Positions 1 through 47,987 of a stretch of 47,987 nucleotides of DNA are shown in pieces. Under the pieces are notes generated by a model. The model was not told the DNA's origin. It did no database searches and saw only the letters and a list, made by a program, of their open reading frames with translations. This DNA comes from a virus. The stretch is taken from the IMG/VR virus record IMGVR_UViG_3300037558_000967, positions 1-47,987 of that record, one strand, 5' to 3'. The position numbers and the translations under genes are program-made. The first letter of the stretch is position 1. The number at the start of each line of letters is the position of its first letter.

Positions 1-107
1 TAATAATGAGTAAACGTAAAGACAGTGTTGCCAAAGTCTTAATCATAGACATCGAATGGCAGCCCGCACTCGCCTACGTGTGGCGAATGTGGAAAGAAAA
101 CATCCAA
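1..107 (+). repeat. Inverted copy of 47635-47741 (probable assembly or amplification chimera)
   Basis: These 107 bases are an exact reverse complement of 47635-47741. They carry, on the plus strand, the first 34 codons of the exonuclease gene that lies on the minus strand at 47005-47736. At base 104-107 (CCAA) the sequence switches into the direct repeat that begins at 47861, where CCAA also occurs, so the junction has a 4-base microhomology. This is what fold-back chimeras from multiple displacement amplification or assembly look like. The plus-strand reading frame that runs from base 6 through the junction is therefore not a gene. Confidence 0.9.
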
Positions 108-230
108 GGATCGCCCGGCACTTCATCTGAATTAGCAGACCGATTTGCCGACTTGCTCAGCTCAAGCTGTATAAACTCTTCAAAGTTATTCATTAAACCA
201 CTCCTGCGGTATAGTTCCTTCGGCCCACTT
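104..230 (+). repeat. Direct terminal repeat, left copy (circular overlap)
   Basis: These 127 bases are identical to 47861-47987. The copy holds, on the minus strand, the end of the endonuclease I gene and the first 30 codons of the 73-residue gene whose full copy lies at 47729-47950. Overlapping the two copies closes the sequence into a circle and makes the minus-strand operon continuous, so the genome is circularly permuted or was circularised by the assembler. Confidence 0.93.
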
Positions 231-548
231 GAAGCCGTGCTTCTCTGCCCACTCCCAGTACATCATCGAGTTCTTTGACTTGGTGATGCGGTTGTTAGCT
301 CGTTGGAAAACAAACCTAATATCGAGAGATGGATTGTCTTTTCTAACTCGGCGCATTTTTCCTCTAGCTCTTGCGTCGAAATACCCTTTACATTCAATGT
401 AAATTCCATTAGGGAGCCTAAAGTCCGGGATGTACCGGGAAGGCGTAACGTAACGGATAATGGCGTCTTGTGGTTCATAATCCACGACTTTTTTTCGCTT
501 GCCGAGGGCTTCATACACACTCTTCTCAAACTTACTTCGAAACTTCAA
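186..548 (-). CDS. T7 endonuclease I-like Holliday junction resolvase (gp3 family)
   Basis: The 120-residue product matches T7 endonuclease I, which cuts branched DNA and four-way junctions and resolves replication intermediates before packaging. PDFRLPNGIYIECKG (residues 41-55) holds D42, E52 and K54. The spacing D-10-E-2-K equals that of D55, E65 and K67 in T7, and E8 could be the fourth active-site acid. It is shorter than T7 gp3 (149). The start is TTG: a stop codon lies two codons upstream, and GGAAAGAG precedes it by about 7 bases inside the end of thyX. Its end overlaps the start of the next leftward gene (ATG at 193 in this copy). Confidence 0.9.
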   Translation of the reverse strand: MKFRSKFEKSVYEALGKRKKVVDYEPQDAIIRYVTPSRYIPDFRLPNGIYIECKGYFDARARGKMRRVRKDNPSLDIRFVFQRANNRITKSKNSMMYWEWAEKHGFKWAEGTIPQEWFNE

Positions 549-1206
549 GTGTCAGCTCTTTCCAAGAGACAGGAAAAAGAGGACGAATAATTTCATCCAA
601 CATAGTTGCTACCTCTTGTGTCTCTTTCTGTGCGTGACTATCTGTACGCTGTTTATAAATACGAGCGAACGAAGCAAGGCTTCCTGTCCAGTACCAGCTA
701 GTGTACATCGACTGGGGAAGAACCATACGAGCTTGCTCAGGGGCAACTCCCCCTTCAATCATACTGTTGTACAAGTTCTCGCACTGGGTTATGTGAAGAG
801 AGTATAGATTGTCTATCTCACTTTCCCACGATTCTGCCGTACCTTTGAACAGGATAGACTTAACAACGTCTTCTGAGCTACCTTGCTTTGCACCGTTAGT
901 AGGACGACCTCGCCAAACCTCAGGGTAGAAAAACTCAGGAGTGTCGTCAACGTAACGTCTAGATACTTCATTCTCTGTCATACCAACCTTGTGCTTGAAC
1001 AATTGCCTAGCAACAAAGATTGGAACAGTTACACGAACTGTGATAACAGGGTGACTGAAAGGTGTCCAGTGCCCGTTAGAAGCTAGGTACTTGATAAGCT
1101 TCTCATCACTTTCGTCAAACTTATCTTTGTGTTTGTCAAAAGATACACGAGCAGCATTCACAACCGTCAAGTCACTACCCATGTGGTCAACATAATCAAC
1201 TTTCAT
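532..1206 (-). CDS. thyX: Flavin-dependent thymidylate synthase ThyX
   Basis: The 224-residue product makes dTMP from dUMP using FAD, NADPH and methylenetetrahydrofolate. The family signature RHRxxSxNExSxR appears in altered form as KHKVGMTENEVSRR (residues 71-84), preceded by RQLF. The C-terminal region has PQSMYT and an arginine-rich stretch ending in AQKE, in line with the dUMP-binding part of the family. The lysines in place of the signature arginines and the Met-Thr in place of the Ser region suggest a divergent phage branch; the downstream NExSRR core is intact. It starts at ATG 1206, overlapping the nuclease gene by 11 bases, and overlaps endonuclease I by 17. It works with the phage's ribonucleotide reductase to supply dTTP. 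Confidence 0.93.
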   Translation of the reverse strand: MKVDYVDHMGSDLTVVNAARVSFDKHKDKFDESDEKLIKYLASNGHWTPFSHPVITVRVTVPIFVARQLFKHKVGMTENEVSRRYVDDTPEFFYPEVWRGRPTNGAKQGSSEDVVKSILFKGTAESWESEIDNLYSLHITQCENLYNSMIEGGVAPEQARMVLPQSMYTSWYWTGSLASFARIYKQRTDSHAQKETQEVATMLDEIIRPLFPVSWKELTLEVSK

Positions 1207-2065
1207 TTAATTTAATCTCCGGTACACTGGCCAATGGTTCTCGTTTTACTTCTGTTAAGTATCGAGGCCCTGTGCTGTAAGCAAAGGCTCGAAGCTTTAT
1301 ACCTCGGTCTTCACAGCATCGGAACTTGTGAGCGCAGTAGCTACAACCAGTAGGCAGCTTCATGTTACCACTCTTACCATCTGGCACGGGTTCGTAACAA
1401 GGTTCAGGCGGTGTATCTTCTGCGATAACCTCTTTAAGCTCTTCGATACGTGGCTTCGGCTGGTGATGGTCAATGACTACAGGCCCAAGGTAACTTACAC
1501 AGATGTCTCCTGCGACCTTGTCAAACGCCACCCACGCAGCCGGTTCACCCGGAGTAAGCTCGTGAGCGTACCCCGAAAGCTGATCGACGTAACCAAAAGG
1601 ATCGTCTTGAGTTACAGTATCCGTTTCAAATTTCTTGTATCCGTAAGGGCTTGCCGATTTGACATCCACCACGACACCGTCAATGATCGCGTCAATGTGG
1701 CCCTTGACACCGTTGACTTCAACTTCCCTTTGCTCGTCGGTAACACTGTGTCCTGACTCCTTGATTAGAAATAGCAGCATCTCTTCGATAAGAGCGCCGT
1801 ACATAAACTTGAGATAAGTCTTTGGAAGCATGGGCTCTTTTGTGCCTTCCTCAGGATGGGCTTCGTACCACATCTGTCGGTTAGGTTTACCCAGTGCTGA
1901 GAAACGAAGAGGAGAATCTGGCGTTTTCTGAGCATTCAGGCGAGACTTGAACATCTCACGAACGTTTACACAGAACGCATCTAGATTGTCTTCGTTAATT
2001 TCGTGATCCTTGTCAGGATCGAAGAGGTTGTAAATATCCTCAGGTAAGGTTTTAAGCTCTTTCAA
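1196..2065 (-). CDS. PD-(D/E)XK exonuclease, RecB/Cas4-like
   Basis: The 289-residue product has the RecB-nuclease fold signatures: GALIEEMLL (about 90-98), GHIDAIIDG with D124, VVVDVKSAS with D134 and K136 (the DxK pair), and DQLSGYAHE (161-169), which resembles the QxxxY motif of RecB and Cas4. A C-terminal cysteine group, CSYCAHKFRCC, together with C32, could hold an iron-sulphur cluster as in Cas4 and AddB, but that is inference. It sits between thyX and small genes in the replication block, the place where T7 has its gp6 exonuclease, so a role in host-DNA breakdown or recombination is likely. Confidence 0.82.
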   Translation of the reverse strand: MKELKTLPEDIYNLFDPDKDHEINEDNLDAFCVNVREMFKSRLNAQKTPDSPLRFSALGKPNRQMWYEAHPEEGTKEPMLPKTYLKFMYGALIEEMLLFLIKESGHSVTDEQREVEVNGVKGHIDAIIDGVVVDVKSASPYGYKKFETDTVTQDDPFGYVDQLSGYAHELTPGEPAAWVAFDKVAGDICVSYLGPVVIDHHQPKPRIEELKEVIAEDTPPEPCYEPVPDGKSGNMKLPTGCSYCAHKFRCCEDRGIKLRAFAYSTGPRYLTEVKREPLASVPEIKLNES

Positions 2066-2276
2066 TGTCTATCTCTACTTCATAACCTAAACTAGTTAAA
2101 ATTTCTGTTACGCTTTCTTCCCAGTTAGTCCAATAATTACCGCCTAGGTGGGTATCTCCTTGGTGAATTAGGACTTCTTTTCCGTCTACTGAAATAACGT
2201 ATCTTTCATAGTCGTATGAACCGCAATCATCACAAGTATCCCAACCCTCGGTCCCTTGTATTAGTATTTTAGCCAA
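2052..2276 (-). CDS. Small hypothetical protein with CxxC pair
   Basis: This 74-residue protein of unknown function contains CDDC near residue 15 and an acidic C-terminus. The frame is open further upstream, but the start is most likely TTG at 2276, which follows GAGGAG by 7 bases; that Shine-Dalgarno sequence is formed by the last codons of the upstream gene. Its last 14 bases overlap the start of the nuclease gene, which suggests translational coupling. Confidence 0.7.
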   Translation of the reverse strand: MAKILIQGTEGWDTCDDCGSYDYERYVISVDGKEVLIHQGDTHLGGNYWTNWEESVTEILTSLGYEVEIDIERA

Positions 2277-2280
2277 CAGT

Positions 2281-2499
2281 TTACTCCTCTTCCCAAAGCC
2301 GCACAATAGAGGCATCTAAGTGTTCTCGGTTCTCGGTGTACACGTAATCCACGCCTTCTATGTCGTGTTTTTTGGGGTACTGTTTGAGAACCCGTGTGGC
2401 CTTCTCTCGGGCCTCGTCTTCACTGGCAGCTTCGACGTTGACAGACAAAGTGTCCAGCAACTCTCGTCGTACTTCTGCTCCGAAGCGATATTTGTTCAT
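2281..2499 (-). CDS. Small acidic hypothetical protein
   Basis: This 72-residue protein begins MNKYRFGAEV. The open frame extends upstream through the tRNA gene, so the ATG at 2499, preceded by AAGGA at 8 bases, is chosen as the start. The stretch TLSVNVEAASEDEAREKA resembles the 'EAeSeeEAiek' pattern of DpnD/PcfM-like small proteins, but the match is weak and I do not assign a function. It lies directly downstream of the tRNA and shares a transcript with it. Confidence 0.7.
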   Translation of the reverse strand: MNKYRFGAEVRRELLDTLSVNVEAASEDEAREKATRVLKQYPKKHDIEGVDYVYTENREHLDASIVRLWEEE

Positions 2500-2517
2500 T
2501 CGGGTTATCCTTCTAAC

Positions 2518-2591
2518 TGGCGAGGGAGCGAGGAATCGAACCCCGACCAACAGGTTTGGAATCTGTTGTGCTACCATTACACCACTCCGAC
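2518..2591 (-). tRNA. tRNA-Trp (anticodon CCA)
   Basis: On the minus strand a 74-base cloverleaf can be drawn. It has a D-arm GTG-TAATGGTAG-CAC and an anticodon arm with loop TTCCAAA (anticodon CCA). The T-arm is CGGGG-TTCGATT-CCTCG, the discriminator is G, and the CCA end is encoded. G73 with anticodon CCA fits bacterial tRNA-Trp. The acceptor stem GTCGGAG/CTCCCTC pairs at 5 of 7 positions (mismatches at 2-71 and 3-70), and the last pair of the anticodon stem is A-C, so it is somewhat degenerate. It is co-transcribed with flanking replication genes, downstream of a structured spacer. Confidence 0.85.
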
Positions 2592-2827
2592 CTTGGCCCC
2601 GAGGGCACACCTTTAGGGTGCTACCTCGGGTAAACTATTTTATGGGTTCTCGTGGTTACCTAAACGATTTTTAAGCAGTGCCTCCGCACCACCCCATAGA
2701 AACTGGACACCAGTAACGCTCACAGTGGCGCTCAATACTCATCCCGCGCTGGTGTACCCACGGGCGAGAAGCGCAGAGATAGATAGCTCTCTACGCCCGA
2801 CGACTAGCTCCTAGGGCGAACGGCCTC
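2592..2827 (-). other. Structured non-coding spacer between SSB and tRNA-Trp
   Basis: No convincing reading frame fills these 236 bases. Several stems are visible: CGGGCG (2761-2766) with CGCCCG (2794-2799), enclosing a smaller GAGA/TCTC hairpin; ACACCAG (2707-2713) with CTGGTGT (2749-2755); and a CCGAGG/CCTCGG hairpin just ahead of the tRNA (about 2599-2632). None is followed by a T-run on the minus strand, so terminators are unlikely. A structured RNA, a tRNA-processing leader or a degraded tRNA array are possible. It should be compared with Rfam models. Confidence 0.5.
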
Positions 2828-3376
2828 TTAGAAGGGAATGTCGTCGTCAAGGTCTTCGGGAGTTTCCTCCTTCACCTTCTTAGTCTGTGGCTTCTTAGCC
2901 GTAGTATTCTTCTTGGGCTTATCCTTTGCAGCATCCATAGCACCGAACTCGTCCGTCTCATACGGGACAAGATCAGTAACACGAACAGCCATAACCCAGA
3001 TGCTTTTCTTCTTACCCTTACCCCAGTCCACGATCTTGAGTTTCAGGTCAGCCTTGGAGCCGTTGCCGATCAGGCGGTCTTCACCCCAAGCTTCGTTGTT
3101 GTCGTCGTAGATACGGATAGGATCATTCTTCTCACCCTCGTAGTTAAGCTCGGGCTTACGAATAACAAGGAAGCGACCCTTGTCAGGGTTCTTCGCGTCT
3201 TCCTTATCTTTCAGGCGGTCAAGGAGGCCGTGATCCTTAAGGAAGCCAGTGTCCTCAGGCTCGAACTCCATCGTCCACTCCTTTGCGGTACCCTCGTAGT
3301 TATTGGTGAGGGCCTTGTCGCCTACAATCTTTGCCCAGAAAAGGCGACCACTTGCATATACAATGGTTGAATCCAT
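2828..3376 (-). CDS. Single-stranded DNA-binding protein (gp2.5-like role)
   Basis: The 182-residue product has a beta-rich, acidic and lysine-rich body, a flexible Lys/Thr/Ala linker (about 150-168) and an acidic tail ending DLDDDIPF. That tail is the tip that recruits replication proteins in many bacterial and phage SSBs. It would coat single-stranded DNA at the phage fork. It is the first replication gene after a consensus promoter at 3435-3462, so it can be expressed more strongly than its upstream neighbours. I cannot tell from sequence whether the OB fold is closer to T7 gp2.5 or to another phage SSB family. Confidence 0.85.
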   Translation of the reverse strand: MDSTIVYASGRLFWAKIVGDKALTNNYEGTAKEWTMEFEPEDTGFLKDHGLLDRLKDKEDAKNPDKGRFLVIRKPELNYEGEKNDPIRIYDDNNEAWGEDRLIGNGSKADLKLKIVDWGKGKKKSIWVMAVRVTDLVPYETDEFGAMDAAKDKPKKNTTAKKPQTKKVKEETPEDLDDDIPF

Positions 3377-3434
3377 TTTTAGTTTCTTTCTATTTATCGT
3401 TGCTGTAAGATAACTTCCCTTACCTTACACCCTT

Positions 3435-3462
3435 ATTATAACAGATTTTCAGAATTTGTCAA
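3435..3462 (-). promoter_or_regulatory. Consensus sigma70 promoter for ssb
   Basis: On the minus strand TTGACA (3462-3457) and TATAAT (3440-3435) are both perfect and are 16 bases apart. It reads leftward into ssb, tRNA-Trp, the nuclease and thyX. The -35 box overlaps the stop codon of the 55-residue gene. Confidence 0.9.
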
Positions 3463-3626
3463 GAACTTTTTAAAGTATTTTCTAGATCACTTAATTTTTC
3501 CTTAACTCTATTGATGCGACCTTGAGTTACTCCCGTGTAATCTGAACGCATCCACTTGATCTTGTCATCTATGTCATCAAGAATATCTAACTGATACGAG
3601 TACGTACTTAGTGTGTCTCTGCCCAT
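3459..3626 (-). CDS. Small hypothetical protein overlapping the polymerase end
   Basis: A 55-codon frame starts with ATG inside the last codons of the DNA polymerase gene (in ...LTWAETH) and ends with TGA inside the -35 box of the ssb promoter. The product begins MGRDTLSTYSY and is rich in Asp, Lys and Leu, probably helical. There is no strong Shine-Dalgarno sequence, so it would depend on coupling to the polymerase. It fills an otherwise empty gap in a compact genome; function unknown. Confidence 0.5.
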   Translation of the reverse strand: MGRDTLSTYSYQLDILDDIDDKIKWMRSDYTGVTQGRINRVKEKLSDLENTLKSS

Positions 3627-5482
3627 GTCAATCCAATCTTACTTTCTGCGTCCAACGGGACGTTCATGTTTAGCTTACGACCTGCTTCACGGATAGCTTC
3701 TTCTGCTATCGCAGCGTGGTCGTAAACGTAATCAGGGTGTACGTCGTGCTGCCATTCATCGTGAATGTCTCCTACCTTAAGGCTGTCGAGCTTAAGCTGA
3801 CGAATCCAAGCGTCGAGGATACACGCACCTAGGGCCATAACCCTAGCTCCACCTCCTTGAAGTTTGTAATTAAGGGCAGCGTGAGGCGAAGGACAGATAA
3901 TCTGAGAACCATCAATAAGAGAAACCCTACCCTCGGCTTGTTCTCGCTTACACTCTTCCATCAAGTCACCTATACCTAGACGATCAAGAAAGAGTTGCCT
4001 GATTTTCTCACCCTCGGGAGATACCTCGTACTCGTTACCTCTCCTGTCTTTCTTAACGAACACTGGCAACCCAAGTTGTTTACCAATCTTAGGAGGACCA
4101 GCACCGTAGAGAATAGCGTAGATTAAAGTCTTAGCCTCAGGCCGAGTGATACCTACTACGTCTGCGTTGTACTGGTGGGGGTCACCTTCGACGACCTGTT
4201 TGGTGAAATCTGGACGGTTAAGGTAGTGAGCAAGCATCCGCAGTTCGAGGCCCGCTGCGTCAGTTCCAACAAGAAATCGCTCAGGCCTTGCGGTCCACAA
4301 ATCTCTTGACTCGTATGTAAAGTAACCATCTTTGCCGAGGAGGGGGCGTCCTTTATCTCCCACCCTGACTGCTGGAATGTTTGCAGTGTTAGGTGCTTGG
4401 TGTCTGAATCTGAGCGTATCTGCAACAAACAGTTTACCGTGTATTTTTGAGTCATTTTCACTGTATGCCTCCAGCCAAGTGTTAATCATGTTGGCACGAC
4501 CGTTGACACTCATCCAAGTAGCAATCAGTCGGACCTCGGGTACATCCTCCTCGTCAAGGAATTCCTCAAGAGAGGGGCTTAGTTTCCCTTTGTCGAACGG
4601 CTTCGGGTTCCCGCCGCCACCTTTCTTGGTTTTTGGGGTAAACTCTTTCGGTTCCCAACCGAGGGATACAAGCTTATCAATTCGCTGTGCAGGCGACCCA
4701 AGGTTGAACTCAACATCTTCATACGCATCATACGTTCCGTCGTCGGATGGCTCGATGTGGTATCGCTCAACATCGCGTTGATATATGGATGTAAGGACTC
4801 CAGCTTTCGTGTACATATTTCTTTTTGCAACGTGTACTCTTTCTGCTGGAAATGCTTTTCGGATTTCATCCGTGAGTTCATGTTCAATCTCCCTTAGTTC
4901 TTGATACAAAGCAAGAGCACGAGCACCATCAAAGTAGAACCCGTTCTTCCTTTGTTGCTCAATAATCTCGGTCATACGGTGCTGTATCCAGATGCTACGC
5001 TCGTCGAAGTCAATCGAGTTAAGTGTTCGCATCAGACGGATAAACAGCTTAGCTGTGATGTAAACGTCCATGTGACAGTACTCTACCATTTCATCGGTGA
5101 GCTGGGAGAAATCATCGAACTGGATTTTGTTGTGTCCCATGCGCTCACCCCAAGCATCCAGAGAGTGACCACCGGAGATACTCGGACTGTAGAGGGTGCT
5201 CAGTACAAGCGTGTCGATGCAGTTACTACTGTTCAAACCTACATCGAAGAACTTGTTGAGGACGGGGGCGTCGAACTTGAGAATGTTGTGACCAACATAC
5301 ACCGTGTTCTGTTCTCGCTCGGAGAACCATTGAGCGATTTCATCGTGACCGATACACGCCCCCTTTTCGTTTGTCTTTAGGTTCCTCCAGCACATACACC
5401 AAATGACGCTAGGGAAAAGACTGTCACCTTCAATGTCAATTACGTAGGTACTTTGGGCCTGTTTTTCCCAATCTTTGTACAT
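3608..5482 (-). CDS. Family A DNA polymerase with 3'-5' exonuclease (T7 gp5-like)
   Basis: The 624-residue replicative polymerase is close to T7 gp5 (704). The N-terminal proofreading domain shows DIEGD (D16, E18), GHNILKFDAPVL and a YCHMDVYIT motif. The polymerase domain shows motif A VGTDAAGLELRMLAHYL, motif B RPEAKTLIYAILYG and motif C GDIHDEWQHDV. In motif B the residue equal to E. coli Phe762 is Tyr, as in T7, a state usually linked to virulent phages. No thioredoxin-binding loop can be judged by eye. ATG 5482 follows GGAGA by 7 bases. It acts with the primase-helicase directly upstream. Confidence 0.96.
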   Translation of the reverse strand: MYKDWEKQAQSTYVIDIEGDSLFPSVIWCMCWRNLKTNEKGACIGHDEIAQWFSEREQNTVYVGHNILKFDAPVLNKFFDVGLNSSNCIDTLVLSTLYSPSISGGHSLDAWGERMGHNKIQFDDFSQLTDEMVEYCHMDVYITAKLFIRLMRTLNSIDFDERSIWIQHRMTEIIEQQRKNGFYFDGARALALYQELREIEHELTDEIRKAFPAERVHVAKRNMYTKAGVLTSIYQRDVERYHIEPSDDGTYDAYEDVEFNLGSPAQRIDKLVSLGWEPKEFTPKTKKGGGGNPKPFDKGKLSPSLEEFLDEEDVPEVRLIATWMSVNGRANMINTWLEAYSENDSKIHGKLFVADTLRFRHQAPNTANIPAVRVGDKGRPLLGKDGYFTYESRDLWTARPERFLVGTDAAGLELRMLAHYLNRPDFTKQVVEGDPHQYNADVVGITRPEAKTLIYAILYGAGPPKIGKQLGLPVFVKKDRRGNEYEVSPEGEKIRQLFLDRLGIGDLMEECKREQAEGRVSLIDGSQIICPSPHAALNYKLQGGGARVMALGACILDAWIRQLKLDSLKVGDIHDEWQHDVHPDYVYDHAAIAEEAIREAGRKLNMNVPLDAESKIGLTWAETH

Positions 5483-5525
5483 GTATTTCTCCAGTTATTG
5501 TTTTTGTTTTAGGAGTATTGTATTG

Positions 5526-5657
5526 TTAAACCCGTGAAAGTAGGTCTTCTTGGTACTTTTTAGGTACTTCGTGCCAAAAATCTACTGCAGCAGGGCTTCC
5601 CGCTGTCTCTTCACAGTACAATTTCCACGCTTTTTCAATCTTATCCGTCCATTTCAT
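5526..5657 (-). CDS. Small hypothetical protein (43 aa) overlapping helicase end
   Basis: The frame starts at ATG 5657 inside the last codons of the helicase gene and reads MKWTDKIEKAWKLYCEETAG onward, ending LLSRV. It bridges most of the gap between helicase and polymerase. Coding seems likely because the overlap style (start within the upstream stop region) is used throughout this operon, but the Shine-Dalgarno sequence is weak (AGGA, 10 bases). Function unknown. Confidence 0.55.
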   Translation of the reverse strand: MKWTDKIEKAWKLYCEETAGSPAAVDFWHEVPKKYQEDLLSRV

Positions 5658-7272
5658 CGAACTCGTGTCCTGTGTTGGTACCACCGTGCTCGTACTCGTA
5701 GGCTAGTTCGTCGGACAGTTCGTCCAACCGACCAGTCATTTCGTTGTAGTGAAGGTAGCAAGCAGGACCAGTGCGACCATACTTACGGTTCTTCTCTACG
5801 GTGATACGGGTGATGTTACGACGCCACTCGTTCAAGTCCTTCTTGTCACGTTCAAGACGAAGGATGAGGTTGGCGACTTGCTCAGGGCCAGCCGAGCCAC
5901 GGACCTGTCCTTGCCGGTTAACGTGGATAACGCAGAACACAGCAATGTCGAGGTTCATGGTTAGCGTCTTGATCTTGGTGCTAATCTCGTCAAGCTGCTT
6001 ACGTTCATCCCCAGACTGGTCAGACACAATAATGGACAAGTGATCGACCATAATGTACTTACAGCCCAGAGCTGCCATGTGTCGGATTTTGGCAAGGACA
6101 ACATCAATGTCGTTGCTACCAAAGTGATCCCAAATAACGACACGATCCGTGTTGATGGTTTCTTCATAAGCTTCTGCAAGCTCCTCTTCCGTACGCTCCA
6201 CGTCAGGGAAGTGATACGGCTTGTTCTTGTGGATGGACATCAGACCAAGGGCCAAGTCACGCTTCGGTTCTTCAAGGTGAAGGAAGCCGACACCGACATC
6301 CTCTTGCTTGAGTTCCTCGTTGAACAGGAGGGCGTACTCGATCTCCTTCATCACACTCGTCTTACCGATACCAGTCTCAGCAGTCATAAGCACAAGCTCA
6401 CTGGTACGAATACCAAAAGTCTTGGAGTTAAGACCCTTCCACGGGTACGGAATAGAGCGAGGCTCCACGTACTTGAGAATTTCATCCTTTAGACGAGCGT
6501 CTGAGCCCAACTGGATACCATCTGGCATGTAAGTGGGGGCACGATACCACTCGTCCACGTAAGCCTTTCCTTGGCCTTCTAGGAGGTAGTCGTTGGCGTC
6601 CTTGAACTTGTCTAGCTTGAGGATTTTAACCTTGCCGGGATCGAACAAGATGGCACACTCTTTAGCGGCTTTCTGTCCGGGATCATCGCTGTCAAAGTTG
6701 AAGATGATAGTCTCAAATGAGTTTAGGTACTCGAAGTTAGCCACTACTTCCTTCTTCGCTGACGACGCACTCATGACAGCTACGTTGGGGTAACGAGAGC
6801 CGGTGATCTGGAACGCTGCCATAGCGTCGTACACACCCTCGGTTACAGTGATCGATCGACCACCTTGCGGGAAGGAGTTCTGACCAAAGAGCTTGGTGTC
6901 CTTGATGGTCCCCTCTGTCTTGAACTTCTTACCCTCGTACCGCACTTGGTTACCGACGTGCTGGTTGTCCTGCGAGAACTTCGGGAAGACAGCCTCGATA
7001 GGGTTGTCGTCCTTCTGGCTCACGGACACCTGATACTTGGCAACCGTCGTAGCGTCTAGACCACGAGCCTTGATACCCGGCATCTTGACAGATGGCAACG
7101 GGATAATATCTGTAGTACTTTTCTTTTCCAATTTAGCGATGGCTCCCTTGTTATTATAGTTCTTGTGGTAGTCGCAATCGAACCCGAAGCAGTGCTCGTG
7201 GTCGTCGTAAATCCCTAGGTTGTCCTCACTACCGCACTTTGGACAGGTGTCGTGACGGACGAAATTTGACAA
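5641..7272 (-). CDS. Primase-helicase (T7 gp4-like)
   Basis: The 543-residue fusion unwinds DNA and makes primers at the fork. In order it has a zinc finger (CPKC at about 10-13, then HCFGFDCDYH), a TOPRIM domain with VTEGVYDAMAAF and IIFNFDSDDPGQKAA, and a RecA-like hexameric helicase. The helicase has Walker A AETGIGKTS, Walker B YIMVDHLS, and a C-terminal VIHVNRQGQVRGSAG segment like the DnaB H4 region. The length is close to T7 gp4 (566). The start is TTG at 7272 with GGAGGG 7 bases upstream. The gene lies just upstream of the polymerase, as in T7-like replication blocks. Confidence 0.95.
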   Translation of the reverse strand: MSNFVRHDTCPKCGSEDNLGIYDDHEHCFGFDCDYHKNYNNKGAIAKLEKKSTTDIIPLPSVKMPGIKARGLDATTVAKYQVSVSQKDDNPIEAVFPKFSQDNQHVGNQVRYEGKKFKTEGTIKDTKLFGQNSFPQGGRSITVTEGVYDAMAAFQITGSRYPNVAVMSASSAKKEVVANFEYLNSFETIIFNFDSDDPGQKAAKECAILFDPGKVKILKLDKFKDANDYLLEGQGKAYVDEWYRAPTYMPDGIQLGSDARLKDEILKYVEPRSIPYPWKGLNSKTFGIRTSELVLMTAETGIGKTSVMKEIEYALLFNEELKQEDVGVGFLHLEEPKRDLALGLMSIHKNKPYHFPDVERTEEELAEAYEETINTDRVVIWDHFGSNDIDVVLAKIRHMAALGCKYIMVDHLSIIVSDQSGDERKQLDEISTKIKTLTMNLDIAVFCVIHVNRQGQVRGSAGPEQVANLILRLERDKKDLNEWRRNITRITVEKNRKYGRTGPACYLHYNEMTGRLDELSDELAYEYEHGGTNTGHEFDEMDG

Positions 7273-7293
7273 TCAATTACCCTCCGTTACTTA

Positions 7294-7797
7294 TTATTCA
7301 GTGATTTTAGCAGTACCATCCAGAATCTTTCTAAAGATTCTCATGGTTATGCCTTCATCGAAATCAGTAAGAATTAAATGATTTTTGTGCTTGTCGCTAG
7401 GCTCCCCGGTGAGATAGTGTATATCTGGCTCATCATCTAAAATGAAATAGTCGTCAACCTCAGGGTGATCAATTAACCATTTGTTTATTCGATCATACCG
7501 CCAAGGTGTCTCTCTACAACAGTACAAATCCTTGTGAAACAACTCTGGAAGTATCCCCTGAGATATACAGTGATCGTGAACATCTCCGGGTCCGTGAACA
7601 CCAAATTTCCAAAACCCTGTTCTAATCCAACTGGTGTGTAGAACAATTCTTCTATTTTGTTTAAGACAAGCTTCATTAACCATTGAGACAGCACAGGGGT
7701 CGAAAGTAGTCACAATTGGTTCTGTTTGATTTGGTAGCATGTAGGCCCTACCCGGTATCAATACTCCGTCTATATCTAGAAAAAGTATCCTACTCAC
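7294..7797 (-). CDS. HAD-superfamily phosphatase
   Basis: The 167-residue product has HAD motif I as LFLDIDGVL (nucleophile D8, acid D10), motif II as LHTSW and the acidic motif as FILDDEPD. It resembles the HAD domains seen in nucleic-acid repair proteins, so a 5'- or 3'-end phosphatase on nucleic acid or nucleotides is plausible, but the substrate cannot be read from sequence. Its start is GTG at 7797, overlapping the stop of the upstream membrane gene (GTGA). Confidence 0.8.
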   Translation of the reverse strand: MSRILFLDIDGVLIPGRAYMLPNQTEPIVTTFDPCAVSMVNEACLKQNRRIVLHTSWIRTGFWKFGVHGPGDVHDHCISQGILPELFHKDLYCCRETPWRYDRINKWLIDHPEVDDYFILDDEPDIHYLTGEPSDKHKNHLILTDFDEGITMRIFRKILDGTAKITE

Positions 7798-7949
7798 AGA
7801 CGACGAACCCAGTTCACCACGTCCCGTCCCTGAGGCTGGGGATCAGTGACGAGGAAAAGAGTCATAACCAAACCAAAAACAACTCCTGCTGGTACAGCAA
7901 TAACCAGACCTACTAAAGTGTAAAGAACTTTGTTCATAAAATCATTCAT
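7794..7949 (-). CDS. Small single-pass membrane protein
   Basis: The 51-residue product has one strongly hydrophobic segment (about residues 7-34, from VLYTLVGLV) and a short basic tail. ATG 7949 follows AGGAGA and is preferred over the upstream in-frame start. It overlaps both neighbours by a few bases (ATGA and GTGA styles). Function unknown. Confidence 0.75.
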   Translation of the reverse strand: MNDFMNKVLYTLVGLVIAVPAGVVFGLVMTLFLVTDPQPQGRDVVNWVRRL

Positions 7950-8190
7950 TATCTTCTCCTTTGTCCTTCTTAAATGCACTCAACATAACAGAGAATGCAC
8001 TGGTGTAACGATCATCCTCGTCTTCGACGATAACAAACGAATCATCTTCATCAGGTCGAGAGAACCCGTCTGAGAACGCGGCATCGAGTGCAATCTCCAG
8101 ACACTCTGAGCAAGGCTCGAATGTCTTCGTATCTTTGTTCCACGAGATTTCCTTCTCGCTTAGTGCTTTGTCACATACATGGCAGCGAAT
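7942..8190 (-). CDS. Small zinc-ribbon-like acidic protein with ATT start
   Basis: This 82-residue protein is missed by standard start-codon rules. It has a CHVC pair near the N-terminus and a CSEC pair at about 27-30, which together could bind zinc, followed by a very acidic segment. The only plausible start is ATT at 8190: AGGAGG lies 5 bases upstream and an in-frame TAG sits just before it. The Shine-Dalgarno sequence lies inside the last codons and stop of the HNH endonuclease gene, so the insertion of that gene may have changed an original ATG. Its stop overlaps the ATG of the membrane gene. Confidence 0.7.
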   Translation of the reverse strand: MRCHVCDKALSEKEISWNKDTKTFEPCSECLEIALDAAFSDGFSRPDEDDSFVIVEDEDDRYTSAFSVMLSAFKKDKGEDNE

Positions 8191-8191
8191 T

Positions 8192-8674
8192 TTAGCCTCC
8201 TATTTTTAGACCGTTAGTTAGCTCTTCACGCCTTTTAATATAGGCGTTATGTGCTTCTTTTTCTGTTTTAAAGTAGCCAAGAAATTCTCTACGTCCTCTA
8301 ACTTGTATAAATGCTCTAGGTCTCCCGTTTAGTAGACTCACACCCCTGTACGAAGATTTACCGTGAGATTTATTAGTGTTTATGCAGTTATCAGAGTAGC
8401 TCAAAACCCTCAGATTACTGAATCTGTTATTACTTTTATCACCATCTTCATGATCTACCAAGGGTGGCCATTCACCTGTATGATAGGCGTACACTAGTCT
8501 GTGTATCTTGTACTGACTGCCATTATAACTAACAACACAGTATCCGTCTGAGTTAAGACAACCAGCAGTATCACCAGCCTTAACCTGCTTTCTACCTTTT
8601 CTCCAAGAGAGTGTGCCATCAGTGTTGAATATCCACACTAAATCCATCTCTTCTTTACTAAGTCGTCTAGGCAC
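8192..8674 (-). CDS. HNH-AP2 homing endonuclease
   Basis: The 160-residue free-standing homing endonuclease has an HNH core, HRLVYAYHTGEWPPLVDHED (residues about 58-77), with the following DKSNNRFSNLRVL supplying the N. The C-terminal AP2-like DNA-binding domain starts at SSYRGVSLLNGRPRAF and includes FLGYFKTEKEAHNAY. Such genes spread by cutting alleles that lack them. The start is GTG 8674 after AGGGG. It separates the metallophosphoesterase from the ATT-start gene, whose ribosome-binding site it supplies. Confidence 0.93.
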   Translation of the reverse strand: MPRRLSKEEMDLVWIFNTDGTLSWRKGRKQVKAGDTAGCLNSDGYCVVSYNGSQYKIHRLVYAYHTGEWPPLVDHEDGDKSNNRFSNLRVLSYSDNCINTNKSHGKSSYRGVSLLNGRPRAFIQVRGRREFLGYFKTEKEAHNAYIKRREELTNGLKIGG

Positions 8675-8700
8675 AGGGGTCCCCTTTATTAGTGTACATT

Positions 8701-9249
8701 TTAACGCAGACCCCTTTCTTTAAGTATGTCGTCCAGAAGCTTAGGACGGTAGTCTGTGTGCTCAACACAAGCACAGTAATATCGAAGATCAGGGTCTTTC
8801 GTTGATACTGACGTATCCCAAGGGGCTATTTTTCCGACAAAGTTTGAGTGGAGATGACCGTGGATGTTCAACTCCCATCGAGACAACGATCCCGGATGAA
8901 TAGGGATGTGACTCATTATGAAGCCTTTCTTCACTACGTATCCCCGAACGTCATCGAACAAATCGAAGTACTTGCGCATCTTAACAGGATCGTGGTTGCC
9001 CGGCACTAGGACCTTACGACCTTTAAGACGACTAACAGACGCTTGCATGTTCCTGTTACTGAAAGCTACGTCACCAAGGATGTACACCCTGTCTTTATCA
9101 TCAACTAACTCATTGTACCACTCGATCATCTGCTCGGTCATTTCCTCAGCATCATCCCAAGGACGGAGAGGAGAACCATCATCTTTCGTAAACTTACAGA
9201 TGTTGTTGTGATAGAAATGAGGATCACTGTAGACCCATGTTCGTACCAT
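8701..9249 (-). CDS. Calcineurin-like metallophosphoesterase
   Basis: The 182-residue protein has the full set of metal-binding motifs in order: YSDPHFYH (D9, H11), ILGDVAF, PGNHDP, SHIP and NIHGHLHS. These proteins hydrolyse phosphodiesters or phosphomonoesters; the substrate is not evident. It is the first gene behind a consensus promoter at 9289-9317. The start is ATG 9249. Confidence 0.9.
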   Translation of the reverse strand: MVRTWVYSDPHFYHNNICKFTKDDGSPLRPWDDAEEMTEQMIEWYNELVDDKDRVYILGDVAFSNRNMQASVSRLKGRKVLVPGNHDPVKMRKYFDLFDDVRGYVVKKGFIMSHIPIHPGSLSRWELNIHGHLHSNFVGKIAPWDTSVSTKDPDLRYYCACVEHTDYRPKLLDDILKERGLR

Positions 9250-9288
9250 GCTCTATTATCCTTCTTTTTGGGTGCACTTCTTAAGTAT

Positions 9289-9317
9289 ATTATACACCGA
9301 TTATGTCACTTTGTCAA
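9289..9317 (-). promoter_or_regulatory. Consensus sigma70 promoter upstream of the metallophosphoesterase
   Basis: On the minus strand TTGACA (9317-9312) and TATAAT (9294-9289) are perfect and 17 bases apart. It reads leftward into the phosphoesterase, HNH, HAD and replication genes, giving the replication block its own start point. It overlaps the 3' end of the 61-residue gene. Confidence 0.92.
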
Positions 9318-9486
9318 GACTTTTTTCGTAACCTCTTGGGACAGAACGGATTTTTATATCCGAGCAACCTTGGTTGTGCAGCATGGTCTTCATGATCATA
9401 ACTTGCGTCAAAGGTTTCGGTTTCATTCTCCACACGGAGTTGCCGGTCTGGTCTTTCTTTTTGTAAGAGAGAACGAGGTCAAGCAT
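9301..9486 (-). CDS. Small basic hypothetical protein (61 aa)
   Basis: The product begins MLDLVLSYKKKDQTG and is basic throughout. ATG 9486 overlaps the TGA of the upstream gene (ATGCTTGA) and GGAG precedes it by about 9 bases. Function unknown. Confidence 0.65.
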   Translation of the reverse strand: MLDLVLSYKKKDQTGNSVWRMKPKPLTQVMIMKTMLHNQGCSDIKIRSVPRGYEKSLDKVT

Positions 9487-9658
9487 CCGGTACTTCTCCT
9501 GTCGTTAGGATGGTCATGATGTCGTCGAGAGCTGCTTCGTACCCTGCTTGGTACTCGTTTTCAGCAGGGTCGTGGTCGAACGTACCTAGAGCTTGCTCCA
9601 CGTAGGCACGAAGAGTGGTGATGTTAACGGGCACCATCTGTGTCACGTTGTCAGTCAT
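9479..9658 (-). CDS. Small acidic hypothetical protein (59 aa)
   Basis: The product begins MTDNVTQMVPV and has an acidic helical C-terminus ending TTGEVPDA. The open frame extends upstream within the neighbouring gene, but ATG 9658 directly after that gene's TAA is the natural start. Function unknown. Confidence 0.7.
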   Translation of the reverse strand: MTDNVTQMVPVNITTLRAYVEQALGTFDHDPAENEYQAGYEAALDDIMTILTTGEVPDA

Positions 9659-9659
9659 G

Positions 9660-9992
9660 TTACCACCACCAATGGATAATGAACGTTTCATCATCTTCAC
9701 GGCCTTGTTCTCGGGCATAATCGATAAGCTTGTCGAGTTTAATAGGTTTTTTAACCCACCCTTTCTTCTCTTCGTCTGTCTCACCCCAGACCCATGTATC
9801 AACTTCTGCTCCTTCATTAAGAAGACTGATAAGAGAGTTGAGTGTACCTCTCCACATGAAGTTCTCGTTACCGAGTTCAAAGTACCTCCAAAGAGATTCT
9901 ACTTGTTCCTCTACTTCTTCCGGGCAATCAGTCCACTGAGCATCAAGTACCCAGTACTGGTTGAAAGCCTTGTTGTTCACTTTTTGTACCAT
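9660..9992 (-). CDS. Hypothetical acidic protein (110 aa)
   Basis: The product is tryptophan-rich, with aromatic and acidic residues and a terminal run of three Trp. No family is recognised. A strong GGAGG lies 6 bases before ATG 9992. It is part of the run of small genes downstream of the amide-ligase cassette. Confidence 0.75.
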   Translation of the reverse strand: MVQKVNNKAFNQYWVLDAQWTDCPEEVEEQVESLWRYFELGNENFMWRGTLNSLISLLNEGAEVDTWVWGETDEEKKGWVKKPIKLDKLIDYAREQGREDDETFIIHWWW

Positions 9993-9993
9993 G

Positions 9994-10056
9994 TCATCTC
10001 CCTCCGTGTTTGTGTTCGTGATACAGGTCAGCTAGTCGTTGTTCGTCTTTAGTCAT
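9994..10056 (-). CDS. Possible 20-residue peptide
   Basis: The frame MTKDEQRLADLYHEHKHGGR fits between two genes, overlapping the stop of the upstream membrane gene (ATGACTAA) and ending in the Shine-Dalgarno region of the 110-residue gene. It may be a real peptide or only a coupling device. There is no independent evidence. Confidence 0.35.
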   Translation of the reverse strand: MTKDEQRLADLYHEHKHGGR

Positions 10057-10243
10057 AAGATGTACCCTTCTCTAGTGACCAGCTCGCTGCTGCAACACCG
10101 GCTATAAATATTACGCCTCCGATAGGGATTGATGAAAGCCCTAGTATAGTCCAACCAACAGCAAGAATACCAAATCCAAATATTGCTATAGTGATTGCTA
10201 AGATGAAAAACAGGAGGAAAGTTGCGATTTTAATGTGTTCCAT
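10049..10243 (-). CDS. Small two-pass membrane protein
   Basis: The 64-residue product has two hydrophobic segments (from ATFLLFFILA and from LGLSSIPIGGVIF) with a short turn between them. ATG 10243 follows GGAGGA by 7 bases and is preferred to the upstream in-frame start. It could belong to the amide-ligase cassette (membrane-side partner) or be unrelated. Confidence 0.75.
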   Translation of the reverse strand: MEHIKIATFLLFFILAITIAIFGFGILAVGWTILGLSSIPIGGVIFIAGVAAASWSLEKGTSYD

Positions 10244-10418
10244 TTCTAAATCCTCCGTTGTAGTTGCCGGGCTGTGGCTCGCCCAACTCATGACACAACT
10301 GTCGTATCTGACCGATGTGATACTCTCGACTCTTTTTCGAGAGACCTAGATTACATACACACTGACTGTGATAATCAGGTTCCTCGGTTTTTCGTTGAAT
10401 CTCACTTGGGTTAGGCAT
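10230..10418 (-). CDS. Small Cys/His-containing hypothetical protein
   Basis: The 62-residue product begins MPNPSEIQRK and contains HSQCVC and a later LCHE, so metal binding is possible. ATG 10418 overlaps the last codons of the ATP-grasp gene (AAATGCCTAA), suggesting coupled translation and membership of the same cassette. Function unknown. Confidence 0.7.
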   Translation of the reverse strand: MPNPSEIQRKTEEPDYHSQCVCNLGLSKKSREYHIGQIRQLCHELGEPQPGNYNGGFRNGTH

Positions 10419-11208
10419 TTTGAAAAAACTCCTTGTAATCTTTGACCGTCGAACCTTCCAGTCCGGGGGCGGTGTTGATCTCCAAGACATACGCTTTCTT
10501 CTCGTGGTTGTTCCAGATAACGTCCACTGCACCGAAGTCGAGGTCAAGACTCAGAAGAGTGTCCTTAGCCACCTCAATCACTTCGTCTGGGGGTTTGACC
10601 TCAGACCTAGCGTAGATGAAACCGTTAGCGTGGTTACGTACTTGCCAGTTAGGATCAGGGTGTTCGAGACGCCGCTTCTTCTGTTGAAGAGAGATCACAA
10701 CGTAATTGTACTGCCATCCACTATTCTCTGGTTCGTGGTCATTATCTCCTACCCAGATGAGCTTACGTCCGACGTGGACCCGGTACTCGTCTTTCTTTTT
10801 TACGTACTTCGTGTAGAGAGAACAAGGCACGAGAGAACTGCGATCAGCAGCCACAACAATACCAGCACCGCTGTGTCCTTGTAGAATCGTGCGGCAAACC
10901 ACAGGGAATGCATCCTCTGGGATGTCATTCGGACTAGTCCAGAAAAGAGGAAGGTAAGGTTTGCCCTCCAGTTTCCTAAAAAATTCGAGCTTATTTGTAG
11001 CATTGGCAAGTTTATCTCCATCGTTGTTTATTGTTGCCCGGCTGGCTTCCGAGCTGTTACCCCAGTTGATGATAACATCTGAATCTTTAGGACGAAACTT
11101 ACTACCTTCAAGTTTCAGAACTCGTCCTCCTAAGGCATCTGCAAGAGCTTTAGCCCCTTTGCTGCCTTGTTTGTAAGGGAGAACCCTTACTCTTTTATTC
11201 GAAATCAT
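10411..11208 (-). CDS. ATP-grasp ligase (RimK-like) of the peptide cassette
   Basis: The 265-residue enzyme should activate a carboxylate as acyl-phosphate with ATP and join it to an amine. It has INWGNS near the N-terminus, a central nucleotide-binding segment CRTILQGHSGAGIVVA (loop with GHSG), YVKKKDEYRVHV and the metal-binding motif VLEINTAPGLEGSTV near the end. ATG 11208 follows GAGGA and overlaps the end of the upstream amidoligase by 14 bases, so the two are probably made together. Its likely substrates are amino acids or peptides; the product is unknown. Related genes sit beside amidoligases in phiEco32-like phages. Confidence 0.88.
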   Translation of the reverse strand: MISNKRVRVLPYKQGSKGAKALADALGGRVLKLEGSKFRPKDSDVIINWGNSSEASRATINNDGDKLANATNKLEFFRKLEGKPYLPLFWTSPNDIPEDAFPVVCRTILQGHSGAGIVVAADRSSLVPCSLYTKYVKKKDEYRVHVGRKLIWVGDNDHEPENSGWQYNYVVISLQQKKRRLEHPDPNWQVRNHANGFIYARSEVKPPDEVIEVAKDTLLSLDLDFGAVDVIWNNHEKKAYVLEINTAPGLEGSTVKDYKEFFQNA

Positions 11209-12277
11209 CGTAATCCTCTTCTTCCGTTTCTGGGTGGAATACTGCCGGTTCTGAGATACTTTGCAAGTAAGTTTCACTCACAAGACCGTTATACAGTTGT
11301 ATCATAGTTGAATTTGTAGGTTTCTTTGATCTACCAAACGGATCAACCTTGACTTCACCTTCCCTAAACTTCGACCAATCTCGGCAGTAACACAAGTCTT
11401 GCGCAAGCCTGATACCTTCGTAAAGCGAAGACATAACCTGATCGTGGCTAAACCCTGACCCGGATATAACAGTGTTCGTGTACGGACCTAGGATAGTGTT
11501 AATATAATCCAAGGGGCCGTTCCCTGAGAACCCTTCCACGACGTACCGGGGGTCCTTATAGTCGGCACTCAATTCATATATACGTTGTAGGATTTCTACC
11601 CAAGTTTTAATAGTCTCAGCCTCGGTTACACCACGAAGAGTACGAATCTCAATTGAACCGTGTTTAAGCAAGGAGTGACAGTTCAGGCCAGCGTAGTGCA
11701 TACCTTGAGTAGGGCGTACTTGACCATCACTCGCGATGAAATCCTTGATCTGGGATACGATACTGGTGGCGTCTTTGGACCTCAGACAAAAGAGATTCCC
11801 TACTCGGTGGTCGCCACACCAGTGCGTGAGCATATCCTCCAGTGAGAAGTACATAGCAAGAAACGAAGTCATCCTGTTAAGGTGCCAACCTTGGGCATTC
11901 AGGTGCACATGAACAGAAGTTCTGTTACTATCGTCTAGTTTAGACCCGTAACTTTCGAACATAGCCCACAGTTTATCTACTGCACTAGGAACTTGAGAAA
12001 ACTTGATAGGACGTTTCAGGATATACTCTGCGTTGTCCTCACCCCTCAAAGACCCATCGTGAACGAATTTCCACTCAGAAGGGATGAACTTACTGTCTCC
12101 TTGGTTTATCTGATAACCACCACTCTTTGGAAACTTGTTGCCTTCTACTTCAACTTCAATACCAACGTCACCTTTCACAGGAGGATGCCCAAGAACAGCT
12201 CCGATGTTGTAACTTGGTTCATCTTTTGCAGGGTTAATCTTAAAAAAGTCAGCAGGAATCGGTACGCTTTTAGTCAC
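11195..12277 (-). CDS. Amidoligase (glutamine synthetase/GCS2-like fold)
   Basis: The 360-residue product matches the putative amidoligase enzymes related to gamma-glutamylcysteine and glutamine synthetases. Core motifs are VGIEVEVEG (metal-binding acids), WKFVHDGSL, RTSVHVHLN, a YFSLEDML helix and HGSIEIRTLRG, whose Glu and Arg end the catalytic barrel. It would form an amide bond using ATP. GTG at 12277 follows AAGGAGA by 6 bases and is preferred over the TTG 12 codons upstream. It lies between an unknown gene and the ATP-grasp gene inside the cassette. Confidence 0.87.
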   Translation of the reverse strand: MTKSVPIPADFFKINPAKDEPSYNIGAVLGHPPVKGDVGIEVEVEGNKFPKSGGYQINQGDSKFIPSEWKFVHDGSLRGEDNAEYILKRPIKFSQVPSAVDKLWAMFESYGSKLDDSNRTSVHVHLNAQGWHLNRMTSFLAMYFSLEDMLTHWCGDHRVGNLFCLRSKDATSIVSQIKDFIASDGQVRPTQGMHYAGLNCHSLLKHGSIEIRTLRGVTEAETIKTWVEILQRIYELSADYKDPRYVVEGFSGNGPLDYINTILGPYTNTVISGSGFSHDQVMSSLYEGIRLAQDLCYCRDWSKFREGEVKVDPFGRSKKPTNSTMIQLYNGLVSETYLQSISEPAVFHPETEEEDYDDFE

Positions 12278-12296
12278 TTTGAATCTCCTTTGCAGT

Positions 12297-13058
12297 TTAT
12301 TTCTGATCTTCAATAGAACTGAAAGCGCTCAGTTCATTAATCACTTCTCTACAGTGTCCGTAACCTCTTGCAAGAGCTAGTTTGGAGGTGTCTCCGTTAG
12401 GCATGAACCCAACAATATCTTCTTTGTAGGCAAGAAACATCATGTCTAGAGGTCCTCTCAAGACAGCGAACTCTCGGTGGAATGCAGCAGAATTGTTCTG
12501 AGTTGAAGGGTCAGACAGTCTAGATATAACTTCATTGAGGCTTGGATACTGGTTAGTATAGCACAAGTACGCCGCATTAGAGGTGATGCTAGGGGCACTG
12601 TGAGGAACGGAGTTCTTACCACCTTTCATCAGCAAATCTATGGCTCGAACCTTAAGCATACCTTGGGTAAGGCCCTGTTGAGTGTGTCTCGTAGGGCTTC
12701 TGCGTGTATAAAATACCCGACCGGATAAGTCGCAGTTAACCATCCCAACAGGAAACGGACGGTACTTGTTAAACAAAGGGGAATTGGCCATCTTTCGTAT
12801 AATACCCTCGTCAGGGTGCTTTTCCAGCCACTCGTCCATAGCGGCCCCTCCGTAGTCGTACGGTACGTTGAGTCCACGTGCGTGAGCAAGACCACCCTTC
12901 TGTCCAAGTTTGTCCAAATAAATCCTGAAAATACCGTCATCCTTGTGGTCGTCTATCGCCAGCACGTAACAGGGCTCTCCATCATACATAACGACAGTGT
13001 GCTGTAGACGCATCCTAGCTTCTTTCAAGGTTTCATAGAAATTCTTGTGGTTTGCCAT
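12297..13058 (-). CDS. Unknown cassette protein (253 aa)
   Basis: I do not recognise this family. The product starts MANHKNFYETLKEA, has an N-terminal beta-rich part with YDGEPCYVLAIDDHKDDG, a central basic stretch near RRSPTRHTQQ and no membrane segment. It sits tightly between the two carboxylate-amine ligases (3 and 19 bases away), with AGGAG before its ATG, so it is probably a dedicated partner or substrate carrier of the cassette. It could equally be a structural protein. Confidence 0.8.
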   Translation of the reverse strand: MANHKNFYETLKEARMRLQHTVVMYDGEPCYVLAIDDHKDDGIFRIYLDKLGQKGGLAHARGLNVPYDYGGAAMDEWLEKHPDEGIIRKMANSPLFNKYRPFPVGMVNCDLSGRVFYTRRSPTRHTQQGLTQGMLKVRAIDLLMKGGKNSVPHSAPSITSNAAYLCYTNQYPSLNEVISRLSDPSTQNNSAAFHREFAVLRGPLDMMFLAYKEDIVGFMPNGDTSKLALARGYGHCREVINELSAFSSIEDQK

Positions 13059-13061
13059 TGA

Positions 13062-13907
13062 TTAAATGCTCCTGATAGGGAAGTTGTAAATCGCGGATAG
13101 ATCACGGTCAAGTTTACCAGTGTTGATGCTTTTCACTACCCTGTCATTAAACTTGTACGATTTGAACTGTGAGGACTTTTCACAATCCTCTGGGAAATAC
13201 TGTCTTGCCATCTGCTTGAGAGCTGTTTGCATGCGATCCCAGACCCAACGACGATAGTTCGGAGACATTACCCAGTAGTTGCTGAGAACTCGATACTCAA
13301 CACCGTAAGGTTTGAACCTCATCGCGCCAGCTTTACCGTATAGACTACGTCGCGTTTGGTCTTTGTCTATCATAACAGATGGTGCTCCTAGGAACCAGTC
13401 TAGTTGTTTTACTAAATCTGTAGCGGCTTCGACGTAGTCTTCATCGTCAGTACTAGCCCCTTCTGTCCACCCTATGTGTATGTGACCAGCAGCAGTACGC
13501 ATACGAGGAGTTTTATCCCCGTCAGGTGGTGGATTAATCTCTTTAGTCCACGCATTGAAATCTGGTGAACACCCAAGCTGTTTTGCGTCGTCCGGTGCGC
13601 TGTCCCACACCTTTTCACTGAAAGTAAAGGAAGGAGCCGGTAGAAGTTTGCAACCGTCAGGTAGGCGTTTGGATAATTCTCTAAGTACTCGACGGAAATT
13701 ATCATCCCACTCCTTGTAAGAGGTTACAGGGTTTATGTTAAACTCAGCGGCCATCCCGTCTCGCTGTAGAGCACCGCCATCTACAGGTTCTGGGTTTTCT
13801 TTAGTTCCTTCCAAGAAAGTAGGGCACACACCTACTCCGTTACGATCTACAACGAACAACTCGGGGTCTGCACCGAACTTCATGTCAGGGAAAGCATCTA
13901 TTGGCAT
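13062..13907 (-). CDS. phiEco32-like COOH-NH2 ligase, type 2
   Basis: The 281-residue product matches the carboxylate-amine ligase family first named from phage phiEco32. GADPELFVV (residues about 12-20) carries the first metal acids, QRDGMAAEFNINP the second, and AGHIHIGW the histidine pair. The region from LDWFLGAPSVMID to GVEYRVLSNYW closes the active site. It has the glutamine-synthetase-like fold and should form an amide bond with ATP. AAGGAG precedes ATG 13907. It is the second of two different GS-like ligases in this cluster, which suggests at least two bond-forming steps. Confidence 0.9.
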   Translation of the reverse strand: MPIDAFPDMKFGADPELFVVDRNGVGVCPTFLEGTKENPEPVDGGALQRDGMAAEFNINPVTSYKEWDDNFRRVLRELSKRLPDGCKLLPAPSFTFSEKVWDSAPDDAKQLGCSPDFNAWTKEINPPPDGDKTPRMRTAAGHIHIGWTEGASTDDEDYVEAATDLVKQLDWFLGAPSVMIDKDQTRRSLYGKAGAMRFKPYGVEYRVLSNYWVMSPNYRRWVWDRMQTALKQMARQYFPEDCEKSSQFKSYKFNDRVVKSINTGKLDRDLSAIYNFPIRSI

Positions 13908-13928
13908 TTTCAGTTCTCCTTTTCTAGG

Positions 13929-15080
13929 TTAAGCAGTTTTTCGCTTTGATCCGAAATACTGTTCGTATCTCTCGGGATCGGCGTGGACGATATTTCGATG
14001 AGTTTCACCGGAACAACAATTACCGACGAGTTGGTCAGTCCTCTCCCAAATGATAACCCCCAAGTCGTCATATTTGACTTCTTTCCCACACCAACTACAT
14101 CCGTACTTGGCAATCTCGTCGAAGTCTGTTTTGTCTATATAATTAGCGAAAGGACGGTGAGAATCACCGCCAAGCTCAATAATAGGCTGTTGATTAAATG
14201 AAAGGACTGTACATTCCGTGGTATCCGTAGAGGAGTTCGAGGTCTTCTTCGACTGTTGTTGGTTTCCCAGAAAAGGGGCGGTTCCTGCCGAAGCTGACGC
14301 AGTAAACGTCTTACCTTTTATCTCTTCAGTTGTCCAGTCGGGCGGAGTTTTCTTACCTTTAGACGCAAGCTCCTCTAGATCAATCGTGTAAAGCATGTTG
14401 TCCTTAAGAGGGAAATAGGTGTAACCTTCTTCATCCTCCCACAATTCGTACGGGGTTTTGGAAGACTCGACAGCCGATTGAATCATCCAACTCTCAGAGG
14501 CCCAGATAATCTTGGTAAGGTCCTTGCTGTAAGCACACCAAAGCGGTCGGTGCTTGTTCTTAAGGAGATACAAAACCTTTTCTTCTGCATCAAACCACGT
14601 GAGCGCCCAAGCGCCTCTCTGGGGAGTAACTCCTTCGTGCACCATCTCGATAGTGTTCTTAACACCGATTTGGTCAATTGCGTTGAACAACGCCGCACTG
14701 TCTACGTTGGTGGTGGTACCCGTCTCCTTATCAAGGTCGTCCCAGTCACATTGCATCAGGGTTCCGTTGTGAGCACCCACGATGCTGCCAAACTTAAATG
14801 GGTGGGCGTTAACTCCGTTTACCTTACCCATAGTAGCAGCGCGATTGTGACCAAGAAACACGAGAGACTGTGCTCCGTTAATTCCACTGTCAAACTGTTT
14901 CATGTTAAATAGGTCAATTGGGTGGCTAGGGAGTTTCACGATGCTAATGTCACCGTTCTTCTTAAGCCATGCCGCCCCGGTACTGTCGGTACCCCGGAAA
15001 TAATCGAAGATCAGGAGCCTCTTGAACAAGGATTCATCCTTGAACTCAAGATTACCTGCTACACCTACTAAACCGCACAT
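13929..15080 (-). CDS. Class II glutamine amidotransferase-like protein
   Basis: The 383-residue product starts MCGLVGVAG, so the catalytic Cys becomes residue 1 after Met removal, which fixes the start at 15080 and not at the upstream frame. GHNRAAT, AHPFKFG and GAHNGTL are the class II signature, followed by DSAALF and GAWALTWFD. It would release ammonia from glutamine or cleave a gamma-glutamyl bond. The C-terminus (about 325-383) has CSWC and NCCSG, a possible zinc ribbon not typical of the core family. It lies between the class I-type hydrolase and the type 2 ligase, within 2 and 21 bases. Confidence 0.9.
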   Translation of the reverse strand: MCGLVGVAGNLEFKDESLFKRLLIFDYFRGTDSTGAAWLKKNGDISIVKLPSHPIDLFNMKQFDSGINGAQSLVFLGHNRAATMGKVNGVNAHPFKFGSIVGAHNGTLMQCDWDDLDKETGTTTNVDSAALFNAIDQIGVKNTIEMVHEGVTPQRGAWALTWFDAEEKVLYLLKNKHRPLWCAYSKDLTKIIWASESWMIQSAVESSKTPYELWEDEEGYTYFPLKDNMLYTIDLEELASKGKKTPPDWTTEEIKGKTFTASASAGTAPFLGNQQQSKKTSNSSTDTTECTVLSFNQQPIIELGGDSHRPFANYIDKTDFDEIAKYGCSWCGKEVKYDDLGVIIWERTDQLVGNCCSGETHRNIVHADPERYEQYFGSKRKTA

Positions 15081-15081
15081 A

Positions 15082-15903
15082 TTATGCTGTCTCCTTACCT
15101 GTAATTCGTTTAAGTTTCGGTCGTTGGTCGATGACATCTTGTTTCAACCGTCGAACACCATCAACAAGATGTAGGTCAGGGTTCTCAACAAGGAGTTCCT
15201 GAATCCTCAACAAAGTCCAGTACCGAAACTGTGTGAAATCCCTGTACTCCGGGTGACCTTGGACCCCGAAGAAACATGCTCTTCGGTAGAAGAAGGCCTC
15301 AATGTCGGCGCTAGTGCCAGTCTCACGTACTGTTGGACTGGTGTATCTCTCACTTGACCGTCCTTGAGCAACACCGAGAATCTGCATTCCGGGTCGTTTC
15401 TGCACCATCTGATGATGTACGCTGGAGATGTTAGGAATAATACGATTTTCGTCATTCAACCACATACCGTGAGAAGAGTTGTGATTGTTGACGTGCTGAT
15501 AGAGTTTACCGCCCAAAGCAACGTGCCCCATTTGGGCACCACGACAAATGCCCATCATCGGGATACCTTTGTCGTAGCAATAGTTCCACAACTCGAAATC
15601 TTGAGCATCTCGTTTTGGGTCACAAAACGTTTTTGAGTGTTGATGCTCTCCATAGAGGTGAGGTTGTACGTCTGCCCCTCCCCCAAAGATAACTAGGTCC
15701 GCCTCGTCAGGTGTAGACGCTTTACGACACTTACCACCGACCATCATCATCTCAGAAATTAGCCGTTCTTCTACTGCACTTTCTGCTGCAATGTAGACTT
15801 CTGCCCAAAGATCGGGCCACTCTACAGCGCTCCCTCTCCGTATCTGGACAATGAAACTGTTGTCGCTGTTCTTGTTAGTTGGTTTGCTTTTGTTCTTCGC
15901 CAC
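15082..15903 (-). CDS. Class I amidotransferase/peptidase C26-like hydrolase
   Basis: The 273-residue product resembles gamma-glutamyl hydrolases such as PuuD. FGGGADVQPHLYG is the oxyanion region, GICRGAQ carries the nucleophile Cys, and VQGHPEY carries the catalytic His and Glu. It should hydrolyse gamma-glutamyl amides or peptides, or supply ammonia. The start is GTG 15903 with GGAG 7 bases upstream. Finding class I and class II types side by side, next to ligases, suggests building and trimming of a gamma-glutamyl-type product. Confidence 0.88.
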   Translation of the reverse strand: MAKNKSKPTNKNSDNSFIVQIRRGSAVEWPDLWAEVYIAAESAVEERLISEMMMVGGKCRKASTPDEADLVIFGGGADVQPHLYGEHQHSKTFCDPKRDAQDFELWNYCYDKGIPMMGICRGAQMGHVALGGKLYQHVNNHNSSHGMWLNDENRIIPNISSVHHQMVQKRPGMQILGVAQGRSSERYTSPTVRETGTSADIEAFFYRRACFFGVQGHPEYRDFTQFRYWTLLRIQELLVENPDLHLVDGVRRLKQDVIDQRPKLKRITGKETA

Positions 15904-16084
15904 GTGTTTCTCCGTGTTTACGTTCGTGAATAGCTGTTACTACGACAGCTACGTGATGTAGATGCTTGAAAGCCTCTCGTTCGAGATTTATCCAGTTACA
16001 GTAGTAAGCTTCGTGTAGGTGCTCTTCCAGTGACAGGATACGAGTTCTTTGTTGGACTCGTTTACGTTGTTTCCAGAAACTCAT
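15875..16084 (-). CDS. Small basic hypothetical protein (69 aa)
   Basis: The product begins MSFWKQRKRVQQ, is rich in Arg, Glu and His and is probably helical. AAGGAGGA lies 9 bases before ATG 16084. It overlaps the hydrolase gene by 29 bases and heads the tightly packed ligase block after a non-coding gap. Function unknown. Confidence 0.7.
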   Translation of the reverse strand: MSFWKQRKRVQQRTRILSLEEHLHEAYYCNWINLEREAFKHLHHVAVVVTAIHERKHGETRGEEQKQTN

Positions 16085-16404
16085 TCAAAATTGATCCTCC
16101 TTTAAAGGTTCAAGCTAAAGATGGCCGCTACTGCGAACCTCCACTTCCTTGTTTATAACCCCACCCTCACGGTGGTCCGGGTTTTCACACCCTTACACTC
16201 GTGGTGTGTTCGGCATCATGTTAGACGTTAAGGGGTATTACAGTCAGCACCTAAGGCCGTATGATTTACGAGCGATGATACATCTATCAAGCACCTCGAC
16301 AGGGACAGACACTTTAATTGGTGGTTGAAGTGAGAGGACTTGAACCTCTCTTTATGGAACACCACTACGTTGTAGTAGCGGCCATCTCTCATCAAGACAA
16401 CCTC
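16085..16404 (-). other. Structured non-coding spacer with hairpins
   Basis: No convincing gene lies here. Visible structure includes CCACC-CTCAC-GGTGG (16161-16175), CACACC (16186-16191) with GGTGTG (16203-16208), and an inverted repeat AGGTTC/GAACCT around 16107-16140. A 13-base inverted repeat GATGGCCGCTACT (16120-16132) recurs on the other strand at 16374-16386. The right end holds a tRNA-like element. No T-run follows the hairpins on the minus strand. It separates the 260-residue gene from the ligase block and may control passage of transcripts or their processing. Confidence 0.55.
16322..16394 (-). ncRNA. tRNA-like element lacking a D-arm
   Basis: On the minus strand a T-arm AGAGG-TTCAAGT-CCTCT is followed by CACTTCA, then A and an encoded CCA. 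The 5' piece TGATGAG pairs with CACTTCA at 5 of 7 positions. The middle is one long hairpin, CGCTAC-TACAAC-GTAGTG, with a 6-base loop, and there is no D-arm. It may be a decayed tRNA, a tRNA mimic or a chance likeness; no anticodon can be assigned. Confidence 0.35.
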
Positions 16405-17187
16405 TTACGAGGCCGTCACGGGAGCCGACTTCTTAGCAGCAACACTAAACGGTGCGGGTTTGGACGCCGCAGCAGGCTTCAGATTAGCTGCCTCCCGTTG
16501 GGTAGCAAGCTGTTGTGGCTGATTCGAGCGACGACCAGCAAGAGTGATAGGCACTCCTTCCTTCTCCAGCTCAGCGCGGGAGTAGAACACACCCTTGGGA
16601 AGCTCGTTGTACAGCTTCGTGTGAACCTCGGTCTGCTCCGTAGCCAGCTTCTTCCCGTCAGGGATGGTCTGCCATGCTTCGGGGACGACCTGATCCAGCT
16701 CGGTCCACTGGGACGGAGGAGTGAACGGGTCTTTGATGCGGCCTGCCGAGATGTTACGGAACAGAGCGAACAGGTAGTTCGGCTTCGGTGAAACCTTGCC
16801 TTCAAGTTTCGAGCCAGTGTATACCGAGTTGTCAATAGCTCGGATGAACTCAAAACCCTCTTCCTTGAGAATCTTGAGCCACTTGTACCCAACACTCTCT
16901 TTGTGTGTTACCTGCCACTCGGTCAGGATAGCGAAGAAAGCGTGGTTGGGCATGTCGTTGCTGTTGAACGTGCCGTACCGCAGACGCTGGCGGAAGATTT
17001 CGCCGTACGTCTTGCCTGCGAACTTCGGCCCGCCCTCACTGTGGGGGATGGGATTGCCACCGTCTCCGCCGACCAGCTCGATGCTGGCCTTCTCGTCGGG
17101 ATCGACCTTGAAGTTCTGAATGATGTCTGCTGCACAACAACCCCAGTATGCGCCGGGAATACTACTGCCAAAACGTAAAAACTCCAT
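16405..17187 (-). CDS. Conserved-looking hypothetical protein (260 aa)
   Basis: I do not recognise a named family. The N-terminus MEFLRFGSSIPGAYWGCCAA has a Cys pair and is glycine- and aromatic-rich. The middle contains ELVGGDGGNP and NYLFALFRNISAGRIKDPFT, and the last 50 residues are a low-complexity Ala/Lys/Pro/Gln tail. There is no membrane segment. It starts at ATG 17187 overlapping the upstream stop (TAATG). Its place beside the peptide cassette makes it a possible substrate or partner, but a virion or host-takeover role is equally possible. Confidence 0.8.
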   Translation of the reverse strand: MEFLRFGSSIPGAYWGCCAADIIQNFKVDPDEKASIELVGGDGGNPIPHSEGGPKFAGKTYGEIFRQRLRYGTFNSNDMPNHAFFAILTEWQVTHKESVGYKWLKILKEEGFEFIRAIDNSVYTGSKLEGKVSPKPNYLFALFRNISAGRIKDPFTPPSQWTELDQVVPEAWQTIPDGKKLATEQTEVHTKLYNELPKGVFYSRAELEKEGVPITLAGRRSNQPQQLATQREAANLKPAAASKPAPFSVAAKKSAPVTAS

Positions 17188-17399
17188 TAGAATGTTACCT
17201 CCAGTGTGTCGCCTTCATAGATTTCCTCGCCTTTAAGTTCTTTAAGGGTTTTATAATCTCTTATTACGCTCTCCTCACCGTTGAGATTGCACCTGCCATA
17301 AATCTTCCCGTCTCTTTCGTAGTAGATACAATTTTCGATTAATGTTGCGACTGGTTTACGTTTCCCACAATCTTTTTTAATTTTGAATCTGTTGTTCAC
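17187..17399 (-). CDS. Small hypothetical protein (70 aa)
   Basis: The product begins MNNRFKIKKDCGKRK and continues beta-rich, with three Cys. GTG 17399 follows AGGA by 7 bases and is preferred to the upstream TTG. It is coupled to the next gene by a TAATG overlap. It lies just left of a plus-strand promoter, so it may be exposed to antisense transcription. Function unknown. Confidence 0.65.
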   Translation of the reverse strand: MNNRFKIKKDCGKRKPVATLIENCIYYERDGKIYGRCNLNGEESVIRDYKTLKELKGEEIYEGDTLEVTF

Positions 17400-17438
17400 G
17401 TTAATTTCCTTTCTTTTCAATAGTTAGTGATTTTTTAC

Positions 17439-17466
17439 TTGACAAATCTGAAAAATGTGATATAAT
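17439..17466 (+). promoter_or_regulatory. Consensus sigma70 promoter facing against the leftward operon
   Basis: TTGACA (17439-17444) and TATAAT (17461-17466) are perfect with 16 bases between. It points right, while every gene nearby is on the minus strand, so its transcript would be antisense to the 179-residue gene and the gamma-glutamylcyclotransferase gene. Downstream it resembles the late promoter (TATAATAT, then TATAGAG). Confidence 0.85.
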
Positions 17467-17496
17467 ATCTTTATAGAGCACCGTCCCTAAAGATAT
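17465..17496. repeat. 9-bp inverted repeat at the antisense promoter start
   Basis: ATATCTTTA (17465-17473) and TAAAGATAT (17488-17496) are perfect inverted arms 14 bases apart. They overlap the -10 box and the expected transcription start of the plus-strand promoter. It could be an operator for a dimeric regulator, or a hairpin in the leftward RNA. Confidence 0.6.
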
Positions 17497-17506
17497 ACAC
17501 TAAGAG

Positions 17507-18046
17507 TTAAGAACTAAGGAAGGGGGCCGGAGCAGGCTTCTTTGTGTTCTTCTTTTTCTTTTTGTTGTACCTTTCGTAGTACTTCGGGTCCATACGGAGC
17601 TGGAAACAGATAACGTAGTTGCCAGAGTTGCTGTTGTACCATCTGTTCACCTTTCGGAACCCGAGGGCTCGGATTATTGGAAACCACTCCCTCTGACTAA
17701 ACCAATCACTGTTGTTCAGATACTTTTCCTCGATTTTTTGTTTCGGGTCTTTCTCACACTTGTGGCCTCCACCATAACCATCAACCAAGGTTATCTGAAA
17801 TACTTCATAAACCTTTTCTTCTCGGATATGTTTAAGCATATCTCTGAGGCGCTCTCGGGCAGTCTGCTTAGGAAACCTGAAAAAGAACGCGTCTTTGTCT
17901 CTGTATCCGTGGTCGCCTCCGTACTCGTGGTTACCGGGTTCCCCAGTTTCGTAAGGTTCGAAAACTTCGTCAGGGTTTGATCCAAACCCAAATATGTGTT
18001 TCAGTCCGCAGCAGTTACCGCCGTCAGCTACACAACGAATAGTCAT
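17507..18046 (-). CDS. Hypothetical protein (179 aa) with Cys-rich start and Lys-rich tail
   Basis: The product starts MTIRCVADGGNCCGLKHIFG, with three Cys, followed by acidic and glycine-rich stretches. It ends with a run of lysines and a Pro/Ala tail. No family is recognised. ATG 18046 lies 1 base after the stop of the gamma-glutamylcyclotransferase gene, so the two are probably co-translated, which hints at membership of the cassette. Confidence 0.75.
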   Translation of the reverse strand: MTIRCVADGGNCCGLKHIFGFGSNPDEVFEPYETGEPGNHEYGGDHGYRDKDAFFFRFPKQTARERLRDMLKHIREEKVYEVFQITLVDGYGGGHKCEKDPKQKIEEKYLNNSDWFSQREWFPIIRALGFRKVNRWYNSNSGNYVICFQLRMDPKYYERYNKKKKKNTKKPAPAPFLSS

Positions 18047-18047
18047 G

Positions 18048-18422
18048 TTACACTACCTCCTTCTTCTGCTCGATCAAGTGACAGTTTTGTCCTTTTTCGT
18101 CACCAGTGAACTCAAGCCAATCACCTGACTTAATGAGCCGGTCCAGCGGAGGCTCACCGTTGTAGACATATATGAAGTCATCACCCACTCTCTCACGAAT
18201 GTAAAGAGAAACTTCAGGGGCTTCTTCCCTGTACCCCTCGTAACCGTCGAGAACAGCGAGGTGGGCATCATCGAGAATTTCGATACGCTCACACGTAATC
18301 TTCCCGTCACCGCGACAAACCCCCGGAAACCATCCGAGGTTGAACATCTGGAAGCCTTCGACTTCGACGGTTTCACCGAGGCCGGGACGCAACGTGCCGT
18401 ACACGAGAGCGGTGCGAGCCAT
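18048..18422 (-). CDS. Gamma-glutamylcyclotransferase-like protein
   Basis: The 124-residue product has the family's phosphate-loop-like motif LVYGTLRPGLG at its start and LDGYEGYR, whose Glu is the expected catalytic acid. These enzymes release 5-oxoproline from gamma-glutamyl amines or gamma-glutamyl peptides. The upstream open frame is discarded because MARTALVYGTLR is the normal family start. It is the most upstream enzyme of the peptide cassette, and together with the two glutaminase-like proteins it points to gamma-glutamyl chemistry. Confidence 0.88.
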   Translation of the reverse strand: MARTALVYGTLRPGLGETVEVEGFQMFNLGWFPGVCRGDGKITCERIEILDDAHLAVLDGYEGYREEAPEVSLYIRERVGDDFIYVYNGEPPLDRLIKSGDWLEFTGDEKGQNCHLIEQKKEVV

Positions 18423-18456
18423 CAGAACTGCACCTTGTTGTTGATACTGAGTACCT

Positions 18457-18708
18457 TCACTTGGAAGCTCCTCCTTTGTATTCGGTTGAGTGGCCGAAGC
18501 CATAGGTCTGACCACCGACGCACTTGATGTGTCCATTGGGATCAGGGACGAGCGGGGTGGGGATAGTCTTGTCACGGATACGACCTAGACGACGAAGACG
18601 ACTACGCTCTTCACGAACGTGCTTCTTACGTACACGTGCTTCAGCAGCGTTCCAAGCCTCATCTGTAAGCCCTTCATCGTAAATTTCTTTCATAGTCTTA
18701 CGAACCAT
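18457..18708 (-). CDS. Small basic hypothetical protein (83 aa)
   Basis: The product begins MVRKTMKEIYDEG, and its middle (KKHVREERSRLRRLGRIRDK) is strongly basic and could bind nucleic acid. ATG 18708 follows GGAG; a TTG two codons upstream is an alternative. It overlaps the stop region of the upstream gene. Function unknown. Confidence 0.7.
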   Translation of the reverse strand: MVRKTMKEIYDEGLTDEAWNAAEARVRKKHVREERSRLRRLGRIRDKTIPTPLVPDPNGHIKCVGGQTYGFGHSTEYKGGASK

Positions 18709-18710
18709 GT

Positions 18711-19031
18711 TCAATTTACTCCTTCTTTCACAGGCACAACAGTACCTTTCATTAGGTTGATAACGGTTTCATCGTCTCGGGTTTTCTTAGGGCTGGGGAT
18801 CTTTCGAAATCTCCAAGACACTCCAAAAGTTTTATCAGAGAAATGAAGTCGAGCAGAGGTACAATCATTTTTGTGTGGTTTTTCAGGACCGTTTAAAGGT
18901 TCAACCTCTAAAACTGTCCTGTACCTCTTCTTCCCAACAGCACTTCCTAGGCAAATTACACCGCAAGTGCACCTCCTTCGCCCTGCGTGGATAAGCTCAA
19001 CAGCGTCTCCGGGTTTGATTTCGTCAGTCAT
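18711..19031 (-). CDS. Hypothetical protein (106 aa) with CTCGVIC motif
   Basis: The product starts MTDEIKPGDAVELIHAG, followed by a Cys-rich RRRCTCGVICLG and a basic body. The start and the turn-rich beta pattern recall small SH3-like or KOW-like domains, but that is only an impression. AGAGG lies 6 bases before ATG 19031. Function unknown. Confidence 0.7.
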   Translation of the reverse strand: MTDEIKPGDAVELIHAGRRRCTCGVICLGSAVGKKRYRTVLEVEPLNGPEKPHKNDCTSARLHFSDKTFGVSWRFRKIPSPKKTRDDETVINLMKGTVVPVKEGVN

Positions 19032-19046
19032 CTTCAACCTCTTACT

Positions 19047-19160
19047 TTACTTATAAAAATAGAAGTAAGTAACAGCCAGTAAAGCGGTTGCACATACACG
19101 CAAAAGCAGCCCACCGGCTGTCATTGTTCGTGAGATGTGATCGCTAGGGAGTTTCTTCAA
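19047..19160 (-). CDS. Possible small membrane protein (37 aa)
   Basis: From TTG 19160 (AGGA 8 bases upstream) the frame reads MKKLPSDHISRTMTAGG, then a hydrophobic helix including LLAVTYFYFY, and ends in Lys. An internal ATG at 19124 would give 25 residues. The single membrane span and basic N-terminus support a real small protein, but nothing else does. Confidence 0.4.
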   Translation of the reverse strand: MKKLPSDHISRTMTAGGLLLRVCATALLAVTYFYFYK

Positions 19161-19276
19161 CTTGTTTTTCCTGATATTTCAAAAGGTTATGGTGGGTCCG
19201 GTACGTCAGTGCTTACCCGTTTGTCGGGCCTAGACCCCTTTCACCTGTAACCCACCACGTTACAAAGGAGCCCTTG
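19161..19276 (-). other. Structured non-coding spacer
   Basis: TGGTGGGT (19190-19197) and ACCCACCA (19250-19257) form a perfect 8-bp closing stem around an inner CCCG/CGGG hairpin near 19216-19230. The layout is tRNA-sized but lacks a TTC T-loop. A CCTAGCAAGGG motif (minus strand, near 19272) matches the CTAG-flanked elements further right. No gene seen. Confidence 0.45.
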
Positions 19277-19468
19277 CTAGGCGACCTTTGCCTTGTCGAT
19301 GTTACGGGTGCCGAGCAAAGCCGGAGGAAGGTAACGACCCTTGTACACCACCGGAGGGAGGGTTGTGTCCCCGTGCATGGAGCGCATCTGTTCCTGATAA
19401 CGCTTCAGGTCGTCTTTGGACGCAGGACGAACACCTTTGTTCGTGTTAGATTCGAGAGACACGCTCAT
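19277..19468 (-). CDS. Small hydrophilic hypothetical protein (63 aa)
   Basis: The product begins MSVSLESNTNKGVRPAS and has a basic C-terminus ending NIDKAKVA. AAGGAGA lies 7 bases before ATG 19468. No family is recognised. It is one of a series of short early-type genes separated by structured spacers. Confidence 0.7.
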   Translation of the reverse strand: MSVSLESNTNKGVRPASKDDLKRYQEQMRSMHGDTTLPPVVYKGRYLPPALLGTRNIDKAKVA

Positions 19469-19484
19469 GTTACTTCTCCTTTGC

Positions 19485-19799
19485 TTAGAACGAATATCTG
19501 TTTTTACCCCAAATTTCTACAAGGTTTCCAGTTTTTCGAGACACGAAAGTGTCAAGTTTGTGCCACCCTGTACACTGAAGTACTCGTATTTGGTAGGTAT
19601 TATCTGTACAAACTGTGCAGAGCATATAGTCGAAAAACATTTCATTGAAGCAATAGTGCTGTCTTTCTCGATTAGCTTTTTTAGCTAAACCTTTGCTTCT
19701 TTTTTCAGGTGGAAGAAACACTGAATGAGACACAGCTACTTGCGAGCAACCCGGAAGAGGTGTTATTTCCCCTAGCACACCGTTGAAATTATGTCTCAT
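19485..19799 (-). CDS. Hypothetical protein (104 aa)
   Basis: The product begins MRHNFNGVLGEITPLPG, with a basic centre (PPEKRSKGLAKKANRER) and four Cys in the second half (HYCF, LCTVC and QCTG). ATG 19799 follows GGGAAG by 6 bases and comes 1 base after the stop of the upstream 51-residue gene. Function unknown; metal binding is possible. Confidence 0.7.
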   Translation of the reverse strand: MRHNFNGVLGEITPLPGCSQVAVSHSVFLPPEKRSKGLAKKANRERQHYCFNEMFFDYMLCTVCTDNTYQIRVLQCTGWHKLDTFVSRKTGNLVEIWGKNRYSF

Positions 19800-19800
19800 G

Positions 19801-19956
19801 CTACTTCCCTTGTTTAGTGACAGCCCAAGTCGTGCCGTCAGCACGGCGAAGAGGCCAGCAGTCGTCAGAACTAGTCCTAGCGACACGAGTACCGCTACCG
19901 TTGTAAAATGATTCCCTAGCAGGGACGACGAACGTTGGTGTGAAGTGTGTTGTCAT
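19801..19956 (-). CDS. Small hypothetical protein (51 aa)
   Basis: The frame starts MTTHFTPTFVVPARESFYN and ends VTKQGK. Its ATG follows the stop of the upstream gene by 1 base, with GGAGG 10 bases before, and its TAG precedes the next ATG by 1 base, so it fits exactly between two genes. It ends SSDDCWPLRRADGTTWAV in its second half. Function unknown. Confidence 0.65.
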   Translation of the reverse strand: MTTHFTPTFVVPARESFYNGSGTRVARTSSDDCWPLRRADGTTWAVTKQGK

Positions 19957-19957
19957 G

Positions 19958-20137
19958 TTACACGTGCCTCCTTACCACTAACCTAGACACACCACAGTGA
20001 GAGTGGTGATAGAACAAAGCTTTCCAGTCGGTGCCTCCGTCAGTGATTACGTCACCACTACGGATAGGAAACTCGGTCTCCCACTCACCTAGAGTGTCCC
20101 CGTTTTCGGTCATTACGTCTGTGATAACGGTAGCCAT
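19958..20137 (-). CDS. Small acidic hypothetical protein (59 aa)
   Basis: The product begins MATVITDVMTENGD and ends VVRRHV. GGAG lies 8 bases before ATG 20137, which is chosen over the longer open frame. Function unknown. Confidence 0.7.
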   Translation of the reverse strand: MATVITDVMTENGDTLGEWETEFPIRSGDVITDGGTDWKALFYHHSHCGVSRLVVRRHV

Positions 20138-20163
20138 AGAACTTACTCCAAGTCGTTGAGAAA

Positions 20164-20466
20164 TCACCTAAACCTGTTCTTCCAGTCCCAGTCCATACGC
20201 TCTATCACTTCGCAAGTCGGGAAGTGATCCTCCTCGAAAGCGTAGATAGGGCCGTTAGCTCCTTTACACCCGTATCCAACAAGACGAGGATAAGTAGGAC
20301 TTTCGGGATTCACTGCTGTGTCGTAAGGATAGCCTGTCAGTAGCTCGCATTCACGGTCTGTGTCGCACATCAGTTCGTCACTTGGATAAGTGAGATGATA
20401 AGCCACAACAGGAGTTCCAACAGTGAAGGACGCAAGAAGCGCGTACGCAAGACAACCTTTAGGCAC
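20164..20466 (-). CDS. Probable exported or membrane-anchored Cys-rich protein
   Basis: The 100-residue product starts MPKGCLAYALLASFTVGTPV, a hydrophobic N-terminal segment that could be a signal peptide or anchor. It is followed by a domain with four or more Cys (MCDTDREC, GYGC, PTCE), suggesting disulphides outside the cytoplasm. GTG 20466 follows AAGGAAA and is preferred over the GTG 15 codons upstream, which lacks a ribosome site. A role at the host envelope, for example in superinfection exclusion, is possible but unproven. It is the first gene downstream of the hammerhead ribozyme. Confidence 0.7.
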   Translation of the reverse strand: MPKGCLAYALLASFTVGTPVVAYHLTYPSDELMCDTDRECELLTGYPYDTAVNPESPTYPRLVGYGCKGANGPIYAFEEDHFPTCEVIERMDWDWKNRFR

Positions 20467-20628
20467 GACTGGGTTTCCTTTTGTTTGTGAGGGTGAACCT
20501 TTTTTGTTCACAAGACAGTCGGCACTAGTAACCGATTTTGTTCAGGTCTTGTCTGTGACTTTACCGCATCACAGGTAGGGACGGCTATTTTAGACCACCT
20601 GCGGGCATCAACCGCCTAACACCATACA
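20467..20628 (-). other. Structured spacer downstream of the hammerhead
   Basis: Between the ribozyme and the next gene the minus strand can form CTGTGA/TCACAG, CAGGT/ACCTG and GCGG/CCGC hairpins. This would give the 3' cleavage product a structured 5' leader. No gene seen. Confidence 0.5.
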
Positions 20629-20678
20629 GGCTGTGACACTAATGTAGTGTTTCGCTTTTACAAGCTCATCAGACAGCC
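20629..20678 (-). ncRNA. Type I hammerhead ribozyme
   Basis: Reading the minus strand: stem I GGCTGT, core CTGATGA, stem II GCTT-GTAA-AAGC (a GNRA-type tetraloop), core GAAA, stem III CACTA-CAT-TAGTG closed by the A15.1-U16.1 pair, cleavage site TC, then ACAGCC, which completes stem I perfectly. Every invariant core position of the hammerhead is present and the open helix is stem I. Cleavage is expected after C17, between 20635 and 20634. It lies in the leftward transcript between the 190-residue gene and the exported-protein gene, so it would separate the two messages and leave a 5'-OH end on the downstream RNA. Confidence 0.9.
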
Positions 20679-20729
20679 AAAAATGAGCAGTTTTATCCTT
20701 CGTGCTCAGGAAGGTGGCGCTACCTAGGG

Positions 20730-21302
20730 TTAAGCAGCTTTCTTAGCCTTCGAAGCGGAACGCTTCTTAGGCGTCTCGGCGTTGTTGTTGGCCGGTTCCT
20801 TGACAGCCGGGACCTTGACCTTCGTCATCTGGCCGATAACCGACGTAACAGCGTCCGTGAGGTATTCAGGCACTTCCCCGTCGTCCAAGAGCTTCTGGAG
20901 GCGCTTCGGACCCTGTTCGACCATCTTGAGGAGAGCCTTCACGTCGAAGGGCGGACGTTCCTTGTTCTGTTCCGCGAGAACGTAGAAGGGAGTTGCACGG
21001 GCTTCTTCGATGTTGAATGGCACGTACAGCTTGGTTCCTTCCTTGTGCATGCGCGAGGCCCAGTCGTCGCTGTTCTTCACCACGATAGGTGAGAACTTGG
21101 CAAACCACATGATGAGCATTTCACGACGCATAGACGCCGGGAGAGCCATCACGAGGCCTTGTGCAGTCGAACAATCCTTGTGCTCTTTGGCGTGTTCAAG
21201 GATCATCATAGCTGTTTCGTGAACGTACTTGTTCGCTTTGTCGTAAGACGCGGCGATGGTAACGAAACGTGCAGCCATACGGGCATTAAAAGACTTCGCC
21301 AT
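20730..21302 (-). CDS. Hypothetical early protein (190 aa) with Lys/Ala tail
   Basis: The product begins MAKSFNARMAARFVTIAASY, is largely helical and ends in a Lys/Ala/Ser tail (KKRSASKAKKAA) like those of DNA-binding or virion-associated proteins. No family is recognised. It is the largest gene of the early leftward group, with GGAAAGG ahead of ATG 21302, and lies immediately upstream of the hammerhead ribozyme. Confidence 0.78.
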   Translation of the reverse strand: MAKSFNARMAARFVTIAASYDKANKYVHETAMMILEHAKEHKDCSTAQGLVMALPASMRREMLIMWFAKFSPIVVKNSDDWASRMHKEGTKLYVPFNIEEARATPFYVLAEQNKERPPFDVKALLKMVEQGPKRLQKLLDDGEVPEYLTDAVTSVIGQMTKVKVPAVKEPANNNAETPKKRSASKAKKAA

Positions 21303-21340
21303 AGTAGTTTCAACCTTTCCTACAGTTACGTAGTTGTGCT

Positions 21341-21358
21341 CCTAGCGGACTTGCTAGG
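21341..21358. repeat. CCTAGC/GCTAGG hairpin
   Basis: A perfect 6-bp stem, CCTAGC-GGACTT-GCTAGG, sits in the gap between two minus-strand genes. The tetranucleotide CTAG recurs in nearly every gap of the 19-22 kb region. There is no T-run, so a processing or regulatory hairpin is more likely than a terminator. Confidence 0.55.
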
Positions 21359-21390
21359 GGAGAACCTACGGACAAACAGTGACTAAGGGT

Positions 21391-21627
21391 TTAAATGTCG
21401 TTTCGAGAACGGAAGATTTCACGGGTTACGCGATAGACTTCCGTGATGTTACCAAGCATCACAGCTTCATTGTCTGTAGTCTTAGCTTTCTTCAACGCAG
21501 CGATTGCGTCGTCAATTTTTGTTACTTCCAAAGGGGAAGCAGCGCGAGGCGCTAGTTTAGGGCGGGCAGTGCTACTGCCAACCCGTATGTTGTTGTTGAT
21601 TCTCTGGTGAGAGCAACGTGTTCCCAT
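21391..21627 (-). CDS. Small hypothetical protein (78 aa)
   Basis: The product begins MGTRCSHQRINNNIRVG, with a basic first half and a helical second half (KIDDAIAALKKAKTTDNEAV). GGAGA lies 7 bases before ATG 21627. Function unknown. Confidence 0.7.
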   Translation of the reverse strand: MGTRCSHQRINNNIRVGSSTARPKLAPRAASPLEVTKIDDAIAALKKAKTTDNEAVMLGNITEVYRVTREIFRSRNDI

Positions 21628-21671
21628 GAGATTTCTCCTTTCAAAAGAGATAGTTACCCATAGGTTCTCCA

Positions 21672-21700
21672 CTAGCAAGGGTTCAAAGGCTCACTAGGCG
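21672..21700 (+). repeat. 29-base imperfect inverted repeat, left copy
   Basis: The sequence runs CTAGCAAGGGTTCAAAGG, then CTCACTAGGCG. It matches the minus strand of 21931-21959 at 26 of 29 positions. The two copies flank the 63-residue gene in opposite orientation. Each copy begins with CTAG and has a second CTAG near its end. Confidence 0.75.
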
Positions 21701-21717
21701 GACGGGACAAGCCCGTC
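21701..21717. repeat. GACGGG hairpin at a gene end
   Basis: GACGGG-ACAAG-CCCGTC is a perfect 6-bp stem that overlaps the stop codon of the 63-residue gene on the minus strand. A related sequence, TTGACGGGCTTGTCAA, occurs near 22077-22092. There is no T-run. Confidence 0.5.
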
Positions 21718-21907
21718 ACACCTTTATTACACGCGGATTGGTGAAGTTGTAAAAGCCTTTACCATTAGGGTATTTTTTACCCGTACCGTCTTCGTTTAAG
21801 TAACGACGTTGGAATGCGTCCAGACTTTCAAACGCAAGGTCTATACCTACGTTTCGGTCTAGATAGTAGAAAGTTTCGCCGTTCTTTTCATAATCTACGT
21901 TAAACAC
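21716..21907 (-). CDS. First small gene of the leftward unit (63 aa)
   Basis: The product begins MFNVDYEKNGETFYYLD, is polar and aromatic-rich, and ends NFTNPRVIKV. The start is GTG 21907 with GGGAG 9 bases upstream. It is the first gene read from the leftward promoter at 23.0 kb and is flanked by 29-base inverted repeats. Function unknown. Confidence 0.65.
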   Translation of the reverse strand: MFNVDYEKNGETFYYLDRNVGIDLAFESLDAFQRRYLNEDGTGKKYPNGKGFYNFTNPRVIKV

Positions 21908-21930
21908 AGCAATAGCTCCCTAAGAGGTTA

Positions 21931-21959
21931 CGCCTAGAGAGCCTTCGAACCATTGCTAG
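21931..21959 (-). repeat. 29-base imperfect inverted repeat, right copy
   Basis: On the minus strand this reads CTAGCAATGGTTCGAAGG, then CTCTCTAGGCG. It differs from the 21672-21700 copy at three positions only. It lies just upstream of the ribosome site of the 63-residue gene. Confidence 0.75.
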
Positions 21960-22023
21960 GGTTTTTGCTTTCGCGGGAGCCGCCACACATCCGTAACTGC
22001 CGATTGACCGAAGCCACCCGCTA

Positions 22024-22063
22024 GTTTAGCTTGATTTCAGGGAGCACGGTCCCCTAGCTAAAC
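22024..22063. repeat. Long hairpin in the leftward leader
   Basis: GTTTAGCT (22024-22031) pairs perfectly with AGCTAAAC (22056-22063), and an inner AGGGA/TCCCCT stem extends it. The loop is about 6 bases. It is a candidate transcript-stability or attenuation structure. Confidence 0.55.
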
Positions 22064-22936
22064 GTCATTCACCGGTTGACGGGCTTGTCAAACCCTACTG
22101 ATTGCCGGACCATAGGACAGTCGCATTACTGCCGCCTATGTTGCACCTTATCGTCAGGAAACCGTACTAGCCAAGCGTGGCTTTCCAGTCGCAACCCTAA
22201 CGTTGTGCCCAAGAGCAATCCCGTTGCTTGTCCGCTTGCACATACGGCCCCTAGGCGCAACCCTAGGTCATCCATCCACCGCAACCCACACCAAAGCGTA
22301 GGGGTGGCCTTTCTCGCATGTTGTCCGCAAGGGACTATCGTCTGAAAGACTGGGCAAGCCCGATTGGGTTGCTCGCTTTCGATGCCCCCTTTGACCACAG
22401 TACGGCCCTCCTGTCAAATGTGTGTGTTTTCAATGGGTTACGAGAGAGTGTTCCCCTTGTGTTCCTCCGTTCTTTCCGATTATTACCGATTACATGTGTA
22501 ATTCTTGCTTATAGGCGTAACATTATTGCGTGAGTTCTGGCGTGATTGAGACGAACCGTGCAGATTTAGCGACGAACCGAGTGATGTACACTGTATGTTC
22601 TCACTGTGTTCTCTTTTTGTATCCCCTCCCCCTCCGGCGGGCCTACTTGTGAGGATATATTGTATCATCCCCTAGGGGGAGGGTGGAACCCGCGCGCGTA
22701 TGTGGGCGAGTGAGCCGGACTCATCTGTTACATAAAAAAAATAGAATTATGCTATATTGGATTTTAAAGGGGGTAGGATTGAAAAAGTAGGGTTGAGTGG
22801 TACATGGGTAGCGGACCGCCCCCTAGATGCAACGAGAGGCCCCTTAGAATCCAATCTAGAGTAACAACAGAACTAAAGAAAGGGTCCTCCCGCGCTCTGC
22901 CGGTCGGCCCTACCCTGATTCAAAGCCCCTGTGCCC

Positions 22937-22950
22937 TAAACATTCTTTAA
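22937..22950 (+). repeat. TAAACATTCTTTAA direct repeat, copy 1
   Basis: Identical to 22993-23006, 56 bases away. Both copies are in the AT-rich zone just downstream of the leftward promoter, and could be regulator-binding or origin elements. Confidence 0.6.
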
Positions 22951-22992
22951 TAAACTTCTTAATACTTATCTTGTTATATTTATCTTCTTATA

Positions 22993-23006
22993 TAAACATT
23001 CTTTAA
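22993..23006 (+). repeat. TAAACATTCTTTAA direct repeat, copy 2
   Basis: Second copy of the 14-base repeat. It begins 8 bases downstream (leftward) of the -10 box of the leftward promoter, covering the expected start of transcription, so a bound protein here could control that promoter. Confidence 0.6.
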
Positions 23007-23013
23007 AAGAGAT

Positions 23014-23042
23014 ATTATATACTACTTTTTCCTTTTTGTCAA
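23014..23042 (-). promoter_or_regulatory. Leftward sigma70 promoter (early/replication arm)
   Basis: On the minus strand TTGACA (23042-23037) and TATAAT (23019-23014) are perfect with 17 bases between. It heads the whole leftward arm. Confidence 0.92.
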
Positions 23043-23091
23043 CTCTTTTTTTTTCGTTATTTGTTTTTTTCTGTCAAATGTACGATTTTTC

Positions 23092-23120
23092 TTGACAAAC
23101 AAGTGTAATTATGTTATAAT
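23092..23120 (+). promoter_or_regulatory. Rightward sigma70 promoter (late arm)
   Basis: TTGACA (23092-23097) and TATAAT (23115-23120) are perfect with 17 bases between. It lies 47 bases upstream of the terminase small subunit gene and divergent from the leftward promoter, 50 bases away. This is unusual in that late genes have a consensus host promoter. Confidence 0.93.
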
Positions 23121-23166
23121 ATGGGTATAGAGAACAGAAAGACTAACTTTTACACACGAGGACTGA

Positions 23167-23682
23167 ATGGCTTATCTGAAAAAAGGACAGGAACCACCCA
23201 AAACTGGCAAGGGTTCCAAACTCTCTGCTAAGATGCGGTCGTTCGTGGACGAGTTCATGGTAACTAAAAACGCCTCTGAAGCTTGCCTCAAGGCTGGGTA
23301 CAAAACTAAAAACCCTACCCGACTTGGGGCTGAGCTTATGAACCACCCACTGGTGGCAAGTGAGATCGAACAGAGAATGCAAGAACGTTCTGACAAAGCA
23401 GAACTTCGAGCTGACTACCTAATAAACAAACTAGTCGAGATTATCGACAATCCCGAAGAGCGAACCTCAGACACGCTTCGAGCAATCGAGCTTGCAGGTA
23501 AGACTCTCGCACTCTGGCGCGAACGTCAGGAAATCACTGGTGCCGATGGCGGGGCTGTTGAACTAGAACAGAAGAAGATCGAAGAAGATGCAGCAGATTT
23601 CACCCGCCAGCTATCTCGCCTCGCTAAGCGAGCAGGAGAAGGAGAAGTGGTTAAGTTCCCTAACCCCGGACCAGAAGGCTAA
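23167..23682 (+). CDS. terS: Terminase small subunit
   Basis: The 171-residue product has the small-terminase DNA-binding pattern FVDEFMVTKNASEACLKAGY (residues about 26-45), typical of the Terminase_2 helix-turn-helix. It is followed by a coiled-coil-forming helical region with LINKLVEIID. It recognises concatemeric phage DNA and hands it to the large subunit, whose gene overlaps its end by 95 bases. GAGGA precedes ATG 23167. It is the first gene after the late promoter. Confidence 0.88.
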   Translation: MAYLKKGQEPPKTGKGSKLSAKMRSFVDEFMVTKNASEACLKAGYKTKNPTRLGAELMNHPLVASEIEQRMQERSDKAELRADYLINKLVEIIDNPEERTSDTLRAIELAGKTLALWRERQEITGADGGAVELEQKKIEEDAADFTRQLSRLAKRAGEGEVVKFPNPGPEG

Positions 23683-25021
23683 ACTTCGGTGGAACTGGGA
23701 GTTCTGGGCACGGCCCAATCAACTTCCTCCTGAAACTTCTCAGTCTGGTGAAATCTGGAACACTTGGCTTGTTCTTGCAGGTCGAGGTTTCGGTAAAACC
23801 CGAATGGGTTCCGAGTGGGTTCGAGGACTAGCACGAGATTATCCCGGTTGCCGTATAGCCCTAGTGGCTGAGACAGCGGCTGACGCTAGGGACGTTATGA
23901 TTAAAGGAGACTCGGGTCTTCTTAGTGTTGATCCGCTTTTGGACGACGATTGTTGGTCACCTACTAACAGGTGTCTTACGTGGCCGAACGGTTCAAAAGC
24001 TTACACCTACAACGGAACTACTCCTGACCAGCTTCGCGGTCCTCAGCACCACTTTGGGTGGGTTGACGAGCTTGCGAAATTCGAGTACATGCAAGATGCT
24101 TGGGACCAGCTTCAGTTTGGTATGCGTCTTGGTGAACACCCTCAGATTCTGGTTACTACAACTCCTCGTCCTCTGCCTTTGATTAAAAAACTGGTGGCCG
24201 ATCCTGACACTGCGGTGACTCGTGGATCAACACTAGACAACAAAGACAACCTTGCAAAGAGCACGGTTAAACAGTTGTACGACAGGTACAGCAACACCCG
24301 TCTGGGTAGACAGGAACTTGAAGGTGAAATTCTTGGCGACATCCCCGGTGCACTCTGGTCGAGGACACAAATTGATGAGTCCCGAATTAAAGAAGCGCCA
24401 GAAGACCTCGAACGTGTACTGGTTGCTGTCGATCCGGCAACCTCCTCAGAAGAACGTTCTGACGAGAACGGAATTGTCGTTGTCGGACTGGCTAGAGATG
24501 AGGATGGCTATGCTAGAGGATACGTTCTAGAGGACGCATCTCTTAAAGGTACCCCTGAAGAGTGGGCCAGTAAAGCGGTCAAGATGTACCGTAAATGGTC
24601 TGCTGACAAGATTGTAGCGGAAAAGAATCAAGGCGGTGAGATGGTTTCGTCTGTTATTAAGGCTCAGGACCGCTCTGTACCTGTGAAACTTGTTCACGCC
24701 TCCCGAGGTAAGGTTATTCGAGCAGAGCCAATCTCCGCCTTGTACGAGCAGTCTCGTGTCCACCACGTAGGCATGTTCCCAAAACTAGAAGATCAGATGT
24801 GCGAGTTCAGTATCGACAATGTTCGGAACAGTTCGACAGGCTCTCCTGACCGAGTAGATGCTTTGGTGTGGGGTTTGACGGAACTGTTTGACAAGATAGC
24901 TGGACGCCGCCGAATCACACGCTCTAACACAGCAGGAACAACTACTACCACTACTAGTGGAGGTTACAATCCTTCTAAGTACGTGGACACTAGTAACCCT
25001 AACGGATGGATGGCTGGATAA
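23588..25021 (+). CDS. terL: Terminase large subunit
   Basis: The 477-residue packaging motor and nuclease has Walker A LAGRGFGKT (about 64-72) and Walker B FGWVDELAKF, with nuclease acids in VAVDPATSSEE and VDALVWGLTEL. The N-terminus ASYLASLSEQEKEKW and NWEFWARPNQLPP is the Terminase_6 pattern seen in alphaproteobacterial phages and gene transfer agents, shorter than T7 gp19 (586). The overlap with the small subunit is long (95 bases), but the early motif supports this start. Confidence 0.95.
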   Translation: MQQISPASYLASLSEQEKEKWLSSLTPDQKAKLRWNWEFWARPNQLPPETSQSGEIWNTWLVLAGRGFGKTRMGSEWVRGLARDYPGCRIALVAETAADARDVMIKGDSGLLSVDPLLDDDCWSPTNRCLTWPNGSKAYTYNGTTPDQLRGPQHHFGWVDELAKFEYMQDAWDQLQFGMRLGEHPQILVTTTPRPLPLIKKLVADPDTAVTRGSTLDNKDNLAKSTVKQLYDRYSNTRLGRQELEGEILGDIPGALWSRTQIDESRIKEAPEDLERVLVAVDPATSSEERSDENGIVVVGLARDEDGYARGYVLEDASLKGTPEEWASKAVKMYRKWSADKIVAEKNQGGEMVSSVIKAQDRSVPVKLVHASRGKVIRAEPISALYEQSRVHHVGMFPKLEDQMCEFSIDNVRNSSTGSPDRVDALVWGLTELFDKIAGRRRITRSNTAGTTTTTTSGGYNPSKYVDTSNPNGWMAG

Positions 25022-27171
25022 GCTCTATGTACAAAGAAGAACAAGAACAAAAGACAGACCGCTCGGAGGCTAAGAAATTCGACGGTATGACTATTGACAC
25101 GCTGTCCATAGAAGGTCGAGCTACTGAAGACTACGTTCCCGAAGGATTCGAGTCCAAAGAAGCTTTCCTTAAGGACATGCGGGAAAACTTTGAAGCGGAC
25201 GTAGATTTCGACCGAGAAAATCGTGAAGCGGCTCTCGAAGATAAGAAGTTTGCGGCTGGCGAACAGTGGGATCCCGTGGTCCTAGAACAGCGTCAAGGCC
25301 TACCTTGCCTTGTTATCAACAACATCCCTCAGTTTACTGCGCAGCTTGTTGGCGACTGGCGTGAAAGTCGTAAAGCTGTTAAGGTAGTACCCAGCACCGA
25401 CGAAGACACCGATGTTGCAAGCGTAAGAGGTGACTTGGTTCGTAACATCGAGATGCAGAGCCGTGCCGACCGAGTGTACGACAGTGCTTTTGAAAGCCTA
25501 GTGCAGTGCGGTGACGGTGCTTTCCGTGTTGCTGTCGAGTACGCCCGTGACGACGTGTTCGATCAAGATCTTTTTATTCGTCCTATTGAAGACGCTCTGA
25601 GTGTTGTCTGGGACCGCTTTGCGATGGACCCAACTGGCCGAGACGCCAAAAGGGTTTTCGTTAATGACCGTATGCCTAAGAAAGAGTACAACAACAAGTA
25701 CGGAGACGTACCACCTGATGCTCTTGAAGACGGCAACCTTTACAACACTACTTGGTGTGACGATGAATCATATCAGGTAACAGAATACTGGCGTCTTATT
25801 CAACGGCAGCGTCTTGTTGGCCTTTTCCCTAACGGGAAGGTTTTCGAACTAGAAGATGATAACCTAGAAGAAATTGTTGCTGCTAACGGGTACCCTGTAA
25901 AGACTCGCATGACTTGGTGCTCCTACGCACAGATGCACCTTTGCACCGGTTTTGACATTTTGGCTGGTCCTTACGAGTACCGACTAAACCGTTTGCCTAT
26001 CATACGTATGAGTGGTCGAGTTACCAACATCGGTAACAAACGTGTCCGCTACGGTATGGTTAGGTTTATGAAGGACGCTGCTCGACTTAAGAACTTCTGG
26101 CGTTCCGTTGCTGCTGAACAGCTCGGTTACGCTCCGAAGGCTAAGTGGATGGCAACTCAGGAGGCAGTTGAAGGACGTGAAGATGATCTTCGTAAAGCTC
26201 ACACGAACCGTGATCCGCTTCTTATCTTTAACGATGAGGCGGAATTTGGACGAAACGTTCAGCGAGTCGACCCTCCGGGCGTTGAGGCTGCACTTCTAAA
26301 CGAGGCTTCTGTGAACGCACAGGACATGAAAGATGTCACTGGTATTCACGATGCCTCTCTTGGTATTCGTTCTAACGAAACCAGTGGTCGGGCTATTATG
26401 GCTCGTCAGCGTGAAGGTGACATTGCGAACCTTACTTTCCACGATAATGCTAACGCAGCAGTGTTGGAAGGTGGGGACGTACTGAACCAGCTTATTCCAC
26501 AGGTTTATGACGGTACTCGTGTAATCCGTACTATCGGTGAAGACGAGGCTATCAAGTTTGTAAAACTCAACGATCCTATGGACCCTGACGCAGTTGATCT
26601 GTCGGTAGGTATGTTTGATGTGGCGTTGAGCACAGGCACTTCCTATACTACACGGCGTGTTGAAGCAGCTCAAGCTATGATGGACGCCATTCAGGTCTGG
26701 CCTGATCTCATGAGTGTTGCTGGTGACCTAGTTGCCAAGGCTCAGGATTGGCCGGGTGCTGATAAGCTTGCTGAACGACTCAAGAAAACTATTCCTCCCC
26801 ACTTCCTTGAAGAAGGTGAAGAAGGTGGTGGCCTTGGAGTTACGCCGGAACAGCTTGCTCAGATGCAGCAGGAGCTCCAGAAACTCCAAATCGAGAATCA
26901 AGAGTACAAACTCAAAGAACACAACAAAGAACGTGAGCTGGAGATTGATGCTTACAACGCTGAAACACAGCGTATTAGAGCTCTTGGTGACAACGAAGTT
27001 GACGCTAACGAGATCACTATGAAGTATCTCCAGACTGTTATTGACGGGGCTAAAACCCTCGACGATCAAGACATTCGACGCGATGAAATCTCTGAAAGAA
27101 TGGAGGTCATGCGCGCGAAACAAAACTCGACGCCAGCAGCTACAAATAGTAGCACCCAAGCTGCCGGATAA
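25006..27171 (+). CDS. Portal protein, P22-like
   Basis: The 721-residue product forms the dodecameric ring through which DNA enters and leaves. Its length equals P22 gp1 (725). It has the usual early segment FAAGEQWDP followed by LVINNIPQF, an Asp-rich barrel region, and a helical C-terminus rich in Gln, Glu and Lys (about 610-700). TerL overlaps its start by 16 bases; an in-frame ATG at 25027 is an alternative start. Confidence 0.9.
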   Translation: MDGWISSMYKEEQEQKTDRSEAKKFDGMTIDTLSIEGRATEDYVPEGFESKEAFLKDMRENFEADVDFDRENREAALEDKKFAAGEQWDPVVLEQRQGLPCLVINNIPQFTAQLVGDWRESRKAVKVVPSTDEDTDVASVRGDLVRNIEMQSRADRVYDSAFESLVQCGDGAFRVAVEYARDDVFDQDLFIRPIEDALSVVWDRFAMDPTGRDAKRVFVNDRMPKKEYNNKYGDVPPDALEDGNLYNTTWCDDESYQVTEYWRLIQRQRLVGLFPNGKVFELEDDNLEEIVAANGYPVKTRMTWCSYAQMHLCTGFDILAGPYEYRLNRLPIIRMSGRVTNIGNKRVRYGMVRFMKDAARLKNFWRSVAAEQLGYAPKAKWMATQEAVEGREDDLRKAHTNRDPLLIFNDEAEFGRNVQRVDPPGVEAALLNEASVNAQDMKDVTGIHDASLGIRSNETSGRAIMARQREGDIANLTFHDNANAAVLEGGDVLNQLIPQVYDGTRVIRTIGEDEAIKFVKLNDPMDPDAVDLSVGMFDVALSTGTSYTTRRVEAAQAMMDAIQVWPDLMSVAGDLVAKAQDWPGADKLAERLKKTIPPHFLEEGEEGGGLGVTPEQLAQMQQELQKLQIENQEYKLKEHNKERELEIDAYNAETQRIRALGDNEVDANEITMKYLQTVIDGAKTLDDQDIRRDEISERMEVMRAKQNSTPAATNSSTQAAG

Positions 27172-27223
27172 ACGTCGCAACTAATGGGAGCACAAACGGT
27201 TAAAGGACCGACATACCTTAACT

Positions 27224-28303
27224 ATGAGTACTGAAAACAACAACGTTGAAACCCCTGAGGTTGATCTCGACGACTTCGCAACCGAACTCTTTGGCGGGAG
27301 CAAGGAAGCACCTGACAACGCCAAGTCAGAAGAAGAAAGCGAGACTGACGAGGACGTAAGCAACGCACCTAAAGACGATGATACTCATTCTGAGGCTTCG
27401 GAAGAAGAAGCCCACTCCGAGGACAACGATGACCTCGCAACAGAAGAAGACGAGAATGACGATGACACCGACGAGTCGAATGACGACGAAGGTAAACCTA
27501 AGAAAACTCGTTTTCAGAAACGCATCGACGAGCTGACTGCTAAAGCGCGGGAAGCTGAGCGTGATAAGGAGGCTGCTACAGCGGCTTACGAAGCTCGGAT
27601 TGCTGCACTGGAAGCAAAGCTCGGACAAGACGACAAGACTGAAGACAAGAGTCAGAAGTCAGACGAACTAGTTGAACCTACACCCACTGATAAAACCGAG
27701 AACGGTGACGACAAATATCCGCTCGGTGAGTACGATCCTCAGTACATGAAGGATATGGCGAAGTACACCTTTGATAGGGAGTTCGCTGCTCGTGAAGCTG
27801 CTCGACAGCAGTCAGAACAGGAGAGTTCTCAGAAGGAGGCAGCTAAACGGCAAGAAGCCGAGAAGCAAGCCCTTCAAGAAACGTGGAATGAAAAACTAGC
27901 ACCCGCGCAGGAGCGTTACCCTGACTTCGAAGAAAAAGGACAGGAACTAGTCTCCGCCTTTGATTCGATAGACGCTAGTTATGGTGAATATCTTTCGACT
28001 GCACTGATGGCGCTGGACAACGGTCCTGACGTTTTGTACTACCTTGCTTCAAATCCCGAGGAAGCTCAGGCTATTGTTGAGAGTGGGCCAATGAAGGCCA
28101 CTGTTGCAATGGGACGAATTGACTCGATGTTTGGTGAGCAGGGTGGGAAAACTAACAAGACTCCTCCTCGGAAGGTAAGTAAAGCTCCGGCTCCTCCGCC
28201 CCGTAACAAGGGTTCGAGCGTAGCTAAAGGCTCTCTTAATCCTTCGGACGAGGACGTTGATCTTGATGCCCTCTCGCGTGAACTTGCGAAAGGGGGGTAT
28301 TAA
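27224..28303 (+). CDS. Scaffolding protein
   Basis: The 359-residue, extremely acidic protein (long Glu/Asp runs, residues 1-95) is followed by a predicted coiled coil (KRIDELTAKAREAERDKEAA) and a basic, Pro-rich stretch before the end. Scaffolds of tailed phages lie between portal and coat genes and have this composition. It guides coat assembly and is then removed. Identity rests on position and composition. Confidence 0.82.
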   Translation: MSTENNNVETPEVDLDDFATELFGGSKEAPDNAKSEEESETDEDVSNAPKDDDTHSEASEEEAHSEDNDDLATEEDENDDDTDESNDDEGKPKKTRFQKRIDELTAKAREAERDKEAATAAYEARIAALEAKLGQDDKTEDKSQKSDELVEPTPTDKTENGDDKYPLGEYDPQYMKDMAKYTFDREFAAREAARQQSEQESSQKEAAKRQEAEKQALQETWNEKLAPAQERYPDFEEKGQELVSAFDSIDASYGEYLSTALMALDNGPDVLYYLASNPEEAQAIVESGPMKATVAMGRIDSMFGEQGGKTNKTPPRKVSKAPAPPPRNKGSSVAKGSLNPSDEDVDLDALSRELAKGGY

Positions 28304-28332
28304 TCACTCATAAGTACAAAGGAATAGTCTAA

Positions 28333-29628
28333 ATGGCTACAGTAACTGTCGATCAAGCGAAGCTTGTCCTTAATTCGTTTGCTGCGATTTTCCAGAATAA
28401 CCTAGTATCTAAGGACTTGGTCACTTGGCGCAAGTTTGACGGCGAGATGAACGACCGTAATGGTCTGACTGTCGTTGAGCAGGTTGTGCCTGACTACACC
28501 ACCACGTTCACTGATTCGGCGGTCAATGACCTGTCGTCCGGTGTTCAGGATACCACGTTCGGTTCGGAACAGTTCCAACTGAAGAACGTTGTAGGTTCGA
28601 GCATGGGTTGGGGCGACTTCGTCAAAATCCGTGACATCGGTGCTGCTCGTGAGTCGGCGGCCCTTAAGGCCGCTGCCCTTCGTCTAGCACACGACATCGA
28701 CGCCTACATCCTCGGCTTCGCTGCGAACTCGTCTAACAACTGGCTTGGTGACGGTAACAGCGCCGTTGCTACGTGGGATGACGTTGCTTCGGGCTATACC
28801 CGCCTGAAGGAAGAAGGTGTAGACAGCATGGACATGCGAGCTGTGCTGACCTATGGCGACAAGCAGGCCCTTGGCCGCGACATCGTCGAAACCAATACCA
28901 CGGGTAACCTCGAAGGTATGGGTATCTATCGTGAAGGCTTCAACGGCAAGGTGGCAGGTTTTAACACCCTGTTTACTCAGCAGCTTCCGGCCCTCACTAC
29001 TGGTACTCGTGTTGCTGCGGCAACCTCGGTTACGAACTACTCCTCGGGTGACCCTGAGAACGACTACGAAGATGTAGCGATTTCGGGTGCTCCTGGTCAG
29101 TTCAAGTCGGGCCTGATTAACTTCGACGGTCAGTCTGGTGCTGTCACTGTTGTGGATGGTGAAACCTTCACTATTGAAGGTGTGTACGCCTACGACAACC
29201 GTGCCAAGAAGCAGCTTGACCACCTTCAGGAGTTCCGTGTAATCGGTAACTACACCGCTACTGCTGGTGCTTTCACTAATGTTCGTTACTATCCTGCGAT
29301 TATCGTCTCGGGTCCGTATCAGACGGTTGTGAACACTAACGGTGGTTGGGATGGTCTGGCTATCACCCACAAGGGTGCCGCTTCGACTGCTCTGCATCCG
29401 CGCTTCCTCGCAGATAAGAGCTCGATTGTGGTTAACACGGCTGACCTTATCATGCCTGCAACGGGTACTGCCCAGCGTAAGAGTCTTACTAAGCTCCCGC
29501 TGAGTGTTCGTATGTGGCAGGATTCGGTCTTTGCGACTGGTGAACACCGTGTCCGCTTTGACGTGGCTATTCAGCCGAACGTCACTGCTGACGGTCGTCG
29601 TCGTATCGTCCGTATTAACGGTAGCTAA
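28333..29628 (+). CDS. Major capsid protein, P22 coat-like
   Basis: The 431-residue product equals P22 gp5 in length (430) and is the HK97-fold shell protein by place and pattern. The N-terminus has FAAIFQNNLVSKDLV, the middle QLKNVVGSSMGWGDFVKI and LRLAHDIDAYIL, and the end VRMWQDSVFATGEHRVRFDV. Its codon choice is enriched in C-ending codons compared with neighbours, as expected for a very strongly expressed gene. A terminator follows directly. Confidence 0.88.
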   Translation: MATVTVDQAKLVLNSFAAIFQNNLVSKDLVTWRKFDGEMNDRNGLTVVEQVVPDYTTTFTDSAVNDLSSGVQDTTFGSEQFQLKNVVGSSMGWGDFVKIRDIGAARESAALKAAALRLAHDIDAYILGFAANSSNNWLGDGNSAVATWDDVASGYTRLKEEGVDSMDMRAVLTYGDKQALGRDIVETNTTGNLEGMGIYREGFNGKVAGFNTLFTQQLPALTTGTRVAAATSVTNYSSGDPENDYEDVAISGAPGQFKSGLINFDGQSGAVTVVDGETFTIEGVYAYDNRAKKQLDHLQEFRVIGNYTATAGAFTNVRYYPAIIVSGPYQTVVNTNGGWDGLAITHKGAASTALHPRFLADKSSIVVNTADLIMPATGTAQRKSLTKLPLSVRMWQDSVFATGEHRVRFDVAIQPNVTADGRRRIVRINGS

Positions 29629-29644
29629 TAACTACTAACTGGAA

Positions 29645-29684
29645 AGGGTCGGAGTGGGGCTTAACTTCTGCTCCGGCCTTTTCT
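29645..29684 (+). terminator. Rho-independent terminator after the capsid gene
   Basis: GGTCGGAG (29647-29654) pairs with CTCCGGCC (29671-29678) over 8 bp, including one T-G pair, followed by TTTTCT. It would let only part of the transcription continue into tail genes, giving more capsid than tail protein. Confidence 0.8.
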
Positions 29685-29708
29685 CTTATCACTAAGGATT
29701 TCACAAAG

Positions 29709-29978
29709 ATGGCTTACAACGAACGCTTTTCTCCGTTGATTTGCGCTGCTAACTCGACTACCGAGATTAGCGGTTCAGGGGTAGGCAATTTCATTTGCAC
29801 TGCTGGAGGTAACATCACTCTTGTTGCTAATCAAGCAGACGGTAAACCCGAGACTACTATACTCAGCAGTTTTGCTGTTACTACTGGGCAAGTCCTAGAA
29901 CTAAAACTGTTCCTTGGTAAAAATGGCGGATACATCACGACCGATGCTACTGCTGCCGGTGTGCTCGGCACCTCGTAA
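29709..29978 (+). CDS. Small probable head protein (89 aa)
   Basis: The product begins MAYNERFSPLICAANSTT, is beta-rich, and ends ATAAGVLGTS. A short gene directly after the coat gene is often a decoration or head-completion protein, but there is no sequence signature to decide. It lies after the terminator hairpin. Confidence 0.6.
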   Translation: MAYNERFSPLICAANSTTEISGSGVGNFICTAGGNITLVANQADGKPETTILSSFAVTTGQVLELKLFLGKNGGYITTDATAAGVLGTS

Positions 29979-30003
29979 TTCTCACATACAGGCGAAATAA
30001 AAC

Positions 30004-30783
30004 ATGACCACGGTTTCTCAGATTATCACGGATGCGTACAGACAGGGAAACCTTATTGCAAAAGGTACTAGCCCTACTACAGCAGAGCAAACAGAAGGTC
30101 TGCGATACCTGAGTCGCATTGTTAAGTCAGTGTTTGGAAACGAAGCAGGTGAAGACCTTATCCCGTTTCCTATCGGTCGTGAGAACATCTCGCGCCCCGG
30201 AGGCTATCCTTGGTACAATGACGTACCTGATAATGACTGGTACGTCCCTAAGAACCTTCGCCTGATGTTTAACCTACAGGACTCAGTAAGTATTTATTTG
30301 CATCCCGACCCTAACGACGGTACTCGGTTTGCAGTTAAAGACGTTGCTGGCAACCTGTCAACTTATAACGCAACTATTTACGGCAATGGACGTAACATTG
30401 AGAGCAGCCCTTCGGTAGTTCTTTCTACAGATGATCTAGCTTCTGAGTGGTTTTACCGTGAAGACACAGGTAACTGGCAGAAGTACTCTCCTATTGCTGT
30501 TGATGATGAGTTTCCTTTTCCTGAGGAGTTTGACGAATACTTTATTACTATGCTGGCCATTCGACTTAATCCGTCTTATGGTGTTCAACTTGATCCACAG
30601 TCTAACGCTGTGCTATCTCGTTCGAAAAGGCAGCTAACTTCTAGGTATCGTCAAAACATTCCTAAAGCTTCAGAGCTTGCGCTCCTTAGGCTGTCCAAGC
30701 TGTCTAGTCAAAGGGACCAGTGGAAGGACGCTTATAACTACACTGATCCGAACACAGCGTTCGACAGAGGATGGCCTTTCTAA
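30004..30783 (+). CDS. Head-tail adaptor / tail accessory protein (P22 gp4-like)
   Basis: The 259-residue product starts MTTVSQIITDAYRQGNL with EQTEGLRYLSRIV soon after, the helical pattern of adaptor proteins that bind below the portal (P22 gp4, T7 gp11). A beta-rich insert lies in the middle and a helical C-terminus at the end. The next gene overlaps its stop (TAATG). Function is inferred from pattern and order. Confidence 0.72.
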   Translation: MTTVSQIITDAYRQGNLIAKGTSPTTAEQTEGLRYLSRIVKSVFGNEAGEDLIPFPIGRENISRPGGYPWYNDVPDNDWYVPKNLRLMFNLQDSVSIYLHPDPNDGTRFAVKDVAGNLSTYNATIYGNGRNIESSPSVVLSTDDLASEWFYREDTGNWQKYSPIAVDDEFPFPEEFDEYFITMLAIRLNPSYGVQLDPQSNAVLSRSKRQLTSRYRQNIPKASELALLRLSKLSSQRDQWKDAYNYTDPNTAFDRGWPF

Positions 30784-32045
30784 TGGATATTCCCTTCTTC
30801 GGTACAGACTACAAACGACAGGTAGCTCAAGAACCGTACATTCAGATGCTTAACCGCTATGCTGAAAAGAACCCGGCTCTGAACGACTCGGCAGTTTCAG
30901 TTATTTCTCGCCCAGCGATGAAGAAGTGTGCTGAAGTAGGGGATGGGCCTATTCGAAAGGTTTACAGCTCTCCGGGTGTATTTGATGGTGACGGCTTTGT
31001 TGTGTCTGGCACAGACCTTTACAGATTAGATCGTGAAGATTTGTCTAGTTCCTTGATTGCGACTATCAGCACCAGCGATACTGGTGATGTTAGCATGGCC
31101 ACAACTGCACCAATCGGCACTGTCCCTGCTTTTCTCTATATAGCAGAAGGCTCAGTGCTGTGGGTGTACACAGATAATAGCCCTGCACGAGGTAGACTAG
31201 AGTTTACTGGAGCAATCAGCAACGGTGACACGGTACGAATTGACGATACTTACTATCAGTACACTACTGGCTCAGTCGATTCTGGTTCTCCTGACGGGAC
31301 TTCCGGTAATCCTTGGTTAGTAGACGGTTCTTTGACTCTTAATGAGAATATTGAAAACCTCTACTTTGCTATTAACGCACAAGGCAACGAAGGAGAGACT
31401 TACAGCACTGGGCTGACGGAGCACCCTACAGTCAAAGCTACGAACTACGGGGCAAGTGAACTTCTTGTTGCTTACAAGGAATATGGTATTGCTGGTAACA
31501 GCACAGTCACTACTGAGACTGGTGCTAACATGGCATGGGTAGACCCCACTCTGACTGACGGTGGTGATGAAAGCATTCGTCAGGTTTTTCTGCCAGATGA
31601 TCTTGGTGCTATTTCAGTAGCACACATTAACTCGTACATAATTGTTGTACCAGTGCAAACGGCAGATAATAAAGGCCAGTTTTACTGGATTGAACCGGGT
31701 GAAAACACGGTTGATCCTCTGAATTTCGCAACCGCTGAACGGAACCCTGACGGACTTCATCAGGTGATCGTTTTTGGTGACTTGTTCTGGCTTCTTGGTG
31801 AGAACACCACTGAGCCTTGGCAAACAACTGGAAATCCCGACTCTCCTATGCAACGGTATAGAGGTATTCTATTTGACAGGGGTTCGTGGGAAGGAACAGC
31901 GGTTCAGGTTAAAGACAGTCTAATTGTTGTAGATGAAGACGGTGGAGTTTTTCAAATACAAGGTGGACAGAAAAGAATCTCTCGCCCTGATATTGAAGAA
32001 CGTATTCGTCGAGCAAAACAACTCGAATCCTTCAAAAACTCTTAA
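30783..32045 (+). CDS. Tail hub / packaged-DNA stabilisation protein (P22 gp10-like)
   Basis: The 420-residue product, beginning MDIPFFGTDYKRQ, is beta-propeller-like. The segment FYWIEPGENTVDPLNFATAE, then DLFWLLGENTTEPWQTTG and later VVDEDGGVFQIQGG and RISRPDIEERIR, is the pattern of the phage stabilisation family. It would form the hub that plugs the portal channel. Start 30783 (overlapping TAATG) is preferred to the ATG four codons earlier. Confidence 0.78.
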   Translation: MDIPFFGTDYKRQVAQEPYIQMLNRYAEKNPALNDSAVSVISRPAMKKCAEVGDGPIRKVYSSPGVFDGDGFVVSGTDLYRLDREDLSSSLIATISTSDTGDVSMATTAPIGTVPAFLYIAEGSVLWVYTDNSPARGRLEFTGAISNGDTVRIDDTYYQYTTGSVDSGSPDGTSGNPWLVDGSLTLNENIENLYFAINAQGNEGETYSTGLTEHPTVKATNYGASELLVAYKEYGIAGNSTVTTETGANMAWVDPTLTDGGDESIRQVFLPDDLGAISVAHINSYIIVVPVQTADNKGQFYWIEPGENTVDPLNFATAERNPDGLHQVIVFGDLFWLLGENTTEPWQTTGNPDSPMQRYRGILFDRGSWEGTAVQVKDSLIVVDEDGGVFQIQGGQKRISRPDIEERIRRAKQLESFKNS

Positions 32046-32062
32046 CAAAAGGAAACATTGTC

Positions 32063-33103
32063 ATGCTGCTTCACGCTGATAATTTTGACTACTACGGCAC
32101 CGACACTTCCTTAGTGGACGACGGTATTTATGCCTCGACCTACGGTATCTCCTTGGTAGATGATCCTGACGGTATTTCTACACCTAAGGTGCTTCTTATG
32201 GCTTTTACTGGCGATGAACGAGCCATCCGATGGGTTCTTCCTTCTTCTCAAGGCACAGTCGGAGTTGGTGGTCGGTTCTATCTTGCGTCGGTCCCCGCCA
32301 GCAATGCAGACATCCCCAGCATCATTCAGTTTCGTGACGGTAGTAACACTCGAATTGCTAATGTTCAGGTAACTCCCACAGGGTCTATTCGTGTGATAAA
32401 TCCGGTAGGGACTAGCCTCGGTGAAACTCCGGGACCTGTAGTTACGGCTGCTGCTTGGTATCACATTGAAGCCAAATGGATAGGCGGTGTCAGTAGTGAC
32501 GGAAGCATAGAGGTAAGAGTAGAAGGTATCTCTGTTCTGACGATTGAGAATATAACGTTTTCTACTGATGTTTGCGCTCAAGTCGCCTGCGGTTGCAGCA
32601 GCGGTTCTTCCGGTCAGACTAACACATATCTAAAAGACCTTGTGGTTTGGGATGGTAGCGGAACACAGAACAACGACTTCCTTGGCTCAGTCTTGGTTTA
32701 CGACCTTGCCACAACTGCTGATGTCTCATTCAACTGGACCAGTACTGGAGCTAACGGCTACAGTGTTCTTGCTAACAACCCACCGGAAGACGGTGTAGAG
32801 TATATCTCTGCTGATGACTCCCCTCCGGCAGCCTCAACATTCGAGTTCGAGGACCTGCCTGCTAATATCATCAGTGTTAAAGGCCTTATTACTCGTGTAC
32901 GTGCGGCCAAATCAGATGGCGGTGACGGTACTTTGCAGGTATCTCTGACCAGTAACGGTTCAGATGATGCTGGAGCCGACCGCGCGATCACGGTTGCACA
33001 GACCTATTGGTCTGATGTTTCTGAGCTCGATCCTGATACGGCATCTGCTTGGACCCCTTCGGGTGTTAACGACGCAATACTTAAAATAGACAGGACTACA
33101 TAA
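32063..33103 (+). CDS. Structural protein with a LamG-like domain
   Basis: The 346-residue product has an N-terminal concanavalin/LamG-like sandwich (residues about 1-200: FDYYG, VGGRFYLAS, WYHIEAKW, DLVVWDGSG). This is typical of virion surface proteins that bind glycans. A second beta-rich part from about 210 ends with LKIDRTT. It lies between tail hub and fibre genes. Identity as a tail protein is by position. Confidence 0.65.
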   Translation: MLLHADNFDYYGTDTSLVDDGIYASTYGISLVDDPDGISTPKVLLMAFTGDERAIRWVLPSSQGTVGVGGRFYLASVPASNADIPSIIQFRDGSNTRIANVQVTPTGSIRVINPVGTSLGETPGPVVTAAAWYHIEAKWIGGVSSDGSIEVRVEGISVLTIENITFSTDVCAQVACGCSSGSSGQTNTYLKDLVVWDGSGTQNNDFLGSVLVYDLATTADVSFNWTSTGANGYSVLANNPPEDGVEYISADDSPPAASTFEFEDLPANIISVKGLITRVRAAKSDGGDGTLQVSLTSNGSDDAGADRAITVAQTYWSDVSELDPDTASAWTPSGVNDAILKIDRTT

Positions 33104-33104
33104 C

Positions 33105-33953
33105 ATGGCACTTACGCCTGAAATTCGATCCTCTCAGGGCCGGGTAATGGCGGTAGGGGAGCTAGATAATGCATCTGAGGCAGAGGCAACTCAGGCTCGT
33201 GTTATGGCCGTTGCCAATGTCCCAGCGGAGTCGTTTGACTCTCCTCAGGCTCGTGTTATGGCCGTTGGTCAAAGGCCTGCTCCTGAGTTACAAATGACTC
33301 AAGCACGTGTTATTGTAGTAGCTCGTGGTCGTATACAAGACCCAAGAGTTCGGGCTTGGACTTTTACTCTTGATGGACATGACTTCTACGTTCTTCGTCT
33401 TGGTAACACTGAAACTTTAATCTATGACGTGTACAGTGAACAATGGTATATATGGGGGTCAGACACAGGACACCTGTGGAGAGCTTATAACGGGACTAAT
33501 TGGGTAGGGGCTGATGCGCAAGCAGCCCAGTTTGGTTCTAATGTTATTGTTGGTGACGACGGTAACGGGGCTCTGTACTTCCTCAACCCAGACGAAGATA
33601 CAGATGACGATGCCCTCGAAGGCAGCGACATTCAACGCTCTTTTAAAAGAGTTATTCAAGGTCAAGTAACCCACAGAGGCTACAGTTCAAAACGCATGTA
33701 CGACGTTATTCTAGAGGGCAGTATTGGTGATGCTTCAAACGAGGACCTCGTAACTGTGAACTTGTCATTCTCCGACGACAGAGGTAACACTTATAATGAT
33801 GCCGGGGATGTCACTCTGACTCAGGGCGACTACAGCACAAGGGCACACTGGAGAAGCTTAGGCAGCCTCACTTCTCCGGGTCGTCTCTTGAAAATAACTG
33901 ACTATGGCGCTCTGCGTAGAATTGACTATACTGACGCCTCGTTAGAGGAATAA
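33105..33953 (+). CDS. Tail protein with ARVMAV repeats
   Basis: The 282-residue product has four short N-terminal repeats about 18 residues apart: SSQGRVMAVG, ATQARVMAVA, SPQARVMAVG and MTQARVIVVA. The rest (from WTFTLDGHDFYVLRL and YSEQWYIWGSDTGHLWRAY) is beta-propeller-like, similar to parts of stabilisation proteins. The repeats may form a beta-strand ladder that docks on the hub. Function by position only. Confidence 0.6.
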   Translation: MALTPEIRSSQGRVMAVGELDNASEAEATQARVMAVANVPAESFDSPQARVMAVGQRPAPELQMTQARVIVVARGRIQDPRVRAWTFTLDGHDFYVLRLGNTETLIYDVYSEQWYIWGSDTGHLWRAYNGTNWVGADAQAAQFGSNVIVGDDGNGALYFLNPDEDTDDDALEGSDIQRSFKRVIQGQVTHRGYSSKRMYDVILEGSIGDASNEDLVTVNLSFSDDRGNTYNDAGDVTLTQGDYSTRAHWRSLGSLTSPGRLLKITDYGALRRIDYTDASLEE

Positions 33954-33956
33954 AAT

Positions 33957-34880
33957 ATGCCAAGTATTCAAGACCTCGATGGTAGGTTCCCTATTGTAAA
34001 TTCTGATGGAACCCCTACTTCCTATCTTCTTCGTTTATTGAATGACAGAGGAGAGAGCCAGACAGACACCAATACTGAGGTAGAAGATTTAGCAAATCAG
34101 ATCAGTAGTAAAGTTGATAAGACTACACAAATTATTGCTGGGACCGGCCTAGACGGAGGGGGTGACCTGTCACAGGATCGCACTATCAGTCTTGATCCAC
34201 TTTCTCCCGACCCATCTGGTTCATTTACAAACTCTGATATTACAGTTGATGAATATGGGCGTGTTACCGCAGCAGCTAATGGTTCAGGCGGAGGCGGTGG
34301 AGCTTTGTGGTGGTTTGATCCGCCTTCTGCTGCTGACTTCTCTCTAGCCTCTAGTGATGCGAGTAACCTTACTCTCGGTGATGATGCCGATGTAGGATTA
34401 ACCATTGATTCTGGTGCTGCGGCAAGTGCTGGCCGTTTTGCCTATCAAACACTTACGGATAAAACCCAGAATTGGGACTTTATTGCAAGGTTAGATATTT
34501 TTCAGACCACAACCAACTTCTCTCGGGCTGGTATAGGCTTGCGTGACAGTGTTAGTGGTAGGGTGTATTTTGCTGGGCCTACTAATAATGTTGGCTTTGC
34601 TGTTATTCGAGATACCACTCTTGGGAATTTCAACTCCCTACCATCGAGCAACACTCTTACCGTTGGTCTGTCGTTAAACTGGTTTCGTGCTCGTTTTACT
34701 GGTACTAACCTTGAAATATCATTTGGCCCAGATGGAAAACAGTGGATACCGTTTTTAACTGAGTCCTCAACGACTTGGCTCACTAATCGTGCGGATCAGG
34801 TGGGCTTCATCATGCACCCGAACACTCAAACAGGACGAATGTCTTGTGGTCATTTTAGTCTTACTGGGCCCGGAGTGTAA
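33957..34880 (+). CDS. Tail fibre protein
   Basis: The 307-residue product has the fibre signature GTGLDGGGDLSQDRTISL (residues about 63-80) and ITVDEYGRVTAAANGSGGGG, seen in many tail fibres. A C-terminal beta-sandwich-like domain (from LWWFDPPSAADFSL) is suited to glycan binding. It probably contacts the host surface. It is short for a full fibre, so it may be attached to another tail protein. Confidence 0.8.
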   Translation: MPSIQDLDGRFPIVNSDGTPTSYLLRLLNDRGESQTDTNTEVEDLANQISSKVDKTTQIIAGTGLDGGGDLSQDRTISLDPLSPDPSGSFTNSDITVDEYGRVTAAANGSGGGGGALWWFDPPSAADFSLASSDASNLTLGDDADVGLTIDSGAAASAGRFAYQTLTDKTQNWDFIARLDIFQTTTNFSRAGIGLRDSVSGRVYFAGPTNNVGFAVIRDTTLGNFNSLPSSNTLTVGLSLNWFRARFTGTNLEISFGPDGKQWIPFLTESSTTWLTNRADQVGFIMHPNTQTGRMSCGHFSLTGPGV

Positions 34881-34882
34881 CT

Positions 34883-35311
34883 GTGGAGAGGACAATTAAA
34901 TCACATGACGTTCTTCAGGCTACAAATCCTTACATGGAAGAGATTGAGGGGTTTGTACCTGAAGAATGGTTAGATAACGATTCTAACATTGCACTAATAG
35001 ACCCAGATACTATGGATGTTGCCTTGTTTGAGCGACAGCACAAAACACCTCATGCTGTACACGGACACTACTTCTTTCACAGTCGTGGTAAAGAAGCTGT
35101 TAAAGCCGCTAAGTCTGCACTTAAGGAAATATTTAGTGGTAAGTACAACGTTGAGATAATTTGCGGATTTACTCCGCTAGATAACAAAGGTGCTCTGTGG
35201 ATGAACCGTCACTTGGGTTTCACTTCTCACGGTAACATTAACACGTCGGCAGGGCCTTGTGACTTTGTCGTACTAACAAGGCAAGAATGGGAGAATACTC
35301 ACTATGAGTAA
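34883..35311 (+). CDS. GNAT-like acetyltransferase-fold protein
   Basis: The 142-residue product ends in the GNAT-like NRHLGFTSHG segment, with conserved helix AAKSALKEIF in the middle. Proteins of this type occur among late genes of podoviruses next to ejection proteins; whether they acetylate anything is unknown. GTG 34883 follows GGAG by 7 bases. Confidence 0.72.
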   Translation: MERTIKSHDVLQATNPYMEEIEGFVPEEWLDNDSNIALIDPDTMDVALFERQHKTPHAVHGHYFFHSRGKEAVKAAKSALKEIFSGKYNVEIICGFTPLDNKGALWMNRHLGFTSHGNINTSAGPCDFVVLTRQEWENTHYE

Positions 35312-35780
35312 GATTTTTGGAGGTAGTAAAAGCACACAAACCTCTACTTCTAGTAACAGGGCATATGATACTGTTAACCAGTCTTTGTCCCCTCTTATTG
35401 GTATGGCAGGTACAGGTGCTAACGCTTTACAAGCCCTGCTAACTGGAGACAGGAGTGGATTTGACGCCTATAAAGGTGCTACTGGGTACGACGCCATTGC
35501 GGAACAAGGTTCCCGAGGCATCACTGGAAACGCAGCGGCTGGTGGCCTACTGAGGTCCGGCTCTACTGGTAAGGCTCTACAAGCTTTTGGTACTAATCTA
35601 CAAAATACGTTTGCAAATAACTACATGGATAGGCTTCTTCAGCAAGCTGGTCTTGGTTTTAACGCTGCTAATGCTCTAACTGCTGCTGGTAACACAGCAT
35701 CTAGCACTGGTACTTCAAAAAGTAAGCCGGGTCTTGGTGGTCTGATTGGGGGCTTTGCTTCCGGTATTGCTGGCGGATAA
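35304..35780 (+). CDS. Small internal virion (ejection) protein candidate
   Basis: The 158-residue product starts MSKIFGGSKSTQTSTSSN, is rich in Ala, Gly and Ser and ends with a glycine-rich hydrophobic tail. Its composition and place before two larger internal proteins resemble P22/T7 ejection proteins. The start overlaps the preceding stop by 8 bases. Confidence 0.6.
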   Translation: MSKIFGGSKSTQTSTSSNRAYDTVNQSLSPLIGMAGTGANALQALLTGDRSGFDAYKGATGYDAIAEQGSRGITGNAAAGGLLRSGSTGKALQAFGTNLQNTFANNYMDRLLQQAGLGFNAANALTAAGNTASSTGTSKSKPGLGGLIGGFASGIAGG

Positions 35781-35794
35781 GGAGATATAAGAAA

Positions 35795-36811
35795 ATGGCT
35801 AACCCGCTACTCGCCCTTCTCGGTTTGCAGCAAGGTGCCCCACAAATAGTGGATCAAACGTCAGACGAGTATCTGGCGACTCAGCCTATTGTTGTGTCTC
35901 GTAACCAGCAAACTGAGCCTGCTCCTCGTGAAACAGGTTCTCGTGGTCCTACTGCTCCTAACATGGCTAACACAGACTACCTTGAGGAGCTTCAGTACGT
36001 ACAAGATCAGGCCCCTAAGCGGGCTGGTAGGTTCGGTGTTAAAGGCACACTACGGGATATTCTAGGCACTGTTGGTGACGCGTTTCTTATGCAGTCCGGT
36101 AACAACCCAATGTACGCTCAGAAACGAAACCAAGAAAGAATGGCCGATGCTATGGTCGGCTTCTCTGCTGATCCTCTGGCTGCTATGGAACGTCTGGCTA
36201 ACGCTGGATATGGAGATCAGGCTGCTGCCCTACAGAAACAGTTTTTTGGTCAACTTAATGACGCTCAGTCTCAAGCTTTGAAAGCTCAGGGTCACGAACT
36301 AGATGTTGCTCAAAATCAACAGAAGAGCTACAAAGACTACGGTGCTTTGTTCTCTAACATGATTGGCGCTGCTACCCCTGAAACTTACGACAGAATGAAA
36401 CCAATCCTGAACAGACTTAAGGAAGTTGGTGGGCTTGGTGACGAATACATGGTTCCTGATGCTTACGATGCTGACTACTCGGCTGTTATTGCTCAAGGGG
36501 GTATGCCTGTCTCTCGTCAGATCATGGCACAGCAAGGTGAGCGGAGACTAGAACAGGGCGACCAGCGTATCGGTATTTCTCAGCAAAACGCTGATACAGC
36601 AAGAATCAACGCTAATCGTCCTCGTGCAACTCCTAAGCCCCGGTCACAAACCGCTCTTGAGTATTACAAAGAGATAGGTGCTAAATCCCCTAGTGAACGC
36701 ACTGCTGCCGAGAAAGATTTCTACAATAAATTTATCTCGTCTGGCAAGTCCACTAAGAAAAGCAACGGGCGTCGCAAGGTCGATCCCGGAACCTCTGGAA
36801 GGTTTCGGTAA
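35795..36811 (+). CDS. Internal virion protein candidate (338 aa)
   Basis: The product starts MANPLLALLGLQQGAPQ, is Gln- and Ala-rich and mostly helical (QKQFFGQLNDAQSQALKAQ), with a basic end. Such helical, Gln-rich proteins preceding the giant ejection protein form the DNA-delivery conduit in podoviruses. GGAGA precedes ATG 35795. No named family is certain. Confidence 0.6.
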   Translation: MANPLLALLGLQQGAPQIVDQTSDEYLATQPIVVSRNQQTEPAPRETGSRGPTAPNMANTDYLEELQYVQDQAPKRAGRFGVKGTLRDILGTVGDAFLMQSGNNPMYAQKRNQERMADAMVGFSADPLAAMERLANAGYGDQAAALQKQFFGQLNDAQSQALKAQGHELDVAQNQQKSYKDYGALFSNMIGAATPETYDRMKPILNRLKEVGGLGDEYMVPDAYDADYSAVIAQGGMPVSRQIMAQQGERRLEQGDQRIGISQQNADTARINANRPRATPKPRSQTALEYYKEIGAKSPSERTAAEKDFYNKFISSGKSTKKSNGRRKVDPGTSGRFR

Positions 36812-36833
36812 CAGAAACTAAAGGAGCCTTGAC

Positions 36834-39800
36834 TTGGCTACTAACTACAGCAACACGTTTGAAATTGAAGACACTACGACGGGTAAATTCTACAAAGTAG
36901 AAGGTGTCGAAGGCACCACCCGTGAAGAGGCTATTCAGTGGATTGAAACCCTCGACGATAGTGAACTATCTAAACGTGAAATCAAAGGACCTGCTCAGCC
37001 TCAGGCTCCTGTACCGATGGGAGAACAAGAAACTGAAACTGTTATTCAGCAAGGCTTCTCTCCTAACCAGCAGGATGTTCGGTTCCTTGGTGATAACAGT
37101 GGTGCCTTCCTTGCCGATCTGGCAATGCGGGATGTTCCTTATGCTGACGTTAATAAAACCCTGCAAGCAAAATCTCGTGAGTCTGGTATAGTTCCCACGG
37201 CAGAGATGTTTGTTGGTGGTGAAGAGGCTTGGAATAAATACGCACAAGCTGTTAAAGAAGCTGGTGGTGCCTCTAGTGCTGCTACGTACACTTCTGGTCT
37301 AGATAATCTGTTCTCTCTTCCTAGTGCTGATGAAGTAGAAGCACCTGAAGACCCGTCGTGGTTGGATGCTTTTGAGCGCGGTTATCAGAACGCTGTACAG
37401 TATGGTACTTCTGGTATTCTCGCTCGTACCTATCACGACTGGATGGATACAGGTAAAGACCAACTTCGTAAACAGTTCCCCGATGCAACAGAAGACGAAC
37501 TAGAACAAATCCACGAGGATTTGATTGCTAAGACTCAGCGCGGTATGCGGGAACGTGGAGAAAAGCTGGCTGAGAACGACCCGATCATTCCGTGGCTGAC
37601 GGCTGAGATCATTGGTGGTACAGGGGTTGAAGACTTTGTACCCGGACTTGGTGCTACCTCTTTCGCTGGTCGTGTTGGAGCTGGTGCAGGCATTAACGCT
37701 GCTGCTAGTGGTGGTTATCAGGCTGCTGATATTAACGCAGGTGTTCGTGACGAGTTCAGCGGTGCTGAGGTCGCTATGGACGCCGCCCTTGGTGGTACCC
37801 TACAGGCAGGACTAGAAGGTGTTGCTAAACTGGCTAAGGTTGCTACTAACGCAGACTTGAAGGTTGATCCTCGTCCTCAAGGTGTGGCTGTTCGAGCCCC
37901 TGATGCTCGTACTAACAGTAAAAAGTACAAAGAACAGCTATCCACTACTAGTTCTGACATTGTAGACAATATCAACACAATTACCGAAGGATGGACTAAC
38001 GCTCCTGAGATCGAGGTGCACGACACGTTCAAAGACTTGAACGGTGTTGATGATGACGCTATTGGTGTGTACCTTGGTGATGGTAAAGTTGCTATCAACA
38101 GTAACGCAGTTGTCAAGGAGGCTACTCGCCTTAATGTCGGCCCTGAAGATATTGCTAACTCTGTATTGTTCCACGAAAGCCTTGGGCACTACGGACTTGA
38201 GCAGAAGTTCCGTGAAGACCTTGACTCCACTCTTGATGAATTTGTGGCTAACAGTCCTGAGTTCAACAGAGAAGTGTCTAAGTGGATGGAAAGTAATCCA
38301 GACGCTTATGGTGGTAGCTCGACTCGTGCTGCTGAAGAGGTTCTAGCAGAGTGGAGCGAGAAGGGCGCTATCCCTAAAACGTTCTACGACATGATCGCCA
38401 ATAAGATCAAGGAGCTTGGTCGGGCGATGGGTCTTAACCTTAAGTACAGTAATCGTGAGATCAAAGGTATTCTAGCCTCAGCTCATAACACTGTAAAGAG
38501 TGGAAAGCGTCAGGGTGTTGGTATCGATAGTACTCCTCGTTACATGTCAGAGGAGAGCGGCAACAGAGTAGAGATCGTTAGAATGCCTGACGGCACTAGC
38601 GTTGAAGCTCTTATGTCCAAGAACGGGGATGTTCTTGATACGTTTGAGTACAAGTCTCCTCAGGGTAACATGCTTCCTGCTGAGTACAAACCCAGTGTTG
38701 AAGAAGTACGGCAGGTTCTGTCCCCTAATAAAGCGAATGAAGACATACCTACTGATGTAGGATATGACTCTGACAAAGCTGTACAACTTATGGTTGACGC
38801 CGAGAGCACTCCCGGTAAGGTACACATATCTCGTATGTGGCCGAACAATCAGAATGTTGTAGACTTCCGTTACGTCGATCCTGATACAGGAAGCGTTACT
38901 TACGGAGCGTTTCAGCAATCAGGTGACAAAGCTGTTGGTCTTGAAATCTATAGTGATGGTCCTCAGCGTCCCGGTGTGAAAGCTTTGAGGGAGGTTAGGA
39001 AACAACTTAAAGAACAGTTCCCGGACCTTAAGGAGATTCAGGCTACTAGGATTTCTGGTGCTCGTCACGGTGGAGACACCGTTAATGTAACCGATGGTAC
39101 GCTCATGTCTGCTAGATTTATGAAGCCTAAGGGTGACTTCATGGGTGTTGGTGTTCGATCTGCTAATGACACTGACAGCACTATTAAACTTGACAAAAAC
39201 GGTCGACCTATCCTACCTCCTAGGGTTATGGGCGGTCGTGAACGTCTTGCTTATAACAGGGCTATGGTAGAATACCATCAGAAACGATTAGACAGAGCTT
39301 ATGAAAAAGGTAATCTCAAACAGCTTGAAAGAGAGAAAGGCCGTATTGAACGCTACCGCGAAGCAGTACAACAAGACATCAAGTACTTAGGCGAAGGTGG
39401 TAGGCGTGAAAGCACCAGCACTCGTCCTGCTGTTCGTGAATACCAGCTTAACACTAAAGCACCACCAACAAGAGAGCCTTCAAACGAAAGGTACATGCGG
39501 CCCGGTCGTGTGGATGGTATCAAGGTTGATCCTAAAGAACTAACTGCTGATGAGTTGTTCGAGTCTGAAAATGCTCTTGACATTCTCCAAGGTGTAACTC
39601 GTAACTACGAGCACACGCTAATCACGATGGATGACATCAAGGGTATGGCCGAACAACGAGGAATGACCCCTCGTCAGATCATCGGAACCAAGAGTAATCT
39701 TGGCGAGTTGTCTAAGAAACTGATGATGTACGACATCGCAGCAACAAAAGCTAACGACAAGCTTACTGAACTTGCATACAAGATTAACAGCGGCGACTTC

Positions 39801-41528
39801 AGTGTCAAAGACAAGAACGAGTACGTAAGGACGTACGCACAGTTCATGGACCTGACGGCTCGAATCTTCGAGAACCAAGGGGAAGTGGGTCGTGCTCTTC
39901 GTACTGTTCAAGAACTTAACTTCACTCGTCGTCGGGTAGAGGGCACTCAGAACGCACTAAGCGATTTACAGAATGCTCTTGCTGACGATGAGATGTTTGC
40001 TAGGTTCGTTAAAGAGACTCAGGAACAACTCGACTCTACAGTCAATGCCGGTAAGATGGGTAAAGGGGCGGAGCTGTTTGCTAATGCTCTTAATACTCCT
40101 CGTGCTCTGATGTCGTCGATGGACCTTTCGGCCCCTCTTCGTCAGGGCGTGTTCCTTATCGGTCGACCTGAGTTCTGGAAGTCGTTGCCGACTATGATGC
40201 GTAGTGCTTTCAGTGAAGAAAACTACAAATCACTGATCCGAGACATCACCAACAGAGAGACTTATCCTCTTATGGTAGAGGCCAAAGTCGCGTTCTCGAA
40301 CGTTGACGGAGAATTGTCTACCCGTGAAGAGGATTTCATGTCTCAGTGGGCGGAGAAGGTTCCCGGTGTTCGTCGTTCAAACTCAGCCTATGTGGCGTTC
40401 CTTAACAAGCTTCGTGCCGACACGTTCGACTCGATGCTTAAGGACCTACAGAATGCAGGGGTTGACATCAACACTCCTGAAGGTAAGAAAGCTCTTGCTG
40501 ATATTGGTTGGTTTGTTAGTAACGCAACAGGTCGTGGCTCTTTGCCGAAGAACCTTAACAGTGCTGCTCCTCAGTTGACTGCGATGTTCTTCTCCCCGAG
40601 GCTCATGGCTTCACGCTTCAATATGCTGAACCCTGTGAACTACGCTAAGCTGCACCCCGCTGTTCGGAAGCAGGCTATAAAGTCTCTTCTGTCTTTCGGT
40701 GGGTTTGCTGTTACTCTTATGTCTCTTGCCAGTATGGCTGGTATGAGTGTAGAGGCTGATCCGCGTAGTTCTGATTTTGGTAAACTGAAGCTGGGTAACA
40801 CCCGTTACGACATCCTAGGTGGCTTCGGTCAGTACATTACCCTTGGTGCACGTATGGCCATGTTCCTTGGTTCTAACGCCTACGAAGCGTTAACTGACGA
40901 ACAAGGTCCAGCTCACTACAAAACTGTCAGTGGTAAGTACAAGAGGTACAACGAAGGTGAAGGTAAGTACGATCAGAAAGCTGGTGACGCTGTCACTAGG
41001 TTCCTGAGAAACAAGCTCTCACCTATTGCCTCGTACCTAACTGACTTCTATCAAGGTGAAAACGTAGTTGGTGAAAAGTTTGAACCCGTCAGCGCAGCTC
41101 AGGAACGTATGACTCCTATGTTTATTGGGGACATACTTGACATGATGGAAGAGTACGGAATGGAAGAAGGCGCTGTTCGAGCGGCTCCCGGCATGTTCGG
41201 GATCGGTGTTCAAGACTTCGTTCCTTCTAATCTCGACCCTGAAGCTCACGTTGATGCTCCTCGTTCTTTTAAAGATAAGAACCTAGAAGATAGTGAAAAC
41301 GATAGTGTCCGAGTGAAGGACGGTGTGGTCACTCTAAAAGGTGCTGCTCGTGAAGAGTGGGAGCGTCGTCTCAATTTCTACATTGAAGAATGGATGAAAG
41401 ATGAGATGTCAAGTGAGGAGTGGGAAACTCTTTCAGATGAACAAAAGGAAGAGGCCATCAAAGAGGTCCGAGCTGATGCTAGGGACCAAACCAAAGAGGA
41501 CATGCTTCCTTTGATTGGAGTTGAATAA
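36834..41528 (+). CDS. Giant ejection protein with embedded zincin and LPD38-like domain
   Basis: The 1564-residue product is the largest in the genome and the likely T7 gp16 counterpart, released into the host with the DNA. At about 445-455 LFHESLGHYGL matches the HExxGHxGL peptidase motif of phage polyvalent proteins, a probable zinc protease. A helical region at about 790-860 (KRLDRAYEKGNLKQLEREKG) follows. Near the C-terminus FFSPRLMASRFNMLNP and DPRSSDFGKLKLGNTRYDI match the large polyvalent protein domain 38 pattern. No transglycosylase motif was seen. The start is TTG 36834 with AGGAG about 7 bases before it. Confidence 0.85.
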   Translation: MATNYSNTFEIEDTTTGKFYKVEGVEGTTREEAIQWIETLDDSELSKREIKGPAQPQAPVPMGEQETETVIQQGFSPNQQDVRFLGDNSGAFLADLAMRDVPYADVNKTLQAKSRESGIVPTAEMFVGGEEAWNKYAQAVKEAGGASSAATYTSGLDNLFSLPSADEVEAPEDPSWLDAFERGYQNAVQYGTSGILARTYHDWMDTGKDQLRKQFPDATEDELEQIHEDLIAKTQRGMRERGEKLAENDPIIPWLTAEIIGGTGVEDFVPGLGATSFAGRVGAGAGINAAASGGYQAADINAGVRDEFSGAEVAMDAALGGTLQAGLEGVAKLAKVATNADLKVDPRPQGVAVRAPDARTNSKKYKEQLSTTSSDIVDNINTITEGWTNAPEIEVHDTFKDLNGVDDDAIGVYLGDGKVAINSNAVVKEATRLNVGPEDIANSVLFHESLGHYGLEQKFREDLDSTLDEFVANSPEFNREVSKWMESNPDAYGGSSTRAAEEVLAEWSEKGAIPKTFYDMIANKIKELGRAMGLNLKYSNREIKGILASAHNTVKSGKRQGVGIDSTPRYMSEESGNRVEIVRMPDGTSVEALMSKNGDVLDTFEYKSPQGNMLPAEYKPSVEEVRQVLSPNKANEDIPTDVGYDSDKAVQLMVDAESTPGKVHISRMWPNNQNVVDFRYVDPDTGSVTYGAFQQSGDKAVGLEIYSDGPQRPGVKALREVRKQLKEQFPDLKEIQATRISGARHGGDTVNVTDGTLMSARFMKPKGDFMGVGVRSANDTDSTIKLDKNGRPILPPRVMGGRERLAYNRAMVEYHQKRLDRAYEKGNLKQLEREKGRIERYREAVQQDIKYLGEGGRRESTSTRPAVREYQLNTKAPPTREPSNERYMRPGRVDGIKVDPKELTADELFESENALDILQGVTRNYEHTLITMDDIKGMAEQRGMTPRQIIGTKSNLGELSKKLMMYDIAATKANDKLTELAYKINSGDFSVKDKNEYVRTYAQFMDLTARIFENQGEVGRALRTVQELNFTRRRVEGTQNALSDLQNALADDEMFARFVKETQEQLDSTVNAGKMGKGAELFANALNTPRALMSSMDLSAPLRQGVFLIGRPEFWKSLPTMMRSAFSEENYKSLIRDITNRETYPLMVEAKVAFSNVDGELSTREEDFMSQWAEKVPGVRRSNSAYVAFLNKLRADTFDSMLKDLQNAGVDINTPEGKKALADIGWFVSNATGRGSLPKNLNSAAPQLTAMFFSPRLMASRFNMLNPVNYAKLHPAVRKQAIKSLLSFGGFAVTLMSLASMAGMSVEADPRSSDFGKLKLGNTRYDILGGFGQYITLGARMAMFLGSNAYEALTDEQGPAHYKTVSGKYKRYNEGEGKYDQKAGDAVTRFLRNKLSPIASYLTDFYQGENVVGEKFEPVSAAQERMTPMFIGDILDMMEEYGMEEGAVRAAPGMFGIGVQDFVPSNLDPEAHVDAPRSFKDKNLEDSENDSVRVKDGVVTLKGAAREEWERRLNFYIEEWMKDEMSSEEWETLSDEQKEEAIKEVRADARDQTKEDMLPLIGVE

Positions 41529-42193
41529 TGGATGAACAACTGCTAAGAGAAATCTTAGAGGAGTTCATGGTAAAACTGGCGGCTCTCTTGGGGGAATACA
41601 CCCCTGAGGGGGCTGTCACCCTTGAACCAGAACTGCCTTTAGAGCCTCGTATCGACAAGGATATTCTAGCAGAACTAGCCTCTCACGAGGGTATCGTACT
41701 AGAAGCCTACAAAGACAGTGCAGGAGTGCTGACTTGGGGTATTGGTGTTACTAACTCTTCAGGGCACAGAGTAGAACGATACAAAGACAACCCACAAACT
41801 CTCTCTAAGGTTCTTGAAATCTATGAATGGCTAGTACGTACTAAGTATCTTCCTGCTGTGGAGAAAGCTTTTACTCGCCCACTTACTAAAGAACAGCTTG
41901 CTGCTGCTCTGTCGTTCCACTACAACACTGGTGGCATTGGTAAAGCTTCGTGGGTTAAATCTTTCAACAACGGTGACGACGCAAAAGCAGAACAAGAGAT
42001 TATGAACTGGCGTACTCCGCCAGAGATAATCGAGCGCAGAGCCAAGGAACGTGATTTGTTTTTCCATGGTAAATGGAGTAATGACGGAACGGCTACCTTG
42101 TACACTAAGGTAAGAAAACCTTCCTACGTGCCTGTGTGGTCCAGTGCCACGAAAATCAACATCAAAAAGGAGCTAGAAAAATGGGCATACTAG
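41528..42193 (+). CDS. Endolysin, GH24 lysozyme-like
   Basis: The 221-residue product has an N-terminal helix of about 45 residues and a T4-lysozyme-like domain. The catalytic Glu is in SHEGIVLEAYKD, followed by the Asp and Thr of YKDSAGVLTWGIG, the usual E-D-T triad. A C-terminal region includes SFHYNTGGIGKASW. It cuts cell-wall glycan at lysis. The start overlaps the giant protein's stop (TAATG). No signal peptide is evident, so export depends on the holin next door. Confidence 0.9.
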   Translation: MDEQLLREILEEFMVKLAALLGEYTPEGAVTLEPELPLEPRIDKDILAELASHEGIVLEAYKDSAGVLTWGIGVTNSSGHRVERYKDNPQTLSKVLEIYEWLVRTKYLPAVEKAFTRPLTKEQLAAALSFHYNTGGIGKASWVKSFNNGDDAKAEQEIMNWRTPPEIIERRAKERDLFFHGKWSNDGTATLYTKVRKPSYVPVWSSATKINIKKELEKWAY

Positions 42194-42645
42194 GAGGGAT
42201 TCTAGGTGACCTCGTAAAACCTGTTACTGACATTGTTGGTAAAGCTGTCGTGGACAAAGACAAAAAACGAGAGCTTGACTACAAAGTACGTGAGCTAATT
42301 GACCAAGCCGACAAACGCTATCACGAACAAATGATGGGACAAATCGAAGTCAACAAAGAAGAAGCTAAACACCCTAGTATTTTTGTTGCTGGATGGCGTC
42401 CGTTCATTGGTTGGACTGGTGGGGTAAGCATTGCTTACACGTTCCTAGTTTCTCCGTTTGCTAACCAGATCGCCAAGTGGTTTGGTTACTCCGGTGAGAT
42501 GGTTGCACTCGACACCAGCTCTCTCATGGTTCTCATTACAGGTATGCTAGGTATCGGCGGCATGAGGTCCTTTGAGAAGGTAAAAGAAGTAGATACTAAG
42601 AAAATAGGTAATAAAAAACCTGAGTACTTAGACGGTGTTTACTGA
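42181..42645 (+). CDS. Holin, 3TM type
   Basis: The 154-residue product, beginning MGILGGILGDLVKPV, has a charged N-terminal third. It then has WRPFIGWTGG and hydrophobic segments up to LMVLITGMLGIGGMRSFEK, the signature of the three-transmembrane holins of alphaproteobacterial phages and gene transfer agents. ATG 42181 follows AGGAG and overlaps the lysozyme end; the longer upstream frame is rejected. Confidence 0.88.
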   Translation: MGILGGILGDLVKPVTDIVGKAVVDKDKKRELDYKVRELIDQADKRYHEQMMGQIEVNKEEAKHPSIFVAGWRPFIGWTGGVSIAYTFLVSPFANQIAKWFGYSGEMVALDTSSLMVLITGMLGIGGMRSFEKVKEVDTKKIGNKKPEYLDGVY

Positions 42646-42646
42646 T

Positions 42647-42958
42647 ATGGACAACGATCTAGACAAACAAATCATCTTTAAACTAGGAGCTATTGAAGCG
42701 GAGGTGAGGTCAATCGGGTCACAGCTTACAGATAGTATACACCAACTATCCGAAAGGATAGATAAGAATAGCCTTAACAACGCTAAGAATATAGCTAAAC
42801 TGGAAGATAAGGTTGAGAAAAGCGAAGTTGAGATTCAAAGGTTAAAAGATTGGAAGAACACCATCGTTGCCAAGGTGGCTGGAGCAGGTTCGGCTGTTGC
42901 AGTCTTCTGGTTAATCTTTGGTAAGGCTATTGAAACCACAGTAGAAAAATTGATATAA
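42647..42958 (+). CDS. Coiled-coil membrane protein, XhlA-like lysis accessory
   Basis: The 103-residue product, beginning MDNDLDKQIIFKLGAIEAEV, has a long coiled coil (about 10-75) and one C-terminal transmembrane segment (AGAGSAVAVFWLIFGKA). This layout is like haemolysin XhlA and several holin partners. It follows the holin stop by 1 base. A spanin role is less likely because there is no signal or lipobox. Confidence 0.7.
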   Translation: MDNDLDKQIIFKLGAIEAEVRSIGSQLTDSIHQLSERIDKNSLNNAKNIAKLEDKVEKSEVEIQRLKDWKNTIVAKVAGAGSAVAVFWLIFGKAIETTVEKLI

Positions 42959-42999
42959 AAAAAGGCCGCTCGGGAAGTTACTCCTAAGCGGCCTTTTTT
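42957..42999. terminator. Bidirectional terminator between the arms
   Basis: GGCCGCT (42964-42970) pairs perfectly with AGCGGCC (42987-42993), with an A-run on the left and T-run on the right, so it acts on both strands. It ends the rightward late unit and the leftward unit that comes round the circle. Confidence 0.95.
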
Positions 43000-43003
43000 G
43001 TAT

Positions 43004-43075
43004 TTAGATTCGGCGACCAACGGCCACTGCGACAAGAATCACAAGACCGAGGATCAGGGCTGTTTCAAGTCCCAT
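43004..43075 (-). CDS. 23-residue membrane peptide
   Basis: The frame MGLETALILGLVILVAVAVG, then RRI, is a single membrane span with a basic end. AGGAGG lies 6 bases before ATG 43075, as good a ribosome site as any in the genome. It is the last gene of the leftward unit, directly before the terminator and just after ribonucleotide reductase. Function unknown; a small membrane regulator is possible. Confidence 0.65.
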   Translation of the reverse strand: MGLETALILGLVILVAVAVGRRI

Positions 43076-43086
43076 GCTTTCCTCCT

Positions 43087-44991
43087 TTATAGGTTTACTT
43101 CACATGAGTTACCAACACAGGCAAATTCTTGGCTGGCAGTTGTGTGATCTTCCTGTTCGTAGTGTTTCAACTCGTCCCAGTCGATCTCAGGTAGAGGGTG
43201 TTTCTCTATCCATTCGTTGTACTCCTTCTCCGTAATTTCTTGGTAAGGAGCTTGTCGATAAGACCCACCATCAAACGGAAGAAAAGATACTCCACTAAGT
43301 TTGTCAAACTTGTTGTAGACCCAAGCTGCAACATCCATCCACTCATCATCTTTGACGTTGATCGTCGCGGACGGCTTGTGTTCACACCAATTGTCCTGAA
43401 GTTTCTCCCAAAGGTTAAGCATGTCTACAGCGGTCATGTCATCCCTAGTAACAGCACCGTCAGGGCTTTTGACAGGGAAGTAGAACACCGTAGTAGAGTC
43501 CGGTTTGTTTAGGTCCGGTTCGTTAAACACGCCTTTATCTTTGAGAAACTCTGTGATAGGGTCTTTGTTATCCGCACGAACAGTTCGCAGATAGTAAGGA
43601 CTGTGACGAGTGTGTAGACCGCTAGCAGAGTCAACAAGCTGACTAACAGTGCCGCTAGGTTTGACACAAGTGATAGCAGCAGATTGAGGGATGTTGAGTC
43701 TTTCAGCCCACTCCTTGTTAACCTCAACCGACACTTCACGGAGTCTATTAAGAACAGAGTCTCCCACCAGAAGTCCGAGATTGTCACAGACACCTGTGAG
43801 GGAAACCCCAAGAAGCCGTTCTTCATCGCAATTGTCCTTCCATTTCTTCCTCAGGTACTTGAAGTCTGTGAAAGTTGACTGTATCGTTCCAAGTATTGTT
43901 GCAAGTCGTACCTTTGTTTTGAGGCTGTCCAGATCATCTGTTGATCGTACAACAACCTCGGTAAGGTTACAAAACTCGAATGGCCTGAGGATAATCTCGC
44001 TGCAAGGGTTTGTGCCGAAATCAAACGACGGATCACGACGCCCATTTCTTCCTGCAATTCCTTGGCAAGCGTAACGGGAGAACAGCCCGGGCTCTCCTGA
44101 TTTACTGTCATAGAGTTCATTCCATTTTCCCATGAAGAACCCAACGTCAGGGCGACGATTGTCGTACACCGCTGAGTTGTTGGAGTAGCTTCGGTTAGGT
44201 TGGTGCTCCCACCAAGCGCCGTGCTTGGCTTTGTTCATTCGGTCGTCAGTAACATCAAACAACGAGATCATGGCAGAACGACGGACACCACCAACGATAA
44301 CTGTGGCAGCAATCTGCATCATAATGTCGTGACACTCGATGCTAGTCAGTCGTCGACCAGCCGCCGAACGGAACATGTCAACACAGAACTTGAAGAGATC
44401 GACTAGCGGTTCTGGTCCGCTTGCCCGTCCTCCAAACGTCTTGAGTCTAGCTCCGGCGGGACGAACCTTAGAGACATCCCACGAAGGAACTTGTCCAGCG
44501 ATGAGAAGGGAGATAAGCTCTCGAAGAGCTTTAGCCCACCCCTCTTTAGAGTCTGCAACCTTGATGATTGTTTCTGTTTCACTGAACTCCTCACTGATTT
44601 TAGGAAGCTGGTCGATGTACTTGCCCTCAACAGAGAACCCTACACCAGTGCCACACATAAGAATGTACATGGTTTCGTCAAACGAACGAGGACTGTCAAC
44701 AGGAAGATAAGCACAGTTGTACGCAGCAACGTGACAACGATCAAGGGCAGGGCCTGCTGTCATCATTGCTCGCATACTGGGCATTACGTCAAGGTTGTAG
44801 ATAGCGTCGTAAAGCTGGTCAAACTCGTTGAACGCCCCGTCCCAGTTGATAGCCTTACCGTAGTAAGACACCAACCGCTGTACCGTCTCATCCCAATTCT
44901 CACGACGTCCTTCGCTCTCTAGCCAACGAGCATACCTACTCTTGTGGATAAACTCCTGATACGGAGAATTAAAAGGGTTAAGGTCTTTCAT
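43087..44991 (-). CDS. nrdJ: Class II (B12-dependent) ribonucleotide reductase, monomeric type
   Basis: The 634-residue product turns NTPs or NDPs into deoxynucleotides with adenosylcobalamin. It has an N-terminal substrate/effector region with CHVAAYNCAYLPV (first active-site Cys), the glycyl-barrel finger NPCSEIILRPFEFCNL (radical Cys and Glu) and a second redox Cys region. The C-terminal shuttle cysteines are in CVGNSCEVNL. Its length fits the monomeric phage/Lactobacillus type. It works with ThyX and the pool enzymes upstream. Confidence 0.93.
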   Translation of the reverse strand: MKDLNPFNSPYQEFIHKSRYARWLESEGRRENWDETVQRLVSYYGKAINWDGAFNEFDQLYDAIYNLDVMPSMRAMMTAGPALDRCHVAAYNCAYLPVDSPRSFDETMYILMCGTGVGFSVEGKYIDQLPKISEEFSETETIIKVADSKEGWAKALRELISLLIAGQVPSWDVSKVRPAGARLKTFGGRASGPEPLVDLFKFCVDMFRSAAGRRLTSIECHDIMMQIAATVIVGGVRRSAMISLFDVTDDRMNKAKHGAWWEHQPNRSYSNNSAVYDNRRPDVGFFMGKWNELYDSKSGEPGLFSRYACQGIAGRNGRRDPSFDFGTNPCSEIILRPFEFCNLTEVVVRSTDDLDSLKTKVRLATILGTIQSTFTDFKYLRKKWKDNCDEERLLGVSLTGVCDNLGLLVGDSVLNRLREVSVEVNKEWAERLNIPQSAAITCVKPSGTVSQLVDSASGLHTRHSPYYLRTVRADNKDPITEFLKDKGVFNEPDLNKPDSTTVFYFPVKSPDGAVTRDDMTAVDMLNLWEKLQDNWCEHKPSATINVKDDEWMDVAAWVYNKFDKLSGVSFLPFDGGSYRQAPYQEITEKEYNEWIEKHPLPEIDWDELKHYEQEDHTTASQEFACVGNSCEVNL

Positions 44992-45160
44992 AAATTTCTA
45001 CTGGTTCCAATCCTGCAAGACCATCATCCCAGAGTTCGTCTCCAGTCCAATCATCTCCTTGTTCTTTTACTTGCTGGTTTAGAAAAAACCTAGCATCGTC
45101 TTCAGATTTAAAAAACATGTATTCTTGACCATAGTCATACTCACACCAGAGCTGATACAT
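44978..45160 (-). CDS. Small acidic hypothetical protein (60 aa)
   Basis: The product begins MYQLWCEYDYGQEYMF, very acidic, and ends VEIYERP. It sits between the MazG/PRA-PH-like gene and nrdJ, with its stop overlapping the nrdJ start. Its start follows the previous gene by 1 base. Function unknown. Confidence 0.7.
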   Translation of the reverse strand: MYQLWCEYDYGQEYMFFKSEDDARFFLNQQVKEQGDDWTGDELWDDGLAGLEPVEIYERP

Positions 45161-45161
45161 A

Positions 45162-45545
45162 TTAAAGTCCTTTCATGTCGGGCTTCTCGTAGCCTTCTGG
45201 TTTGAGAATCTTACCGTCCTCGCGTTTCACAACCTTGCCGTCGGCTCCAACCTTTGTCATGTTGTTGTCGGCTACTCGAGTGAAAGCTTCTTCACCGTCG
45301 ATTTCAAAGAAGTAGGCCAAACCAGACAAGGTGTACTGAGCATCGGCCCACTCCTTGACCATATTAGCACGAGTCTCTTCCGTTGGGTTAGAGATGTAGT
45401 CAGCCATTGCTTCATTAAACTCAGACAACTCTTCTGAGAAGCAATTAACAAACATGTTGAGACTGCCACCACTAGTGATAGTCCCGTTATCTCCGGCTCG
45501 GTGAAACTCAGCTACTCGGCCTTCTCGTGTAACATAAAAGTTCAT
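45162..45545 (-). CDS. PRA-PH / MazG-like nucleotide pyrophosphohydrolase
   Basis: The 127-residue all-helical product has the family metal-binding acids in SEELSEFNEA and MVKEWADAQYTLSG, followed by ALF-type helices and GKILKPEGYEKPD. Such enzymes hydrolyse NTPs or related pyrophosphates to remove toxic or unwanted nucleotides. It is part of the nucleotide-pool block. Confidence 0.8.
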   Translation of the reverse strand: MNFYVTREGRVAEFHRAGDNGTITSGGSLNMFVNCFSEELSEFNEAMADYISNPTEETRANMVKEWADAQYTLSGLAYFFEIDGEEAFTRVADNNMTKVGADGKVVKREDGKILKPEGYEKPDMKGL

Positions 45546-45546
45546 G

Positions 45547-45801
45547 TTAGTTCACTTCCTTTTTACTGAAAGCCTCTGGTTTAGGCATCATCATAAGCGG
45601 CCACTCAAATTCTGCTGGTTCGCTTACAATCACTTTGTCGTTTACCTGAAACACACAAACACTGTGAGTCAGTCCTCCGTCCTCATTCTGAAGAAACGAA
45701 GTAGCAACGTTGACACGATCAAGGAAAAGACCAAAATATTCTAGTACTTCCTCGTCGTCCCATTTCTCATTAATGTATTCTTTAAGTTCTGTTTTATCCA
45801 T
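45547..45801 (-). CDS. Small acidic hypothetical protein (84 aa)
   Basis: The product begins MDKTELKEYINEKWDD, acidic, and ends EAFSKKEVN. It lies 1 base upstream of the pyrophosphohydrolase gene. Function unknown; probable partner in the pool block. Confidence 0.65.
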   Translation of the reverse strand: MDKTELKEYINEKWDDEEVLEYFGLFLDRVNVATSFLQNEDGGLTHSVCVFQVNDKVIVSEPAEFEWPLMMMPKPEAFSKKEVN

Positions 45802-45808
45802 CGAGTAG

Positions 45809-46387
45809 TTAACCTACTTTCTCTTGTTGTTTCGTTAGAGCGTCGCTTGTGGCGCGACTTATTTCATTGTAACGACTAAGGAACATTCTCTTAGCCATGT
45901 GAGGGGCCATACCTACAGCTTTCACCTTGCGGGTGGCTCTCAGGTCTTGGTGCCAGAGACTATCTCGTACGCCGTTATCGGCAACAGATTGTCGTTCCTG
46001 CCAGTACATTCTCTTGTCAGCATCCTTGACCTCGGAAGTATAAGGAAACTCAAGACCAAAATGATTGGCAATAGCTTTTTCCACATTCTCTTCAATCCTC
46101 TTGTATTCGGGAAGAAGTTTTTTCAACGGAGAACTTACGTCTCCGAGAAATGCTTCCGAAGAATCGTGTAGCAACCCAGTGAGAGCGAGGCTATCAGGAA
46201 CGATACGACTGACAAGAACGGAGTGCTCGGCCACAGAATAAAACCTGTTGACATGGCCAGTATAGCGACAAAGATTGCTAAGTGCTGTGGCAATTTCTTC
46301 AATGTCATAGTCGTACTCCTCAGGCTTAAGGATGTCAAACCAGTTGCCTTTAACTGTAGTAATACACGACTCAGTCTGACTTGTCAC
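45809..46387 (-). CDS. HD-domain phosphohydrolase (YfbR-like)
   Basis: The 192-residue product has the HD motif in AEHSVLVSR, TGLLHDSSEAFLGD and further acids, with RYTGHVNRFYSVAEHS upstream, as in YfbR/5'-nucleotidase-type enzymes. The family includes dNMP phosphatases and the dATP triphosphatase DatZ. GTG 46387 with GAGGAG 4-9 bases upstream is preferred to the earlier TTG. It overlaps the diphosphohydrolase-like gene. Confidence 0.85.
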   Translation of the reverse strand: MTSQTESCITTVKGNWFDILKPEEYDYDIEEIATALSNLCRYTGHVNRFYSVAEHSVLVSRIVPDSLALTGLLHDSSEAFLGDVSSPLKKLLPEYKRIEENVEKAIANHFGLEFPYTSEVKDADKRMYWQERQSVADNGVRDSLWHQDLRATRKVKAVGMAPHMAKRMFLSRYNEISRATSDALTKQQEKVG

Positions 46388-46727
46388 TATCCCTCTCCTC
46401 AATCAGGAGTTCGAGACGCGCGAGGGCATTCCATGCGGCGTGGGCAGCATGTAGAAGTCCACTATCAGGGTCCAGAACTTCACCCGTTGCTTCGTATCCA
46501 AGGTGTCGTACCATTGCATCAGAGTATCGGTTAAATCCGTCGTCAACTCCACGCCATCCATTCCATGCGTATTTACTAGCACCGAAAGCGGAGACTTCGG
46601 CAACTGCGCTAATTGCGCGAGGGAAGTAAGAAATTGCCCCCCGATAAACTGGAGCCTTTCCTCCGTCATATTTGATGTTGCCACCTGAGATTTTCTCCGG
46701 CGAGTCATTGGTAAATTCCTTAGTCAT
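46371..46727 (-). CDS. dATP/dGTP diphosphohydrolase-like (DUF5664)
   Basis: The 118-residue product has GGNIKYDGGKAPVYRG, then YGASK-like AFGASKYAWNGWRG and DGFNRYSDAMVRHL. Its acidic helix DSGLLHAAHAAWNALAR fits the family of phage dATP/dGTP pyrophosphohydrolase N-terminal domain proteins. It would trim purine dNTPs. Its ATG overlaps the stop of the zinc-ribbon gene. Confidence 0.78.
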   Translation of the reverse strand: MTKEFTNDSPEKISGGNIKYDGGKAPVYRGAISYFPRAISAVAEVSAFGASKYAWNGWRGVDDGFNRYSDAMVRHLGYEATGEVLDPDSGLLHAAHAAWNALARLELLIEERDSDKSD

Positions 46728-46867
46728 TATTTCATATCCTCATAATACAACCTATATCTATCACCACAATAGACACATTTATAAGTCTCCCCCTCAAAAT
46801 CTGTTTTAGAGGAGACTTCTTTATATTTATGAGGACATTTTTTACTTTCCGTAGTTGCAGTAGTCAT
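46727..46867 (-). CDS. Small zinc-ribbon protein (46 aa)
   Basis: ATG 46867 lies inside the last codons of the preceding gene in another frame, with AGAGGAA 4 bases ahead. The product begins MTTATTESKKCPHKYKEV and later has YKCVYCGDRY, so C, H and a CxxC could hold zinc. Its TAA overlaps the next ATG (TAATG). A clear small gene, too short for most gene finders; function unknown. Confidence 0.7.
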   Translation of the reverse strand: MTTATTESKKCPHKYKEVSSKTDFEGETYKCVYCGDRYRLYYEDMK

Positions 46868-47003
46868 CTAGTTCCTCTTTATTGTCAAGGATGTAAGGCT
46901 CCCAGAGCAGTTCGATCAACTCCTCGACAGGTACGTCAAGCAGTTCTACTAGCTCTGGACCTGTAAAGCGGTCACTCAAACGTTTCTGAAATTCTTCGTC
47001 CAT
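46842..47003 (-). CDS. Small acidic hypothetical protein (53 aa)
   Basis: The product begins MDEEFQKRLSDRFTGPEL and is rich in Glu and Leu (helical), with GPELVELLDVPVEELIELL. ATG 47003 directly follows the exonuclease stop. The longer open frame upstream overlaps the exonuclease. Function unknown. Confidence 0.7.
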   Translation of the reverse strand: MDEEFQKRLSDRFTGPELVELLDVPVEELIELLWEPYILDNKEELDDYCNYGK

Positions 47004-47004
47004 T

Positions 47005-47736
47005 TTACTTGATCTTTTCTCTCCGTCCGAGGAACCAGTGGCCACAGTTAGAGCACTTGTGTCGTTGAGTCCTGAACATACGGGTTACCTTCCAGCCCCG
47101 CTTCTGGTTGCTCGCGCTGTTGCACGAAGGACAACGAGTAATAGACGACGCATCTAGGTGTGGGTGATTAGCGACAAAAGGTTTGATCTTGTCATACATA
47201 CGAGCCGTGATACGAACGTCCTGTACACAGTAACGTTCCATACGAGCCTGTGCTTTCTTGTCTCCATCCATAACAGCTTTCCAAAGGGCAAAGCCTTCGT
47301 GCTTAAGCTTGTTACCGATACCTAGACGAGGAGCAACGTAAGCCATACGGTTCATGTTGAAACCAAACTTCTTGACTGTCTTGATTAGGTCGATACTAGC
47401 AACAGGGGGCGGAGGGCTTAGCCCTGCCAGCATGATTTCCCCGGTGATCTTGGGGATGTCGTACTTGTCACCGTTGTACGTGACAACAGCATCAGCCTGT
47501 TCTAGTAGGTCGAGAGCGGCCTTAGCCATTCCCTCTTGCCCGTCCTTCCACTTGCTGTAGAACTGGAACTCGTTAGTCCCTGCCCAGTTAGCACAGAAGC
47601 ACAGCATACCGCCGTGATCCACTAGCATGTCGGGTTGGATGTTTTCTTTCCACATTCGCCACACGTAGGCGAGTGCGGGCTGCCATTCGATGTCTATGAT
47701 TAAGACTTTGGCAACACTGTCTTTACGTTTACTCAT
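47005..47736 (-). CDS. DEDD-family 3'-5' exonuclease with C-terminal zinc ribbon
   Basis: The 243-residue product has VLIIDIEWQPA (acids D15, E17), VVTYNGDKYDIPKI and YCVQDVRITARMY, the three exonuclease motifs of RNase H-like DnaQ/YprB-type enzymes. A four-Cys ribbon (RCPSCN and HKCSNCGHW) lies near the end. It probably degrades DNA or RNA in replication or host take-over. ATG 47736. Bases 47635-47741 of this gene are duplicated in inverted form at the window's left end. Confidence 0.82.
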   Translation of the reverse strand: MSKRKDSVAKVLIIDIEWQPALAYVWRMWKENIQPDMLVDHGGMLCFCANWAGTNEFQFYSKWKDGQEGMAKAALDLLEQADAVVTYNGDKYDIPKITGEIMLAGLSPPPPVASIDLIKTVKKFGFNMNRMAYVAPRLGIGNKLKHEGFALWKAVMDGDKKAQARMERYCVQDVRITARMYDKIKPFVANHPHLDASSITRCPSCNSASNQKRGWKVTRMFRTQRHKCSNCGHWFLGRREKIK

Positions 47737-47741
47737 TATTA
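47635..47741 (-). repeat. Source of the inverted copy at the window start
   Basis: Identical, in reverse complement, to 1-107. This copy is in a continuous operon with intact genes on both sides, so it is the genuine one. Confidence 0.9.
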
Positions 47742-47950
47742 GCTTTCCATTTTTCTATTTTGTTCAACATAGAACGAGCAAAGAAGATTTCTCCGTCTTC
47801 TTGTCCCATGTAAAAAGCGTCATCATAGTTACCACCGGAGGCATCGTGAGCATTAAAACCCCAAGGATCGCCCGGCACTTCATCTGAATTAGCAGACCGA
47901 TTTGCCGACTTGCTCAGCTCAAGCTGTATAAACTCTTCAAAGTTATTCAT
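47729..47950 (-). CDS. Small acidic hypothetical protein (73 aa)
   Basis: The product begins MNNFEEFIQLELSKSANR and has a glycine-rich middle (GFNAHDASGGNYDD). Its ATG lies inside the end of the endonuclease I gene (complete in the other copy at 186-548), so in the circular genome the two overlap. It overlaps the exonuclease start by 8 bases. Function unknown. Confidence 0.72.
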   Translation of the reverse strand: MNNFEEFIQLELSKSANRSANSDEVPGDPWGFNAHDASGGNYDDAFYMGQEDGEIFFARSMLNKIEKWKANNE

Positions 47951-47987
47951 TAAACCACTCCTGCGGTATAGTTCCTTCGGCCCACTT
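47861..47987 (+). repeat. Direct terminal repeat, right copy (circular overlap)
   Basis: Identical to 104-230 over 127 bases, including the start of the 73-residue gene and the end of endonuclease I. It joins the right end to the left end. Confidence 0.93.

Follow-up and report, generated by a model that had tools for sequence, protein, structure and literature searches.

A full set of putative amide-bond ligases and gamma-glutamyl enzymes in a recurrent phage cassette

The available text of two reports describes a "peptidoglycan modification cassette" for the phiEco32, LUZ24, CW02 and HP1 phages and offers peptidoglycan modification and superinfection exclusion as hypotheses (PMC5498523; PMC10580990); the former cites Iyer et al. 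and Hardies et al. 2013 for the RIO1-like/phiEco32-like cassette. No experiment on either function was found in the searchable literature, nor was a product, substrate or mutant phenotype of the cassette, in agreement with the original prediction that no product had been established. What this widespread cassette makes has been debated since 2009 or earlier.

Gene content of the cassette in the window

The stretch of DNA analysed here (the window; 47,987 nucleotides of an IMG/VR virus record) had no near nucleotide relative among the GenBank phages. A Pfam and PHROGs scan placed six predicted enzymes at the positions originally proposed, all on the minus strand, as are the other cassette features described below. 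The claim that all six carry their core motifs was upheld by the family matches and by core residues that proved to be conserved, rather than absent, in the aligned relatives (about 100). The primase/helicase (5641-7272) and polymerase (3608-5482) genes share this strand, and the cassette adjoins these replication genes, whereas the virion genes of the window are on the opposite strand. Intergenic gaps from the C26 gene to the ATP-grasp gene were only -14 to +21 nt, and a purine-rich, Shine-Dalgarno-like stretch preceded most of the starts in this block. The proposed single transcript is only partly borne out: it agrees with this packing, but a 501-nt gap lies between the block and an upstream group of three genes (GGCT-F14-F14). 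Within the gap, a stretch without a convincing gene (16153..16390) contained a motif resembling a tRNA T-arm and matched one other locus (L006) at 77% over 242 nt; its folding z-score was -1.66, ARAGORN was negative for this tRNA-like element and no Rfam family was matched.

The RimK-like ATP-grasp ligase (10411..11208; phrog_2599, E=8e-65) matched alpha-L-glutamate ligase, RimK and cyanophycin synthase in a profile search, the RimK chains scoring E=1e-7 to 1e-9; RimK and ATP-grasp Pfam models matched only below their cut-offs (RimK, 14.7 bits against a gathering score of 21). Residues E164, R166, K200, D252, E266 and N268 were kept in 103/103 relatives. Two ligases of the glutamine-synthetase (GS) fold were present. 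The first, an Amidoligase_2 protein (11195..12277; PF12224, 45.5 bits against a cut-off of 22), has a GTG start at 12277 in a frame that is open to 12313, and retained S88, E96, H135, H137, E222 and R224 in all 104 relatives (alignment A3). The second, a phiEco32 type 2 COOH-NH2 ligase (13062..13907; PF14395, 34.3/25; phrog_3815, E=2e-74), retained D50, E55, H142, H144, E204 and R206 in all 106 (alignment A2). For neither GS-fold ligase did a profile search find a solved relative in the PDB, and specificity for the gamma-carboxylate can therefore only be inferred. Neither had a Pfam match to the Pup ligase/deamidase (PafA/Dop) at E<1.

The class II glutamine amidotransferase (Ntn) domain protein (13929..15080; GATase_6, 46.9/27 bits) starts with MCG and contains the GHNR, HNG and DS motifs, features kept among its relatives. 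It ends in a cysteine-rich (CxxC...CC) tail, in which C347, C350 and C375 (numbering of the longer ORF) are approximately 90% conserved, and the protein has no recognised synthase domain. Because its nearest profile matches were PurF/GFAT, we read this protein from its sequence as a glutamine-hydrolysing domain and not, as originally suggested, as a demonstrated breaker of the gamma-glutamyl bond of the product. The C26, or class I GAT-like, gamma-glutamyl hydrolase (15082..15903; Peptidase_C26 PF07722, 84.8/20.5 bits) had invariant C120, H217 and E219 (Cys-His-Glu) residues in 83/83 relatives, and its nearest solved chains were a probable glutamine amidotransferase (7d4r) and PuuD. The gamma-glutamylcyclotransferase-like (GGACT/AIG2) protein, or GGCT (18048..18422; PF06094, 45/22.8 bits), was closest to YtfP among solved proteins; its YGxL motif was conserved at 98% and E113 was found in all 42 relatives.

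Partner proteins and interchangeable enzymes

The COOH-NH2 ligase, amidoligase, ATP-grasp and class II amidotransferase genes occurred together in 81/81 adequately flanked loci, which came from two separate searches and represented the Zobellviridae, LUZ24-like, phiEco32-like, Grimontviridae and other relatives. These results confirmed that the ligase set is linked and does not consist of genes that occur independently. Relatives of the COOH-NH2 ligase were found in more than 300 GenBank phage records and are encoded in 576 IMG/VR stretches; profiles A1 and A3 diverged too much to be used in a collection scan.

A 253-residue protein of the phrog_11055 family (12297..13058; PHROGs match) was present in 77 of the 81 flanked cassettes, mostly next to the two GS-fold ligases or between them, and is the fifth core part of the cassette; its proposed role as a partner is real. 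Structure prediction gave a confident model (pLDDT 94.2) with a fold that does not resemble an enzyme. A fold search with this model returned no PDB match with E<0.001, although viral proteins, including those of CW02 and Vp_R1, were structurally similar.

The second proposed partner, a 260-residue protein with CC and GF..NS motifs (16405..17187), clustered with a shorter, 179-residue protein (17507..18046) in the F14 family, which comprised 59 genes in 29 loci and was usually paired upstream of C26. These paralogs are typical of the nearest relatives, where the partnership holds; it does not extend beyond them. The AlphaFold2 model of the longer paralog (pLDDT 90.9) had weak local matches to GNAT proteins only, and no PDB match with E<0.001. 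A 77-residue ORF between the pair (17187..17420), which overlaps the longer paralog by 1 nt, had no homolog among the loci compared. The third candidate, the ORF at 10230-10418, had neither a significant family match nor a recurring homolog and was discarded. A Pup-like tag was also sought among the small genes beside the ligases and rejected, as none recurs across lineages.

At least one of C26 and GGCT was encoded in each of the 70 whole records: C26 only in 26, GGCT only in 23, both in 21 and neither in 0. Their status changed 13 times on the COOH-NH2 ligase tree. If the records were independent, the chance of finding no record that lacked both would be approximately 1e-6, a figure that overstates the significance since the records are related. 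C26 and GGCT, the latter an accessory part, are interchangeable and one of them suffices; the original picture of a fixed logic, with three bond makers set against three breakers, is therefore not supported, even though the gene content bears out a phiEco32-type set of amide-bond makers and gamma-glutamyl breakers. The presence of one or the other in every whole record points to a gamma-glutamyl removal step that would be obligatory. The problem is now reduced to five core parts, including a conserved protein that has no PDB fold match, plus one of two interchangeable gamma-glutamyl-cleaving enzymes.

Some cassette-bearing phages also carried, inside or beside the cassette, arrays of up to 17 small, mostly non-homologous proteins with a common acidic, phage-specific C-terminal tail (LENE, LEND, LENK, LEENV, EELI, LEDW, QQGDKDEDI...). 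Such arrays were detected in 13/100 cassette loci, compared to 0/77 T7-like and 0/26 N4-like control loci; T4-like control loci were too few for this comparison. Only 2/87 further loci had an array, one being a second copy of CVT22, and none was found in the window.

Proposed chemistry and alternative explanations

The nearest solved relatives all belong to glutamate/glutamine chemistry (RimK and cyanophycin synthase, PurF/GFAT, YtfP and PuuD-type proteins). We tentatively favour an early, cytosolic gamma-glutamyl ligase pathway that builds and then deprotects an unusual amide or isopeptide compound from glutamate or glutamine, with cell-wall precursors as the leading acceptor; this reading is possible rather than probable. 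Its scheme is modelled on the Puu (gamma-glutamyl-putrescine) pathway, which follows a build-and-deprotect logic, and on the butirosin pathway, in which the ATP-grasp enzyme BtrJ adds a gamma-glutamyl group that the AIG2-like cyclotransferase BtrG removes. The two GS-fold ligases would activate carboxylates, by family precedent the gamma-carboxylate of glutamate, and couple these to amines. The RimK-like ATP-grasp ligase would add an amino acid to a peptide carboxylate, and the class II domain would free ammonia from glutamine for one of the ligases. C26 or GGCT would then strip the gamma-glutamyl group, which would make this group a temporary handle or a trimmed side product. The 253-residue protein would most likely be a non-catalytic scaffold or acceptor that holds the ligases. 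The likeliest acceptor, still tentatively assigned, would be cell-wall precursor peptides, the early alteration of which may block competing phages or protect the wall. Against this reading, C26 resembles polyamine/GABA-type hydrolases and no known cell-wall amidation enzyme, and one gene set serves phages of hosts as unlike as Bacteroidota and Pseudomonadota. In Pfam searches the class I protein matched C26 and GATase only, with no GATase_3-type match as in GatD, and no Mur ligase of the kind used in MurT/GatD wall amidation was found among the ten cassette proteins scanned.

RimK acts on S6 by extending its C-terminus, and the ATP-grasp profile is closest to alpha-L-glutamate ligase/RimK. 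It is conceivable, if somewhat unlikely, that the ATP-grasp and GS-fold ligases put glutamate or a peptide on a host or phage protein, reprogramming the ribosome or polymerase, with C26 or GGCT as trimming enzymes. The tailed small proteins of some cassette phages would be natural C-terminal acceptors; however, the window and most cassettes have no shared tails, several tails overlap the Shine-Dalgarno sequence of the next gene, and no acceptor protein is known.

A soluble secondary metabolite, or a modified amino acid or peptide, could instead be made during infection as an antibiotic-like compound, signal or resource, with no macromolecule modified. By analogy, glutamine-fed ligases followed by gamma-glutamyl removal resemble the Puu/butirosin logic, but carrier protein, oxidase, transporter and export genes are all missing from the recurring families of the cassette loci, and we regard this explanation as unlikely.

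We strongly doubt that the ligases form a peptide-tagging system directed at the C-termini of small phage proteins, which in other cassettes, including that of the window, would require acceptors with no recognisable shared tail; part of the tail-array effect is due to Shine-Dalgarno overlap.

DNA base hypermodification, in which amino acids would be ligated to phage nucleotides, was judged very unlikely. The cassette adjoins the primase-helicase and polymerase genes, and the window encodes a dATP/dGTP diphosphohydrolase-type protein, a YfbR-like phosphatase and a MazG-like protein; yet, of 40 records, none had a PurZ-type enzyme (adenylosuccinate-synthetase family; Z-genome) and only 21 had a dGTP diphosphohydrolase. 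Furthermore, the DNA of phage tf, which bears the cassette, was digested with HaeIII and behaved normally in ligation and sequencing (PMC3517423).

A peptide-decorated virion, with the ligases acting on capsid or tail proteins, was suggested by the original prediction alone and is highly improbable, as the flanks repeatedly carry primase-helicase and DNA polymerase genes (93 and 85 of 107 loci, respectively) and the cassette sits with these and not with virion genes.

The comparison of the cassettes indicates what to seek, namely a gamma-glutamyl intermediate in infected cells, and E. coli phages that carry the cassette (the phiEco32 group, e.g. Bas87) make the chemistry directly testable.

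Comparison with known systems

The cassette of the window is not a new system but a complete instance of one that recurs in phages, with a product still unproven. As in the phiEco32/RIO1-type cassettes, the COOH-NH2 ligase, Amidoligase_2 and ATP-grasp genes are clustered, a class II amidotransferase is present together with GGCT and/or C26, and the whole lies next to the primase-helicase and DNA polymerase genes. The RIO1-like/phiEco32-like cassette shares with the window its ligases, ATP-grasp protein, amidotransferase, GGCT and place among replication genes; the window differs in having both C26 and GGCT and in its upstream F14 pair. The available text on that cassette does not point out the 253-residue core partner or the C26/GGCT interchange. 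In the Pseudomonas phages GP100/PA11 and Citrobacter phage CVT22 (Zobellviridae), the C26, class II amidotransferase, COOH-NH2 ligase, phrog_11055, amidoligase and ATP-grasp genes are ordered as in the window, but GGCT is absent and an F10-family upstream protein replaces the F14 pair.

Beyond phages, the ATP-grasp protein shares core residues and its best profile similarity with RimK/alpha-L-glutamate ligases and cyanophycin synthase, although it scores under the Pfam cut-off for RimK. Unlike the butirosin pathway, the phage cassette lacks an acyl carrier protein and the other genes for butirosin. The Puu/SpuA gamma-glutamyl-putrescine pathway combines a GS-fold ligase with a C26 hydrolase, fold families that are also found in the window; by comparison, the phage ligases belong to other GS-fold families, and the phage adds an ATP-grasp ligase and a class II amidotransferase.

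Enzymes and arrangement of the cassette

The original prediction placed a linked set of amide-bond ligases and gamma-glutamyl enzymes in the window, and each enzyme was recovered at its place with Pfam or PHROGs support; the ATP-grasp ligase (ATPG) was identified by PHROGs and profile similarity rather than by the Pfam cut-off. When approximately 100 relatives were aligned, each family kept its expected core residues fully or almost fully conserved, and the window has them too. By sequence, the nearest solved structures were the RimK/alpha-L-glutamate ligase and cyanophycin synthase for ATPG, PurF and GFAT for the class II amidotransferase (GATII), YtfP for the gamma-glutamylcyclotransferase (GGCT), and a probable glutamine amidotransferase and PuuD for the class I GAT-like hydrolase (C26). 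Profile searches gave no solved relative for either glutamine-synthetase-fold ligase, the COOH-NH2 ligase (CNL) or Amidoligase_2 (AML). GATII has a cysteine-rich tail, carries no recognised synthase domain and begins MCG; its catalytic cysteine would therefore be exposed once the methionine is removed. The ATPG proteins of Privateer (L017 15238-17097, 619 aa) and Vp_R1 (L020 14442-16694, 750 aa) are longer, with an extra region that had no Pfam match.

The best protein matches of this 47,987-base IMG/VR virus record were to the Zobellviridae group (for example Pseudomonas phages GP100 and PA11, Citrobacter phage CVT22 and Salinivibrio phage CW02); nucleotide comparison gave no close GenBank phage. 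The cassette is encoded entirely on the minus strand. GGCT (18422-18048) is transcribed first, followed by F14-short (17507-18046), a 77-aa ORF, F14-long (16405-17187) and a 501-nt gap, then C26, GATII, CNL, a 253-aa protein, AML and ATPG (ending at 10411), with primase-helicase and polymerase genes downstream. The proposed single transcript was upheld in part: spacing from C26 to ATPG is -14 to +21 nt throughout, but the upstream GGCT/F14 group is set apart by the gap, and the pattern scan and the gap are compatible with either the same or a separate transcript for that group. That the F14 proteins form one paralogous family is a new point of this analysis; in the nearest relatives they occur as a pair preceding C26, whereas in more distant cassettes this position is taken by a different protein of approximately 300 aa, either of family F10 or unassigned. 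The F14-long model (AlphaFold2, pLDDT 90.9) gave only weak GNAT-like local matches.

Several other features of the window were recorded. The interval 16153-16390 (-), between F14-long and C26, contains no convincing gene, is 77% conserved over 242 nt in the related locus L006 and carries a tRNA T-arm-like motif, AGAGGTTCAAGTCCTCT; neither a tRNA nor an Rfam call was obtained for it. Two perfect (12/12) sigma-70 consensus promoters were found, at 17439-17466 (+), between the 77-aa ORF and F14-short and opposing the cassette genes, and at 9317-9289 (-), downstream of the cassette in the same direction. A tRNA-Trp gene (anticodon CCA) lies in the early region at 2518-2591 (-). Genes for a MazG-like protein, a YfbR-like dNMP phosphatase and a dATP/dGTP diphosphohydrolase N-terminal domain (45162-46727, -) serve the nucleotide pool and lie near a B12-type ribonucleotide reductase gene (43087-44991); PurZ was not found.

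Conserved core and interchangeable gamma-glutamyl-cleaving enzymes

Loci were gathered from annotated phages and from two collection scans that started from different CNL proteins; 81 of them had flanks of 7 kb or more on both sides of CNL. The predicted linkage was borne out, GATII, ATPG and AML each being present in 81/81. These counts are inflated by relatedness of the loci, but the core also turned up in crAss-like, Rhizobium, Grimontviridae, LUZ24-like and phiEco32-like phages. Two gene orders predominated: Zobellviridae-like cassettes run C26-GATII-CNL-p11055-AML-ATPG, and phiEco32/LUZ24-like ones CNL-p11055-AML-GATII-ATPG-GGCT. CNL is essentially a viral protein, since only 8 contigs carried it among 84,980 bacterial and archaeal species genomes.

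The 253-aa protein (phrog_11055, p11055) is a fifth core part of the cassette, a new point of this analysis. It was present in 77 of the 81 loci, usually between CNL and AML; cassettes with another gene order have it next to these ligases. Its profile aligned with the phiEco32-type counterpart (E=4e-6) and more weakly with those of LUZ24 and HP1. The confident AlphaFold2 model (pLDDT 94.2) matched nothing in the PDB with E<0.001; matching viral models included proteins of CW02 and Vp_R1. No obvious catalytic set was seen among its conserved residues, and the protein may act as a scaffold or acceptor.

Whole records of 69 relatives and the window, including a few near-duplicates (Privateer twice), contained C26 only (26), GGCT only (23) or both (21). 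None of the 70 lacked both, which has a probability of ~1e-6 if records are independent, a figure weakened by their relatedness. At least 13 changes of C26/GGCT state were counted on the CNL tree; for each label, 4-5 of these are required by branches with good support. Swaps separate related phages: cr108_1 has C26 and phi14:2 GGCT; PA11 and CVT22 have C26 and HP1 GGCT. This interchangeability of C26 and GGCT is another new point. Because these different families have gamma-glutamyl cleavage in common, we infer that the pathway requires this reaction.

Shared C-terminal tails

In some cassette-bearing phages, many small, mostly non-homologous proteins end in the same phage-specific residues: LENE in CVT22 (17 by LEN count), LEND in Pecta, LENK in Asterion, LEEN in CW02, EELI in L054 and L059, LEDW in L065, GDTEEDI in RHph_N3_19 and QQGDKDEDI in its relative L253, with LEENV, ERLV, MEEYL, LDEVF and KEDWL also in the set. 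The loci with such arrays were L011 (CVT22), L010, L002, L003, L015, L253, L054, L059, L063, L065, L066, L068, L097 and L102. Arrays occurred in ~13% of the near set, not in the window, and in 0/77 T7-like and 0/26 N4-like controls. Many tails overlap the Shine-Dalgarno sequence of an overlapping next gene, which partly provides an ordinary explanation. However, the last genes of the L054 and L063 arrays retain the tail with a disrupted Shine-Dalgarno sequence, the Rhizobium tails appear constrained at the protein level, and synonymous codons differ among tails, which suggests some protein-level constraint.

Possible product and relation to known systems

The safest reading is that a cytosolic, glutamine-fed pathway would build an amide-linked compound and strip off a gamma-glutamyl group. 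PuuA/PuuD and BtrJ/BtrG are precedents for such building and removal. In line with the original statement, a literature search found no established product. The published proposal is that peptide side chains of peptidoglycan are the acceptor, changed to block superinfection (PMC5498523; PMC10580990). It would suit cytosolic enzymes that are expressed with replication genes; no experimental test was among the papers found. Protein modification, or a free metabolite as product, comes close to it in likelihood. Modification of DNA is improbable: PurZ was present in 0/40 records, and phage tf, which carries the cassette, has DNA that behaved normally with HaeIII and ligase (PMC3517423). The suggested peptide-decorated virion is likewise improbable, as gene position speaks against it.

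The analysis is of moderate interest, since comparison makes the old question of the product testable. The presence of the system in the window was confirmed, and it is already known in kind.

Follow-up and report, generated by a model that had tools for sequence, protein, structure and literature searches.

Organization of the locus

The window, by which we mean the whole stretch of DNA that was analysed, is a virus record of 47,987 bases taken in full. Its genes include those for a P22-like portal protein (phrog_156), a terminase, a DNA polymerase and a primase/helicase. Most genes of the left-hand part point leftward, the structural genes rightward. Within the leftward block, a gene for a protein of 190 amino acids (positions 20730 to 21302, minus strand) is assigned to phrog_1448, of unknown function, and its product has distant relatives in phages of Caulobacter, Brevundimonas and Nostoc. 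It is followed by a small gene (20164 to 20466, minus strand) that encodes 100 amino acids when read from the GTG at 20466, the longest open reading frame starting at 20511. Judged by eye, the small protein has a hydrophobic N-terminus; neither PHROG nor Pfam gave a family for it, and tblastn gave partial relatives in the viral loci L004, L041 and L050.

Two compact RNA elements lie between these genes on the minus strand, namely an H-type pseudoknot of 31 nt (20684 to 20714) and, 5 nt downstream of it, a complete type I hammerhead ribozyme (20629 to 20678), recognized by its core bases, its stems and a covariance-model match. The predicted 3′ cleavage product would carry a leader of 168 nt (20467 to 20634, minus strand) before the GTG at 20466. 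A sigma-70-like promoter, TTGACA-17-TATAAT, lies at 23014 to 23042 on the same strand and agrees with the consensus at 12/12 positions, this being a consensus match only. The leftward transcript could start there, and we infer from the sequence that transcription passes through the hammerhead site.

Other features were observed elsewhere in the window. About 510 nt at 21905-22417 (minus strand) are apparently noncoding and structured. The nearest relative (L004, 6450-6964) has them at an unchanged spacing, in blocks that are about 78% identical; Rfam gave no family for this stretch. A perfect inverted repeat of 107 bp lies near both window ends (1-107 and 47635-47741) and is either a terminal inverted repeat or an assembly fold-back. 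Two further minus-strand stretches, 7294-7797 and 8701-9249, encode a HAD domain of the type seen in RNA-repair proteins (HAD_SAK_2) and a calcineurin-like phosphoesterase; RNA ends made by a ribozyme might be substrates for enzymes of this kind. Finally, at 11195-15903 and 18048-18575 (minus strand), there is a cluster of amidoligase, COOH-NH2 ligase, glutamine amidotransferase, peptidase C26 and gamma-glutamyl cyclotransferase, which looks as if it served peptide or glutamate-based modification.

Structure and significance of the hammerhead

Read on the minus strand from 20678 to 20629, the element is GGCTGT.CTGATGA.GCTTGTAAAAGC.GAA.ACACTACATTAGTGT.C.ACAGCC. Stem I is open and pairs 20678-20673 with 20634-20629 over 6 bp. 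Between its two strands lie the core CUGAUGA (20672-20666), a stem II of 4 bp with a GUAA loop (20665-20654), the core GAA (20653-20651), a stem III of 6 bp that includes A15.1-U16.1 and has a loop of 3 nt (20650-20636), and C17 (20635). The conserved type I core (CUGANGA, GAA(A) and U-H17) is present in 20629-20678, as are looped stems II and III, an open stem I and intact pairs next to the core. In isolation, the minimum-energy fold of the 50 nt is exactly the hammerhead structure, although its folding energy is ordinary (z -1.29). Hammerheads cleave themselves after H17, leaving a 2′,3′-cyclic phosphate and a 5′-OH. From its place in the core, the cleavage site is predicted to lie between C 20635 and A 20634, so the coordinates, the strand and the 5′-OH end at 20634 that an earlier note on this DNA had given are right. 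The element falls outside every same-strand open reading frame of at least 60 amino acids and is on the sense strand of the leftward block, between the 190-residue gene and the small gene.

The core pattern CTGATGA-N12-GAAA occurs once in the window, where 0.05 matches would be expected. In 1000 first-order Markov sequences of window length there were four loose hits, none of which reached stem lengths of 5, 4 and 4 bp. A covariance model, R1, was made from 13 equal-length hammerheads that were picked from viral contigs by pattern, the window being left out. This model gives the window hammerhead 49.5 bits (E 7.6e-15), a match that argues for type I membership, and the next-best match in the window 9.6 bits. 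Among the matches listed, which number 104 in 66 sources and range from 75.9 to 27.8 bits, the window hammerhead is mid-range. The strict scan, the fold, the R1 score and the absence of comparable stems from the 1000 random sequences together confirm the claim that a complete core and three stems are contained in 50 bases of the minus strand.

An Rfam search, which the earlier note had named as a check, showed the element only below the cut-off. The best model, RF02275 Hammerhead_HH9, gave a full-length alignment that includes every core base, but in a search of 301 bases the score was 22.2 bits (E 0.0027) against a gathering cut-off of 52. For this reason, the element is not filed as HH9, and at the gathering threshold Rfam gave no hammerhead anywhere in the window.

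Hammerheads in other viral contigs

A pattern scan of viral contigs yielded a hammerhead set of at least 120 loci (L084-L203), in which counts are lower bounds and which is biased toward the stem II named in the search pattern. Among the matches listed, 59 of 128 pattern matches are hammerheads themselves, and the strict scan found 103 hammerheads in 65 of the 120 loci listed. An alignment of 89 distinct rows from these matches, fitted to the model and including the window, has 98.8% of its pair cells paired, and 14 of 16 pairs changed on both sides. Among the matches listed, a same-strand open reading frame of at least 60 amino acids contains 8 of 88 phage hammerheads, compared with 62% of random places, and a Shine-Dalgarno-like start lies within 50 nt past the cut in 63 of 93 distinct hammerheads, compared with 12% of random places. 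In contrast to these 63, the window hammerhead has its next start 168 nt past the cut.

In other respects, the window hammerhead follows the set: its GUAA is the commonest loop II (11 of 88) and its 6 bp the commonest stem I length (60 of 88), in both cases among the matches listed. It is the single copy in its record. When 40 of the 65 hammerhead-bearing records among the matches listed were examined, many of them fragments, 22 had two or more copies and 18 had one. Two bases past stem I, the window has a G, whereas an A occupies this place in 47 of the 60 phage hammerheads whose stem I has 6 bp (among the matches listed); a tertiary contact may thus be missing. The window could also form an outer stem I of 4 bp, but stems of this kind do not occur in phage hammerheads more often than in shuffled sequences. 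Phage hammerheads (L084-L203) were also seen to favor strongly a stem I of exactly 6 bp followed by T/A and, at the next base, A; this combination is possibly the signature of a tertiary contact in type I hammerheads of phages.

Hammerhead in relatives of the virus

No close relative of the 190-residue protein was confirmed in viral contigs, and therefore the portal protein was taken for the relative search. It gave 80 relatives, the nearest of which is 91% identical in the portal. The strict scan found a hammerhead in 0 of the 80 loci, and a model search of the whole records of 40 of them gave no credible one; two weak matches (18.3 and 14.2 bits) had no core and were rejected. A relative of the 190-residue gene is present in 18 of the portal relatives, and in 17 of these the junction behind it can be read. 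None of the 17 matching junctions carries a hammerhead, the element being absent there as a whole and not just broken in its core, and some of the contigs look like near-duplicates (for instance, L021/L024, L047/L048 and L055/L067). Cd1, BC, Babayka, KSC and NMeng1, named phages in which the 190-residue gene has a relative, likewise gave no hammerhead in the strict scan. Among named phages, there were no DNA-level relatives of the stretch 20000-21400, and a short hammerhead query gave chance-level pieces only; an exact 26-mer of the hammerhead had 0 matches in viral contigs. Absence from 17 of 17 comparable junctions indicates that the hammerhead is a recent gain or easily lost. Judging from these comparisons, it was probably gained recently in this lineage, and the count of 0 of 17 speaks against a strongly selected role.

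The neighbouring pseudoknot

The pseudoknot, which the earlier note leaves unmentioned, has the sequence CCTTC-CTGAGCAC-GAAGG-ATAAAAC-TGCTCA, in which S1 is formed by CCTTC and GAAGG, S2 by TGAGCA and TGCTCA, and ATAAAAC is an A-rich linker. It lies 16 nt past the stop codon of the 190-residue gene. A similar pseudoknot is found behind this gene in 7 of 17 relatives, compared with 23 of 540 random stretches under the same relaxed scan. In viral contigs, the form CCTAGGCA-N6-TAAACTGCCT and the compensated form CCTGAGCA-N6-TAAACTGCTCA each occur in at least 120 stretches, and two mismatched forms occur in 1 and 3. For the CCTAGGCA form alone, a search also covered genomes of bacteria and archaea (257 Gb), and it gave one match. 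The pattern leaves S1 free but for its first C, and S1 pairing of at least 3 bp is seen in 98% of 113 cases versus 24% with shuffled partners (among the matches listed). Furthermore, in 11 aligned pseudoknots (A4), both partners vary in 7 of the 10 pairs, although these rows were picked by a pairing-demanding scanner. A4 leaves out the window copy and the first L007 copy on account of their longer linkers; as the window linker also exceeds that of the searched pattern, the window pseudoknot is placed in the family by likeness and not by exact pattern. A copy is also present in the isolate Synechococcus phage S-H38, where one pair of S2 is G-U.

Among the matches listed, 114 of the 225 pseudoknot copies with enough upstream sequence lie within 12 nt past a stop codon, compared with 3% of random places, and 71 of the 225 are at exactly 5-6 nt, where the peak lies. 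As a whole, the family (L209-L327, L007, L334-L453 and the window) was observed to be widespread, virus-specific and strongly covarying, and it is possibly an undescribed phage mRNA 3′ element.

Several other identities were considered. Matches of the pseudoknot query in Lactobacillus phages have an incomplete S2; STAXI (RF01728) had no match in any of 10 records, with E values of up to 10 allowed. A preQ1-I reading of the pseudoknot was dropped because only about one base lies between S2 and S1′. Stop readthrough driven by the pseudoknot was also rejected: among the matches listed, the extension is short (median 15.5 codons) without strong frame bias, and it reaches 40 codons or more in 19 of 154. 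In the tested stretches, no Rfam match overlaps the pseudoknot copies, except for a snoRNA match that spans the window copy and is at chance level (E 1). An earlier description was found neither in Rfam 15 nor in the open literature, including the accessible part of PMC2864571, a search from which subscription journals are mostly absent; it is possible that one exists.

The two elements rarely meet. Hammerheads occur in 2 of 240 pseudoknot loci (L340 and L426), and a relaxed pseudoknot within 150 nt of a hammerhead in 0 of 103 from the hammerhead set, both among the matches listed. In L340, the two share a strand and are about 0.9 kb apart. Only in the window were they seen at a distance of 5 nt, an adjacency that may be due to chance.

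Interpretation

We favor, with a probability of roughly 0.77, a genuine type I hammerhead of the phage kind that acts in cis on the leftward early transcript, where its cut would uncouple two messages. The sense strand, the place between genes and the 12/12 promoter upstream make a cut in a polycistronic RNA the natural reading. The earlier note had proposed such a cut, and these three features agree with it, although the idea itself had been published before (PMC3088659). According to this reading, the leftward RNA would cut itself after C 20635 during synthesis. The upstream mRNA would end in the pseudoknot and the hammerhead with a 2′,3′-cyclic phosphate, giving the 190-residue message a structured 3′ end, and the downstream mRNA would begin at A 20634 with a 5′-OH and the 168-nt leader. 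The most likely effect would be that the stability and the amounts of the two messages are uncoupled.

It is very improbable that the match arose by chance or is an inactive look-alike, since none of 1000 random genomes had comparable stems and a model from other phages gives 49.5 bits, even though the Rfam score is under gathering and the folding energy is ordinary. Activity could also be neutral: a hammerhead mobile among phages may have landed between the genes and cut there without any selected effect. Its absence from all 17 comparable junctions, its single copy in the genome and a next start codon 168 nt away are consistent with such a passenger. Nevertheless, an unselected element of 50 nt should decay, whereas here stems and core are intact, and the element lies outside genes in sense orientation, as do 80 of 88 phage hammerheads among the matches listed; we consider this account somewhat unlikely. 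The 168 nt speak against the idea that the ribozyme provides the downstream small gene with its 5′ end, a role proposed for HHphage of HF1/HF2. This role has that precedent (PMC3088659) and the proximity of 63 of 93 phage hammerheads, among the matches listed, to a start within 50 nt. It is improbable in the window, where the start is distant and the predicted opening of the ribosome site is nearly the same in uncut and cut RNA.

The favored cis-acting hammerhead might be part of something larger, a single 3′-end module with the pseudoknot, itself a member of a virus-specific, stop-proximal family not found in Rfam 15. In such a module, the pseudoknot would mark and shield phage mRNA ends, and the hammerhead 5 nt behind it would supply the cut in this lineage. 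The 190-residue mRNA would then end knotted and nuclease-resistant without a terminator or a protein nuclease. We infer this coupling ourselves and hold the module to be doubtful.

In general, the window hammerhead adds a well-formed case to a known, poorly understood group, the kind having been known since 2011 (PMC3088659). The question of what such hammerheads do gains a testable shape, as 63 of 93 phage hammerheads among the matches listed lie within 50 nt of a start, while related pseudoknots peak 5-6 nt past stops; with the two only 5 nt apart, the window is a natural place for studying both elements. Should the pseudoknot prove as new as it seems from these searches, an RNA signal not yet listed would be present at an entire class of mRNA ends in phages.

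Comparison with known systems

The window hammerhead resembles HH9 in its full-length alignment and in every core base, but its loop II is shorter and its stem sequences differ. The window pseudoknot resembles that of the T4/T2 gene 32 mRNA, likewise a compact phage mRNA pseudoknot, in topology only. According to PMC3014915, the gene 32 element serves as a 5′ operator and lies 67 nt before the start of a single gene, while that of the window belongs to a kind that follows the stops of many genes.

The statement of the earlier note that hammerheads are known in phages is borne out by Perreault et al. 2011 (PMC3088659). That paper reports hammerheads in phages and prophages, with cleavage in vitro and, for one set, also in E. 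coli, and suggests that those of phages split long RNAs into gene-length mRNAs. In 2017, a review called the prokaryotic role open (PMC6155905). The window hammerhead resembles the phage examples of PMC3088659 in its core, its three stems, its intergenic place and the proposed splitting of polycistronic RNA. It differs from them in being single and not clustered, in lying directly behind a pseudoknot and in not being conserved among relatives. HHphage of the haloviruses HF1/HF2, from the same source, is likewise a hammerhead in the early-gene transcript of a lytic virus; there, it lies 13 nt before the helicase start and an mRNA 5′ end was mapped near the cut, whereas in the window the distance to the start is 168 nt.
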